52,559 nt of DNA from Rikenellaceae bacterium (GTDB lineage Bacteria; Bacteroidota; Bacteroidia; Bacteroidales; Rikenellaceae): positions 1 to 52,559 of the forward strand of contig JAFTYJ010000081.1 of assembly GCA_017464745.1 (NCBI GenBank). Direction: 5' to 3'. The notes beneath the pieces were generated by a model. That model was given only the letters and a program-made list of their open reading frames with translations, was not told where the DNA came from and did not search any database. The position numbers and the translations under genes are program-made. This document shows, one piece after another, positions 1 through 52,559 of the stretch; within the stretch, counting starts at the first letter, position 1, and every line of letters begins with the position of its first letter.

Positions 1-752
1 CAGTGTACAAGGAATGTTGGCGGGGTCTGTGCGCTGACCTTGTTTTCACAACTGTACTCCTTTATCAACTCCTCCGAAGCACCCTTGCCAAGCAGTGCGT
101 CACGCGAGCCGCCGTGAGTAGGACGGGTAAGCGTTATGACGGGATAGACCAGAATCGAGAAGTCGGGACGATTGGCTGCCGAGTTGAAACGTGTCGATGC
201 GCTGGCAGCCAAGTGGCCACCTGCCGAGAAGCCTGCAACACCCACCTCTTCGGGATTGACATTCAACTCCGTAGCGTGCGAGCGAACGTACTCGATGGCT
301 TTGAGTGCGTCGTTGATGGGGATGTCGGGATGAGCGTTGGGCAGACGGTATTTGAGCACCGCGGCGGTGATTCCGCGAGCCACCATCCAGCGAGCCACCG
401 AATGACCCTCGTTGCTGAACGCCTCAAACTGATAGGCTCCTCCCGGACAAATCACCACAGCCTGACCCGTTGCCTTGGCGGGGTCGGCCTGATAGATGAA
501 TAGTTCGGCCTCCACAACATTGGTATACCCCCAGCCGTGATTCTTCTCGGGCTCGGTTATACCGTTGGAGTCGGGAGCTCCGTTTGGGTAGAGTTTTACC
601 ACCGCGTTAGGCTCGACCTCTTTGGGCGCAGCCGTGGCTACTTGTTCGTTTTTTGTCTTTTTGCGCTCCTTTTGGGGCTTGTTTTTGTTGGGTTGTGCCA
701 CGAGTGCAACTGCGCACAACACCATAACGAGAGTAGCGATTGACTTTCTCAT
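1..752 (-). CDS. Secreted alpha/beta hydrolase (esterase-like), 3' end outside window
   Basis: Read on the minus strand from the ATG at 750-752; 250 residues are visible and the C-terminus lies beyond the window edge. The N-terminus is a signal peptide (MRKSIATLVM, cleavage near residue 19 after VA) followed by a Lys-rich linker. The hydrolase fold is shown by the oxyanion-type segment CPGGAY (residues about 102-107) and the nucleophile elbow GFSAGGH (Ser at about 176); the Asp and His of the triad would be in the missing part. These features resemble the BD-FAE / acetyl-xylan-esterase-like lipase group common in Bacteroidetes, so a periplasmic carbohydrate esterase is likely. The substrate cannot be told from the sequence. 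It lies 24 nt downstream of ruvB on the same strand and may be cotranscribed. Confidence 0.85.
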   Translation of the reverse strand, partial: MRKSIATLVMVLCAVALVAQPNKNKPQKERKKTKNEQVATAAPKEVEPNAVVKLYPNGAPDSNGITEPEKNHGWGYTNVVEAELFIYQADPAKATGQAVVICPGGAYQFEAFSNEGHSVARWMVARGITAAVLKYRLPNAHPDIPINDALKAIEYVRSHATELNVNPEEVGVAGFSAGGHLAASASTRFNSAANRPDFSILVYPVITLTRPTHGGSRDALLGKGASEELIKEYSCENKVSAQTPPTFLVH

Positions 753-776
753 ACTATCTATACCTTTAATTATATG

Positions 777-1793
777 CTAAAACAGTGAATCCATATCTTC
801 GTAGGCCGCAATGCCCAGATGTTTGTAGGCCAACTCCGTCGCTTCGCGTCCTCGTGGAGTCCTTTTTAAGAATCCCTCCTTAATCAGGAACGGCTCGTAA
901 ACCTCCTCGATGGTGCCTGCATCTTCGCCCACGGCCGTAGCAATGGTGTTGATACCCACGGGGCCACCTTTGAATTTTTGGATAATTGCCAATAGGATTT
1001 TGTTGTCCATTTGGTCCAATCCGCGCGAGTCGATATTGAGTGCACCAAGTCCGAAACGTGTGATTTCGAGGTCGATACGTCCCGAGCCCTTGACCATTGC
1101 AAAATCCCTCACACGGCGCAATAGGGCGTTGGCGATACGGGGTGTTCCACGACTGCGCAAAGCCACTTCGGTAGCCGCCTGGTCGTCGATTTCGATTCCC
1201 AAGATTGAGGCCGAACGCTTCACAATGCCCGCCAGCACGGGGGTGTCGTAGTACTCCAAGTGGCAGGTGATGCCGAAACGGGCACGCAACGGCGAGGTCA
1301 GCAGACCACTTCGTGTGGTTGCGCCAATCAGTGTGAAGGGTGCGAGTTCAAGTTGAATACTTCGAGCCGAGGGGCCTTTGTCCAACACGATGTCGATTTT
1401 GTAGTCCTCCATAGCCGAATATAGATACTCCTCGACAATGGGACTCAGTCGGTGAATCTCGTCTATAAACAGCACATCACCCGCTTCGAGACTTGTGAGC
1501 AGTCCTGCCAAGTCGCCCGGTTTGTCCAACACGGGGCCCGAGGTTAGTTTGAGCGTTGCGCCCATCTCGTTGGCGATGATACCTGCAAGGGTGGTCTTGC
1601 CCAATCCGGGAGGGCCGTGCAACAGCACGTGGTCGAGCGAGTCGCCACGCATCAGAGCGGCACGGATGAAGATGCGCAGATTTTCGACAATCTTGTCCTG
1701 GCCGTGGAAGTTCTCCAACTCCTGCGGTCGTATGCGGTTTTCGAATTCGAGGTCGCTTTCAACGCCTCTCATATTGCGGTCTTGTCCAATCAT
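777..1793 (-). CDS. ruvB: Holliday junction branch migration ATPase RuvB
   Basis: RuvB is the hexameric AAA+ motor that, with RuvA, drives branch migration of Holliday junctions during recombinational repair. The 338-residue product has Walker A GPPGLGKT (about 60-67), Walker B FIDEIH (about 110-114), sensor 1 GATTRSG and a C-terminal winged helix, all at the usual family length. I take the ATG at 1791-1793 ([10 protein letters not shown]). An upstream in-frame ATG at 1853 would add 20 residues unlike any RuvB and would overlap the divergent purM promoter. A minus-strand -7 box TATTTTTG lies 8 nt upstream of the start. The alpha/beta hydrolase follows 24 nt downstream. Confidence 0.97.
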
Positions 1794-1800
1794 AGTAACG

Positions 1801-1808
1801 CAAAAATA
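1801..1808 (-). promoter_or_regulatory. -7 box for ruvB
   Basis: TATTTTTG read on the minus strand fits the Bacteroidetes -7 consensus TAnnTTTG just upstream of the ruvB ATG. No convincing -33 element is seen. Confidence 0.5.
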
Positions 1809-1836
1809 CAAAAAAACTCTTGGTTTGCCATATAGG

Positions 1837-1867
1837 TTGGTAAAATTCTGCAATTTGATTATCTTTG
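1837..1867 (+). promoter_or_regulatory. Promoter of purM operon
   Basis: TTG at 1837-1839 and TATCTTTG at 1860-1867 are separated by 20 nt, matching the Bacteroidetes primary-sigma promoter. The purM ATG lies 23 nt downstream. Confidence 0.75.
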
Positions 1868-1890
1868 CGGATAGTTAAAACTCCAAAACT

Positions 1891-3063
1891 ATGAATTCAG
1901 ACCGTTATAACCTGCGTGGAGTGTCGTCCAAAAAGGAGGATGTTCACGCCGCAATCAAAAAAATAGACAAGGGACTTTATCCCAAAGCATTCTGTAAAAT
2001 TATCCCCGACCACCTGACGGGTGACCCCGAGCAGTGCCTGATTATGCACGCCGACGGTGCGGGTACCAAATCGTCGCTGGCCTATGCCTATTGGCGCGAA
2101 ACGGGCGATATGAGCGTCTGGAAGGGCATTGCACAAGACGCTGTGGTGATGAATACCGACGACTTGATGTGTGTGGGTGCTACCGACAATATCCTGCTGT
2201 CGAGCACCATCGGTCGCAACAAACGACTCATCCCCGGCGAGGTTATCTCGGCTATCATCAACGGCACCGAGGAGTTCTTGCAAAATATGCGTGACCTGGG
2301 TGTGGGTATCTATTCGACGGGCGGCGAAACAGCCGATGTTGGTGACTTGGTGCGCACCGTGATTGTCGACAGCACCGTAACCACACGTATGGCTCGCAAA
2401 GATGTCGTTACGACCGACCGCATCCAAGCAGGTGACGTGATTGTCGGCTTTGCATCGTATGGCCAGGCAACCTACGAGAGCGAGTACAATGGCGGTATGG
2501 GTAGCAACGGCCTTACCTCGGCCCGCCACGATATGTTTGCACACGAGTTGGCAACCAAATATCCCGAAACTTTCGACGCAGGAGTTCCCGACGATTTGGT
2601 TTATACAGGCCGCTATGGTCTGACCGACCGCGTTGAGGGTTCGCCCCTCGATATGGGTAAACTCGTGCTGTCGCCAACCCGTACCTACCTGCCTGTTGTG
2701 AACGACATTCTGAAAGATTATCGTAGCGCAATTCACGGTATGATTCATTGCAGTGGTGGCGGCCAAACCAAGATTATGCACTTTATCGACCAATTTAAGA
2801 TTGTCAAGGATAACCTGTTCGAGACTCCCATTCTGTATCGCCTGATTCAGGAGCAGAGCGGCACTCCGTGGAGCGAGATGTATCGCGTATTCAATATGGG
2901 TCACCGCTTGGAGGTGTACTGCCCCGAGAACATCGCCGCCGACCTTATCTCTATCGGTCGCAAATATGGTATCGACGCCCAAATTGTCGGCCGCGTAGAG
3001 CCGAGCGAGAAACCCCAGGTCGAAATCACCGCCAACGGAGGAACCTACATTTATAACGACTAA
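1891..3063 (+). CDS. purM: Phosphoribosylformylglycinamidine cyclo-ligase (AIR synthase)
   Basis: PurM converts formylglycinamidine ribonucleotide to aminoimidazole ribonucleotide with ATP in de novo purine synthesis. The 390-residue protein has the AIR-synthase-type N-terminal segment with HADGAGTKSS (about 53-62), the Asp-rich DAVVMNTDDLMCVGA segment, STGGETADV and a C-terminal GGGQTK loop. It resembles the longer Bacteroidetes PurM form rather than the roughly 345-residue E. coli enzyme. The ATG at 1891 follows a clear promoter. An OPT peptide transporter begins 12 nt after its stop, so the two are probably cotranscribed, although no metabolic link is obvious. Confidence 0.93.
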   Translation: MNSDRYNLRGVSSKKEDVHAAIKKIDKGLYPKAFCKIIPDHLTGDPEQCLIMHADGAGTKSSLAYAYWRETGDMSVWKGIAQDAVVMNTDDLMCVGATDNILLSSTIGRNKRLIPGEVISAIINGTEEFLQNMRDLGVGIYSTGGETADVGDLVRTVIVDSTVTTRMARKDVVTTDRIQAGDVIVGFASYGQATYESEYNGGMGSNGLTSARHDMFAHELATKYPETFDAGVPDDLVYTGRYGLTDRVEGSPLDMGKLVLSPTRTYLPVVNDILKDYRSAIHGMIHCSGGGQTKIMHFIDQFKIVKDNLFETPILYRLIQEQSGTPWSEMYRVFNMGHRLEVYCPENIAADLISIGRKYGIDAQIVGRVEPSEKPQVEITANGGTYIYND

Positions 3064-3075
3064 TAAAAACCCGCT

Positions 3076-5019
3076 ATGGAAACCAATAACAACAAAAGTT
3101 CACTGCCCGAAAACGCCTATCGCGAACTCGCTCCCGGTGAGGAGTATAAACCTCTGCTCGACTCCAAGTCGCAACCCAAAGAGGTTACCCCCTACTCGGT
3201 AACTATGGGTATCGTTATGGCAATCATCTTCTCGGCTGCCGCAGCCTACCTCGGATTGAAGGTTGGTCAGGTGTTCGAGGCCGCAATCCCCATCGCAATC
3301 CTTGCCGTGGGTATCGGTACTATGACGGGCAAAAAGAATATGCTCGGACAGACTGTCATCATTCAAAGTATCGGTGCTTCGTCGGGTGTGATTGTGGCTG
3401 GTGCCATCTTCACCCTGCCCGCACTCTATATTTTGGGCTTGGAGGCGCATTTCTATCAGGTGTTCCTCAGTTCGCTGTTCGGCGGAATGCTCGGAATCCT
3501 GCTCATCATCCCCTTCCGCAAATACTTCGTCAAGGATATGCACGGCAAATACCCCTTCCCCGAGGGTACGGCAACCACCGAGGTGCTGGTTTCGGGCGAA
3601 AAGGGTGGCTCGCAAGCCAAGTTGCTGGCTGTTAGTGGATTGGTCGGAGGTCTGTATGACTTTGTTATCGGAACTTTCGGTCTGTGGGCCGAAACCGTTA
3701 CTACCCGTATCGCAGGCTGGGGTGTGGCTCTGGCCGACAAGTTCAAAGCCGTGGCAAGTATCAATACAGGTGCCGCAGTGTTGGGTCTGGGCTATATCGT
3801 GGGACTCAAATACTCGGCTCTGATTTGCGCAGGTTCGCTGTTGGTGTGGTTTGTGATTGTGCCGCTCATCGGCTCGATTGAGGGCTCGGCCGCTGCCGCT
3901 ATGAGCGCCGAGGATATCTTCTTTGCTTATGGCCGTCCGCTGGGTATCGGCGGTATCGCAATGGCAGGTGTCATCGGTATCATCCGCTCGGCCGGCGTTA
4001 TCAAAAATGCTCTGGGCGTGGCCGTTAAGGAGTTGGGTGGCAAAGGCGGCTCGACCGAGAAGGTTGAACGTACCCAACGCGACATCACAATGCGCACCGT
4101 GTTGGCTATCCTGATTGGTGTGCTGGTTGCTCTGATTGTGTTCTTCCAATTCGGCGTGTTGCACAATTGGTGGTTCTCGATTATCGCCCTGCTGATTGTG
4201 TTTGTTATCGCATTCCTGTTTACCACCGTGGCTGCCAACGCAATCGCTATCGTAGGCTCGAACCCTGTGTCGGGTATGACCCTGATGACGCTGATTCTGA
4301 GTTCGATTGTGCTGCTGAGCGCAGGTCTGCAAGGCCGCGAGGGTATGACTGCAGCAATGATTATCGGAGGTGTGGTTTGTACCGCGCTGTCGATGGCAGG
4401 TGGCTTTATCACCGACCTCAAAATCGGATATTGGATTGGTACCACCCCCGCCAAACAAGAGGGCTGGAAGTTCCTCGGAACCATCATCTCGGCTGCAACC
4501 GTGGCAGGTGTGATTATCATCCTCAATAAGACCTATGGTTTTGTGGGCGAGGGTGCGCTGGTTGCTCCCCAAGCCAATGCAATGGCCGCTGTGATTGAGC
4601 CTCTGATGTCGGGTGGCGAAACCCCGTGGGTACTCTATATCGCAGGTGCTGTGTTGGCTCTGATTCTGACTATGATTGGTATCCCTGCATTGGCATTCTC
4701 GCTGGGTATGTTCATTCCGCTGAGCCTTAACCTTCCGCTGTTGGTTGGTGGTCTGATTTCGTGGTTTGTGTCGGGTCGCTCCAAGGACGAGGCACTCAAC
4801 AAAGCACGCAAGGACCGCGGAACTCTGATTGCTTCGGGTTTCATCGCAGGTGGCGCACTTATGGGCGTTGTCAGCGCAGTTCTGAAATTTGCAGGCGTTG
4901 ATTGGTACTTGGGCGAGTGGGCCGCTTCGAATGGTGCACAATGGGCTGCAATCGGTGCCTATGTTCTGCTGATTGGCTACTTTGCGTGGGATTCGCTGCG
5001 TGCCAAAAGGGAGGAGTAA
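3076..5019 (+). CDS. OPT family oligopeptide transporter
   Basis: This 647-residue, very hydrophobic protein has about 15 predicted membrane segments and a short polar N-terminus. Signature stretches are YSVTMGIVMAIIFSAAAAY, GKYPFPEGTATTEVL and the repeated loop EGTATTEV / GSNPVSGMT typical of bacterial OPT carriers. OPT proteins import oligopeptides (or in some clades metal chelates) by proton symport. Here the direct downstream neighbour is tripeptidase PepT, and the convergent neighbour ends with an S46 dipeptidyl-peptidase, so a peptide substrate is the better guess. It sits between purM (12 nt upstream) and pepT (22 nt downstream) on one likely transcript. Confidence 0.92.
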   Translation: METNNNKSSLPENAYRELAPGEEYKPLLDSKSQPKEVTPYSVTMGIVMAIIFSAAAAYLGLKVGQVFEAAIPIAILAVGIGTMTGKKNMLGQTVIIQSIGASSGVIVAGAIFTLPALYILGLEAHFYQVFLSSLFGGMLGILLIIPFRKYFVKDMHGKYPFPEGTATTEVLVSGEKGGSQAKLLAVSGLVGGLYDFVIGTFGLWAETVTTRIAGWGVALADKFKAVASINTGAAVLGLGYIVGLKYSALICAGSLLVWFVIVPLIGSIEGSAAAAMSAEDIFFAYGRPLGIGGIAMAGVIGIIRSAGVIKNALGVAVKELGGKGGSTEKVERTQRDITMRTVLAILIGVLVALIVFFQFGVLHNWWFSIIALLIVFVIAFLFTTVAANAIAIVGSNPVSGMTLMTLILSSIVLLSAGLQGREGMTAAMIIGGVVCTALSMAGGFITDLKIGYWIGTTPAKQEGWKFLGTIISAATVAGVIIILNKTYGFVGEGALVAPQANAMAAVIEPLMSGGETPWVLYIAGAVLALILTMIGIPALAFSLGMFIPLSLNLPLLVGGLISWFVSGRSKDEALNKARKDRGTLIASGFIAGGALMGVVSAVLKFAGVDWYLGEWAASNGAQWAAIGAYVLLIGYFAWDSLRAKREE

Positions 5020-5041
5020 AACTTTAAACAACACAAATATA

Positions 5042-6259
5042 ATGGAACTCAAAGAGAGATTTTTAAGATACGTTGCCTACGACACGCAGTCGGACGAGAC
5101 GAGCGAGAGTTTCCCCTCGACCGACAAACAACTCGTTCTGCTCCGTGCTCTGGCCGACGAACTTGCCGAGATTGGCCTCAGTGAGGTCGAGATTGACCAT
5201 AATGGTTATGTGTTTGCAACCCTGCCCGCAACCCCCGGCAAAGAGAGTGCACCGACTATCGGTTTTATCGCCCACGTCGATACATCACCCGATATGAATG
5301 GTGCCGATGTTCACCCCCAAGTGTTGGAGAACTACCACGGTGGCGATATCCGTCTGAATGACTCGCTTACAATGAGCGTTGCCGACTTCCCCGAGTTGGA
5401 GTTCTTCAAGGGTCACACCCTTATCCATACCGACGGAACTTCGCTGTTGGGTGCCGACGATAAGGCTGGTGTTGCCGAGATTGTGACCGCTATGGAGTGG
5501 CTGGTGTCTCACCCCGAGGTGGCTCACGGCCGTATCCGTGTGGGATTCACCCCCGACGAGGAGGTGGGTCGTGGCGTGGATTTCTTCGATGTTGAGCGCT
5601 TTGATGCCAAATATGCCTATACTATCGACGGCGGTATGGAAGGCGAGTTGGAGTACGAGAACTTCAATGCTGCAAGTGCCAAATTTGCTATCCAAGGCAA
5701 GAATATCCACCCCGGATATGCCAAAGATAAGATGATTAACGCACTGCTCGTGGCGTGTGAGATTGCCCAAATGCTGCCCCCCGCCGAACGCCCCGAACAT
5801 ACCGAGGGTTACGAGGGATTCTACCACTTGGTGGGACTGAGTGGCGGAGTTGAGGCTGCTTCGGCCGACTATATCGTGCGCGATCACGACCGCACCAAAT
5901 TCGAGGCTCGTAAGGAGTTCCTGACTCGTGTAGCCGACTACCTCAATACCAAATATGGCGAGGGTACCGTGACTCTCACTCTGCGCGACCAATATTATAA
6001 TATGCGCGAGATGGTGGAGCCGCATCCCGAGGTTATCGATAAGGCTTTTGAGGCTATGACCCAAGCGGGAGTAACTCCTAGTGTTCGCCCGATTCGTGGT
6101 GGTACCGATGGTTCGCGCCTGTCGTATATGGGCCTGCCTTGCCCTAACTTGTTTACGGGTGGTATGAATTTCCACGGCAAGTATGAGTATTGCTCGCTCG
6201 ACACTATGCGCCGCGCAATGCAAACAATTATCAACCTTGCAACCCTCTGGGCCGAGTAG
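5042..6259 (+). CDS. pepT: Peptidase T (tripeptide aminopeptidase)
   Basis: PepT is a cytosolic M20B di-zinc aminopeptidase that removes the N-terminal residue of tripeptides. I start at ATG 5042 (MELKERFLRY), giving 405 residues, the normal length; the upstream in-frame extension overlaps the OPT gene. Metal and catalytic residues are visible: HVDTSPD (His78, Asp80), LLGADDKAG (bridging Asp140), PDEEVGRG (Glu pair about 173-174), DGGMEGE, and the C-terminal NFHGKYEY. The dimerisation-domain motif IHPGYAKDKMINA is intact. Following the OPT carrier by 22 nt, it probably hydrolyses the peptides that carrier brings in. Confidence 0.96.
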   Translation: MELKERFLRYVAYDTQSDETSESFPSTDKQLVLLRALADELAEIGLSEVEIDHNGYVFATLPATPGKESAPTIGFIAHVDTSPDMNGADVHPQVLENYHGGDIRLNDSLTMSVADFPELEFFKGHTLIHTDGTSLLGADDKAGVAEIVTAMEWLVSHPEVAHGRIRVGFTPDEEVGRGVDFFDVERFDAKYAYTIDGGMEGELEYENFNAASAKFAIQGKNIHPGYAKDKMINALLVACEIAQMLPPAERPEHTEGYEGFYHLVGLSGGVEAASADYIVRDHDRTKFEARKEFLTRVADYLNTKYGEGTVTLTLRDQYYNMREMVEPHPEVIDKAFEAMTQAGVTPSVRPIRGGTDGSRLSYMGLPCPNLFTGGMNFHGKYEYCSLDTMRRAMQTIINLATLWAE

Positions 6260-6261
6260 AT

Positions 6262-6317
6262 AATTCACGATTCACAATTCACAATTCACAATTCACAATT
6301 CACGATTCGCGATTTAC
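6262..6317. repeat. Heptamer tandem repeat array (AATTCAC type), 8 units
   Basis: Eight head-to-tail 7-nt units begin 3 nt after the pepT stop: AATTCAC, GATTCAC, four AATTCAC, GATTCGC, GATTTAC. The last two are degenerate and a further decayed unit may follow. The same heptamer recurs at 10805-10829 and, inverted, at 11230-11261. No gene is attached to this copy. Confidence 0.9.
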
Positions 6318-6352
6318 GATTGGAATTGGGATTATAAAAAGGCAAATATTTA

Positions 6353-6390
6353 AAAACCCTACACGGTGAGCCGTGTAGGGTTTTGTTTTG
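6353..6390. terminator. Bidirectional terminator between pepT and S46 peptidase
   Basis: A perfect 14-bp stem (6353-6366 with 6371-6384) and a TGAG loop, with AAAA on one side and TTTT plus GTTTTG on the other. It can end transcription of both convergent genes. Confidence 0.9.
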
Positions 6391-6403
6391 GAGGTGCGAG
6401 AGG

Positions 6404-8443
6404 CTATTTGAGAACCATCTCGTCGAGCAGATAACCTGCTCCACCAATCTTGTCGATGAAGAACAGCACGTAACGAATGTCCACCGAGATGTTGCGACAA
6501 ACCTCGGGGTCGTACTGAATGTCGCTCATAGTGCTGAGCCAGGTGCGGTCGAAATTCAGACCCAACAACTCACCTTTGGCATTCAGAATGGGACTTCCCG
6601 AGTTGCCACCTGTGGTGTGGTTGGCAGCGAGGAATGCTACGGGAACAGTGGTGCGACCATACATAGACTGTGCCCAACGACCATAATCCTTGGCGGCATA
6701 GGCGTCGCGCAGGGCTTGGGGCACGTTGTAGTCATAGATTTCGGGATTGTCCTTCTCGATGATTCCGTCGAGTGTGGTATAGGGACGGTGGTAAACTCCA
6801 TCGGCATAGTGATAACCCGCCACCTTGCCATAAGCCACACGCAAAGTGAGGTTGGCGTCGGGATAGAACGCACGCTCGGTGTCCCACTCACGCAGGGCTT
6901 TCAGATAGGGCTTGTACCAACGTGCAATGTCGGGCAGACGGCTGATGATGCTGCCTTTTGAGCGATAGTAATCGGTGTTGAATGTTTGCATAAACTTCAC
7001 GGCAACGTCGGCGTTGAAACTCTCCTTGTCGGCCAACAGGCTCTCAACTTTCGAGGGGTCAAGCAGTGCGGTGTTGTCGTAGAGTGCATCCACCCAACGC
7101 TCCACACCTGCGGTGCGAACTTCGGTAGCCCACTCGGCGGGTGCATCTGCAATGTTTTTGAGATACTCGGCAATCATCAACTTGGCTGTCGTGCGGTCAA
7201 TAGCCTGCACATAATCTTTGAAGAAAGCGGCGATATACTCCTTGTCGGCGGCCTTTAACTCTTTGCCCGCGCGACCACTGCACCAACGCGCAAAGTTCAC
7301 AACCTCGATTGCAAAGATACTCTCGGCCGTAAACTCGCGACGGAAGAAATCGTCCTCGTGGCGGGCATAAGCGGTACGCATACTGTCCAACAAGTGGGCG
7401 TACTCGGGTTTGTCGTTGGCCCAACGTTGGAACTCGGCTTCGTAAGCCTGCTTGGTGGCAATGGTGCCCAGGCGACCCAGACCAAGACTCTCGCCTTGCC
7501 ATTTTTTCCAGGCATTGGCGATGCGAGCCTGTTTGGCGGCGTATTGGATGCGTACTTTGGGGTCGGCCTCCGAAGCCTCTTTGATTACATTGAGACGCAT
7601 TGTGCGCAGGGCAATCTTGGTGGGGTTTGCGCGGTTGAGGGTGTAGGCCACAGCGTCCGAAATCAGATACTCTTGGGTGGTGCCGGGGAAACCATACACA
7701 AACGTGAAATCGCCCTCGTCGGCACCTTTGGTCGAGATTTTGAAATAACGCTTGGGTTTCAACGGTACGTTGTCTTTGGAGTAGTCGGCAGGCTCGCCGT
7801 TGGCGTCGGCATATACACGGAATACCGAGAAATCACCCGTGTGACGGGGCCACATCCAGTTGTCGGTGTCGCCGCCGAATTTACCCACAGCCGAGGGGGG
7901 AGCACCCACCAGTCGAACATCACGATAGACTTTCGAGATGTACATCATATATTGGTTGCCGTAGTAGAGCGGCTCTACACGAACACTATATTTACCGCCC
8001 TGGCTGGCTTGTTTGGCGATGTCGGCAGGTTTTTCGCCCGCCTCTACACGCGCCGTAACATCCTCCATACGCTCCAAGAAGGTGACGGTCAGTCCGGGGT
8101 TGGGCAACTCCTCGTCGCGGTTCATAGCCCAGAAACCGTTGGTCAGGTAGTCGTGCTCGACACTGCTGTGTTGTTGAATGGCGCCATAGCCGCAGTGGTG
8201 GTTGGTGAGCAGCAGACCATCGGGTGACACCATTTCGCCCGTACAACCCGTGCCAAACAGCACGATTGCATCTTTGAGCGAAGTTCCGTCCTCGTTGTAG
8301 ATGTCGTCGGCCGAAAGTTTAAAACCTTTGGCTTTCATATCTTTGATTCGTTGGCCGATTTGGCTCGGAAGCCACATACCCTCATCGGCGGCCAAGCCGA
8401 CGGTGGAGGCTGCAAACAGCAGCGTGATTAGCAGTCGTTTCAT
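6404..8443 (-). CDS. S46 family dipeptidyl-peptidase, DPP11-like (Asp/Glu-specific)
   Basis: S46 enzymes are periplasmic chymotrypsin-fold exopeptidases of asaccharolytic Bacteroidetes that release dipeptides from peptide N-termini. The 679-residue protein starts with a signal peptide (MKRLLITLLF, cleavage near residue 19). The catalytic His is in TNHHCGYGAI (about His83) and the Ser in GGNSGSP (about Ser615). At about residue 633 the sequence reads NFDRTW. In the family an Arg at this spot marks DPP11 (acidic P1 residue), while Gly marks DPP7, so the acidic specificity is inferred. It is the last gene of the lpxB-FAH-maf group, with its ATG directly abutting the maf stop codon. The protein is slightly shorter than the usual 700-720 residues. 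Confidence 0.93.
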   Translation of the reverse strand: MKRLLITLLFAASTVGLAADEGMWLPSQIGQRIKDMKAKGFKLSADDIYNEDGTSLKDAIVLFGTGCTGEMVSPDGLLLTNHHCGYGAIQQHSSVEHDYLTNGFWAMNRDEELPNPGLTVTFLERMEDVTARVEAGEKPADIAKQASQGGKYSVRVEPLYYGNQYMMYISKVYRDVRLVGAPPSAVGKFGGDTDNWMWPRHTGDFSVFRVYADANGEPADYSKDNVPLKPKRYFKISTKGADEGDFTFVYGFPGTTQEYLISDAVAYTLNRANPTKIALRTMRLNVIKEASEADPKVRIQYAAKQARIANAWKKWQGESLGLGRLGTIATKQAYEAEFQRWANDKPEYAHLLDSMRTAYARHEDDFFRREFTAESIFAIEVVNFARWCSGRAGKELKAADKEYIAAFFKDYVQAIDRTTAKLMIAEYLKNIADAPAEWATEVRTAGVERWVDALYDNTALLDPSKVESLLADKESFNADVAVKFMQTFNTDYYRSKGSIISRLPDIARWYKPYLKALREWDTERAFYPDANLTLRVAYGKVAGYHYADGVYHRPYTTLDGIIEKDNPEIYDYNVPQALRDAYAAKDYGRWAQSMYGRTTVPVAFLAANHTTGGNSGSPILNAKGELLGLNFDRTWLSTMSDIQYDPEVCRNISVDIRYVLFFIDKIGGAGYLLDEMVLK

Positions 8444-9034
8444 CTATGCAAATTGTTTTAGTTGTCTGTAAAGTGCCGCCACGGGAAGCCCCATAACGTT
8501 GTAGAATGAGCCGCTTATGGACTCGATAGCGGTGCAACCTATCCACTCCTGAATTCCGTAGGCACCTGCCTTGTCGTAGGGGCGGTAGGTGTCGATGTAG
8601 TATTCGATTTCATCGGGCTCCAACTCGCGGAAACGCACCTCCGAAGACGACGAGAACGACACACTGCGCTTGGTCGAACGTATCGTAACACCCGTAACCA
8701 CCCTGTGAGTATGACCTGCCAGCGAGCGAATCATCTCAATGGCGGCCTCGCGGTCGGTGGGTTTGCCCAAGATGCGGCCGTCGTTGATTACAACCGTGTC
8801 GGCCGTAATGAGGATGTCGCCTTCGGCCAAGGGCCACGGATAACCGTCGGCTTTGAGTCGTGACAGATATTCGGCCACCTCTTCGGCGGGCAACTCCTCG
8901 GGGAAAACCTCCTCCACCTCATAACTGTCGGCCACCTCGAACGGCAGGTCGCAATCTCCCAGCAACTCGCGTCGTCGGGGTGAGCGGCTTGCCAGGATTA
9001 GTCGTTTGTGTTTGAGTACTTCGTGTAGCAACAT
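8444..9034 (-). CDS. maf: Maf family nucleotide pyrophosphatase
   Basis: Maf proteins hydrolyse non-canonical or modified nucleoside triphosphates (dTTP/UTP type or m7GTP type) to monophosphates. The 196-residue product shows the family signature LASRSPRRRELL at residues 15-26, ADTVVINDGRILGKP with the catalytic Asp, and GAYGIQEW near the C-terminus. A YhdE-like dTTP/UTP specificity is the more likely from the GAYGIQ motif, but this is inference. It begins 3 nt after the FAH-family gene and its stop codon abuts the S46 peptidase ATG, so translation is probably coupled along this operon. Confidence 0.93.
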   Translation of the reverse strand: MLLHEVLKHKRLILASRSPRRRELLGDCDLPFEVADSYEVEEVFPEELPAEEVAEYLSRLKADGYPWPLAEGDILITADTVVINDGRILGKPTDREAAIEMIRSLAGHTHRVVTGVTIRSTKRSVSFSSSSEVRFRELEPDEIEYYIDTYRPYDKAGAYGIQEWIGCTAIESISGSFYNVMGLPVAALYRQLKQFA

Positions 9035-9037
9035 ATT

Positions 9038-9661
9038 CTATCTGATATCAAAGTCCAACAGCGTTCGTCCTTCGAGAGTTGCAATGAGCCTGTCGCCCGG
9101 AGCAACGGGGCCCACACCCACGGGAGTTCCCGTATAAATAAGGTCGCCCATTTTGAGGGTCATAAAACGCGACACGTGGGCAATAATTTCGTCCACCGTG
9201 AAAATCATATCGCCCGTCCAACCGCTCTGGCGTACCTCGCCGTTGAGCGTCATCTCGAAGTGCAGGTTCTGAACATCGCCCCCCAACTCCTCCAACGACA
9301 CAAATTCGGGCGACAATCCTGCCGAACGGTCAAAACCTTTGCACACCTCCCACGGCAGACCCTTGGCAATAGCCTCGCGTTGCAGGTCGCGTGCCGTGAA
9401 GTCGATACCGAGTCCCACCTCCGAGTAGTAGCGCGGGGCAAATCGGCGATCGATGCACTTACCTACGCGGTTGATGCGCACCACAAGTTCGGTTTCGTAG
9501 TCCACCTGATTGCTGAAATCGGGAACGTAGAACGGGTCGTTGTTGCGCAGTAGCGCCGTGTCGGGTTTCAAAAAGAATTGGGGCGCCGTCGGGACTTGGT
9601 CCGTGTGGTCCAACTCCGCAATGTGGGCGCGGTAGTTGCGTCCTATACAGATGATTTTCAT
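9038..9661 (-). CDS. Fumarylacetoacetate hydrolase (FAH) family protein
   Basis: The 207-residue protein is the short, single-domain FAH type (YcgM/FAHD1-like) that acts on acylpyruvates or oxaloacetate-like beta-keto acids with a divalent metal. Family features are KIICIGRNYRAH at the start, FLKPDTALL, the metal ligands in DYETELVVRI, GIDFTARDLQ, KGFDRSAGLSP and the C-terminal GDLIYTGTPVGVGP. The exact substrate cannot be read from the sequence. Its first 4 nt overlap the end of lpxB (9658-9661), a usual sign of translational coupling. Confidence 0.92.
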   Translation of the reverse strand: MKIICIGRNYRAHIAELDHTDQVPTAPQFFLKPDTALLRNNDPFYVPDFSNQVDYETELVVRINRVGKCIDRRFAPRYYSEVGLGIDFTARDLQREAIAKGLPWEVCKGFDRSAGLSPEFVSLEELGGDVQNLHFEMTLNGEVRQSGWTGDMIFTVDEIIAHVSRFMTLKMGDLIYTGTPVGVGPVAPGDRLIATLEGRTLLDFDIR

Positions 9662-10791
9662 TGTGCGTTCTCTTTTAACAGTTTAACCATTTCGCAGGCC
9701 GTGCGCTCCGACGAGCCACTGCCGCCAATGAGTTCTCGAAGTCCGTCAAAGTCGCGGAGCATAGCCTCTCGGCGGTCGCCTCCGGGCAGGATACGGCGCA
9801 ACTCACTCTCCACTCGGCGCGAATCCATCGACGATTGGATAATCTCGGCCACGCACTCGCGTTGCAGGTTGATGTTTACCAACGAGATATAGGAGTGTAA
9901 GCCGATGTGTTTCAATGTGTTCAGCACTATGTCGGTACGATAAACCACCACTTCGGGAACACCAATCAACGCCGCTTCGAGTGTAGCCGTGCCCGAGGTT
10001 ACGATGGCCGCCACGGAGTGTTTGAGCAGTGCGTCGGTCTTGTCGAACACGATGCGTATGTCGGTGCCCTCCAAGTACTTATCGTACAACTCTTTATCCA
10101 GCCACTTCACGCCAGACGCCACAAACTGATAATCCCCAAACGAGCGTGCAACCTTGGCCATAAGTGGCAGGTTTTTGTTGATTTCGCTGCGGCGACTGCC
10201 TGCCACAAGGGCGATGATGGGTCGCTCATCCAGTCCGCACTCTTTTATGAAGTCCTCACGCGTGGGGTACTCCGAGATTCGCTCCTCGATAGCATCCACC
10301 AGCGGATTGCCACAGAAGATTGGCTCGATATTCCACTTGCGGAAATATTCGCTCTCGAACGGAAATATGGTGAACAGTCGGTCGACGTATCGTTGAATGA
10401 GTTTCACGCGGTGCTCTTTCCACGCCCACACCTTGGGGGCGATGTAGTAGAAGGTGCGAAGTCCGTGCTCGTGGGCAAACTTTGCCACCTTGAAGTTGAA
10501 CCCGGGGTAGTCGATGTGAATCACCACGTCGGGAGCCCACTGCAAAAGGTCGCTTTGGCACTCGTCCAACTGACGGAAGATAGTTCGCACGTTGGCAATC
10601 ACCTGCACAATACCAAAGAACGAGGTTTCGCGGTAGTGCTTAACCAAATTACGTGCACCTCCGACCTCGGCCATCTTGTCGCCGCCCCAGAAACGGAACT
10701 CCGCCTCGGGGTCATATTTAAGTATTCCGCGCATCAGGTTTGCTCCGTGCAAATCGCCACTCGGCTCACCCGCAATCAAGTAGTATTTCAT
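9658..10791 (-). CDS. lpxB: Lipid-A-disaccharide synthase
   Basis: LpxB joins UDP-2,3-diacylglucosamine and lipid X into the beta-1,6 disaccharide of lipid A at the inner membrane. The 377-residue protein has the GT19 N-terminal signature YLIAGEPSGDLHGANLM, GGDKMAEVG, FEVIANVRT-type membrane helix region, VIHIDYPGFNF, YYIAPKVWAW, the glycosyltransferase stretch ALVAGSRRSEI and the acceptor SGTATLEAAL. Length and motifs are normal. It overlaps the FAH gene by 4 nt. Upstream, the expected neighbour trmD is separated from it by an S23-type gene and repeat arrays. Confidence 0.96.
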   Translation of the reverse strand: MKYYLIAGEPSGDLHGANLMRGILKYDPEAEFRFWGGDKMAEVGGARNLVKHYRETSFFGIVQVIANVRTIFRQLDECQSDLLQWAPDVVIHIDYPGFNFKVAKFAHEHGLRTFYYIAPKVWAWKEHRVKLIQRYVDRLFTIFPFESEYFRKWNIEPIFCGNPLVDAIEERISEYPTREDFIKECGLDERPIIALVAGSRRSEINKNLPLMAKVARSFGDYQFVASGVKWLDKELYDKYLEGTDIRIVFDKTDALLKHSVAAIVTSGTATLEAALIGVPEVVVYRTDIVLNTLKHIGLHSYISLVNINLQRECVAEIIQSSMDSRRVESELRRILPGGDRREAMLRDFDGLRELIGGSGSSERTACEMVKLLKENAQ

Positions 10792-10804
10792 TTTTTTAAT
10801 TCAA

Positions 10805-10829
10805 AATTCACAATTCACAATTCACAATT
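10805..10829. repeat. Heptamer array, left flank of the S23-type gene
   Basis: Three AATTCAC units plus AATT on the plus strand. It lies between the lpxB start and the end of the four-helix-bundle gene and is the inverted counterpart of the array at 11230-11261. Confidence 0.88.
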
Positions 10830-10856
10830 GATTTTGATAGTTCAAATTAGTTGCAA

Positions 10857-11225
10857 TTAAAAGTCTTGCTCATTGCTTTTAGTGGTTCGTATGATGCTTG
10901 TCAGGATTCGGTTTATTTCCTTACACTCGCGGTCAATGCTTTTATACTCGTTGTCCGATATGTAGTTTGTTTTGTACAATAACTCCAACCAATATTCGGT
11001 TTCGGAGGCTTCTTTGAGAGCAATACTTAATTTTGCGATGAAATCATTTCGTGATTGCCCTCGTATTGCTTCGCGCACATTTGCGCCAATGCTCGTCCCG
11101 CTCTTCAATAACTGTTGGGACATAATACGCTCTTTTTTGTTACCCACAAGGTATTGATATAGTTTTACCGTGCGAATAGCAAAATTGAAACTCTTATCAA
11201 CGATAATGTTGTCTTGTCCCTTCAT
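10857..11225 (-). CDS. Four-helix-bundle (S23-type, TIGR02436-like) protein
   Basis: The 122-residue protein begins MKGQDNIIVDKSFNFAIR and continues with the family's typical segments: VKLYQYLVGNKKE, LLKSGTSIGANVREAIRGQS, DFIAKLSIALKEASETEYWLELL and NRILTSIIRT. This is the 'S23' four-helix bundle also encoded by intervening sequences in 23S rRNA genes of some bacteria and found as scattered single genes in Bacteroidetes; its biochemical role is unresolved. Here it lies between trmD and lpxB, flanked on both sides by inverted heptamer arrays. That suggests the gene plus repeats were inserted into an older operon as a unit (inference). No promoter of its own is evident. Confidence 0.88.
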   Translation of the reverse strand: MKGQDNIIVDKSFNFAIRTVKLYQYLVGNKKERIMSQQLLKSGTSIGANVREAIRGQSRNDFIAKLSIALKEASETEYWLELLYKTNYISDNEYKSIDRECKEINRILTSIIRTTKSNEQDF

Positions 11226-11229
11226 GAAT

Positions 11230-11261
11230 AATTGTGCATTGTGAATTGTGCATTGTGAATT
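11230..11261. repeat. Heptamer array, right flank of the S23-type gene
   Basis: Four 7-nt units AATTGTG / CATTGTG alternating, plus AATT, which is the reverse complement of the CACAATT-type array at 10805-10829. It lies between the trmD stop and the S23-type start codon. Confidence 0.88.
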
Positions 11262-11267
11262 CCCGAA

Positions 11268-11945
11268 CTACTCTTCGAGTAGGTCGGGACGTAACGCTTT
11301 GGTGCGCTCGTAGGCTTGGCTCTCTTTCCACTTCTCAATCTCGGCAAAGTTGCCCGACAACAGCACGTCGGGTACTCGCCAGCCGTTGAACTCCGCAGGA
11401 CGTGTGTATACGGGCGGTGCCAACAGGTTGTCTTGGAAACAATCCGTCAGGGCCGACTCCTCGTCGCCAATTGCACCCGGAATAATCCTCACCACACTAT
11501 CCACAATCACCGCTGCGGCCAACTCACCACCCGTCAGCACATAGTCGCCAATGCTGATTTCGCGCGTGATGAGGTGCTCACGAATACGGTAATCGATACC
11601 CTTGTAGTGGCCACACAGAATGATGATGTTTTCGAGAGTTGATAGACGGTTGGCCTCGTGCTGGTTGTAGGTTATGCCGTCGGGCGAGGTGTAGATAATC
11701 TCGTCGTAGTGACGCTCGCTTTTGAGTTTCTCGATGACGCGATATACGGGTTCGATTTTCATCACCATTCCCGCCTCGCCACCAAACGGATAGTCGTCCG
11801 TGGTGCGTCGTCGGTCGTCGGTGTAGTCCCTTAGGTTGTGTATGTGAATCTCGGCGTGTCCGGCGTTTTGGGCACGCTTTACGATGCTCTCGCCCAGGGG
11901 CGAAGTGAGCAATTCGGGCAGTACGGTCAGGATGTCTATTCGCAT
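11268..11945 (-). CDS. trmD: tRNA (guanine-N1-)-methyltransferase
   Basis: TrmD is the SPOUT-fold dimer that methylates G37 next to the anticodon, preventing +1 frameshifts. The 225-residue protein has the family core: [18 protein letters not shown] (about 47-63), [23 protein letters not shown] with the general-base region, and the SAM-binding knot [13 protein letters not shown] (about 131-143). Length matches the family (about 225-250). Its start overlaps the end of the FkbM gene by 10 nt, so the two are likely translationally coupled. The heptamer array and S23 gene follow 6 nt after its stop. Confidence 0.97.
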
Positions 11946-12724
11946 TGCTGTGTGAGATGTGTGTAACGCGGCAACTTGGTCGCGTGAATGAATACTATGT
12001 CTTTGGTGCTCTCCGGGGTGAGAGGGGTGAGTCGTCCGTTTGCGAGGGTGAAGGCCGCATAGCCCAACTCTTCGAACAACTCTGCGATGCGCACGCGCTT
12101 CTCGTCACCCGTTTCGATAAGCACGGTGGGGAGGTGGCGCTCCAATACGGGTCGCATCTCGTTCATCACCACCACCTCGTAACCTTCGATGTCGCACTTG
12201 ATGAAATCCAACCTCGGCAGTCGCTCAAAGAGTTCGCTTCCTCGGCGCATCGTGGCGGTGAACTCCTGTGTGGCGTGCTCCTCGGTGGTGTTCTCGGCAT
12301 CCATCACAAAGTTTTGTCCGGTGCCCATATAACCCGTGTAGCGACTCGAATCGTTGCCCATACGGATGGGTTTGTTGTCGGCTCCGAGGGCGTAGTTCAT
12401 AATTTCGACGTTGTGACAGTGGCGCAAGTTGTGGCGCAACACTCCCATAATGGGGACTACGGGCTCCACGGCAAAGACGCGACCCGAGTTACCCACAAGG
12501 CGCGACAATATGCGGGAGTAATAACCCAAGTTGGCTCCGATGTCGAGCACGGTGTCGCCCTTCGAGACGAGGCGTTTCAGAAAGTGGGGATACTCATAGG
12601 CTGCGCTGCGGGGTGCGAGTTCCAGACGGAAACCCGCAAAGAAACCCCAACTGAGCGTTTTGAGGTAGTTCTCCAACGATAGATGTCTGTATAGCAGACG
12701 TTTTATGGATTGAGCGAGTGACAT
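11936..12724 (-). CDS. FkbM family SAM-dependent methyltransferase
   Basis: The 262-residue product has the class I methyltransferase motif [14 protein letters not shown] (residues about 57-70), VFAVEPV as motif II, and the FkbM-type [18 protein letters not shown] (motif IV-V). FkbM enzymes usually O-methylate sugars, lipids or natural products; the substrate here is unknown. The N-terminal 50 residues ([10 protein letters not shown]) carry no signal peptide. The gene starts 6 nt after the MBL hydrolase and overlaps trmD by 10 nt. The genomic link with trmD and lpxB hints at, but does not prove, an envelope glycan or lipid target. Confidence 0.88.
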
Positions 12725-12730
12725 AGGCCG

Positions 12731-13396
12731 TTAGCAGTTGATTTCGCCGTTGATAACTTCCACAACGAAGGGGTTGTACATACTCTCGTGACCGATGTTG
12801 CTCGACTCGCCGTGACCGGGCAGTATGCTCACCTCATCGCCCAGCGGGATGATTTTGTCGATAATGCTGCGCATAATCCAACTGTAATCGCCACCCGGCA
12901 GGTCGGTACGGCCAATGCTCTCACGGAACAGTGTGTCGCCCGTCAGCAGCGTCCCTCCCTCGCGGTCGTAGATGCATACGTGACCGGGAGTGTGTCCTGG
13001 GGTGTGGATGAGTTCGAGTGTCGAGTTGCCAAACGAAATTGTCGTTTGTCCTTTGATGTCGATGTCGGGAGTAGGGATGTTGCCTGCGCTGACGCCAAAA
13101 ATCGAAGCGCTCAGAGGTGCGCCCTCAATCAGGAAGTTGTCGTCGCTGTGCAGAGCCCAAGGCACTCCGTATTTCTCTTTGAGGTGTGCAACTCCCAGCG
13201 CGTGGTCGAAGTGTCCGTGGGTGTTGAGCGCCATTACGGGTCGCAGGTTGTTGTCGGCAATCAGTTTGTCGAGTGCGTCGTTTTCGCGCGGAGCGGCGTT
13301 GCCTGCATCGACAATGATACATTCACCTGTTTCGTCCCACAGAACGTAGGTGTTCTCGCCCAGGGGGTTGAACGTAAATCGTGCTATCTTAATCAT
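12731..13396 (-). CDS. MBL-fold metallohydrolase (glyoxalase II-like)
   Basis: I start at ATG 13394-13396 (MIKIARFTFN), giving 221 residues; an upstream in-frame start adds only six unsupported residues. The di-metal motif THGHFDHA (His60, His62, Asp64, His65), HTPGHTPGHVC with a third His, the bridging Asp in LTGDTLF, and PGHGESSNIGHE are all intact. This short single-domain form resembles YcbL/YqgX-type type II glyoxalases, which hydrolyse hydroxyacyl-glutathione or other thioesters; the true substrate is uncertain. It heads the minus-strand operon running to the S46 peptidase and has a -7 box 33 nt upstream. Confidence 0.92.
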   Translation of the reverse strand: MIKIARFTFNPLGENTYVLWDETGECIIVDAGNAAPRENDALDKLIADNNLRPVMALNTHGHFDHALGVAHLKEKYGVPWALHSDDNFLIEGAPLSASIFGVSAGNIPTPDIDIKGQTTISFGNSTLELIHTPGHTPGHVCIYDREGGTLLTGDTLFRESIGRTDLPGGDYSWIMRSIIDKIIPLGDEVSILPGHGESSNIGHESMYNPFVVEVINGEINC

Positions 13397-13429
13397 AACT
13401 TGAAAGTATATCAAAAGTCATTAAACGTA

Positions 13430-13437
13430 CAAAAGTA
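13430..13437 (-). promoter_or_regulatory. -7 box of the MBL-FkbM-trmD operon
   Basis: TACTTTTG on the minus strand matches TAnnTTTG, 33 nt upstream of the MBL hydrolase ATG. It is placed back to back with the rlmD promoter about 95 nt away. Confidence 0.65.
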
Positions 13438-13531
13438 AGAAATTCCCCACAATTCCGCAACGCCGCGCGGCCAAAAGCGTCGGTACGGGAGTTTTTTGTG
13501 GCCGAAGGGTGCGTATTTCGCACAAAAAGAG

Positions 13532-13539
13532 TATCTTTG
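13532..13539 (+). promoter_or_regulatory. -7 box of the rlmD operon
   Basis: TATCTTTG, 17 nt upstream of the rlmD ATG. A TTTG at 13496-13499 is too far upstream to be a good -33 element, so only the -7 half is supported. Confidence 0.65.
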
Positions 13540-13556
13540 TGGAGATATTTTGAACT

Positions 13557-14966
13557 ATGGCAAGAAAACGTAAAGAACTACCCCTGATTGAGGGGCTTGA
13601 AATAACCACCCTGGCTGCCGAGGGCAAGGCTATGGGTTTCTATAACGGTGTTGTGGTGTTTGTGCCGCTGACCGTGCCCGGTGATGTTGTGGATGTGCAG
13701 GTGCGCAACAAACGTCGCCGCTTTATGGAGGCATCGGTGGTGAAATTTGTACAACGCTCACCCCTGCGCGAAGAGCCTTTCTGTGAACATTTCGGTGTGT
13801 GTGGTGGCTGCAAGTGGCAAAACCTTCCCTATACCGAGCAACTCCGATTCAAACGCCAACAGGTTGAGGATCAACTGACCCGCATTGCTAAGGTTGAACT
13901 GCCCGAGGTGCAACCTACACTCGGCTCGGAGCAGACCACCTTCTATCGCAATAAACTCGAATTTACGTTTGCTCCCAAACGCTGGTACACCTACGAGGAG
14001 GTGGCCTCGGGTGCTGCGCTTGACCCCGCCCCTGCGCTGGGATTCCATATCCCCAATATGTTCGACAAGATTTTGGATATCGACAAGTGCTGGTTGCAGG
14101 CCGATCCGTCGAACGCAATTCGCAACTCTCTCAAAGAGTTCTGCGTTGCCGAGGGCCTGCCGTTCTATGATATTCGCAACCACGATGGCCTGATGCGCGG
14201 CGTGGTGATTCGCACCGCCTCGACAGGCGATTTGATGGTGATTGTGGTGTTTGCAGCCGAGGATAAAGGGGCGATAGAGAAGGTTATGACCTTCCTGCAA
14301 GAGCGCTTCCCGCAGATTACCTCGCTGTTCTATATCGTCAATGAGAAACTCAACGACTCGCTGTCCGACCAATCGCCCGTGCTGTGGGCCGGCCGTGACC
14401 ATATTGTCGAGAGTATGGAGGGTCTGAACTTCAACGTGGGCCCCAAATCGTTCTACCAAACCAACTCGGCCCAAGCCTACAACCTCTACAAGGTGGCACG
14501 TGAATTTGCCGACCTTAGTGGCTCGGAGGTGGTCTATGACCTCTATACGGGTACGGGAACTATCGCCAACTTCGTGGCTCGCAGCGCCTCGAAGGTGGTT
14601 GGCGTGGAGTACGTCCCCGAGGCGATTGAGGATGCCAAGGTCAATTCGGCGCTCAACGGAATCGATAATACGGTGTTCTATGCCGGCGATATGAAAAACG
14701 TTCTGACCGAGGCTTTTGTTGAGGCTAACGGCCACCCCGATGTGATTATCCTTGACCCGCCCCGCGCAGGTGTCGATGCGCCCGTCATCGATGTGATTTT
14801 GGCCGCCGCACCCGACCGAATAGTCTATGTGAGTTGCAATCCCGCAACTCAGGCACGCGATTTGGCACTTATGGACGAGCAGTATCGTGTGGTGGCAGTT
14901 CAACCCGTTGATATGTTCCCACATACTCATCACGTCGAAAATGTCGTTAAGTTAGTGCGACGCTAA
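13557..14966 (+). CDS. rlmD: 23S rRNA (uracil-C5)-methyltransferase RlmD (RumA type)
   Basis: RlmD-type enzymes make 5-methyluridine in 23S rRNA (U1939 in E. coli) with SAM and carry a [4Fe-4S] cluster. The 469-residue protein has an N-terminal TRAM domain (about 5-65), cluster cysteines Cys76, Cys82, Cys85 (EPFCEHFGVCGGCKW) and Cys178 (DIDKCWLQ), the SAM motif YDLYTGTGTIANF, LDPPRAGVD and the catalytic nucleophile Cys427 in VSCNPATQARDL. All key residues are present. Bacteroidetes members may methylate a neighbouring uridine instead of U1939, so the exact position is inferred. It starts a plus-strand operon with the SIMPL, cdd and RluA-type genes. Confidence 0.94.
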   Translation: MARKRKELPLIEGLEITTLAAEGKAMGFYNGVVVFVPLTVPGDVVDVQVRNKRRRFMEASVVKFVQRSPLREEPFCEHFGVCGGCKWQNLPYTEQLRFKRQQVEDQLTRIAKVELPEVQPTLGSEQTTFYRNKLEFTFAPKRWYTYEEVASGAALDPAPALGFHIPNMFDKILDIDKCWLQADPSNAIRNSLKEFCVAEGLPFYDIRNHDGLMRGVVIRTASTGDLMVIVVFAAEDKGAIEKVMTFLQERFPQITSLFYIVNEKLNDSLSDQSPVLWAGRDHIVESMEGLNFNVGPKSFYQTNSAQAYNLYKVAREFADLSGSEVVYDLYTGTGTIANFVARSASKVVGVEYVPEAIEDAKVNSALNGIDNTVFYAGDMKNVLTEAFVEANGHPDVIILDPPRAGVDAPVIDVILAAAPDRIVYVSCNPATQARDLALMDEQYRVVAVQPVDMFPHTHHVENVVKLVRR

Positions 14967-15004
14967 TGTAGCGCCGTGCGAGTTTAACCTAAAACAAACA
15001 GAGT

Positions 15005-15718
15005 ATGAAACGAATTATTTTGACCGCTGTGCTGATGCTTGTGTCGCTGGGTGCTGTGGCGCAACAAACTTTCAATCAACCCGTTGTTGCTGTTAAAGGC
15101 GAGGCTGAGCGTAGTGTTACTCCCGACCGCTTTACTATCAATATCACCCTGCGAGAGAACGAAACCAAAACCGACCGCCTAAGCATTGCCGACAAACATA
15201 AACGCTTGGTTGCGGCTCTGCGTGCTGTGAATATCGACCTCTCGGCGCTCAAAACCGACGACCTGGGTAATAGCCGCTACAAACGCAAAGATACCCGCAC
15301 AACCATAACCTATCAACTCAAACTCGAAGATTTTGAGGCCGTTACCCGTGCGTTTGATGCCTTCGCTGCGGCGGGTGTGCGTCAGGCTTATTTGGCCGAA
15401 TCGACTTATAGCCGCCAAAAGGAGGTGGAGCAGGAGTTGCTGGCCGAGGCGGTGCGTAATGCCCGCAAAGTGGCCGATGTTTTGGCCGAAGCCGCCGATA
15501 TGGAGATTGTTGTGCCGTTGATTGTCGAGATGCCCGCTGCAAGGGTTTCGTATGGCGTGCTGCGTACTATGAACTTTAAGTCGGCAAGTGCCGATGTGGC
15601 AGTCGAGGAGAGCCTGTCGGAACTCAATTTGGAGGTGCGTGACATTAAACTCTCGGCTACCGTAAACATAACTTACAGTATGAATCGTAAGGGCTGGACT
15701 GCGGCTGCTGCGGAATAA
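15005..15718 (+). CDS. SIMPL domain (DUF541) periplasmic protein
   Basis: The 237-residue protein opens with a signal peptide (MKRIILTAVL, cleavage near residue 20 before QQTFN). The SIMPL/DUF541 fold is indicated by VVAVKGEAERSVTPDRFTI, the alternating basic/acidic helix DRLSIADKHKRLVAALRA, YQLKLEDFEAVTRAFDAF and the C-terminal ATVNITYSMN. SIMPL proteins form ring-shaped oligomers; functions proposed elsewhere include signalling and oxidative stress tolerance, but none can be assigned here. It lies 38 nt after rlmD and 14 nt before cdd on the same strand. Confidence 0.85.
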   Translation: MKRIILTAVLMLVSLGAVAQQTFNQPVVAVKGEAERSVTPDRFTINITLRENETKTDRLSIADKHKRLVAALRAVNIDLSALKTDDLGNSRYKRKDTRTTITYQLKLEDFEAVTRAFDAFAAAGVRQAYLAESTYSRQKEVEQELLAEAVRNARKVADVLAEAADMEIVVPLIVEMPAARVSYGVLRTMNFKSASADVAVEESLSELNLEVRDIKLSATVNITYSMNRKGWTAAAAE

Positions 15719-15732
15719 TACGACATTTTACT

Positions 15733-16206
15733 GTGCGCTACGAATTCGAATATATACGACACGAAAGTGTGTCGGAACTATCGGCCGACGATGCGGCTTT
15801 GGTGGCTCTTGCTTTTGGGGCTGCCGAGAGGGCTTATGCCCCCTATTCGGGTTTTGGTGTGGGCGCTGCTGCACGCCTTTCGAGTGGCCGTGTAGAGTGT
15901 GCTACTAACCAAGAGAGTGAAGTGTTTCCGTCGGGAGTGTGTGCCGAACGAGCGCTGTTGTATGGCTGTCAGATGCGACTTTCGGAGGAGCAAATAGAGG
16001 CTGTTGCAGTGGCTTCGGTCGAGGGTGTGAGGGAGTGTTCGCCGTGTGGCGCGTGCCGTCAGGTGCTGCTCGACACCGAACGCCGTCAGGGCCGCCCTAT
16101 AAGGGTGCTGATGTGTAGCCGTACAACCATTACCGAGGTGCCGTCGGCGGCCTGTCTGTTGCCCTTCGGATTTGAACTGCCGAGTGAGGCGGGGCTGAAA
16201 AAGTAA
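15733..16206 (+). CDS. cdd: Cytidine deaminase
   Basis: This enzyme deaminates cytidine and deoxycytidine to uridines in pyrimidine salvage. The 157-residue protein has AYAPYSGFGVGAA (about 35-47), the substrate-binding Asn59 and Glu61, the zinc and proton-shuttle motif CAERAL (Cys70, Glu72) and CSPCGACRQVL (Cys105, Cys108). This is the homotetrameric small CDA pattern with three zinc Cys. The reading frame opens with GTG at 15733, as no in-frame ATG exists between the preceding stop and the conserved region; a GTG start is therefore likely. It sits 14 nt after the SIMPL gene and 24 nt before the RluA-type gene. Confidence 0.93.
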   Translation: MRYEFEYIRHESVSELSADDAALVALAFGAAERAYAPYSGFGVGAAARLSSGRVECATNQESEVFPSGVCAERALLYGCQMRLSEEQIEAVAVASVEGVRECSPCGACRQVLLDTERRQGRPIRVLMCSRTTITEVPSAACLLPFGFELPSEAGLKK

Positions 16207-16230
16207 ACAAAACTGCAAAAACGAAAATAT

Positions 16231-16932
16231 ATGTTCAAACCCACTGACATACTTTATGAAGATAACCACATTATCGTGGTCAATAAACGTGCCGGCGACT
16301 TGGTGCAACCCGACACCGAGGGTCAATCGGCACTCGAAAACGAAATCAAGGATTTTATTAAACGTCGTGACGATAAGCCTGGCGCTGTTTACTTGGGCGT
16401 GGTGCACCGCATAGACCGCCCCGTGAGTGGAGCTGTGATGTTTGCCAAGACCAGCAAGGCACTCACCCGACTCAACGAGATGTTGCGCTCGGGCGAAATC
16501 GACAAACGCTATTGGGCGGTGGTTGAGGAGTTGCCCGAAATCGAACACGATGTTCTGGTTCACCATATCGTTCGTGACGGCAAAACCAACCGCTCGCGTG
16601 CCCATATCTCGCCTAAAAAGGATTCGAAAGAGGCGCGTTTGGAGTATAAGATGCTTGCCGGTAGTAATAACTACTATCTGCTTGAAGTAAAACTCTTTAC
16701 GGGTCGCCATCACCAAATCCGTTGCCAACTTTCGAAGATCGTTTGCCCTATCAAAGGTGACCTCAAATATGGTGCTCGCCGAAGCAATCCCGACGGCGGT
16801 ATAATGCTTCACTCGCGCTCGCTGTCGTTTGTTCACCCCGTGCGTAAGGAGCCTATGACGGTGGTTGCTCCTGTGCCTGCGAATGACAATCTGTGGGAGT
16901 TCTTCGATTCGGCAGTCCACGCCGAAGAGTAG
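16231..16932 (+). CDS. RluA family pseudouridine synthase
   Basis: The 233-residue protein isomerises uridine to pseudouridine in rRNA or tRNA. Motif I is VVNKRAGDLVQP (about 16-27), motif II is HRIDRPVSGAVMFAK with the catalytic Asp62, and motif III is LFTGRHHQIRCQL; the C-terminal RSLSFVHPV is also typical. There is no N-terminal S4 domain, so it is the compact RluA/RluC-like core. The target uridine cannot be predicted. It is the last gene of the rlmD operon, with a strong hairpin terminator 21 nt after its stop, and it pairs functionally with rlmD as an RNA-modification gene. Confidence 0.92.
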   Translation: MFKPTDILYEDNHIIVVNKRAGDLVQPDTEGQSALENEIKDFIKRRDDKPGAVYLGVVHRIDRPVSGAVMFAKTSKALTRLNEMLRSGEIDKRYWAVVEELPEIEHDVLVHHIVRDGKTNRSRAHISPKKDSKEARLEYKMLAGSNNYYLLEVKLFTGRHHQIRCQLSKIVCPIKGDLKYGARRSNPDGGIMLHSRSLSFVHPVRKEPMTVVAPVPANDNLWEFFDSAVHAEE

Positions 16933-16953
16933 AAGATGTGAATGTCGAAATAG

Positions 16954-16988
16954 GGCTGTTTGATTTGTGTCAAACAGCCTTTTTTTTT
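16954..16988. terminator. Terminator after the RluA-type gene
   Basis: A perfect 10-bp stem (16954-16963 with 16970-16979), a 6-nt loop and nine T residues. The convergent serine hydrolase gene stops inside the T tract at 16987. Confidence 0.9.
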
Positions 16989-18054
16989 ATCGAAAATAGC
17001 GGTCGGGGAGGGTGGCGATGCGGCGTAGTTCGGCGGTCCAATCGGTCTTGCCGCGGCGAATTCCGAAACGGGCAACAACGGTGTCGGTTGTGCGATTGAT
17101 GTACAAAATCTGACCCATCAAGCCCTGCCCCATAAACTCCGTATCGGGCTCCAAAATGTACCATTGACAGTGGTAGGTTGCGCCCCCGCGGTCGGCACTT
17201 TCGTAGGGCGGGTTTACGCTATGTTGTACCCACTCGGCGGGTACAATTTGGCGACCTCGGAATTGTCCGCCGTCACGATAAATCATCCCCAATTTTATGA
17301 CCTCTTCGGGTGCTATCGAAAGTCCGCAAAAAGCCCTTGTGTTGGCGCATCTTCGTGAGTCGATGCTCCAAAATCCTTCGCTATGTGGCGCGGTCGGAAT
17401 CCAATAATTATCAATGAAATAGTCGGTTAGCGAATACCCCGTGGCGCTCTCTATTACCTCGGCCAAAAGTTGGGTCGAAAGGTTGGCATAGGAGTAGTCG
17501 CCGTGGGGTAAATTGTGGTGTGCGTGCGAGGTGGTGCGGTCGAGGTTGGGAGTGTAGTAAAGTCGCGCCGTAAGCCATCTGTTTTCGAACATTCCGACAC
17601 GCATATTCAGCAGGTCGCACACGCGAGCCGAATCGCCAAGAATTTCGGCACATTCGGGTAGATATTTTGCCACCGAATCCTCAATCGAAGTGATGAATCC
17701 CTGTGCAAGTGCAATGCCTGCCAACGCCCCGACGAATGACTTGCTGAGCGAGAAAAGGTCGGCGGGTCGGCCGAGCGCGCACTCCTCCGTAAAACGATGA
17801 TATACAATGCTGTCGCCGCGTGCTACGACAATTCCCGTAGTGTAGTGGTCGTCGAATAGCGAATCTATGGCGGGGCAGGCGTTGCAGACCTCGGGGCGGT
17901 GGATTTGGATGCAGGTGTCGGTGGCGGGAAGTACGACGTTGAGGAAAATCCGCGAGTCGTGAATGGTGGGCGACCCGAAGGTTGCCATTCGTGCGGCGGT
18001 GCAGGAGGTGAGTGAGAAGAGTAGGAGTACGGCAAAAATAGTTGTGTTTTTCAT
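16987..18054 (-). CDS. Serine hydrolase lipoprotein (beta-lactamase / class C PBP-like)
   Basis: I start at ATG 18052-18054, because MKNTTIFAVLLLFSLTSC is a lipoprotein signal with Cys18; the longer upstream frame adds 24 polar residues. The mature protein is a serine-active-site fold: FSLSKS with Ser102 and Lys105 (SxxK), SYAN with Tyr189 and Asn191 (YxN), and a GGATYHCQWY segment in place of the KTG box. These are features of the CubicO/EstB-like serine hydrolase group rather than true antibiotic-resistance beta-lactamases. Substrates may be peptidoglycan peptides or esters, which the sequence does not settle. Length is 355 residues. It is a single-gene unit convergent with the rlmD operon. 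Confidence 0.88.
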   Translation of the reverse strand: MKNTTIFAVLLLFSLTSCTAARMATFGSPTIHDSRIFLNVVLPATDTCIQIHRPEVCNACPAIDSLFDDHYTTGIVVARGDSIVYHRFTEECALGRPADLFSLSKSFVGALAGIALAQGFITSIEDSVAKYLPECAEILGDSARVCDLLNMRVGMFENRWLTARLYYTPNLDRTTSHAHHNLPHGDYSYANLSTQLLAEVIESATGYSLTDYFIDNYWIPTAPHSEGFWSIDSRRCANTRAFCGLSIAPEEVIKLGMIYRDGGQFRGRQIVPAEWVQHSVNPPYESADRGGATYHCQWYILEPDTEFMGQGLMGQILYINRTTDTVVARFGIRRGKTDWTAELRRIATLPDRYFR

Positions 18055-18205
18055 CGGCGTGTCGAGATGTTTTGTTGTGTGTATTTTTTTATCGGGAGAG
18101 GATGTTGCTTGCAAAAAATGTGACATTCGGCCTTCGAAAAACAGAACTTTTTGCGGGTCTATTAAATTTTAATTTAATAATCGCCGTTTTTATGCCAAAA
18201 ATTAT

Positions 18206-18213
18206 TACCTTTG
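18206..18213 (+). promoter_or_regulatory. -7 box upstream of ftsE
   Basis: TACCTTTG fits TAnnTTTG. It lies 115 nt upstream of the ftsE ATG, so the transcript would have a leader of roughly 105-110 nt, longer than at most promoters in this window. Confidence 0.6.
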
Positions 18214-18328
18214 TACGGTTAATATGCCTTCTTGTGCAGTGGCGGATAGTGTGCCGAGATCGGATGGGGAACGATGGCTGAATTTTGAAGCGCGGAGCAG
18301 TGAAGGTGCTAAACAAGGCAATTGAACA

Positions 18329-19072
18329 ATGAATCAAAAGGTTATAGAACTCAAAGGCGTGTCGATTTATCAACCGCAAGGCGCAGTGACGGTGCTCAAC
18401 TCGGGCAACTATCGTCGCTGTGGCGAGTTGGTGCTGTCGGATGTGAACCTTGAAGTGAGCCGCGGCGAGATGGTTTATTTCATCGGACGCGTGGGTAGCG
18501 GCAAGAGTTCGCTGTTGCGTACGCTCTACGCCGAGATGCCTTTGTTGGAGGGCGAAGGCTCGGTTGCGGGATTTGACCTGCGCACTATCCCTACGTGCAA
18601 AATCCCTATGCTGCGTCGTCGTTTGGGTATTGTGTTCCAGAACTACCGTCTGCTGACCGACCGTAATGTGTTTGAGAATCTGCACTTTGTGATGAAGGCT
18701 ACGGGATGGCAGCGTGAGGATGATATGCGTAAGCGTATCGACGAGGTGCTGACTATTACGGGACTCCAAAACAAGGCCTATAAAATGCCTTATGAGTTGT
18801 CGGGTGGTCAACAACAGAAACTCGCTATCGCGCGCGCACTAATCAACAACCCCGAAGTTATCTTGGCCGACGAGCCTACGGGTAACCTCGACCCTACGGC
18901 GGCCGACGAGATTATGAATCTGTTCCGCAGTATTGTCGAGAGTGGATGTGCCATTGTGATGTCGACCCACAATATTGCCAATATCGGCCAATTCCCCTCG
19001 CGCACGGTGCGCTTTGCGGGTGGCAGGGCCGAAGAGATAGATATTAATGCCATTTTGGCGATGAATCAATAG
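18329..19072 (+). CDS. ftsE: Cell division ATP-binding protein FtsE
   Basis: FtsE is the cytoplasmic ATPase partner of FtsX that controls septal peptidoglycan hydrolases. The 247-residue ABC domain has Walker A GRVGSGKSS (about 53-61), the FtsE/MacB-like Q-loop FQNYRLLTDRNVFEN, the signature ELSGGQQQKLAIARAL, Walker B ILADEPTGNLDP and the H-loop STHN. The N-terminal 40 residues include a YQPQGAVTVLNSGNYRRCGE insertion, as seen in Bacteroidetes FtsE. No ftsX is adjacent; gyrB follows 58 nt downstream. A LolD-like lipoprotein exporter ATPase is the main alternative, but the overall sequence fits FtsE better. Confidence 0.85.
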   Translation: MNQKVIELKGVSIYQPQGAVTVLNSGNYRRCGELVLSDVNLEVSRGEMVYFIGRVGSGKSSLLRTLYAEMPLLEGEGSVAGFDLRTIPTCKIPMLRRRLGIVFQNYRLLTDRNVFENLHFVMKATGWQREDDMRKRIDEVLTITGLQNKAYKMPYELSGGQQQKLAIARALINNPEVILADEPTGNLDPTAADEIMNLFRSIVESGCAIVMSTHNIANIGQFPSRTVRFAGGRAEEIDINAILAMNQ

Positions 19073-19130
19073 CGACCACGGGTTGCTCCCAAATTAGAAC
19101 AAACGAAAAATAAGATAAACAAACGCATAA

Positions 19131-21099
<1,969 letters not shown>

Positions 21100-21158
21100 C
21101 CATCCCCGGGTGCCAAACCAGGGGCCGGAACTAAGGAACTAGGACTAAACTAGGGTGA

Positions 21159-21245
21159 GAGCGAAACTAGGAGTGAGAGATAAATCTGGGGGTGAAACTA
21201 GGCGTGAGAGATAAACCTGGGAGCGAAACTAGGAGTGAGAGATAG
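21159..21245. repeat. 31-bp direct tandem repeat, 2.8 copies, in the gyrB-M60 gap
   Basis: Unit 1 is 21159-21189, unit 2 is 21190-21220 and a partial unit 3 is 21221-21245. Units share GAAACTAGG-GTGAGAGATA. More divergent CTAGG-containing stretches at 21127-21158 suggest older copies. The rest of the 325-nt gap has no open frame and no recognisable -7 box. Confidence 0.85.
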
Positions 21246-21345
21246 TGAGAGTAGGGCAGACTTGTGTCAGGGCTTATTGATAGAATGGGCTGAATTCGGG
21301 CAGTCGAACGCTGACCCGAAACAAAGAATTTAGTGGGCGAATGTT

Positions 21346-21362
21346 CCTATTATATAAATAGG
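21346..21362. repeat. Short palindrome upstream of the first M60 gene
   Basis: CCTATTATATAAATAGG is an inverted repeat with 6-bp arms and a 5-nt AT centre, 43 nt before the first M60 ATG. It could be an operator; nothing else in the leader looks like the usual TAnnTTTG promoter. Confidence 0.5.
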
Positions 21363-21405
21363 TATATGCCGCAAAATAGACTAAAACTGAACAACTAACT
21401 ATATT

Positions 21406-24400
21406 ATGAAACTATTTTTGAATTGTTCGAAAATGTTTTTTACCACACTGTTGTCATTGATGGCAATCTTGTGGTCGTGCGAAAAAACGCCCGTCGAGGG
21501 TGATGATTCCAAATACATCCAAATTGATGAAGATGTACTCTACTTCGATGCCGAAGCAATGAGCGAACCTGTTATGGTTAGCGTATTTGCAACCGACAAC
21601 GAGTGGCAGATTATGCAAGATGACGAGTCGAAATCGTGGTGCGAAATTACCACGGGAGTCGATGAGTATCAAGGCAAATCGTTGCTGGTTAAATTGTCGG
21701 CCAACGACACCGATGACCAACGTACCGCATCGCTCTCGCTTTACTACGAAACTTATACCCAAGGCCTGACTATTATTCAACTTGCCGCTGAGGATGCTGC
21801 CGCCACCACCATCACCTGCGACTCGCTTGTGGTTGTGTCGCGCAACTTGGGCGAGTTTACCCCCAAAGTTGAGGCTAATGGCATCTATGAGGTTACAACC
21901 GATGCCACTTGGCTGACCTACGACAATGGTGTGTTCTACTACGACGCCTACTATGGTGTGGAACCCCGTACTGCCGAGGTTGTGCTGCGTAGCGACTACG
22001 CCGAGGCCACTATGACCGTCAAACAGTTGGGCTCTGTTGAGGCCAAAATCGCAGCCGATAAATATACCGTAACCTATAAGGAGGGTAGCGTTACCATCCC
22101 CGTTGAGCGTTGGAATCCCGCCTCTGAGACCGAGGTTGTTGTGGAGTCGGAGTGGCTGACTTATGATGCCAGCAAATCGACTGCCGACAGCGTGGTGCTG
22201 AAATTCCCCGCTAATACTACCGAGGAGCAACGCGAGGCGCAGGTTACAATCAAAGTGGGTGTTACAACCCTCACCGCTACCGTGAGCCAACTCGTAGAGA
22301 CTGGCTATGAGGCAGTTGCCAACGACCAACAAAAGGATGACTTGGTGCTGGCAGTCGCAAAATCTACCGCTTCGTCGGTGTATGTCACCAGCCGTGGCGC
22401 AAGCCGTGCTCACGATGGTAACGACCTGTCGTGGTGGGGTACAAGTGTCAAAAACAATAACGACGAGAATTGGCTGACATATGAGTTTGCAGATGAGCAA
22501 ACTCTGACCCAAGTCGACTATATGCGCTATGCCCCTGCCGATAATATCAATTGGGGTAGTTGGGGCGAGATTGAGGTCTATATCACTCGCAACGGCGTTG
22601 ATGAGTTGCTGGGTAAATATGACTTCGGAAAGGTCAAAACCCCGTCGGTTGTCTATTTTGATGAGCCTCTGGCAGTTGAGGGCCTCGAAAAGATTACCGT
22701 CAAGATTCTGAGTGCTGTGCCTTTCAGCGAGAGTGTGACAAGCGTTGCGAGTGCCGGTGAGTTCGGTCTGTACCAATACAACCCCGACAACTTCCCCACA
22801 CTCGACTACTTTACTGACCTGTCGTGCTGGGAGTTGCGCCCCGAGGTTACTTGGGAGGATATTCAGGCTATCCGCGACCCGTTCTATCGCAATATGGCCG
22901 AGCAGATGTTCAATGGCGACTATAACCGCTTCCGCCGCCACCTGGCACAAGCATATCGCCACCCCGACGAGGATGCCAAAGTGTTCCAAAATAGTCCCAA
23001 AACTCTGTTGGACGGTGTTACGGGTATGTACGTTGCCGAAGTAGGTGACCCGCAATACATCTTCCTTGACGAGGACTATGGCCAAGACATCTTCTTGCGT
23101 ATTATCGACTGGGTGGGCGATGAAGGTATGGCCGGCCGTGTGTTGGAGCACGAGGGAGCGGTGAACTACCGCCTCAAAAAGGGTCGTAACGTGATTATCC
23201 CCAGCCTGCGAGGTCTGATGTATATCTTCTGGCATACAGAGGATTATGCAACCCTGCCCCGCATCCGAATCAACTTTGCAAACTCGGGTGTCAATGGCTA
23301 CTTCAATGCCGAGACCGACGCTCCCGAGGACTTCTATCCGACTATGATGCAGGCAGGTCTGTCGCCCGAGCCTCACTTCGATATTATCACCGACAACGTG
23401 ATAATGAACTTTACGAAGGCTACTCTGCGCGAGTTCTCGTTCCAAAAGAACCCCGACCTTTATAAACGCGCAATGCGTACCATTATGATTTTTGATACCG
23501 TAACCCGTATCCAACAAATCATTCAAGGTTTTGATAAGTATGCTGCGTTGGGCCGCGAGCGTGTGTATCACAACCGTGCTCCGTTCTATGCCGCCTATGG
23601 CGACTGCTTCGGAGGTGCAGGTGCCTACGCTACGGTGTATGGTAACCGCAATATGGCTCACGATATTCTCGACCCCGACCATATGTGGCCCGAGAACTTC
23701 GACCCCGCCAAACTCGATAACGGCAAGGTAGGTCACTGCTGGGGCTTGGCTCACGAACTTGGCCACAATAACCAAACCAACCACTTCGGCTGGCGCGGCT
23801 TGGGCGAGGTGTCGAACAACCTTATGGGCGCTATTACCCAAACCACCTTCTTTGGCGAGGGTAACACCACAATGCGTTTCAACAACCACTTCAACCGCTG
23901 TATGGCCGATATGGTGACCCGTTGGGTTGTGGACCCCGATGGCACAGAGCGTCACCTGACCTATTGCGAGAGTGTCAATACTCCCCAATATGGTGTCAGC
24001 CGCACCACTTCGGACCCCAACCACCAACCTATGGTTGACCCGACCACACAGTTGATGCCCTTCTGGCAGTTGTACCTCTACTACCACCGCGCGTTGGAGA
24101 AGACAGACTTCTATCCCGACTTCTATGAGTTGTGCCGTTTGGACCGCCCCATCAAGTTTAGGGATTGGTTCCTCAGCGGAGGTATGGAGTCGAGTGCCGA
24201 CCAAGAGTATGCAATGTATGAGTTTATGGTTAAAGCCTCGACGGCCGCCGGCGAGGACCTGAGCGGTTTCTGTAACGATTGGCACCTGCCCGGTATCAAC
24301 AACCGTATGCTCTGCTCGCACTACGGCCAAAGTGTTATCACCACTACCCAAGAGGAGATTGACAAACGTGTGGCCGTATGTAGCAAATTCCCCAAACCCG

Positions 24401-24813
24401 AGATGAACCCGTTGTATATCAACGACCTGAATATCGACCTGTATCGTCAACGTACCAAACTTTCGGCAGGTAGTTACAGTGTTTCGGAGGATGGCGTTTA
24501 TACGATGAACGGCGATTGGTCGGGTGTTGCGGCTTGGGCTCTTGTTGACCCCGAAACCGAGCGTGTGATGGGTATCTATCAGGGTGCAGATTCTCAAATC
24601 AAGTATCGCTACTACACCTCGATTTATGAGGCTTTTGACCCCGAGAAACACGGCTACCGTGGCGAAGGTTGCCCCGAGGATTCGCCCTATTTGACCCACA
24701 ACAACGGCTACCAACGCTTTATGTTGATTGGCCCGGGTGTTATCCGCACCGACTTGAAACTCTATGGTGTGGACGTGTGGGGCCAGTATCACGAGGGTAC
24801 CCGCGTAGAGTAA
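21406..24813 (+). CDS. M60-family metallopeptidase lipoprotein 1 (BACON x3, F5/8C-like)
   Basis: A 1135-residue surface-type lipoprotein, first of seven. It starts with a lipoprotein signal ending ILWSC (Cys25) and an acidic tether EKTPVEGDDSK. Three BACON-like Ig domains follow (about 38-125, 126-212, 213-300; each ends in a TVxQL-type strand), then an F5/8 type C / CBM32-like domain (about 305-455), a linker domain (465-650), the M60 catalytic domain (about 650-990) and a beta-rich C-terminal domain. The zinc site is HELGH (His783, Glu784, His787) and, 14 residues on, Glu801 in GEVSNN, i.e. HExxH-x13-E. M60 enzymes of gut bacteria cut O-glycosylated mucin-type proteins; that activity is inferred here. 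Confidence 0.93.
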   Translation: MKLFLNCSKMFFTTLLSLMAILWSCEKTPVEGDDSKYIQIDEDVLYFDAEAMSEPVMVSVFATDNEWQIMQDDESKSWCEITTGVDEYQGKSLLVKLSANDTDDQRTASLSLYYETYTQGLTIIQLAAEDAAATTITCDSLVVVSRNLGEFTPKVEANGIYEVTTDATWLTYDNGVFYYDAYYGVEPRTAEVVLRSDYAEATMTVKQLGSVEAKIAADKYTVTYKEGSVTIPVERWNPASETEVVVESEWLTYDASKSTADSVVLKFPANTTEEQREAQVTIKVGVTTLTATVSQLVETGYEAVANDQQKDDLVLAVAKSTASSVYVTSRGASRAHDGNDLSWWGTSVKNNNDENWLTYEFADEQTLTQVDYMRYAPADNINWGSWGEIEVYITRNGVDELLGKYDFGKVKTPSVVYFDEPLAVEGLEKITVKILSAVPFSESVTSVASAGEFGLYQYNPDNFPTLDYFTDLSCWELRPEVTWEDIQAIRDPFYRNMAEQMFNGDYNRFRRHLAQAYRHPDEDAKVFQNSPKTLLDGVTGMYVAEVGDPQYIFLDEDYGQDIFLRIIDWVGDEGMAGRVLEHEGAVNYRLKKGRNVIIPSLRGLMYIFWHTEDYATLPRIRINFANSGVNGYFNAETDAPEDFYPTMMQAGLSPEPHFDIITDNVIMNFTKATLREFSFQKNPDLYKRAMRTIMIFDTVTRIQQIIQGFDKYAALGRERVYHNRAPFYAAYGDCFGGAGAYATVYGNRNMAHDILDPDHMWPENFDPAKLDNGKVGHCWGLAHELGHNNQTNHFGWRGLGEVSNNLMGAITQTTFFGEGNTTMRFNNHFNRCMADMVTRWVVDPDGTERHLTYCESVNTPQYGVSRTTSDPNHQPMVDPTTQLMPFWQLYLYYHRALEKTDFYPDFYELCRLDRPIKFRDWFLSGGMESSADQEYAMYEFMVKASTAAGEDLSGFCNDWHLPGINNRMLCSHYGQSVITTTQEEIDKRVAVCSKFPKPEMNPLYINDLNIDLYRQRTKLSAGSYSVSEDGVYTMNGDWSGVAAWALVDPETERVMGIYQGADSQIKYRYYTSIYEAFDPEKHGYRGEGCPEDSPYLTHNNGYQRFMLIGPGVIRTDLKLYGVDVWGQYHEGTRVE

Positions 24814-24821
24814 ATACCAAT

Positions 24822-24853
24822 GTGTGGGGTGGGGGCGAAACCCTGTCCCACAC
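24822..24853 (+). other. Intergenic hairpin, M60-1/M60-2
   Basis: GTGTGGG (24822-24828) pairs with CCCACAC (24847-24853) around an inner GGG/CCC stem with a GCGAAA-type loop. No T tract follows, so it is unlikely to stop transcription fully. Confidence 0.65.
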
Positions 24854-24897
24854 CTAATAATATATATACGAACAAATAACTTAATAATACTAATACT

Positions 24898-27800
24898 ATG
24901 ATGAAATTTCTTCACAATCTGAAACACGCGGCCTTGATGGCATTTGCTGTTGTGGTTGCCGTTTCGTGTACCAAACCGGGACCCGAACCGGATGATGACT
25001 CTAAATTGCTGATGCTCGACCAAACTGAGATTTATATCCCGGGCGAAGGTCTTGCCGAGGCACAAGTCATCACTGTGCTTGCTACCGATAATGAGTGGCA
25101 GTTCCAAACCGATGAGTCGGCTACCTGGCTGACTGTTAGTGCAGTTACTGATGCTGAGGGCGCAAAGGCTCTGGCTATCACCGCCGAGGCTAACCCCTCG
25201 GAGGAGGAGCGCCAAACCGAGATTAGCCTCTATTACGAGAGTGTAAGTATCTCGCTTACCGTTATCCAAGTGGGTAAGGGCGAAACAGCCGCCACCACCA
25301 TTACCTGCGAGGAGCGAATTGTGGTGACCAAATCGTTTGGCGAATACACTCCTGAAATTAATGCAGACGGCGCCTTTGAGGTTGTTATACCCAAGGAGGC
25401 TTCGTGGCTTTCGTGGGAGAATGGTAAGTTCTTCTATGATGCTCACTATGATGAGCAACCCCGTATCGTTGAGGTAACGCTGCGTAGTGAGTTTACCGAG
25501 ACTACTCTGACCTTTGTTCAAGTTGGTTCGTTGGAGTTCTCGCTCGACAAAACCGCTTATACTCTGCCCCACAAAGCAGGTACCTTGCGTATCCCTCTGA
25601 GCACTTGGCTGAATGAGGTTTGCGCTGTTCAAATTGACGTTGATTGGCTTCGCGTGAATACTGAGGCTACCGTTAAGGATACCGTAGTTCTGGTGTTCGA
25701 CGAGAACGTAGAGTCGGAACCCCGTAACACCGATATTGTGTTGAGCGCAGGTTCGACCAAAGTGTCGGTTGCTATCGACCAAATCGGCGCCAAAGAGTAC
25801 GACGCTATCGTGAGCGACAAACAACAAGCCGACCTGATTCTGAAAGTTGCCAAATCCGAGGCTTCGTCGCAATTCTCGAACAGCCGTGGCGCAATGAAAG
25901 CTGCCTACGACGGCAACGACCTGTCGTATTGGTCTACTACTGCCAAAAACCAAGATGGCACCGTGTTTATCACCTTTGAGTTTGCTGAGGAGCAGGAGAT
26001 GACCCAAGTCGACTACTTCCGCTACTGCCCCGCCCGCGGTATTTCGTGGGGTAACTGGGGTAAAGTCGAGGTGTGGCTTCAATATGAGGGCGAGAGCGAA
26101 GAGACCCTCTTTGCAACCTACGACTTCGAGATGGCCGACACTCCCCGTACCATTGAGTTCGAAGAGCCTCTGGCTGCCAATATCCGCAAGGCGACCTTCA
26201 AGATTCTGACAGCCAAACCGTTCAACGAAACCACCACCAATGTGGCTTCGGCTGCCGGTATCGAGTTCTGCCAATACAATCCCGACAACTTCCCCGTTAG
26301 AGAGTACTTTACCGACGCTTCGTGCTCGGTGTTGAAGGATGACGTAACCTATGACGATATTCTTGCAATCCGCGACCCGTTCTATCGCTCGATGGCCGAA
26401 CAAATCTACAATGGCGATTGGAACCGCTTCCGCGTGTGCGAGGTTAAGGCTTATCCCCACCCCGATGTGGATGCCAAAATCTTCTTCACCCCTCCCCACA
26501 CCCTGCTCGATAACGTTACGGGTATGTATGTTGCCGAGGTTGGTGACCCTATCTATCTGTTCGTTGAGGAGGACTTTGGTCAAGAGATGTACCTGCGTGT
26601 GTGCGATATGGTAGGCGACGAGGGTCTTGCCGAGCGTGTTGTGGGCCGTTGCGAATCAGACTACCGCATCTACAAGGGCAAAAACGTGATTATTCCTCAA
26701 TACCGTGGTCTGATGTACATCATCTGGCACACTCCCGATTACGCCAAATTCCCGCCCATCAAGATTAACTTCGCTACGGGCCACGTCAATGGATTCTTCT
26801 ATCTGGACCGCGATAAACCCGAGGACTTCTATCGCCTGCTGCGTATGGGCGGTAATACCGAGCCTCACTTCGATATGCTCTCGGATAAAGTTATTATGAA
26901 CTTCCCCAAAGAGACTATCTATAACCGTACCTTGCGTCGTAATGGCGAGAACTCGGCCGATGGTGCCCGCCTGGTGGCAATCTTTGATAGTATTGTGCGT
27001 CAACAAGAACGTTGGCAAGGTCACGACAAGTATAGTAAAGTGTACGCTGATGTGGTTAAAGACGACCCGACCAAATCTCGCGGACACCGCAACCGTGCAC
27101 CCTTCTTCACCCTGTATGGCAATGCCGTTGCAGGTTCGGGCTGGTATCGTACCGGTTATGGTATCAACTCGATTCTCCAAGACGTAACCGACCCCATCAA
27201 GATGTGGAATGAGAATACCACTCTACTCGGAGGCTCGGGCACTACCGATGCCGATGCACGCGATTTGGGCCCCGACGTTGCCGCTAACAACACTATCGGT
27301 ACTATCTGGGGTGTGGCTCACGAGATTGGCCACTCGAACCAATGTCGTCCGTTTGCTTGGCGTGGTCTTACGGAGGTTACCAACAACCTTATGTGCGTGG
27401 GTACCCAGGCCGCTCTGTTCGGCGAGGGTCACACCACCCTGCACTACAAAATGAAGTATAACGAGGCTTGGCGCGATATAGGTCACCGCTACATCACCGA
27501 CTTCGATGCAAGTGGCAATGAGGTGGAGCGTCGTATGACCCTTGCCGAGGCTGCTAATACCCCCGCCGCAGGTAGTTCGGGCGGTATTGACCCCGCAGCA
27601 ACGCTGGTTCCCTTCTGGCAGTTGTTCTTGTACTACCACTATGCAATGGGTAACACGGACTTCTACCCCGACTTCTTTGAGCAATGTCGTCTGCGTGGCG
27701 ATATTCTGTTCGACCACGGCTGGGACTTCCGCGGTTGGAGTGGTAATCGCGAACTGTTCGACAAGTCGAATAACGAGCAATCGTGGGCTATGACCGACTA

Positions 27801-28386
27801 TATGATTAAGATTTCGATTGCCGCAGGCGAAGACCTGAGTGATTGGTCACAACACTGGGGTATCCCCGGCGTGAATGAGAACCTGCGTGTGTCGGTTTAT
27901 GGCCAAAACATTATCAACACCTCGCAAGAGATGATTGACAAAGCCGTTGCCGAGTGCCGCAAGTTCCCCAAACCGCGCCTCAATCCGTTCTACATCTGCG
28001 ACTCGAACCTGGATTTGTATCGTAATCCCAAAACTATCGTTCAAGGTTCGCACACCGTTGAGAACAAGAATGGCGCAGTGCGCGTGACCGTCGATGGCTG
28101 GCAAAACGTTGCCGCTTGGGTTCTGTATGACCCCGTTAAGAAACGCGACGTAGCCTGCTATGAGGGTCGTTTCACCTCGTTCAGTTATAAGGAGTACACC
28201 TGCAAGTACATCCTGCTGCCCGATGGCGCAACCAACCCCGAGGGTACCCGCTACCAATATTGTAAAGATGGTTATGGACGTTCGACCGAGAATGTAGGCC
28301 CGACCTTCCGCAATGACCTGCTCCTGTACGCTATCCACCCCGATGGTAGCCGCGTACCGAGCCTGTCGAACCCCACCCAAGACTAA
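24898..28386 (+). CDS. M60-family metallopeptidase lipoprotein 2 (BACON x3, F5/8C-like)
   Basis: A 1162-residue paralogue of the preceding protein. The signal ends VAVSC (Cys24) and is followed by TKPGPEPDDDSK, an acidic stretch of the kind linked to surface export. Three BACON-like domains run to about residue 300, then an F5/8C-like domain with YDGNDLSYWST (about 300-460), the linker domain, and the M60 core. The active site is HEIGH (His808, Glu809, His812) with the third zinc ligand Glu826 in TEVTNN (x13 spacing). It differs from protein 1 by a roughly 15-residue insertion before the RGHRNRAPFF segment. The ATG lies 84 nt after the previous stop; the leader is A/T-rich and has no TAnnTTTG box. 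Confidence 0.93.
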   Translation: MMKFLHNLKHAALMAFAVVVAVSCTKPGPEPDDDSKLLMLDQTEIYIPGEGLAEAQVITVLATDNEWQFQTDESATWLTVSAVTDAEGAKALAITAEANPSEEERQTEISLYYESVSISLTVIQVGKGETAATTITCEERIVVTKSFGEYTPEINADGAFEVVIPKEASWLSWENGKFFYDAHYDEQPRIVEVTLRSEFTETTLTFVQVGSLEFSLDKTAYTLPHKAGTLRIPLSTWLNEVCAVQIDVDWLRVNTEATVKDTVVLVFDENVESEPRNTDIVLSAGSTKVSVAIDQIGAKEYDAIVSDKQQADLILKVAKSEASSQFSNSRGAMKAAYDGNDLSYWSTTAKNQDGTVFITFEFAEEQEMTQVDYFRYCPARGISWGNWGKVEVWLQYEGESEETLFATYDFEMADTPRTIEFEEPLAANIRKATFKILTAKPFNETTTNVASAAGIEFCQYNPDNFPVREYFTDASCSVLKDDVTYDDILAIRDPFYRSMAEQIYNGDWNRFRVCEVKAYPHPDVDAKIFFTPPHTLLDNVTGMYVAEVGDPIYLFVEEDFGQEMYLRVCDMVGDEGLAERVVGRCESDYRIYKGKNVIIPQYRGLMYIIWHTPDYAKFPPIKINFATGHVNGFFYLDRDKPEDFYRLLRMGGNTEPHFDMLSDKVIMNFPKETIYNRTLRRNGENSADGARLVAIFDSIVRQQERWQGHDKYSKVYADVVKDDPTKSRGHRNRAPFFTLYGNAVAGSGWYRTGYGINSILQDVTDPIKMWNENTTLLGGSGTTDADARDLGPDVAANNTIGTIWGVAHEIGHSNQCRPFAWRGLTEVTNNLMCVGTQAALFGEGHTTLHYKMKYNEAWRDIGHRYITDFDASGNEVERRMTLAEAANTPAAGSSGGIDPAATLVPFWQLFLYYHYAMGNTDFYPDFFEQCRLRGDILFDHGWDFRGWSGNRELFDKSNNEQSWAMTDYMIKISIAAGEDLSDWSQHWGIPGVNENLRVSVYGQNIINTSQEMIDKAVAECRKFPKPRLNPFYICDSNLDLYRNPKTIVQGSHTVENKNGAVRVTVDGWQNVAAWVLYDPVKKRDVACYEGRFTSFSYKEYTCKYILLPDGATNPEGTRYQYCKDGYGRSTENVGPTFRNDLLLYAIHPDGSRVPSLSNPTQD

Positions 28387-28403
28387 AACCTATGCATAAC
28401 TGC

Positions 28404-28435
28404 CGCCCGCAAGTGATTTTTGTCGCTTGTGGGCG
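28404..28435 (+). other. Intergenic hairpin, M60-2/M60-3
   Basis: A 13-bp stem (28404-28416 with 28423-28435, two G-T wobbles) and a 6-nt T-rich loop. It is very stable but followed by GCGGTGGTGC rather than T residues. Confidence 0.75.
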
Positions 28436-28497
28436 CGGTGGTGCCAAGAGATGAGTAAATACACAAACTAAAATATTAACAAAAAAACACAAACAAC

Positions 28498-31400
28498 ATG
28501 AAACTTAACAAATTTTTTAGCTGGATGCTCGTCGCTATCGCCTTTGCAGGTTCGGTAGTGTCGTGTCAAAAACCCGGCCCCGAAGGTGGTGATGATACAA
28601 CCCCCTTCTTGTCTTTGCAACAAGACACTCTGTATTTTGGTTATGAGGCTAACGAGAATGTTGCGTTCAGCGTTAGTAGCCACGACCTTGCTTGGGAGTG
28701 CAACTACCCTGAGAACGATTGGTGTACCCTTAACCCCGTACCCGCTGTTGGTGGTGGCGAGATTCTGATTTCGGTTACCGAGAACAAAACCGGTGCCGAC
28801 CGCGAATTGGTTGTAACCGTAGTTAATGGCGACTTGGCTGAGCAATTCGTTGTATTCCAAAGTTTTAACACCGTAACCCCCGCAACCAGCATCGTGATTG
28901 ACCCCGCCGAGGTTGAACTGACCAAAGCAAGTGGTGCACTGACCGTTAAGGTTGAGGCTAATGGTGGTTATGAGGTTGTTATTCCTGAGGATTGCGACTG
29001 GATTAGCCACGACGGCCAAACCGACAAAGGCCAAGGTCTGTATGAAGAGGCCTTCTATGTTGAGGGTAACTTTGCAGCCGAGGAGCGTTCGGCAGTTGTT
29101 AAATTTGTCAGCCTGAACACCGAGGTTGAGATGCTCGTTAAACAATGGGGTACCGACGACCTCCGCCTGAGCATTAACGAACTGCTCGTGGGCTATGTTG
29201 CAGGCCGCGATAGCGTACAAGTTACCTCTCCCAATGCTTATACCGTAAGCGTTGATGGCGATTGGGTAACCTACGACCAAAAGGCTTCGGAGGCTTCGAC
29301 CGAGGGTTGGGTTTACTTTACCTACACCGAGAATGCGAGCGAGACCGACAACCGTGAGGCTACTCTGACCGTTAAAACCGCAAGTTCGAGCGAGTCGTTG
29401 GTAATCACCCAAGTTAAGGCTTCGGTTGCCGAGATGCCCGAGAAGGACGACTTCAAAGCCGACCTGGGTGTTGTAATCACCAAAGTTACTTCGAGCAACG
29501 GCCAACAATCGAATGGTAACGCTGTAACTCGTCTGTATGACGGTAACACCATCTCGAAATGGTACTCGAACTACACCAAAACCGAGACCGATCCCGAACT
29601 CGTAATTGACGTGGATGCTTCGGAGGTTGATTGCATCAACTACTTCAAATACTACCCCGTAACCACCTCGGACGGTAACAACCTGTGGGGTCGCTGGGGT
29701 ACCTTCGACCTCTACTACACCGTAGACGGCCAAGAGGTTAAATATGGCACCTTCGACTTCGGTAAGAAAGGTACCGACCAAATTGTTGAGTTTGAGCCCG
29801 CTCTGCCCAACACCGTAACCCAATTCCGTATTGTGGTTACCAGCGCATCGCCCTACGAACTCAAAGGCAATGTTTATGAGAAAGTGGCTTCGGCTTCGGA
29901 GATTGGTTTCTTCCAATACAACCCCGAGATGTTCCAGGCTCTGGATTACTTTACCGACTGGTCGCTGTCGGAACTCAAAGAGGGTATCACTCTGAACGAT
30001 ATCGTTGCTATCAAAGACCCCTTCTATCGTACTATCGCCGAGCAAATCTTCTATGGTACCTACGATGATGAGTTCCGTGTATGCGAGTTCAAGGCTTATC
30101 CCCGTCCCGAGCGTGACTACGAGATTTTCCGCGACAAACCTTTCACCGTGCTTGACAACGTAACCGGTATGTATGTCGAGAAAGCCAACACTCCTCAATA
30201 CATCTACCTGGATGAGGACTACGGCTTGGAGATTTATATTCGTGTGTGCGACCAAGCAAACTACGAGACCACTTCGAACCCGATGGGTACCGGTCCCGAC
30301 TCGCACAAATACGACTACAAAATCCAAAAAGGTCGTAACGTGATTGTTCCCGCTTACCGTGGCCAAATGTACATCCTGGCATTCGATGACGAGAACTATG
30401 ACAAGATTCCTCCCATGAAGGCTCACTTCGTGAACTCGGGCGTGAACGGTTACTTGGATTACACCAAACACACCGTAGAGGATGTTCACCGCATCTTTAT
30501 GCTTGCACCTTCGACCAAAGAGCCTCGCTTCGATATGATTGGTGAGGACTTCATCCTGAACTTCGAGAAGGCTCAATATTTGAAGGCTACCTTCAACGGT
30601 AACCCCCGCGACAATGCACAACGCGCATTCGACCTGATGGAGGTTTACGACTCGGTAACCAAGATTCAGGAGCGTATCCAAGGTCACTACAAATACGCAG
30701 CCCAAGGTCTGCAACGTACCCACCGCAACCGTATGTTGTTTATGGGTTCGTATAGTGACGCGTTCGGCTACTCGTCGTGGTACCACACCGGCTACTCGGC
30801 TGCAATGTCGGCTGACGTTGTGAACCCCACCAAACTGTGGAACAAGAAGACTACCGTATGGAATAACGGCGTGGTAGGTGCCATTTGGGGTATCGCCCAC
30901 GAGTTGGGTCACTCGTCGCAAACCGACCTGTTCACCTGGCAAGGTATGGCCGAGGTTTCGAACAACCTGATGTGTGCCATCACCCAAAACTACGTTTATG
31001 GTTTGGGTCTGGGCCGTACCACCATGAACTACAACGACCACTTCAACAAAGGTATGCGCGATATGGCAAAACGTTGGATTTGGGACTTCGACGAGAATGG
31101 CGAGCCTTATGAGCGTCCGTTCACTCACCACGAGTCGGTTAATACCCCCAGCTTCGGTAATATCGATGGTGGTGTTGACCCCACTACTCAGTTGATGCCT
31201 TTCTACCAACTGTTCTTGTACTACCACGTGGTGTTGGGTAACAATGATTTCTACCCCGACTTCTATGAGTTGTGCCGTGTTAAATATCCGGCTCTCCGTG
31301 CTGCATATTCGAACCACGATGAGTTCCAATCGGCTATCGCTCTGGAATATATGAAATCGATTTCGGAGGCTGCCGGTGAGGACCTGAGTGACTTCGCTTG

Positions 31401-31980
31401 TGACTGGGGTATCCCCGGTGTGAACCCCGCAATGGGTATCAACAAGGGTTGCAAAGTAAACCACTACGGTCAAGCATTCTTTATGAGCACCAAAGAGCAA
31501 GTTGAGGCTTCGGTTGCTGCTTGTCAAAAATTCCCCAAACCCAAGATGAACCCGTTGTACATCCACGACGACAACTTGGATTTGTATCGCAACCCGCAAC
31601 CTGTTACCGCAGGTACCCACACTGTGGATGACCGAGGTAACTTCACTATGAGCGGTTGGTCGAATGTTGTTGCTTGGGTGCTGCACGACCCCAACAAGGT
31701 AAACGAGAAAGGCGAGATGGGCCGTGACGTTGCCGTAATCGAGTGCAAGAACCCCAATGGCGGTGGTACTTTCAACTACGCTTACAAGGAGTCGCGCTAT
31801 ATGATTAACGACGCCGGTACCGACTACAAGTACAACAACGGCTCGTCGTACGCTTCGAACGACAAGGGTACTATGCGTTCGTTGGAGAAAGTTTCGGCCG
31901 ACTACGAGTACACCAAAACTCTGCAACTCTATGCTGTGGATGCCTACGGTACTCGTTACGCAAGCCAAAGCAACAAGTAA
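28498..31980 (+). CDS. M60-family metallopeptidase lipoprotein 3 (BACON x3, F5/8C-like)
   Basis: A 1160-residue member of the long class. The signal ends SVVSC (Cys23), followed by QKPGPEGGDD. Three BACON-like domains occupy about 35-305, with core motifs DWCTL, DWISH and DWVTY at the conserved Trp. An F5/8C-like domain (about 310-470) contains RLYDGNTISKWYSN. The catalytic zinc site is HELGH (His801, Glu802, His805) and Glu819 in AEVSNN. The C-terminal domain reads MNPLYIHDDNLDLYRNPQPV and is shared nearly verbatim with protein 4, suggesting these two are the closest pair within the long class. Start is the ATG at 28498 after an A-rich leader. Confidence 0.93.
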   Translation: MKLNKFFSWMLVAIAFAGSVVSCQKPGPEGGDDTTPFLSLQQDTLYFGYEANENVAFSVSSHDLAWECNYPENDWCTLNPVPAVGGGEILISVTENKTGADRELVVTVVNGDLAEQFVVFQSFNTVTPATSIVIDPAEVELTKASGALTVKVEANGGYEVVIPEDCDWISHDGQTDKGQGLYEEAFYVEGNFAAEERSAVVKFVSLNTEVEMLVKQWGTDDLRLSINELLVGYVAGRDSVQVTSPNAYTVSVDGDWVTYDQKASEASTEGWVYFTYTENASETDNREATLTVKTASSSESLVITQVKASVAEMPEKDDFKADLGVVITKVTSSNGQQSNGNAVTRLYDGNTISKWYSNYTKTETDPELVIDVDASEVDCINYFKYYPVTTSDGNNLWGRWGTFDLYYTVDGQEVKYGTFDFGKKGTDQIVEFEPALPNTVTQFRIVVTSASPYELKGNVYEKVASASEIGFFQYNPEMFQALDYFTDWSLSELKEGITLNDIVAIKDPFYRTIAEQIFYGTYDDEFRVCEFKAYPRPERDYEIFRDKPFTVLDNVTGMYVEKANTPQYIYLDEDYGLEIYIRVCDQANYETTSNPMGTGPDSHKYDYKIQKGRNVIVPAYRGQMYILAFDDENYDKIPPMKAHFVNSGVNGYLDYTKHTVEDVHRIFMLAPSTKEPRFDMIGEDFILNFEKAQYLKATFNGNPRDNAQRAFDLMEVYDSVTKIQERIQGHYKYAAQGLQRTHRNRMLFMGSYSDAFGYSSWYHTGYSAAMSADVVNPTKLWNKKTTVWNNGVVGAIWGIAHELGHSSQTDLFTWQGMAEVSNNLMCAITQNYVYGLGLGRTTMNYNDHFNKGMRDMAKRWIWDFDENGEPYERPFTHHESVNTPSFGNIDGGVDPTTQLMPFYQLFLYYHVVLGNNDFYPDFYELCRVKYPALRAAYSNHDEFQSAIALEYMKSISEAAGEDLSDFACDWGIPGVNPAMGINKGCKVNHYGQAFFMSTKEQVEASVAACQKFPKPKMNPLYIHDDNLDLYRNPQPVTAGTHTVDDRGNFTMSGWSNVVAWVLHDPNKVNEKGEMGRDVAVIECKNPNGGGTFNYAYKESRYMINDAGTDYKYNNGSSYASNDKGTMRSLEKVSADYEYTKTLQLYAVDAYGTRYASQSNK

Positions 31981-31994
31981 TAGAATGGTGATAG

Positions 31995-32032
31995 CGACAC
32001 CGAGGGTGGAGTAGACTCCTCCCTCGGCGTTG
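31995..32032 (+). other. Intergenic hairpin, M60-3/M60-4
   Basis: About 15 of 17 positions pair between 31995-32011 and 32016-32032, with a TAGA loop. No T tract follows. Confidence 0.7.
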
Positions 32033-32092
32033 CCGTCATAATATTATAATAGGTGTGTCGAGTGCGACATACCATACTAAAATTAAATCTTT

Positions 32093-35000
32093 ATGAAAAA
32101 GTTAGCATATCTGCTGGGCGCATTGGCGGTGTTCGCATTGGCCGTGGTCGGCTGTACAAAGCCCCCCCAAGAGACTCCCGAACCGGAGGCATTCTTAACT
32201 ATTGAGAAAGATACCTTGTGGGTGCCCGCAATAGGAACTCCCGAGCCCGAATTTATAAAGGTCTATGCCTCTACTAAGGATTGGACCGCATCGACCGAGG
32301 CCGATTGGCTGACCGTGGAACCGACCTATGACCTTGTGAACGATTATCTGAATGTGATGGTCGGCGAGAACACCGGCGAAACAACCCGTGAAACCACAAT
32401 CTGGCTCTATAATGGAGATGTACAAGCCCAATTGGTGGTTGTACAGTTTGCCGATACCCGCGTTGAGGCAACCCGTATCATCCCCTCCGACACCCTCTAT
32501 ATAGCGCAAAAATCGATGGGAAGTCTTGAAATTCCCATTGTGGCCGATGGTGTCTATGAGGTGAGCGTCGATAAAAGTTGGCTCTACTATGCCGAACAGG
32601 TGACCAAAGATGGCCAAGTGAGCGAGAAATTCGACTACGATGGCTCGTATGAGAAAGCCCCCAGATATGCAACTGTAACTTTCAGTAGCGAAGAGACCTC
32701 GACCTCGGTGCGTGTTATGCAGTGGGGTAGCCAAGTGCTGTTTGTGACTGCACCCGAGACTCTGAACTATATGTTTACCAAAAGTGTGCCTCAAACAATC
32801 ACCGTTATGGCTAATGGTGATTGGCTGCCCGTGGTCGAAGCCGAATGGGTAGACTTTGAGGTTAAAGAGGGTGGATTGGTTGATACTCTGGTTGTTAGCG
32901 TTGCCGACAACGAGGTAGCCGAGGCACGTAATGCAACCCTGACCATTTCGTGTGGTGACGAGAACGTGGAGATTAAAGTGTCGCAAGATGCCAAAAAAGA
33001 GTTTGGCGATGTGTCGCAAATGGAGTACCCCAGCGATACGGAGATTAAACCTTCTAATGCTACGGCTTCGTCCAATAGATACACTCAATATGGTGCTTTG
33101 AAGGCGATTGATGGCGACCTCAACACCTATTGGGAGTCGAGCTATTATACCGATAAGGCTCCGTGGATTTCGATTGAATTCGACCCCGCGAAGTACGACC
33201 AAATCGACTATATGGTGGTATATCCTTATCTGCCTTATACATCCAAATCGAATGGCTTATGGGATGATGTTGATATTTATGTTACCGATGGCGCAGGAAC
33301 CGAAACCAAATTGATGTCGTATGATTTCAATCAAACGATTAATCCTGTAACCATCACTTTCGAGCAACCGCTCAAAGGCATTAAGTCGATTCGTTTCAAC
33401 GTTCTCTCTTCGTACAATAGCAATACTCCAGGTACTGCTGCCGCCGAGCGTCTGTATGCAGGTTTGATGGATGTTAAATTCTACAAGAAGGATACCACGT
33501 TCGAGCCTCTGTCAGTGTTTACCGATTGGTCGCTTAGCGAGCTTCGTCCCGAGGTAACTCTGGAACAAATCGAGGCAATGCCCGTTGAGTTGTACCGTAC
33601 CCTCGCCGAGCAACTCTACTATGGAGTGTATGACGGTGAGTTCCGTATCTGTAAGTTCAAGGCGTTCCCGCACCCCGATGTTGATGCCAAGCTTTTCCGC
33701 ACCAATACCTACACACTGCTTGATAATGTGACGGGTATGTACGTTGCCGAGCCGGGTGATACCATCCGTATCTTCTTGGACGACACTCACGGTCAGAATG
33801 TTTCGGTGCGTGTTATTGACTGGGTTAATTACGAGAGTTTCTCGGCCAGCACCGCCAACAGAGCTTACGTAAAGGTTAATGGCAACTACCAATATGTGAC
33901 TCATACCCACTCGCTCCGTCAGGGCTACAACGAGATTGTTCCGTTGACCCGCGGTTTGATGTACATTATGTGCCACACCGACGACTATGCAAACATCCCC
34001 GAGATGACTGCACACTTCCTGACCGGTGAAGTGAACGGCTACATCGAGTTGGGTAAAACCGATATTAGCCGTGCTTACGAACTGCTTCGTATGGGTGGCA
34101 ATACCGAACCTCACTTCGATATGATGTCGCACAAGGCTCTGATTAACTTCCCCAAAGCGATGTTCTATGAGGGTACGTTCAAAAAGAACAGTGCCAACAC
34201 CCACCGCGTTGAGGAACTGTTGCACCTGTTCGATACCGTGATGTATATTCAAGAGGATGTTCAGGGTCACTATAAATACAAAGCGCTGGGCCAACAACGT
34301 GTTCACCGTAACCGCGCTCTGTTCCACGGTACCTACACCTCGTACTATGGTGCTTCGTCGGCGTATCGTACCTACTACAATGTGAATAGTATGGGTAAAA
34401 CCATCGTCGATCCCACCGAACAATGGAAAAAGAATGTAACCCATTACAATAATGATGTTGTGGGCTCGATTTGGGGTCTGGCGCACGAGTTGGGCCACAC
34501 CAACCAAACCGAGATGTTCAAATGGAGAGGTCTGACCGAGGTTACCAACAACCTGATGTGTGCCATTACCCAATGGATTTTCTATGGCGAGGGTAACACC
34601 ACAATGCGTTTCAACGACCACTTCAACCGCAGTATGATTGACATCGCAACCCGTGTTATCTGGGATTTCGACGATGAGGGTAACTACTTTGAGCGCCCTC
34701 TCACCCACTGCGAGTCGGTGAACACCCCCTGCTATCGTAACTTCTCGGAGGGTACCGACCCCACTTCGCAGTTGATGCCCTTCTGGCAGTTGTACCTCTA
34801 CTACCACGTAGCGTTGGGTAAGACCGATTTCTATCCCGACTTCTATGAGTTGTGCCGTGTCAAAGACGTGCGCTCGGAGAACTATGCTACCACCGATGAG
34901 TTCAACTCGGCAATGACTCTGGAATATATGAAGTCTATTTCGGAGGCTGCCGGCGAGGACCTTAGCGACTTTGCCCAAGCGTGGGGTCTGCCCGGTATCA

Positions 35001-35554
35001 ATAGCGCAAAAGGTGTCAATAAGGGTGTGAAGGTTAACCACTATGGCCAAAACTTCATTACCACCTCGAAAGAGCAGGTTGCTGCATCGGTTGCCGCTTG
35101 TCAAAAGTACCCCAAACCCAAGATGAATCCGTTATATATTCACGACCTGAATATTGACCTGTATCGCAACCCGCAACCCGTCACCGCAGGTACCCACTCG
35201 GTGGACGACCAGGGTAACTTCACGGTTAGCGGTTGGCAAAATGTTGTTGCTTGGGTGCTGGTTGACCCTGCCAAGAAAGACCTCCGCACCGGCGAACAAG
35301 GTCGTGTGGTAGCAATCAAGAAGTGGGATGACGCTTTGAACGGCGGTTTCCAATATGTGTACAAGGAGTCGTACTACAAACCTATTGCTGAGGGTAATTA
35401 TACCGACTACTTCTATACCGACGGTACCGACAATAAGGTTGGAACTTCGCGTGGCTTGGCCGAGGCGGTTCTCGACTATGAGTACGCCAAAGGTCTGCAA
35501 CTCTACGCTGTGGATGCTTATGGTGTTCGCTACGCAAGTCAAAGTAACAAATAG
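32093..35554 (+). CDS. M60-family metallopeptidase lipoprotein 4 (BACON x3, F5/8C-like)
   Basis: A 1153-residue protein, last of the long class. The signal ends AVVGC (Cys21), then TKPPQETPEPEA. Three BACON-like domains to about residue 308 are followed by the best-preserved F5/8C-like domain of the array (about 310-466: ASSNRYTQYGALKAIDGDLN then TYWESSY). This pattern of ASS and DGD-x-TYWES is classic for discoidin-type sugar binding. The M60 site is HELGH (His798, Glu799, His802) and Glu816 in TEVTNN. The C-terminus ends YAVDAYGVRYASQSNK, almost identical to protein 3. A small 5-bp hairpin (TGTCG/CGACA) lies in its leader. Confidence 0.93.
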   Translation: MKKLAYLLGALAVFALAVVGCTKPPQETPEPEAFLTIEKDTLWVPAIGTPEPEFIKVYASTKDWTASTEADWLTVEPTYDLVNDYLNVMVGENTGETTRETTIWLYNGDVQAQLVVVQFADTRVEATRIIPSDTLYIAQKSMGSLEIPIVADGVYEVSVDKSWLYYAEQVTKDGQVSEKFDYDGSYEKAPRYATVTFSSEETSTSVRVMQWGSQVLFVTAPETLNYMFTKSVPQTITVMANGDWLPVVEAEWVDFEVKEGGLVDTLVVSVADNEVAEARNATLTISCGDENVEIKVSQDAKKEFGDVSQMEYPSDTEIKPSNATASSNRYTQYGALKAIDGDLNTYWESSYYTDKAPWISIEFDPAKYDQIDYMVVYPYLPYTSKSNGLWDDVDIYVTDGAGTETKLMSYDFNQTINPVTITFEQPLKGIKSIRFNVLSSYNSNTPGTAAAERLYAGLMDVKFYKKDTTFEPLSVFTDWSLSELRPEVTLEQIEAMPVELYRTLAEQLYYGVYDGEFRICKFKAFPHPDVDAKLFRTNTYTLLDNVTGMYVAEPGDTIRIFLDDTHGQNVSVRVIDWVNYESFSASTANRAYVKVNGNYQYVTHTHSLRQGYNEIVPLTRGLMYIMCHTDDYANIPEMTAHFLTGEVNGYIELGKTDISRAYELLRMGGNTEPHFDMMSHKALINFPKAMFYEGTFKKNSANTHRVEELLHLFDTVMYIQEDVQGHYKYKALGQQRVHRNRALFHGTYTSYYGASSAYRTYYNVNSMGKTIVDPTEQWKKNVTHYNNDVVGSIWGLAHELGHTNQTEMFKWRGLTEVTNNLMCAITQWIFYGEGNTTMRFNDHFNRSMIDIATRVIWDFDDEGNYFERPLTHCESVNTPCYRNFSEGTDPTSQLMPFWQLYLYYHVALGKTDFYPDFYELCRVKDVRSENYATTDEFNSAMTLEYMKSISEAAGEDLSDFAQAWGLPGINSAKGVNKGVKVNHYGQNFITTSKEQVAASVAACQKYPKPKMNPLYIHDLNIDLYRNPQPVTAGTHSVDDQGNFTVSGWQNVVAWVLVDPAKKDLRTGEQGRVVAIKKWDDALNGGFQYVYKESYYKPIAEGNYTDYFYTDGTDNKVGTSRGLAEAVLDYEYAKGLQLYAVDAYGVRYASQSNK

Positions 35555-35571
35555 TAAAACCACATCCCTCA

Positions 35572-35597
35572 CTCTTCCGAGTTTGGCCTCGGAAGAG
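35572..35597 (+). other. Intergenic hairpin, M60-4/M60-5
   Basis: A perfect 10-bp stem CTCTTCCGAG / CTCGGAAGAG with loop TTTGGC. It is followed by CGCAGGAG, not T residues. It marks the boundary between the long and the short protein class. Confidence 0.75.
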
Positions 35598-35657
35598 CGC
35601 AGGAGAAAATAATGATATTAATACAATCAAAATAATAATCTAAAACAATCACACTTT

Positions 35658-38603
35658 ATGAAAAAGTATCTGTATGTTCTTTTGGCAGCAGTTTTGGTGT
35701 GCTTCTCGTGTACCCCTCCTGCTCCTGAGCCACCTGCTGAACCTGAGGAAATTATTGCACTTGTAACCGAGTCGCTGTCGTTTGCGGCCGTTGATGCAGA
35801 GCCCCAAGAAGTTGAGGTTGTGCTCCAAAACTGTGTTGAGTGGAATATTTCGTCGTTGGACGAGTGGGCTAAGGCCGAGAAAACAATCGTAGATGACGTT
35901 ATTATGCTCCGTGTTTCGGTTGAGAATAACACCGCCGAGGAGCCCCGTACCACCACTATCTATCTGTCGGGTCAAACCGCCGAAGCCGAACTTACCGTAA
36001 CCCAATTGGGCTTTGCTCCCGCAATGGTTGTTGAACCTAAGGAGTTGTCGTTTGGGGCTGAGGGTGGCGAGGCTGCTATTGCCATTACCACCAATGTCGA
36101 GTACACCACCAAATGCTCGGCCGATTGGATTACCGTGACCCAAACCGAAACAGGTCTGCAAATCGTTGCTGCCGAGAATACCACCGTTGTTGAGCGTAAA
36201 GCCAATGTCGATATTTCGACCGACTACTCGCTTGGTGCACGTATCGAGGTTGTTCAAGAGGCCGGCGAGGAGCCTGCTCGTGTTCGTGAGAACGAGGCTT
36301 GCTTTGTTCCCTACGAGAGCATTACCTATGAGGGTGAATCGCGCTCGGGCTATGGTATCGAGTTGGCTTATGACAACGACCTGGATACCTATTGGTCGTG
36401 CCCCAACTCGGGTATCGACGAGAACGCTGTGCTGACTTTCCATTTCAGCGGTGAGTGGCGTGTTGATTATATGGAGTACTATCCCAGCCCCGAGTATGGT
36501 TGGTGGGGTGAGTTCTCGGTGAAATACCTCCCCGAGGGAAGTTTCAAATATGTTGAGTTGGGCGACTTCGACTTCGGTATGAAGGACGGCAAACAAACTC
36601 TGAAATTCAAAGAGACCCTGAACAATGTTGAGGAGATTGTAATTGAGGTTAAGACCGCCAAAGGCCGTAGTATGACCAAAGGTCTGTTGGCAGGTGCTTC
36701 GGAGATTGAGTTCTACTACAACGACAACGTGTATATGACCGCTTTGGAGGTGTTCGAGGATAAATCGTGCTCGGTATTCCGCAAGAAAGATTTCTCGGAG
36801 GCCGACCTCGCCAAGATTCAAGACTCGACCCTGCGTGCTATTGCAAGCGTTATGCTGGCTCGTACCCCCGAGGAGAACGAGTTCCGTGTGGCTAACTACA
36901 AATCGTATCCCCACCCCGACCTGGATGCTGCCCGCTTCCTGAACAGCCCCTATACCAAATACGACAACGCAACCGGAGTACTGCTGTTGCCCGGCAAAAC
37001 TTATACTATCTGTGTAAGTGACGACGGCCGTGACGATATCTCGCCCAAATTAACCGTTATCAACTACAAAACCCCCAAGACCGTTGATGGCAAAATCAGC
37101 ACCACCGAGTTCAACTGGAACGCACGCGATTACAATCTGCGTCCCGGTATCAACCATATCTCGATTCCTGCGAATAGCACCAACAGCCATTATGGTGGTT
37201 TGTGCTACATCCAACTGCACTCGACCAGCGACCTGTCGATTAACGTAAACTTTGTTGACGGTGAGGTGAATGGTTACTTCGATGTTGACAAGCACTCGCC
37301 CGACCGTTGGGAGGAGTTGCTGAACAAATCGTTCGATTTGGAAGATAAATATGGCTTCCCCGCCCACTTTGATATGCGTAACGAGCGCGTCCTTATGTCG
37401 TTCCCGTCGTACCTCTATACGCAGAAAACCAAAACCGGTGAGCGTGCTGTGACTCTGATTAACCACTTCAAAGAGATTGTAGAACTCGAAGAAGAGGTTC
37501 AAGGACACAACCTGTTCAATACAGGAGGTCACGCCAACCGTATGCATATGATAGGCCGTTATGGTGGTTCGTATATGTATGCAACCTCGTATCATACAGG
37601 TTACAACATCCTGGCTGCTCCCGGTGTACTTGACCCCGATGGTCAGCGTGAAAGTTGTTGGGGTGTTGCTCACGAGATAGGTCACGTCAACCAGGTTCGC
37701 CCGATTTTGAAATGGGTTGGTACTACTGAGGTTACCAACAACATCTGCTCGGCGTACGTTCAGTGGACGTTTAACAACTTTACGGTGTTGGGCCAAAAGA
37801 CCTCGACCCACGGCTTCAATGCTGCAATGAGAGATTGTATGGCTCGTGGTTGCTCGCACGTGTTGGTTGGCTCGTGGGACGCTGCCTACTACTTGAAGGT
37901 TGTTCCCTTCTGGCAGTTGTACCTCTACTTCACCGAAATCAAGGGTATGACCGACTTCTATCCCACTATCTACCAGACCTCGCGCAACTATCCTGATGCT
38001 AAAACCGTTAGCAACGAGGAGGCAATGTTGCGTTTCTGTGAGTTGGTGAGCGATATTGTTAAACTCGATATGACCGAGTTCTTTGAGCGTTGGGGCTTCC
38101 TGACTCCTGTCGATGGCGTTTGGTTTAGCGACTATGGAGCAAAGCAAATTTATATTACCCAAGAGCGTATTGACAAGGCTCGCAAACATATGGCTCAATA
38201 TCCCAAACCTACTCAACCTATTCACTTCATCTCGGAGCACAATATGGAGTTGTTCCGCAATCCTGCCGAAGTGACCGTTGGTACGGTTGAGAAGACCACC
38301 GGCTCGAACCGTTACTGGTTCAAAGGCTGGGAGAACTGTGTTGCCTTTATTGTTGAGGGTAGCGACGGCAAATGGTATGCTATCAACGATACCTCGGCTG
38401 CTTACCTCTACACCAAGTGGAACGAGTTCAAATGGGGTGACTCGGATGGTAACCTAAGCCCCGACGGTTCGAACTCCAAAACTTACTACTGCACCGTTGG
38501 TAGTTATGAGGTGAACTTCACAGAGAAGAATACTCCCGCGCTGAAAGATGCCAAATTCTATGGCGTTGATGCAAATGGTGTATTCCACGAGTATAAAAAA
38601 TAG
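35658..38603 (+). CDS. M60-family metallopeptidase lipoprotein 5 (short class, BACON x2)
   Basis: A 981-residue protein, first of the short class. The signal MKKYLYVLLA ends CFSC (Cys18), followed by a Pro/Glu-rich tether TPPAPEPPAEPEE. Two BACON-like domains (about 30-117, 118-205) precede an F5/8C-like domain (about 215-355, with AYDNDLDTYWSCPNSG). The M60 site is HEIGH (His672, Glu673, His676) with the third ligand Glu691 in TEVTNN. The spacing is x14, one residue longer than in proteins 1-4, because RPILKWVGTT replaces the RPFAWRGLT type. It is very similar to protein 6, including a 91-bp identical DNA block near the 3' end. The C-terminal domain carries WFKGWENCVAF. Confidence 0.93.
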   Translation: MKKYLYVLLAAVLVCFSCTPPAPEPPAEPEEIIALVTESLSFAAVDAEPQEVEVVLQNCVEWNISSLDEWAKAEKTIVDDVIMLRVSVENNTAEEPRTTTIYLSGQTAEAELTVTQLGFAPAMVVEPKELSFGAEGGEAAIAITTNVEYTTKCSADWITVTQTETGLQIVAAENTTVVERKANVDISTDYSLGARIEVVQEAGEEPARVRENEACFVPYESITYEGESRSGYGIELAYDNDLDTYWSCPNSGIDENAVLTFHFSGEWRVDYMEYYPSPEYGWWGEFSVKYLPEGSFKYVELGDFDFGMKDGKQTLKFKETLNNVEEIVIEVKTAKGRSMTKGLLAGASEIEFYYNDNVYMTALEVFEDKSCSVFRKKDFSEADLAKIQDSTLRAIASVMLARTPEENEFRVANYKSYPHPDLDAARFLNSPYTKYDNATGVLLLPGKTYTICVSDDGRDDISPKLTVINYKTPKTVDGKISTTEFNWNARDYNLRPGINHISIPANSTNSHYGGLCYIQLHSTSDLSINVNFVDGEVNGYFDVDKHSPDRWEELLNKSFDLEDKYGFPAHFDMRNERVLMSFPSYLYTQKTKTGERAVTLINHFKEIVELEEEVQGHNLFNTGGHANRMHMIGRYGGSYMYATSYHTGYNILAAPGVLDPDGQRESCWGVAHEIGHVNQVRPILKWVGTTEVTNNICSAYVQWTFNNFTVLGQKTSTHGFNAAMRDCMARGCSHVLVGSWDAAYYLKVVPFWQLYLYFTEIKGMTDFYPTIYQTSRNYPDAKTVSNEEAMLRFCELVSDIVKLDMTEFFERWGFLTPVDGVWFSDYGAKQIYITQERIDKARKHMAQYPKPTQPIHFISEHNMELFRNPAEVTVGTVEKTTGSNRYWFKGWENCVAFIVEGSDGKWYAINDTSAAYLYTKWNEFKWGDSDGNLSPDGSNSKTYYCTVGSYEVNFTEKNTPALKDAKFYGVDANGVFHEYKK

Positions 38604-38621
38604 ATAAATCAATAGCTGTGA

Positions 38622-38647
38622 CAGGTTCCCACAAATGCGGGAACCTG
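38622..38647 (+). other. Intergenic hairpin, M60-5/M60-6 (covarying pair)
   Basis: A 9-bp stem CAGGTTCCC / GGGAACCTG with an 8-nt loop. It is flanked by GTGA and CCGCATCT, which are kept in the next gap at 41642-41668. Confidence 0.8.
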
Positions 38648-38673
38648 CCGCATCTCTACTAATATCGCACTTT

Positions 38674-41622
38674 ATGAAAAAGTATCTTTTTGCTCTTTGG
38701 GCAGTTGTGGCGACACTTTTGTCGTGTACCCCTCCTGCTCCTGAGATACCTGAGGAACCTGAGGAAATTATTGCACTTGTAACCGAGTCGCTTTCGTTTG
38801 CGGCCGTTGATGCAGAGCCCCACGCAGTTGAGGTTGGGCTCCACAACTGCAAGGAGTGGAATGTGACAGCGCTGGATGAGTGGGTTAAGACCGAGAAGAC
38901 CATCGTTGATGATGTCTTTATGCTTCGTGTGTCGGTTGAGGATAATACCGCCGAGGAGCCTCGTATTACTACTGTATATGTGGCTGGTCAAACCGCCGAA
39001 GCCGAACTTACCGTAACCCAATTGGGCTTTGCTCCCGCAATGGTTGTTGAGCCTAAGGAGTTGTCGTTTGAGGCTGAGGGTGGCGAGGCCGCTGTTGCCA
39101 TTACCACCAATGTCGAGTACACTACCAAATGCTCGGCCGATTGGATTAGCGTAACTCAAACCGAAACAGGCCTGCAAATCGTTGCTGCCGAGAACCCCAC
39201 TTATGAGGAGCGTAAAGCCAATGTCGATATTTCGACCGACTACTCGCTTGGTGCACGTATCGAGGTTGTGCAGGCTGCTGCCGAGAAACCCGCTCGTGTT
39301 CGTGAGAATGAGGCTTGCTTTGTCCCCTACGAGAGCATTACCTATGAGAGTGAATCGCGCTCGGGTTATGGCATCGAGTTGGCTTATGACAACGACTTGG
39401 AAACCTATTGGTCGTGCCCCAACTCGGGTATCGACGAGAATGCCGTGCTGACCTTCCACTTCAATGGCAAAATGCGTATTGACTATATGGAGTACTATCC
39501 CAGCCCCGAGTATGGTTGGTGGGGTGAGTTCTCGGTGAAATATAAAGAACAAGACGCTAAGACCTATGTTGAGTTGGGCGACTTCGACTTCGGTATGAGG
39601 GATGGCAAACAAACCCTGAATTTCAAGGAGTCGCTGATGAACGTTGAGGAGATTGTAGTTGAGGTTAAGAGTGCCAAAGGCCGTAGCGTGACCAAAGGTC
39701 TGCTGGCAGGTGCTGCCGAGATTGAGTTCTACTACAACGACAACGTGTATATGAACGCATTGGAGTTGTTCGAGGATGAGTCGTGCTCGGTATTCCGCAA
39801 TAAAGATTTCTCGGAGGCCGACCTTGCCAAGATTCAAGACGAGGAACTCCGTAGTATTGCCGAAATTATGCTGGCTCGTACCCCCGAGGATAACGAGTTC
39901 CGTGTGGCAATCTGCAAATCGTATCCCAACCCGACCATCGACGCACAACGTTTCTTGAACGCCGAGTACTCGGAGTATGACAACGTAACAGGTATGTTGC
40001 TGTTGCCGGGCAATACCTACACTATCTGTGTGAGTGACGACGGCCGCGATGACCTGGCTCCCAAGTTGACAGTTATCAACTACAAAACCCCCAAGACGGT
40101 TAATGGAAACATCAGCACCACCGAGTTCAATTGGGCCGCACGTGATTACGCTCTGCGCCCCGGTATCAACCATATCAAGATTCCTGCAAACAATGAGGTT
40201 GATAACTATGGCGGTCTGTGCTATGTCAAATTGATGTCGACCAAAGATTTGTCGATTAAAGTAAACTTTATCGACGGTGAGGTCAATGGCTACTTCGACC
40301 CCACTATGCACTCGACCGACCGTTGGGAGGAGTTGTTGGCTAATTCGTTTGCAATCGAGGAGAAATACGGCTTCCCCGCTCACTTCGATATGCGTAACCA
40401 GCGTATCATTATGTCGTTCCCCTCGTATCTGCTTCGCGATCGTACCAAAACCGGTGACCGCGCCAAAGAGGTGCTCGATATCTATGCCGAGATTATCGAA
40501 CTCGAAGAGGAATTGCAAGGTCATAAACTGTTTAATACCGGTGGCCACGCCAACCGTATGCATATGGTGGGTCGCTATGGTGGCTCGTTTATGTATGCTA
40601 CTTCGTACCACACGGGTTACAACATCCTGGCTGCTCCCGATTGTGTGAATCCCGATGGTCTGCGTGCCGGCTGCTGGGGCCCTGCTCACGAGTTTGGTCA
40701 CGTCAACCAGGTTCGCCCGATTTTGAAATGGGTTGGTACTACCGAGGTTACCAACAACATCTGCTCGGCTTATGTTCAATGGAAATTTAACGACTATACC
40801 GTTCTGGGTAATCAATCCTCATCGCACGGTTTCAACGGTGCGTTCCGTGACCTTATGGCTCGCGGTTGCTCGCACGTGTTGGTTGGCTCGTGGGATGCTG
40901 CCTACTACCTGAAAGTCGTTCCTTTCTGGCAGTTGTACCTCTACTTCACCGAAATCAAGGGTATGACCGATTTCTATCCCATCATCTACCACACTTCGCG
41001 TAACTATCCCGATGCACAGAGTGTTAGCAACGAGGAGGCGATGTTGCGTTTCTGTGAGTTGGTGAGCGATGTCGTAAAACTCGATATGACCGAGTTCTTC
41101 GAACGTTGGGGCTTCCTGACTCCTGTCGATGGCGTTTGGTTTAACGACTATGGCTCGCGTCAAATTTACATCACTCAGGAGCGTATCGACAAGGCTCGCA
41201 AGCATATGTCGCAATATCCCAAACCTACTCAACCTATCCACTTCATCTCGGAGCATAATATGCACCTGTTTAGGGAGCCCGCAGAGGTAACCGTGGGTAC
41301 AGTTGAGAAGACCCCCGGCTCGAACCGTTACTGGTTCAAAGGCTGGGAGAACTGTGTTGCCTTTATTGTTGAGGGTAGCGACGGCAAATGGTATGCTATC
41401 AACGACACTTCGGCTGCTTACCTCTACACCAAGTGGAAAGATTTCCATTGGGGTGACTCGGATGGTAACCTGAGCCCCGACGGTTCGAACTCCAAAACTT
41501 ACTATTGCACCGTTGGTAGTTATGATGTGAACTTGACCGACAAGAACACTCCTGCACTCAAAGAGCCTCGATTCTATGGCGTTGATGCAAATGGCGTGTT
41601 CCACGAATTTAAGCAAGAATAA
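38674..41622 (+). CDS. M60-family metallopeptidase lipoprotein 6 (short class, BACON x2)
   Basis: I start at ATG 38674 (MKKYLFALWA), giving 982 residues with lipoprotein Cys18 in TLLSC. The in-frame ATG 39 nt upstream lies inside the intergenic hairpin region and would mask the signal peptide. After the tether TPPAPEIPEEPEE come two BACON-like domains, an F5/8C-like domain (AYDNDLETYWSC) and the M60 domain. Its site is HEFGH (His672, Glu673, His676) plus Glu691, at the same residue numbers as in protein 5. The close similarity over the full length indicates a recent tandem duplication. Differences cluster at the linker around residues 400-430 and at the loop before the catalytic motif. Confidence 0.93.
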   Translation: MKKYLFALWAVVATLLSCTPPAPEIPEEPEEIIALVTESLSFAAVDAEPHAVEVGLHNCKEWNVTALDEWVKTEKTIVDDVFMLRVSVEDNTAEEPRITTVYVAGQTAEAELTVTQLGFAPAMVVEPKELSFEAEGGEAAVAITTNVEYTTKCSADWISVTQTETGLQIVAAENPTYEERKANVDISTDYSLGARIEVVQAAAEKPARVRENEACFVPYESITYESESRSGYGIELAYDNDLETYWSCPNSGIDENAVLTFHFNGKMRIDYMEYYPSPEYGWWGEFSVKYKEQDAKTYVELGDFDFGMRDGKQTLNFKESLMNVEEIVVEVKSAKGRSVTKGLLAGAAEIEFYYNDNVYMNALELFEDESCSVFRNKDFSEADLAKIQDEELRSIAEIMLARTPEDNEFRVAICKSYPNPTIDAQRFLNAEYSEYDNVTGMLLLPGNTYTICVSDDGRDDLAPKLTVINYKTPKTVNGNISTTEFNWAARDYALRPGINHIKIPANNEVDNYGGLCYVKLMSTKDLSIKVNFIDGEVNGYFDPTMHSTDRWEELLANSFAIEEKYGFPAHFDMRNQRIIMSFPSYLLRDRTKTGDRAKEVLDIYAEIIELEEELQGHKLFNTGGHANRMHMVGRYGGSFMYATSYHTGYNILAAPDCVNPDGLRAGCWGPAHEFGHVNQVRPILKWVGTTEVTNNICSAYVQWKFNDYTVLGNQSSSHGFNGAFRDLMARGCSHVLVGSWDAAYYLKVVPFWQLYLYFTEIKGMTDFYPIIYHTSRNYPDAQSVSNEEAMLRFCELVSDVVKLDMTEFFERWGFLTPVDGVWFNDYGSRQIYITQERIDKARKHMSQYPKPTQPIHFISEHNMHLFREPAEVTVGTVEKTPGSNRYWFKGWENCVAFIVEGSDGKWYAINDTSAAYLYTKWKDFHWGDSDGNLSPDGSNSKTYYCTVGSYDVNLTDKNTPALKEPRFYGVDANGVFHEFKQE

Positions 41623-41641
41623 CTTTAATGGTTGGGTGTGA

Positions 41642-41668
41642 CAAGTTCCTGCCGAGTGTAGGAACTTG
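41642..41668 (+). other. Intergenic hairpin, M60-6/M60-7 (covarying pair)
   Basis: A 9-bp stem CAAGTTCCT / AGGAACTTG with a 9-nt loop, in the same GTGA...CCGCATCT context as the hairpin at 38622-38647. Two stem pairs differ by compensatory changes. Confidence 0.8.
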
Positions 41669-41696
41669 CCGCATCTGCAAAAAAAAATCAAATACT

Positions 41697-44657
41697 ATGA
41701 TGAAAAAAATCTTTTTAATGCTGATGGTCGTGGTTGCAGCCTTCACGGGGTGTACACCTCCTCCCGATGATACTATTCCTGCACCTGCCGAGAGTATCAC
41801 CTTGGGTACCGAGTCGCTGTCGTTTGCGGCAGTTGGCGCAGAGCCTCAGGATGTGGCAGTTACTTTGGAGAATTGCAAAGAGTGGGAGGCTACCGTAATG
41901 GACGAGTGGGCAGTGGTTGAGAAAACCATTGTCGGCGAGGGTCTGGGTATCCGTGTGTCGGTTGAGGATAATACCGCCGAGGAGCCCCGTACCACAACTG
42001 TTTATGTAGCAGGCCAAACCGAAATGGCCGAACTTACCGTAACCCAATTGGGTTTTGCTCCCGCGCTGGTTGTTGAGCCTAAGGAGTTGTCGTTTGAGGC
42101 TAAGGGTGGCGAGGCCGCTGTTGCCGTTACCACCAACCTCGAATACGATGTCGATTGCTCGGCCGAGTGGGTTAGCGTAACCACCTCGGAGAACGGCCTG
42201 AATGTCGTTGTTGCCGAGAATACCACCCTGGTTGAGCGTGAGGCTACTATCTCTATCACAACCGACTACTCGTTGAGCGCCCGTATCACTGTTAGCCAAG
42301 AGGCCGGCGAGGAACCCGTTCGAGTTCGTGAGAATGAGGCTTGCTTTGTTCCCTACACCTCGCTCATCTATAAGGAAGACTCGCGTTCGGGTCACGGTAT
42401 CGAGTTGGCTTATGACAACAACCTCGAAACCTATTGGTCGTGCCCCAACTCGGGTATCGACGAGAACGCTGTTCTGACTTTTGAGTTCGATGGTCGCTAC
42501 CGTATCGACTATATGGACTACTATCCCAGCCCCGAGTATGGCCAATGGGGCGAGTTCTCGGTGAAATACAAACTCCAAGACAGCAAGACCTACGTTGAGT
42601 TGGGTGATTTCGACTTCGGTATGAGAGATGGCAAACAGACCCTGAATTTCGAGGAGTCGCTGGTTGGTGTTACCGAAATCGTGATTGAGGTTAAAACCGC
42701 CAAAGGCCGTAGCGTAACCAAAGGTCTGCTGGCAGGTGCTACCGAGATTGAGTTCTTCTACTCGGATGATGTTTACTACAAACCTATCGAGTTGTTTGTC
42801 GACGATTCGTGCTCGGAGTTCAAAGACCCGAACTTCTCGGAGTCAGACCTTGACAAAATCCAAGATTCGACTCTGCGCGCTATTGCCGACATTATGCTCC
42901 ACCGCAAGGCCGAGGATAACGAGTTCCGCGTGGCTACCTATCACACATACCAACACCCCGACATTGATGCCGAGAAGTATCACACTTCGACCTATACCAA
43001 GTTGGACAACGTGACCGGTATTCTGATGTATCCGGGTCGCACCTATACCGTGTGCGTGAGTGATGACGGTCGTGAAGAAGTCAGCCCTCGTTTGGTGGTT
43101 GCTAACTACAAGTGGCGATATAAGGATTACTCGAATCGCCATGATTCTCACTGGGGTTGCAGCTCCCAAAGTTACAGCCTGCGTACGGGTATCAACCAAA
43201 TTACCATTCCTTCGAACGTTCCTTCGAACGAACGTTTTTATGGTGGTCTGTGTTACCTGGAGTACTTCTCAAATTCGAAAGCCGAGATTAAGGTGAACTT
43301 CGTCGATGGCGAGGTGAACGGCTATTGGGATTCCGAGATGCACGGTCCCGAGCGTTTCGAAGAGTTGCTGAACAAATCAATCGCTCTGAAAAACGAGGAA
43401 CTCTCAATCTATCCTCACTTCGATATGCGTAGCCCCGAGGTTGTTATGACCTTTGGCTCGGATCTGATTCAACAACACACCCGTGACGGCGAGCGCGCCA
43501 TGGAGTTGATACAGATTCTGGATAGCATCGTATGGCTCGAAGAGCAACTTCAAGGTCACCACCTCTTCAATACAGGTGCCCACGCCAACCGTATGCGTAT
43601 GGTAGGTCGTTATGGTGGCTCGTATATGTATGCGGGTTCGTATGAGACGGGTTACGACGTGTCGAGCTGGGATTGCCAACTCACCGTTCTTGACCCCTAT
43701 CACACTCGTCGTGGTTGCTGGGGTATCGCCCACGAGATGGGTCACGTCAACCAAGTGCGTAACGGTCTGAAATGGATTGGTACCTCGGAGGTAACCAACA
43801 ACATCTGCTCGGCATACGTTCAGTTTAAGCTCAACGGCGAGACAATGTTGCGTACCAACACCAAGAACGTAGGTTATGAGGGTGCATTTGCCGACCTTAT
43901 GTCGCGTGGTTGCTCGCACATCCTGGTTGGTTCGTGGGACGAGGCTTACTACTTGAAGGTTGTTCCCTTCTGGCAGTTGTACCTCTACTTCACCGAGGTG
44001 AAGGGCATGACCGACTTCTATCCGACTATCTACCACACCGTTCGTAACTATCCCGACTGCGCCACTATGAAGGACGAGGAGGCTATGTTGCGTTTCTGTG
44101 AGCTGGTGAGTGACGTTGTCAAACTCGATATGACCGAGTTCTTTGAGCGTTGGGGATTCCTGACTCCTGTTGAAAATGTATACTTTAACGACTACGGTAA
44201 ATGTCTGATTAACATCTCGAAGGAGCGTATCGACAAGGCTCGTGAACATATGGCACAATATCCCAAGCCCGAGCAACCTATCCACTTCATTACCGAGAAC
44301 AACATTAACTTGTTCAAGGAGCCCGTTGATATTGTAGTAGGTAAGGTGGCACACTCCAAGAATACCACCAAATACCACTTCAAGAACTGGGAAAACTGTG
44401 TGGCATATGTTGTTCAAGGCTCGGATGGCAAAGTCTATGGCGTAGGTGATGCTTGCCAAAAGGCATTTGTCTTTACCGAGTGGAATGAGTTTGCGTGGGG
44501 TAACGACGCAGGTGCAACTTCGAGCACCAACTCGTCGGAGTTCTACAAAACCGTAGGCAAAAACCTCAAATCGTGGACCGAAACCAATGCTCCTGCTTTG
44601 AACGATGCCAAATACTTTGGCGTGGATGCCAAGGGCGTATGGCACGAGGCAGAGTAG
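41697..44657 (+). CDS. M60-family metallopeptidase lipoprotein 7 (short class, BACON x2)
   Basis: I start at the ATG-ATG pair at 41697 (MMKKIFLMLM), giving 986 residues with lipoprotein Cys19 in AFTGC and the tether TPPPDDTIPAPAE. Two BACON-like domains and an F5/8C-like domain (AYDNNLETYWSC) match proteins 5 and 6. The M60 site is HEMGH (His679, Glu680, His683) and Glu698 in SEVTNN (x14). It is the most diverged short-class member: it has a longer loop near residue 485 (KWRYKDYSNRHDSHWGCSSQ) and a different C-terminal domain surface (FKNWENCVAYVVQGSDGK). A strong terminator 24 nt after the stop closes the array. Confidence 0.93.
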   Translation: MMKKIFLMLMVVVAAFTGCTPPPDDTIPAPAESITLGTESLSFAAVGAEPQDVAVTLENCKEWEATVMDEWAVVEKTIVGEGLGIRVSVEDNTAEEPRTTTVYVAGQTEMAELTVTQLGFAPALVVEPKELSFEAKGGEAAVAVTTNLEYDVDCSAEWVSVTTSENGLNVVVAENTTLVEREATISITTDYSLSARITVSQEAGEEPVRVRENEACFVPYTSLIYKEDSRSGHGIELAYDNNLETYWSCPNSGIDENAVLTFEFDGRYRIDYMDYYPSPEYGQWGEFSVKYKLQDSKTYVELGDFDFGMRDGKQTLNFEESLVGVTEIVIEVKTAKGRSVTKGLLAGATEIEFFYSDDVYYKPIELFVDDSCSEFKDPNFSESDLDKIQDSTLRAIADIMLHRKAEDNEFRVATYHTYQHPDIDAEKYHTSTYTKLDNVTGILMYPGRTYTVCVSDDGREEVSPRLVVANYKWRYKDYSNRHDSHWGCSSQSYSLRTGINQITIPSNVPSNERFYGGLCYLEYFSNSKAEIKVNFVDGEVNGYWDSEMHGPERFEELLNKSIALKNEELSIYPHFDMRSPEVVMTFGSDLIQQHTRDGERAMELIQILDSIVWLEEQLQGHHLFNTGAHANRMRMVGRYGGSYMYAGSYETGYDVSSWDCQLTVLDPYHTRRGCWGIAHEMGHVNQVRNGLKWIGTSEVTNNICSAYVQFKLNGETMLRTNTKNVGYEGAFADLMSRGCSHILVGSWDEAYYLKVVPFWQLYLYFTEVKGMTDFYPTIYHTVRNYPDCATMKDEEAMLRFCELVSDVVKLDMTEFFERWGFLTPVENVYFNDYGKCLINISKERIDKAREHMAQYPKPEQPIHFITENNINLFKEPVDIVVGKVAHSKNTTKYHFKNWENCVAYVVQGSDGKVYGVGDACQKAFVFTEWNEFAWGNDAGATSSTNSSEFYKTVGKNLKSWTETNAPALNDAKYFGVDAKGVWHEAE

Positions 44658-44680
44658 TGACGGTAACTACACTAATCTGA

Positions 44681-44725
44681 AAATGGCTGTTCAACCGCGA
44701 AAGGTTGAACAGCCATTTGTATTTT
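44681..44725. terminator. Terminator closing the M60 array
   Basis: A perfect 16-bp stem (44681-44696 with 44703-44718), a GCGAAA tetraloop-like loop, then GTATTTTG. It sits between the last M60 gene and the convergent DUF454 gene and can serve both. Confidence 0.88.
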
Positions 44726-44739
44726 GTGGTATGTCGTTG

Positions 44740-45207
44740 TTACTTGGCACTCGGAACTATGAATCCCACCACGATGCAACCGATGCACCCCGCTACGGCT
44801 ACAATTATGCGTATCGTGGCCGACGAGATGAAACATACACACGATAGTGTAACCATTGCCACCATAAGTCCCAACGCCCAAAGTCGTTGTCGCAGGGTCA
44901 TACCTCCTCGACGTTCGTATTCGCGTATGTACACTCCCAACCGCGAGGCTAAGAGCCACTCCTGCATACTGCGCGACGACTTGTAGAACAGCCACGAGGC
45001 CAGCAGTAATAGCGGCGTGCAAGGTAACCCCGGAACAAAAACTCCCAAAGCACCCAACCCGACACAAATACATCCCAATGTCAGGAATACCCAACGTCTC
45101 AGACCGCGACTTGTGGGTCGCTCTGTTGTGGCATTGGCAGCCTGAGTGGGCGAAGGTAATTGCTCCTCGACCGTGGGTATTTCTATTTGTTGTTCGATAG
45201 GTTTCAT
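44740..45207 (-). CDS. DUF454 (YbaN-like) inner membrane protein
   Basis: The 155-residue protein has a polar N-terminus of about 35 residues, then hydrophobic segments at roughly 36-56 (FLTLGCICVGLGALGVFVPG), about 60-72, 107-125 and 128-150. The segment LPTTPFLLLAAWCF-like region here reads LPCTPLLLLASWLFYKSSRS, the hallmark of DUF454/YbaN proteins, and SRLGVYIREYERRGGMTLRQR follows as usual. The family has no firmly established function. It is preceded by a small secreted protein gene 13 nt upstream on the same strand, so the two are probably one transcript. Confidence 0.85.
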   Translation of the reverse strand: MKPIEQQIEIPTVEEQLPSPTQAANATTERPTSRGLRRWVFLTLGCICVGLGALGVFVPGLPCTPLLLLASWLFYKSSRSMQEWLLASRLGVYIREYERRGGMTLRQRLWALGLMVAMVTLSCVCFISSATIRIIVAVAGCIGCIVVGFIVPSAK

Positions 45208-45220
45208 TATTATCTCAAAG

Positions 45221-45844
45221 TTATCTGCTGAACATTACTCCGATGTAGAGCCGTGGTCCTGTGGGAAGTTTGGCCCCTTTGCTTCGCCCTACGCCCCAAC
45301 CTTGCAGACAATCGACCTTGAAGGTGAGTGCCAAAAAGTCGGTCAGGTGAACATCACACCCTACAAAAGGGTCGAATCCCAGAAATGTGCCGCGTGCCAG
45401 AAGTGCCTGCCCTGCTTGCCGCCCGTCATCCTTGCCCCGAAACAGCAATGTGCTGTGGGAGCCTCCGCACAGCGTCACTCCGACGTATGGTGCTACCCGC
45501 CCCACACGCAGATGAGCATCGGCCAACAGACCTCCCCAGCCGGTGCGTAACACACTTCCACGGTCGTGACCCGTATTCGAGCCTTGTGGTTGAGTCGAAA
45601 CGTGCCCCTCGAATCCCACTCTGAAAATGCGTCCCAGATTGAGCCTTGCGGCACCTCCAATACCATACACCACCCCTCGGGCGCGATACCCTGAACCTAT
45701 GGGTTGATGCCCTGCGACCCATCCCGCGTGCAACATTACGCCACCCGAGAAACCTGTGATTGTGGTTCGGCGGTCGGGCTTTTGTGCGCTGCATAGTGTG
45801 GCAATCGAAAGCATAACGAGCCACACGACCAAATGTTTTGTCAT
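45221..45844 (-). CDS. Small secreted protein, probable outer-membrane beta-barrel
   Basis: I take ATG 45842-45844 (MTKHLVVWLV), giving 207 residues with a signal peptide cleaved near residue 20 (TLCSAQ). The longer upstream frame has no support. The mature part is Gly-rich with alternating hydrophobic strands (GFSGGVMLHAGW, GIGGAARLNLGRIFRVGFEG, VAPYVGVTLCGG, LALTFKVDCLQGW) and ends GPRLYIGVMFSR with a penultimate aromatic-rich strand, as in small outer-membrane barrels. I do not recognise a named family. It has its own -33/-7 promoter upstream and is followed closely by the DUF454 gene. Confidence 0.7.
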   Translation of the reverse strand: MTKHLVVWLVMLSIATLCSAQKPDRRTTITGFSGGVMLHAGWVAGHQPIGSGYRARGVVYGIGGAARLNLGRIFRVGFEGHVSTQPQGSNTGHDRGSVLRTGWGGLLADAHLRVGRVAPYVGVTLCGGSHSTLLFRGKDDGRQAGQALLARGTFLGFDPFVGCDVHLTDFLALTFKVDCLQGWGVGRSKGAKLPTGPRLYIGVMFSR

Positions 45845-45886
45845 AAGGTTGGAATTTTGCTGCATTTCGCGCTCGAATTCCGAACG

Positions 45887-45918
45887 CAAAGTTAGTTTTT
45901 TGCGTCGGATAATACAAA
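45887..45918 (-). promoter_or_regulatory. Promoter of the barrel-protein/DUF454 unit
   Basis: On the minus strand TTTG (45918-45915) and TAACTTTG (45894-45887) are 20 nt apart, a full match to the Bacteroidetes promoter. Confidence 0.78.
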
Positions 45919-45942
45919 TTCCGCTCCGAGAGTGCTCGGACG

Positions 45943-45974
45943 TTTGGCGGTTTGCACAAATAGTAGTAATTTTG
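45943..45974 (+). promoter_or_regulatory. Promoter of the lipid kinase gene
   Basis: TTTG at 45943-45946 and TAATTTTG at 45967-45974 are 20 nt apart; the ATG is 26 nt downstream. It is divergent from the promoter at 45887-45918. Confidence 0.78.
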
Positions 45975-46000
45975 CTTAAAACCAACTCATCCCACGCACT

Positions 46001-46927
46001 ATGCAGAAGGTAAAATTCGTATTCAATCCCAAGGCGGGCTTGCGCGGTATCACTCGTGCCGTGGGCCGAATTATCGAGATGTATGCCGAGTATGGCTATG
46101 AGATTGTTCCCGTGTTGCTCAACTTCGACGACGACTGCCCCCGACGAATTCTCGAAGGGTTGTCGCGAGATAACTACCACCACGTGCTGATTGCCGGTGG
46201 CGATGGCTCGGTGAACTATGTGGTGCGCACCCTGCGTGAGGCCGGGGTAGACCTTCCGATTGCCGTTATCCCCGCAGGCACGGCCAACGATTTTGCAGTG
46301 GCGCTGGGTATGTCCAAGTTGGCGCTCCGTGCGTGTCGTCAGATTCTTACGGGTGTCGAACGACGTGTGGACCTCGGTCGGGTGGGCGACCGATATTTTG
46401 TCAATGTATTCAGTTTCGGATTGTTTACCAACGTGTCGCAACGAACTCCCACCAAACTCAAAAACATTCTCGGCAAGGCAGCCTATCTTATGGAGGGCGT
46501 GAGTGAGATTGCCAATCTCCACCGTATGCACCTCTCAATTGAGAGTGATGGCGGCTCGTATGAGGGTCCGGCTATTATTACGTTGGTATTCAATGGTCGT
46601 ACCGCAGGCCAATTCCCTCTGGCGCGTATGTCGAGGTTGGATGACGGAGTGTTTGATGTGTTGGTTTTGAAGGGTGATAGCCCCTTTGCTACGGCCGACG
46701 CTGCGATGCGCTACCTATCGGGTTTGAGTAGTGCCTATCCACCTTCGGATGTGGTGCATCTTCGCTGTGGTCGCCTTCATATTGCCACCCGTGAGCCCGA
46801 GCCTACCGATATCGACGGTCAGCCGGGAGTGGAACTTCCTACCGATGTGGAGTGCTTGGCAGGCGCATTGCGTATTATTGTGCCGCGTGAGTGCTATCGC
46901 CTAAACGCGACTTCCGAAGTAGAGTAA
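46001..46927 (+). CDS. Diacylglycerol kinase family lipid kinase (YegS/BmrU-like)
   Basis: The 308-residue protein belongs to the DAGK catalytic-domain family that phosphorylates diacylglycerol or related lipids (also sphingoid lipids) using ATP. It shows the N-terminal FVFNPKAGLRG, the nucleotide motif GGDGSVNYV (about 66-74), IPAGTANDFA and the C-terminal lid segment DIDGQPG. It is cytosolic or peripherally membrane-bound with no signal peptide. In Bacteroidetes some members act on sphingolipids, but that is only a possibility here. Its last 27 nt overlap the convergent EamA gene (46901-46927). Confidence 0.92.
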   Translation: MQKVKFVFNPKAGLRGITRAVGRIIEMYAEYGYEIVPVLLNFDDDCPRRILEGLSRDNYHHVLIAGGDGSVNYVVRTLREAGVDLPIAVIPAGTANDFAVALGMSKLALRACRQILTGVERRVDLGRVGDRYFVNVFSFGLFTNVSQRTPTKLKNILGKAAYLMEGVSEIANLHRMHLSIESDGGSYEGPAIITLVFNGRTAGQFPLARMSRLDDGVFDVLVLKGDSPFATADAAMRYLSGLSSAYPPSDVVHLRCGRLHIATREPEPTDIDGQPGVELPTDVECLAGALRIIVPRECYRLNATSEVE

Positions 46928-47800
46928 CACCATACCAATCAGTATCAGAATCAGGTCGAACGCCTTGCCACGCAGGTTGTGTTCGCGCAGTACCACGGCT
47001 CCGTAGGTGAACGACACCAACACCGAGCCACGACGAATCATCGACACCACCGAAATCAGCGAATCCTCCAATCCGAGCGCATAGAAGTAGGCGAAATCTG
47101 CCGCCGACACAAACAACGTGATGAGCGGAATTGCCCAACTCCAATGGAACGGCATCTGAGCCCTGCGCGGCAACCACAACACCGCCGCAATAATGCTCAT
47201 TACCACAGCCTGATAGAGATTGAACCAACTCTGTACGAATACCGAATCAAGGCGGCCCATCACATATTTGTCGTAGAGTCCGCTTGCAGCACCCAGCACG
47301 GCCGCCATTCCCACACACCATATCCACTTGTTGTGGCGGAAATCCACACCTTCGCGTCGAGAGGTGTGCCCCAACAGATAGAGCGACACCATAGCCACTA
47401 TAACACCACCCCATTGCAGGGCGTTGAGTCGCTCACCAAACAGCAACAACGCACCCAACAATACCATCACAGGGCGTGTGGCATTGATAGGACCTACGAT
47501 TGTCAGTGGCAGGTGTTTCAGTCCGAAGTAGCCGCACATCCACGACCCCAACACAATGCAGGCTTTGAGCACGATGAGTAGATGGTCGTGGAGCGTTCCC
47601 GTGGGGATGTCCAGAATTGTTCCCTCGACCCACGCAGCATCGGTAATCGAGGCCACCACAACAGGCGAGAACAACAGCGCACCGAACACCGAGTTGAGCC
47701 ACAGCACGGGCAACACAGCATTACCAGCCAATGCACGTTTCTTGGCAACATCATAGAATCCCAGCCCCAGGGCCGAAAGAAAAGCGAGTGATAACCACAT
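46901..47800 (-). CDS. EamA/DMT family transporter
   Basis: I start at ATG 47798-47800 (MWLSLAFLSALGLG); the 15 residues upstream in frame fall over the promoter. The 299-residue protein has about ten hydrophobic segments in two EamA halves, including LPLTIVGPINATRPVMVLLGALLLFGE in part and, in the second half, LISVVSMIRRGSVLVSF and FDLILILIGMVLLYFG. DMT carriers export or import small metabolites; the substrate is unknown. The 3' end overlaps the convergent lipid kinase gene by 27 nt, so antisense interference between the two transcripts is possible. Confidence 0.9.
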   Translation of the reverse strand: MWLSLAFLSALGLGFYDVAKKRALAGNAVLPVLWLNSVFGALLFSPVVVASITDAAWVEGTILDIPTGTLHDHLLIVLKACIVLGSWMCGYFGLKHLPLTIVGPINATRPVMVLLGALLLFGERLNALQWGGVIVAMVSLYLLGHTSRREGVDFRHNKWIWCVGMAAVLGAASGLYDKYVMGRLDSVFVQSWFNLYQAVVMSIIAAVLWLPRRAQMPFHWSWAIPLITLFVSAADFAYFYALGLEDSLISVVSMIRRGSVLVSFTYGAVVLREHNLRGKAFDLILILIGMVLLYFGSRV

Positions 47801-47821
47801 AATTCGAATCGTTTGGGAGCG

Positions 47822-47829
47822 CAAAGATA
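47822..47829 (-). promoter_or_regulatory. -7 box of the EamA transporter gene
   Basis: TATCTTTG on the minus strand, 21 nt upstream of the chosen ATG, supports the shorter start. Confidence 0.7.
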
Positions 47830-47873
47830 CGAATTTCAAATACACATTTCACAATGCATAAATCACAATTTAA

Positions 47874-47905
47874 TTGGGCGGTGTGAATTAAAAAGGTTAT
47901 ATTTG
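47874..47905 (+). promoter_or_regulatory. Promoter of the NhaC-type antiporter, almost touching the start codon
   Basis: TTG at 47874-47876 and TATATTTG at 47898-47905, 21 nt apart. The ATG at 47911 lies only 5 nt after the -7 box, so the transcript would start at or next to the start codon. Confidence 0.65.
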
Positions 47906-47910
47906 TGACC

Positions 47911-49206
47911 ATGAAAAGTTCTGTAACGCATATTTCACACTCTCGCGGATTGCTCGCTCTGTCGCCCATTGTGGTGTTGCTGGCGGTCTATCTGATAGGC
48001 TCGCTTGCCGCGGGTGACTTTTATCGTATCCCTATTTCGGTGGCCTTTGTCATCACTGCCGTCTATGGCGTGTGTCTGCTCCGAGGATTGTCGTTTCAGG
48101 AGCGCGTGGGTGTGTTTTCGGCAGGTGCTTCCAACCACGATATTATGTATATGGTGTGGATATTCTGCCTTGCGGGAGTGTTTGCATCGTCGGCCAAGGC
48201 TATGGGTGCGGTGGATGCAACGGTGGCACTCACTCTGAGGGCAATCCCGGGTCAATATCTGCCTGCGGGTGTGTTCCTTGCAACGTGCTTTATCTCGATG
48301 GCTATCGGCACCTCGGTGGGAACTATCGTTGCGTTGGCACCTATTGTTACGGCTATGGCCCCGCAGATTGACTGCTCGGTGGCGTGGCTTGTGGCGATTG
48401 TTGTGGGTGGAGCATTCTTTGGCGACAACCTGTCGTTTATCTCCGATACCACCATCGCAGCAACGCAGAGCCAGGGATGCCGTATGAGCGATAAATTCCG
48501 TACCAACTTCGCGTTGGTGTTGCCCGCAGCCGTGGCAACGCTGGCAATATACCTGTGGGGAAGCCCTACGAGCGACTATGTGGCCGCCGTCGAGAGCATC
48601 GAATGGTACAAGGCTCTGCCCTATCTGTTGGTGATACTGCTTGCCCTGACGGGTGTCAATGTGCTGGTTGTGTTGCTGGTGGGAATCCTTATGACCGATA
48701 TTATAGGCGTGGCGTCGGGTGCGTTCACCTCGGTGGATGTGCTTACGGCGGCAGGTGAGGGACTCGGTTCGATGTGCGAACTTATTTTGGTTACGCTGTT
48801 GGCCGGCGGTGTGATGAATGTTGTCAAACAGGCGGGCGGTTTCGACTACCTGATTGAGGTGCTCACTTCGCGTACCTCCTCGCGCCGTGGAGCCGAGGCT
48901 GTTGTGGCGCTTCTCACGGCACTTACCAACCTCTGTACCGCCAACAATACCATCGCAATCCTCACTACGGGCTCCATTGCACGCGACTTGTCGGCTCGCT
49001 ACTCAATACCGCCCCGCAAAACAGCCACACTGCTTGATACCTCATCGTGCTTTATTCAGGGTGTTATCCCCTATGGTGCCCAACTGCTTATGGCGTCGGG
49101 ACTTGCGGCTGTGAGTCCTCTCGAAATCATCCCCCACCTCTACTATCCGATGCTTACGGGTGTGATGGTTGTGGTGTCAATCCTTGTGCAATATCCGCGA
49201 CGATAA
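47911..49206 (+). CDS. NhaC family Na+/H+ antiporter-like membrane protein
   Basis: The 431-residue protein (from ATG 47911, MKSSVTHISH) has about eleven to twelve membrane segments. The NhaC-type core is visible as FISMAIGTSVGTIVALAPIV, GGAFFGDNLSFISDTTIAAT and LCTANNTIAILTTG, including the conserved GD-N-S-xISDTT motif. This family exchanges sodium or amino-acid-like anions for protons at the inner membrane; the ion is inferred. A GTG at 47905 would add two residues but overlaps the -7 box. The UDG-family gene begins 6 nt after its stop. Confidence 0.9.
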   Translation: MKSSVTHISHSRGLLALSPIVVLLAVYLIGSLAAGDFYRIPISVAFVITAVYGVCLLRGLSFQERVGVFSAGASNHDIMYMVWIFCLAGVFASSAKAMGAVDATVALTLRAIPGQYLPAGVFLATCFISMAIGTSVGTIVALAPIVTAMAPQIDCSVAWLVAIVVGGAFFGDNLSFISDTTIAATQSQGCRMSDKFRTNFALVLPAAVATLAIYLWGSPTSDYVAAVESIEWYKALPYLLVILLALTGVNVLVVLLVGILMTDIIGVASGAFTSVDVLTAAGEGLGSMCELILVTLLAGGVMNVVKQAGGFDYLIEVLTSRTSSRRGAEAVVALLTALTNLCTANNTIAILTTGSIARDLSARYSIPPRKTATLLDTSSCFIQGVIPYGAQLLMASGLAAVSPLEIIPHLYYPMLTGVMVVVSILVQYPRR

Positions 49207-49212
49207 TCCCCG

Positions 49213-49800
49213 ATGAATACTACTCCCGATATCGAACGCCACCCGCTGCAACCATTCCTGCCTTGCGGGGCCCGAGTGCTTATGCTCGGCAGTTTCCCGC
49301 CGCCGAGGATGCGCTGGTCTATGGAGTTTTTCTACCCTAATTGGATTAACGATATGTGGCGAATCTGTGGAGTGCTGTTCTATGACGACCGCCACCACTT
49401 TGAGGTTGTGGGTGAGCGACGATTTGACTTACGGCGGGTCGTGGACTTCTGCGAACGTGTGGGAATAGCGCTCTATGATACCGCCTCGGCAGTGCGCCGC
49501 CTGCGTGGAAATGCTTCGGATGCCCACCTCGAAGTGGTTGAGCCGACCGATATTGCCGCCCTGCTGAGTGCTCTGCCCGAGTGTACTACGATTGTGACTA
49601 CGGGCGAGAAGGCTACTGATACTTTGTGCGAACTGATTGGGTGTGCCAAACCGGCAGTGGGGGAGTGTGTCGAGTGTGAATTTGCCGACCGCCACATCCG
49701 CTTTTGGCGTATGCCCTCGTCTTCACGGGCCTACCCCCTGCGACTCGAAGCCAAAGCCGAACAATATGCACGGATGTTTGGCGCGGCAGGCGTGCTGTGA
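49213..49800 (+). CDS. Uracil-DNA glycosylase family protein (MUG/UDG-like)
   Basis: The 195-residue protein has the UDG-superfamily pattern: LMLGSFPPPRMRWSMEFFYPN as the first active-site region (GSFPP, about 26-30), WRICGVLFYDD, GIALYDTASAVRR, the central strand TTIVTTGEKA, and the C-terminal MPSSSRAYPL (in place of the HPSP-type loop) that contacts DNA. It resembles the 'DNA-deoxyinosine glycosylase / UDG-like' group annotated in Bacteroidetes. It would excise damaged bases from DNA, with specificity unknown. It follows the antiporter gene by 6 nt without functional relation. Confidence 0.82.
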   Translation: MNTTPDIERHPLQPFLPCGARVLMLGSFPPPRMRWSMEFFYPNWINDMWRICGVLFYDDRHHFEVVGERRFDLRRVVDFCERVGIALYDTASAVRRLRGNASDAHLEVVEPTDIAALLSALPECTTIVTTGEKATDTLCELIGCAKPAVGECVECEFADRHIRFWRMPSSSRAYPLRLEAKAEQYARMFGAAGVL

Positions 49801-49867
49801 TGTGCCCGCCAACGTGTCAATGTGTCGTTTGTCAGTTACCCCCCCCCAAAAAAAAACTAAACCCTAC

Positions 49868-49910
49868 AACAAAACGAGGGTGCCATAAAAGTTGGCACCC
49901 TCGTTTTGTT
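49868..49910. terminator. Bidirectional terminator between UDG-family gene and tRNA-Gln
   Basis: A perfect 18-bp stem (49868-49885 with 49893-49910) and a 7-nt loop. In the tRNA-Gln direction the run continues into a T9 tract at 49848-49856. The hairpin arm touches the tRNA 3' end. Confidence 0.88.
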
Positions 49911-49979
49911 GAGCTACCTGGACTCGAACCAAGAAAAACAGATCCAGAGACTGTTGTGTTACCATTACACCATAGCTCA
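49909..49979 (-). tRNA. tRNA-Gln (anticodon CTG)
   Basis: On the minus strand a cloverleaf of 71 nt: acceptor TGAGCTA/TAGCTCA, D-arm GTGTAATGGTAACAC, anticodon loop CTCTGGA with CTG at positions 34-36, and T-loop TTCGAGT. CCA is not encoded. A -7 box TACTTTTG (49996-49989) lies 9 nt upstream. Confidence 0.93.
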
Positions 49980-49988
49980 ATGTGGGTG

Positions 49989-49996
49989 CAAAAGTA
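49989..49996 (-). promoter_or_regulatory. -7 box of tRNA-Gln
   Basis: TACTTTTG on the minus strand directly upstream of tRNA-Gln. Confidence 0.65.
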
Positions 49997-50056
49997 GAGG
50001 ATATTTGGGACTGATGCAAGAAAAAAACGAAAAAAAACTACTCTCCCGACGCTTTT

Positions 50057-50090
50057 TTTGTGAATACTATCGAGAGAATCGCTATATTTG
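50057..50090 (+). promoter_or_regulatory. Promoter of the DUF5020 gene
   Basis: TTTG at 50057-50060 and TATATTTG at 50083-50090, spaced 22 nt. The leader to the chosen ATG (50140) is about 45 nt. Confidence 0.68.
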
Positions 50091-50139
50091 TAGAAACGAA
50101 ATGGCAATGTCGCCGTGCACACAAAAAACTCCCCCGCTT

Positions 50140-50919
50140 ATGACCCGTAAATTGATTATCGCCCTCACACTTGTGTTGGCAACCTCGCTGGCGGCCAAGG
50201 CCCAAACTTCGGTACAACTGTTCTACGACTTCGGTAAACATCTCTACCACAAATCAGGCCCGCAAGGCAACAACCTTTCGTCGCGCTACTACCTGACCTC
50301 TACGGTCGAACACTTCTCGGCCGACCGCTGGGGCTCGACCTTCCTGTTTACGGATGTCTATTATGGCAATACCGCCCGCCTTGGTGCCGCAGGAGGTAGT
50401 GTGGGCGCGTATTGGGAGATTGGCCGCGACTTCAATTTCTGGCAGGATAGCAAGGTGGGCTGGTTGTCGGCGCACCTCGAATATAATGGCGGTCTGGACA
50501 CCTTCTCTGGCGCAGGAACCTACTCCGACGCTTGGCTGATTGGTCCCCGCTACTCGGGACACTCCGAAGACTTCTCCAAAACTTGGTCGGTGGGCCTTTA
50601 CTACAAAACTATGCCCCGTAATGCCTTTGGTAGCCGCCATAGTGTTCAACTCACGGGCGTGTGGGGCCTGAATTTCTGCAAAAATATGCTCTCGTTCTCG
50701 GGCTTTGTGGATGTGTGGCACGAGAATACCTGGTTCAACCCCGACGGAAATATCACCGTGCTGGCCGAGCCCCAATTGTGGTTCAATTTCAACTCGCTCG
50801 AAGGTGCCGAAGGTGTGAACCTGAGTGTCGGAACCGAGGTCGAATTGTCGTATAACTTTGTGGGCTGTGGCCCGGGCTTCTATTGCATCCCCACCCTGGC
50901 TCTCAAATGGACATTCTAA
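50140..50919 (+). CDS. DUF5020 family outer-membrane-type protein
   Basis: From ATG 50140 the product is 259 residues with a signal peptide (MTRKLIIALT, cleavage near AKAQ at residue 22). An alternative ATG at 50101 would add 13 residues in front of the signal and is less likely. The mature protein matches DUF5020: VQLFYDFGKHLYHKSGP, FTSTVEHF-type RYYLTSTVEHFSADRWGST, FTDVYYG, GAYWEIGRDF, and a C-terminal YCIPTLALKWTF ending in Phe like outer-membrane barrels. DUF5020 proteins resemble nucleoside-specific channel (Tsx)-like barrels; transport function is inferred. It precedes the DUF4855 gene by 57 nt. Confidence 0.85.
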   Translation: MTRKLIIALTLVLATSLAAKAQTSVQLFYDFGKHLYHKSGPQGNNLSSRYYLTSTVEHFSADRWGSTFLFTDVYYGNTARLGAAGGSVGAYWEIGRDFNFWQDSKVGWLSAHLEYNGGLDTFSGAGTYSDAWLIGPRYSGHSEDFSKTWSVGLYYKTMPRNAFGSRHSVQLTGVWGLNFCKNMLSFSGFVDVWHENTWFNPDGNITVLAEPQLWFNFNSLEGAEGVNLSVGTEVELSYNFVGCGPGFYCIPTLALKWTF

Positions 50920-50976
50920 CGTCATCTCTCGACCCCCGAAATCTACACCTTTAAAATATATATAAAGAAAACCGCT

Positions 50977-52059
50977 ATGAAACGTCTTCTGTTGCTCGCC
51001 GCTTTGGCACTGACCGTGACCCTGCCGCTGTCGGCTGCACGCCCTCGTGATGTGGCCAATATGCACGATGTCGATTTGGTGTACTATGGTAGTCGCTACC
51101 GCTCTATCGCTTGGGACGAGGATTGGGCTCGCACCCACGTCGCCTATACCGACACCACGGGACAGACCCACTATCTGTTCGACACCTTCCTGTTGTTGGA
51201 ACTCCACACGGGCACGGGACGCTTCTTCGAACCTGCATTCCGTCCCACGCACCCACGCAACGAAATCGGAACGACCAAACAGGATTGGATTCAAATCGTC
51301 GATACTATGTTGCAGGTGCCCGTGCGAAATATCGACCGCGCACTCTCGGAGGTGGCCCGCGAGATTGGCCGACCCAAATATAAACGCCAAGTGGTGATGT
51401 TTATCCCCGTGCCTACCGAGGACCAAACGAATTGGGGCTCCCTCAATGGCCGCGAACTCGACTTCCACTCCACCGCCGATCGCATCGAGGCCTGCCGCTG
51501 GTTTATCGATATGGTTATGGAGCGTTTCAAGGAGGCGAAATTCAAAAACCTGTCGCTGGCAGGATTCTATTGGCTGGCCGAGGACAAGAACTCGGGCCTT
51601 ACAATGCTGCCCGAACTTACCGCCCACATCCGCTCGCTGGGAATGAAAACCATCTGGATTCCTTATTATAAAGCCGCAGGCGCTGCCGAGTGGCGACAAA
51701 TGGGTTTCGATGCCGCGTATTACCAACCTAATTACGCCTTCCCGCGCCGCGTGGTCTACCGCGAACGACTCTACGATGCCGTGAAGTTCGCCAAAGAGCA
51801 CGATATGTTTATGGAGTTGGAGTACGATATGCACGCCGTCAAAGCCTCCAACCCCGACCCCGATTGCTCCGACCGCCTTGTGGACTATATGGAGGTGTTT
51901 ACCGAGACTGGAATGGCCGATGGCCCGATAGCCTACTATCAAGATGAGGGCGCACTGTGGGAGATGAAAAATTCGCCCAATGCCGCCGACCGCTCACTGT
52001 ATCACCGCTTTGCGAGTTTTGTGGCCGAACGCCAACGCCGCCTATGTGAGCGCAAATAG
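50977..52059 (+). CDS. DUF4855 domain secreted protein (glycoside-hydrolase-like barrel)
   Basis: The 360-residue protein has a signal peptide (MKRLLLLAALAL, cleavage near SAA at residue 21). The rest fits DUF4855: VDLVYYGSRYRSIAWDEDW, FDTFLLLEL, MFIPVPTEDQTNWGSLNGRE, FYWLAEDK, TIWIPYYKAAGAAEWRQMGFD, AYYQPNYAFP and MELEYDMHAVKA. Repeated strand-end acidic residues (FYWLAED, MELEYD) suggest a TIM-barrel hydrolase, so a sugar-cleaving role is possible but unproven. It shares the strand and likely transcript of the DUF5020 gene. The gap to the tRNA cluster (52060-52293) contains two -7-like boxes but no supported gene. Confidence 0.82.
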   Translation: MKRLLLLAALALTVTLPLSAARPRDVANMHDVDLVYYGSRYRSIAWDEDWARTHVAYTDTTGQTHYLFDTFLLLELHTGTGRFFEPAFRPTHPRNEIGTTKQDWIQIVDTMLQVPVRNIDRALSEVAREIGRPKYKRQVVMFIPVPTEDQTNWGSLNGRELDFHSTADRIEACRWFIDMVMERFKEAKFKNLSLAGFYWLAEDKNSGLTMLPELTAHIRSLGMKTIWIPYYKAAGAAEWRQMGFDAAYYQPNYAFPRRVVYRERLYDAVKFAKEHDMFMELEYDMHAVKASNPDPDCSDRLVDYMEVFTETGMADGPIAYYQDEGALWEMKNSPNAADRSLYHRFASFVAERQRRLCERK

Positions 52060-52144
52060 CATTGTGCAGGGTGTCTTTGGTGTGATTTGTGTGATTTTTT
52101 TGCAAAAAAAGTCCCGTACTATTTTGTAATCCGCAAAATAGTTG

Positions 52145-52152
52145 TACTTTTG
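52145..52152 (+). promoter_or_regulatory. -7-like box in the gap before the tRNA cluster
   Basis: TACTTTTG with TTTG at 52123-52126 (18-nt spacing). No gene starts soon after it; it may drive the tRNA cluster with a longer leader or a small RNA. Confidence 0.45.
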
Positions 52153-52266
52153 TGGTCGATTTGTCGGGTGGGAATTTCTCCTGTCTTGCCGAATCGGAAG
52201 TTCTTCGACTATTCCGCAAAAGTAAAAAAAATAACGTCGGGATTTGGTGGTTTAAAATAAAGTGCA

Positions 52267-52274
52267 TATATTTG
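52267..52274 (+). promoter_or_regulatory. -7 box of the tRNA Thr-Tyr-Gly cluster
   Basis: TATATTTG, 19 nt upstream of tRNA-Thr. Confidence 0.65.
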
Positions 52275-52293
52275 CACTCCGAAATCACGGAAT

Positions 52294-52367
52294 GCCGATG
52301 TAGCTCAGTTGGCCAGAGCAGCTGATTTGTAATCAGCTGGTCGGGGGTTCGAATCCCTCCATCGGCT
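52294..52367 (+). tRNA. tRNA-Thr (anticodon TGT)
   Basis: Acceptor GCCGATG/CATCGGC, D-arm GCTCAGTTGGCCAGAGC, anticodon stem GCTGA/TCAGC with loop TTTGTAA (TGT), T-loop TTCGAAT. CCA is not encoded. Confidence 0.96.
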
Positions 52368-52385
52368 CTAATTGAGATAAGGCTT

Positions 52386-52468
52386 GGGAGAATACCAGAG
52401 TGGCCAAATGGGGCAGACTGTAAATCTGCTGGCTTATGCCTTCGGTGGTTCGAATCCATCTTCTCCCA
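52386..52468 (+). tRNA. tRNA-Tyr (anticodon GTA)
   Basis: Acceptor GGGAGAA/TTCTCCC, anticodon stem GCAGA/TCTGC with loop CTGTAAA (GTA), a long variable arm (TGGCTTATGCCTTCG) as in class II bacterial tRNA-Tyr, and T-arm GGTGGTTCGAATCCATC. Confidence 0.95.
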
Positions 52469-52508
52469 CTCAACTGCGACTCGGTCGAACTTCGGCCGCG
52501 TCGTTTTT

Positions 52509-52559
52509 GCGGAAGTAGCTCAGTTGATAGAGCATTAGCCTTCCAAGCTAAGGGTCGCG
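52509..52559 (+). tRNA. tRNA-Gly (anticodon TCC), cut by the window end
   Basis: Begins GCGGAAGTAGCTCAGTTGAT; anticodon stem TTAGC/GCTAA with loop CTTCCAA (TCC). The T-arm and 3' acceptor half lie outside the window. Confidence 0.92.

Follow-up and report, generated by a model that had tools for sequence, protein, structure and literature searches.

Intercistronic hairpins recur along a seven-gene M60 peptidase cluster of a Rikenellaceae bacterium and may form a processing or stabilising series

The window analysed here (the whole stretch of 52,559 nucleotides of a Rikenellaceae bacterium, contig JAFTYJ010000081.1) carries seven tandem M60 peptidase genes, and two of the gaps between them contain hairpins whose stems differ by paired base changes. 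This raises the question of whether the RNA fold itself is kept and, if so, as what kind of element. BACON and Peptidase_M60 domains were found in all seven gene products (21406-44657), some of which also gave an F5/8-type C domain that scored at the cut-off or slightly below it. The genes are as follows.

21406-24813, + strand: M60-1, BACON + Peptidase_M60 lipoprotein
24898-28386, + strand: M60-2
28498-31980, + strand: M60-3
32093-35554, + strand: M60-4
35658-38603, + strand: M60-5
38674-41622, + strand: M60-6, protein 83% identical to M60-5
41700-44657, + strand: M60-7

The Bacteroidota -7 motif TAnnTTTG was not found in any cluster gap; it is 2 times more common in the window than in shuffled sequences. 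From the common strand and the lack of this promoter motif in the gaps, we infer that the seven M60 genes are transcribed as one mRNA. Between gyrB and M60-1, a 31-nt unit (GAGCGAAACTAGGAGTGAGAGATAAACCTGG) is repeated 2.8 times at 21159-21244 of the window, with no other copy in the genome. A 1709-aa antisense open frame (21454-26583, - strand) lies over M60-1 and M60-2, and long antisense frames recur across all of the M60 cluster genes, probably as an effect of codon usage.

The initial annotation had described a covarying hairpin shared by gaps M60-5/6 and M60-6/7 over the range 38622-41668. Most of this range is the M60-6 gene, and the hairpins, each about 42 nt, lie at its two ends.

38614-38655, + strand: post-stop hairpin of gap M60-5/6; upper stem 38622-38630/38639-38647, A38621.C38648 mismatch, lower stem 38617-38620/38649-38652
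41634-41676, + strand: post-stop hairpin of gap M60-6/7, paralogue of the 5/6 hairpin; upper stem 41642-41652/41658-41668, A.C mismatch, lower stem 41637-41640/41670-41673

The stem arms that had been written out are present in both gaps: CAGGTTCCC (38622-38630) and GGGAACCTG (38639-38647) in gap 5/6, and CAAGTTCCT (41642-41650) and AGGAACTTG (41660-41668) in gap 6/7. Alignment of the two hairpins also bore out the two differing pairs with both partners changed (G-C/A-U and C-G/U-A). Eleven of the 14 pairs are invariant, two are changed on both sides, and a third varying pair that had been overlooked is A.C in one hairpin and G.U in the other. The sequences GTGA and CCGCA, which had been taken for identical flanks, are indeed alike in the two gaps but are not flanks, as TGTG pairs with CGCA to form the lower stem. 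The A.C mismatch divides the upper from the lower stem in both hairpins, and since these segments pair across it, the helix comprises approximately 14 pairs.

Folding energies compared with those of shuffled sequences gave z values of -5.8 (5/6) and -5.0 (6/7). As a control on the 5/6-6/7 alignment, for which shuffling of two sequences carries no weight, the partner was slid by 1-3 columns; the proportion of paired cells fell from 96% to 21-46%, and the compensated pairs fell to 0. The probability that two differences per arm of a 9-bp stem hit partners and stay complementary by chance was approximately 0.003-0.007. A genome-wide search located the stem sequence in these two places only, no match was obtained in IMG/VR, and the single GTDB match, in an unrelated Clostridia MAG, was read as chance. 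The M60-5 and M60-6 genes align lengthwise (66-94% per 100 nt); within the gap, which has otherwise diverged, the hairpin is a distinct block. Because the stem is confined to two sites of the genome, we regard the 5/6 and 6/7 hairpins as paralogues from the duplication of a gene unit, and their likeness reflects the duplication of the whole unit.

The covariation between these hairpins is real; however, two paralogues are insufficient to choose between selection and template switching (PMC8794818). In the latter process, perfect stems and compensatory changes can both arise in one event (PMC8794818), so covariation alone is no proof of selection. The hairpins might be functionless palindromes that template-switch mutation creates and repairs during replication, with the paired changes coming from the mutation mechanism. 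The comparison with other gaps and other species bears on this explanation.

The two-hairpin picture is correct for both of its members, but the hairpins of the other four cluster gaps had been overlooked. A strong hairpin is present in all six gaps of the seven-gene cluster and starts within approximately 20 nt of the stop codon. The remaining hairpins are the following, where G002 is a relative of the same genus.

24822-24853, + strand: post-stop hairpin of gap M60-1/2, without U-run, dG approximately -21
28394-28444, + strand: post-stop hairpin of gap M60-2/3, without U-run, dG approximately -35; its G002 orthologue has one pair changed on both sides
31988-32039, + strand: first post-stop hairpin of gap M60-3/4, without U-run, dG approximately -35
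32052-32073, + strand: second, smaller hairpin of gap M60-3/4, GGTGTGTCG AGTG CGACATACC, z -4.9
35565-35606, + strand: post-stop hairpin of gap M60-4/5, without U-run
44681-44725, + strand: U-tailed terminator hairpin after the last cluster gene

At the gathering score, Rfam matched only tRNAs in the window, and the hairpins were unmatched. The sense fold was stronger than the antisense fold in 10 of 15 cases; there is thus no consistent sense-strand advantage, and strand asymmetry is no proof of a role as RNA.

We compared the M60-M60 gaps with other gaps using crude gene calls (simple ORF picks) that covered portions of the own genome and of G002. In the own genome, a strong U-less hairpin was found in 7 of 7 M60-M60 gaps versus 7 of the 86 other gaps of 40-200 nt between same-strand genes (p 3.6e-7), and in G002 in 4 of 6 versus 1 of 40 (p 4e-4); the M60 comparison set was chosen after the pattern had been seen, and these p-values are therefore descriptive. 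The count admits mismatched stems and stems that contain several G-U pairs, and it includes U-tracts paired inside the stem. Gap 2/3 of G002, lost at a locus boundary in the count of 4 of 6, is one further positive. The gap of a separate M60 pair in the same genome (G000:C24; L040 7028) also contains a U-less post-stop hairpin, and in G002 the gap of a similar M60 pair (L036, stop at 9551) contains no hairpin.

The main hairpins of the six internal gaps have no U-run longer than 3 directly behind the stem. Like intrinsic (Rho-independent) terminators, they are stem-loops at gene ends; the six internal ones are U-less, whereas the seventh, which follows the last gene, has a U-tail. In a consensus scan, the last cluster gene was the only gene with a + strand terminator at its end. 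Ordinary intrinsic terminators were therefore rejected for the six internal hairpins, with no U-run directly behind the stem, and only 44681-44725 qualifies. The same hairpins could still cause leaky termination or pausing, by which expression would drop stepwise along the cluster (attenuation or polarity). Their position directly behind stop codons and their strong stems, down to approximately -35 kcal/mol, would suit such a role, but a U-run is seen in 0 of 6, unlike in the hairpin that closes the cluster and in most of those at gene ends of the own genome (72 of 98 hairpins carry a U-tract where gene ends converge). We consider this explanation unlikely, and the missing U-run also makes the attenuation role proposed in the initial annotation less likely.

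The M60 cluster was found in 3 of 11 genus members; a GTDB protein scan returned no relatives. In G002, hairpins are present in five of the six main-cluster gaps (1/2, 2/3, 3/4 with two, 4/5, and 5/6) and absent from 6/7, and in G005 a single hairpin follows M60-3. The absence of the 6/7 hairpin from G002 and of nearly all hairpins from G005 indicates that the hairpin is not essential to the cluster. In G005 (L037, G005:C17:20000-39999), the orthologous cluster contains a fusion of two M60 proteins, a single open frame of approximately 2165 aa with no internal stop, which ends at position 10123 of the locus on the - strand.

The paired-change comparison covers two paralogues and one orthologue pair. 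The stems of orthologous gaps are mostly unrelated in sequence between the window and G002. Gap 3/4 has two hairpins in both genomes, with differing stems. In gap 2/3, the 3' arm is nearly identical, one pair has both partners changed (U·G to A-U), and two others have a single partner changed; we take the G002 hairpin of this gap to be a true orthologue. The expectation that the 5/6-6/7 element would be kept between the M60 genes of relatives failed, since in G002 the orthologue of gap 5/6 contains a different hairpin and that of gap 6/7 contains none. Complete turnover of the stem between species at most gaps, as well as the survival of G005 without nearly all of the hairpins, would agree with template-switch palindromes. 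However, the enrichment in M60 gaps, the post-stop position, and the recurrence in orthologous gaps would be unexpected if the palindromes were neutral, and we regard a purely mutational origin as quite improbable.

The M60 gaps that bear hairpins are 70-112 nt in length, and those without hairpins are 14-56 nt. The hairpins might insulate translation by holding the stop codon and the following ribosome-binding site apart, or deny Rho access to the untranslated gap: they occupy the 5' half of each gap, an A-rich open leader precedes the next start, and translation across the short hairpin-less gaps would be close-coupled. Rho is present in the genus, as it scored over the cut-off in 7 of 10 other members; for this reason its absence from the own assembly (83% complete) is probably an assembly gap. 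On the other hand, such a hairpin is absent from many other gaps of the genome that are 60-130 nt long, and insulation of this kind appears quite unlikely.

REPs and other intercistronic palindromes, such as those of E. coli, stabilise upstream mRNA, and REPs form a single sequence family scattered genome-wide. The M60 hairpins are likewise palindromes behind a stop codon that could act as a barrier to 3' exonucleases, but the 5/6-6/7 stem occurs at two sites only and the other M60 stems are unrelated. A dispersed REP-like element was rejected on account of the two genome copies of this stem.

In the SRPS system of the clostridial cip-cel (cellulosome) operon, 28 of the 33 stem-loops are without a U-run, and the number and stability of orthologous stem-loops vary between species (PMC4423207). 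The cip-cel stem-loops are both cleavage signals and stabilisers (PMC10311766), and the stabiliser class is defined without a poly(U) tail (PMC8219983). SRPS is further marked by an endonucleolytic processing site beside the stem-loop and by a ratio of upstream to downstream transcripts that tracks stem-loop stability (PMC4423207, PMC10311766, PMC8219983). The M60 cluster resembles this system in its series of intercistronic stem-loops within an operon of many genes for extracellular enzymes; the stem-loops are mostly U-less, with stems gained, lost, or changed between related species. A stable stem-loop at a gene 3' end inside a putative multi-gene operon was found in six gaps, and the main M60 gap hairpins carry no poly(U) tail. 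The M60 cluster differs in that it belongs to a Bacteroidota-type genome, encodes lipoprotein peptidases, has a hairpin in every gap rather than in a selected few, and is known here from sequence. SRPS has been described in clostridia and E. coli, and no worked Bacteroidota case turned up in our literature searches; such control in gut-type Bacteroidota was only guessed at by Xu et al. (PMC4423207).

The match to SRPS in U-less, stable stem-loops that are gained and lost between species, together with the encoded processing enzymes (RNase E/G, RNase III, RNase Y, and a contig-split PNPase), leads us to favour a stabiliser or processing model. We attach roughly even confidence to the reading that the 5/6 and 6/7 hairpins are part of a series of intercistronic stem-loops that runs through the operon and has an SRPS-like processing or stabilising role. 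The earlier proposal of a retained fold with a function in processing or stability remains the best reading, to which the other gaps and the second species add weight, although no conserved sequence family underlies it. Under this model, the seven tandem genes for BACON + M60 surface peptidases would be read as one mRNA, and an endoribonuclease would cut each gap in its A/T-rich part or beside the stem. The hairpin left on the 3' end of the upstream message would stop 3'-to-5' exonucleases, so that half-life and level could be set separately for each peptidase message. The 5/6 and 6/7 hairpins would be copies from the duplication of the gene unit that have drifted with their pairs retained.

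More tentatively, an SRPS-like stem-loop code in a Bacteroidota lineage could set the individual dosages of the M60 peptidases, with stems turning over while position and fold are kept. The three related species, whose orthologous gaps are with or without a hairpin, offer a natural comparison. If true, this proposal would carry operon-internal dosage control by stem-loops, as worked out for clostridial cellulosomes, over to gut-type Bacteroidota and their surface peptidase arrays.
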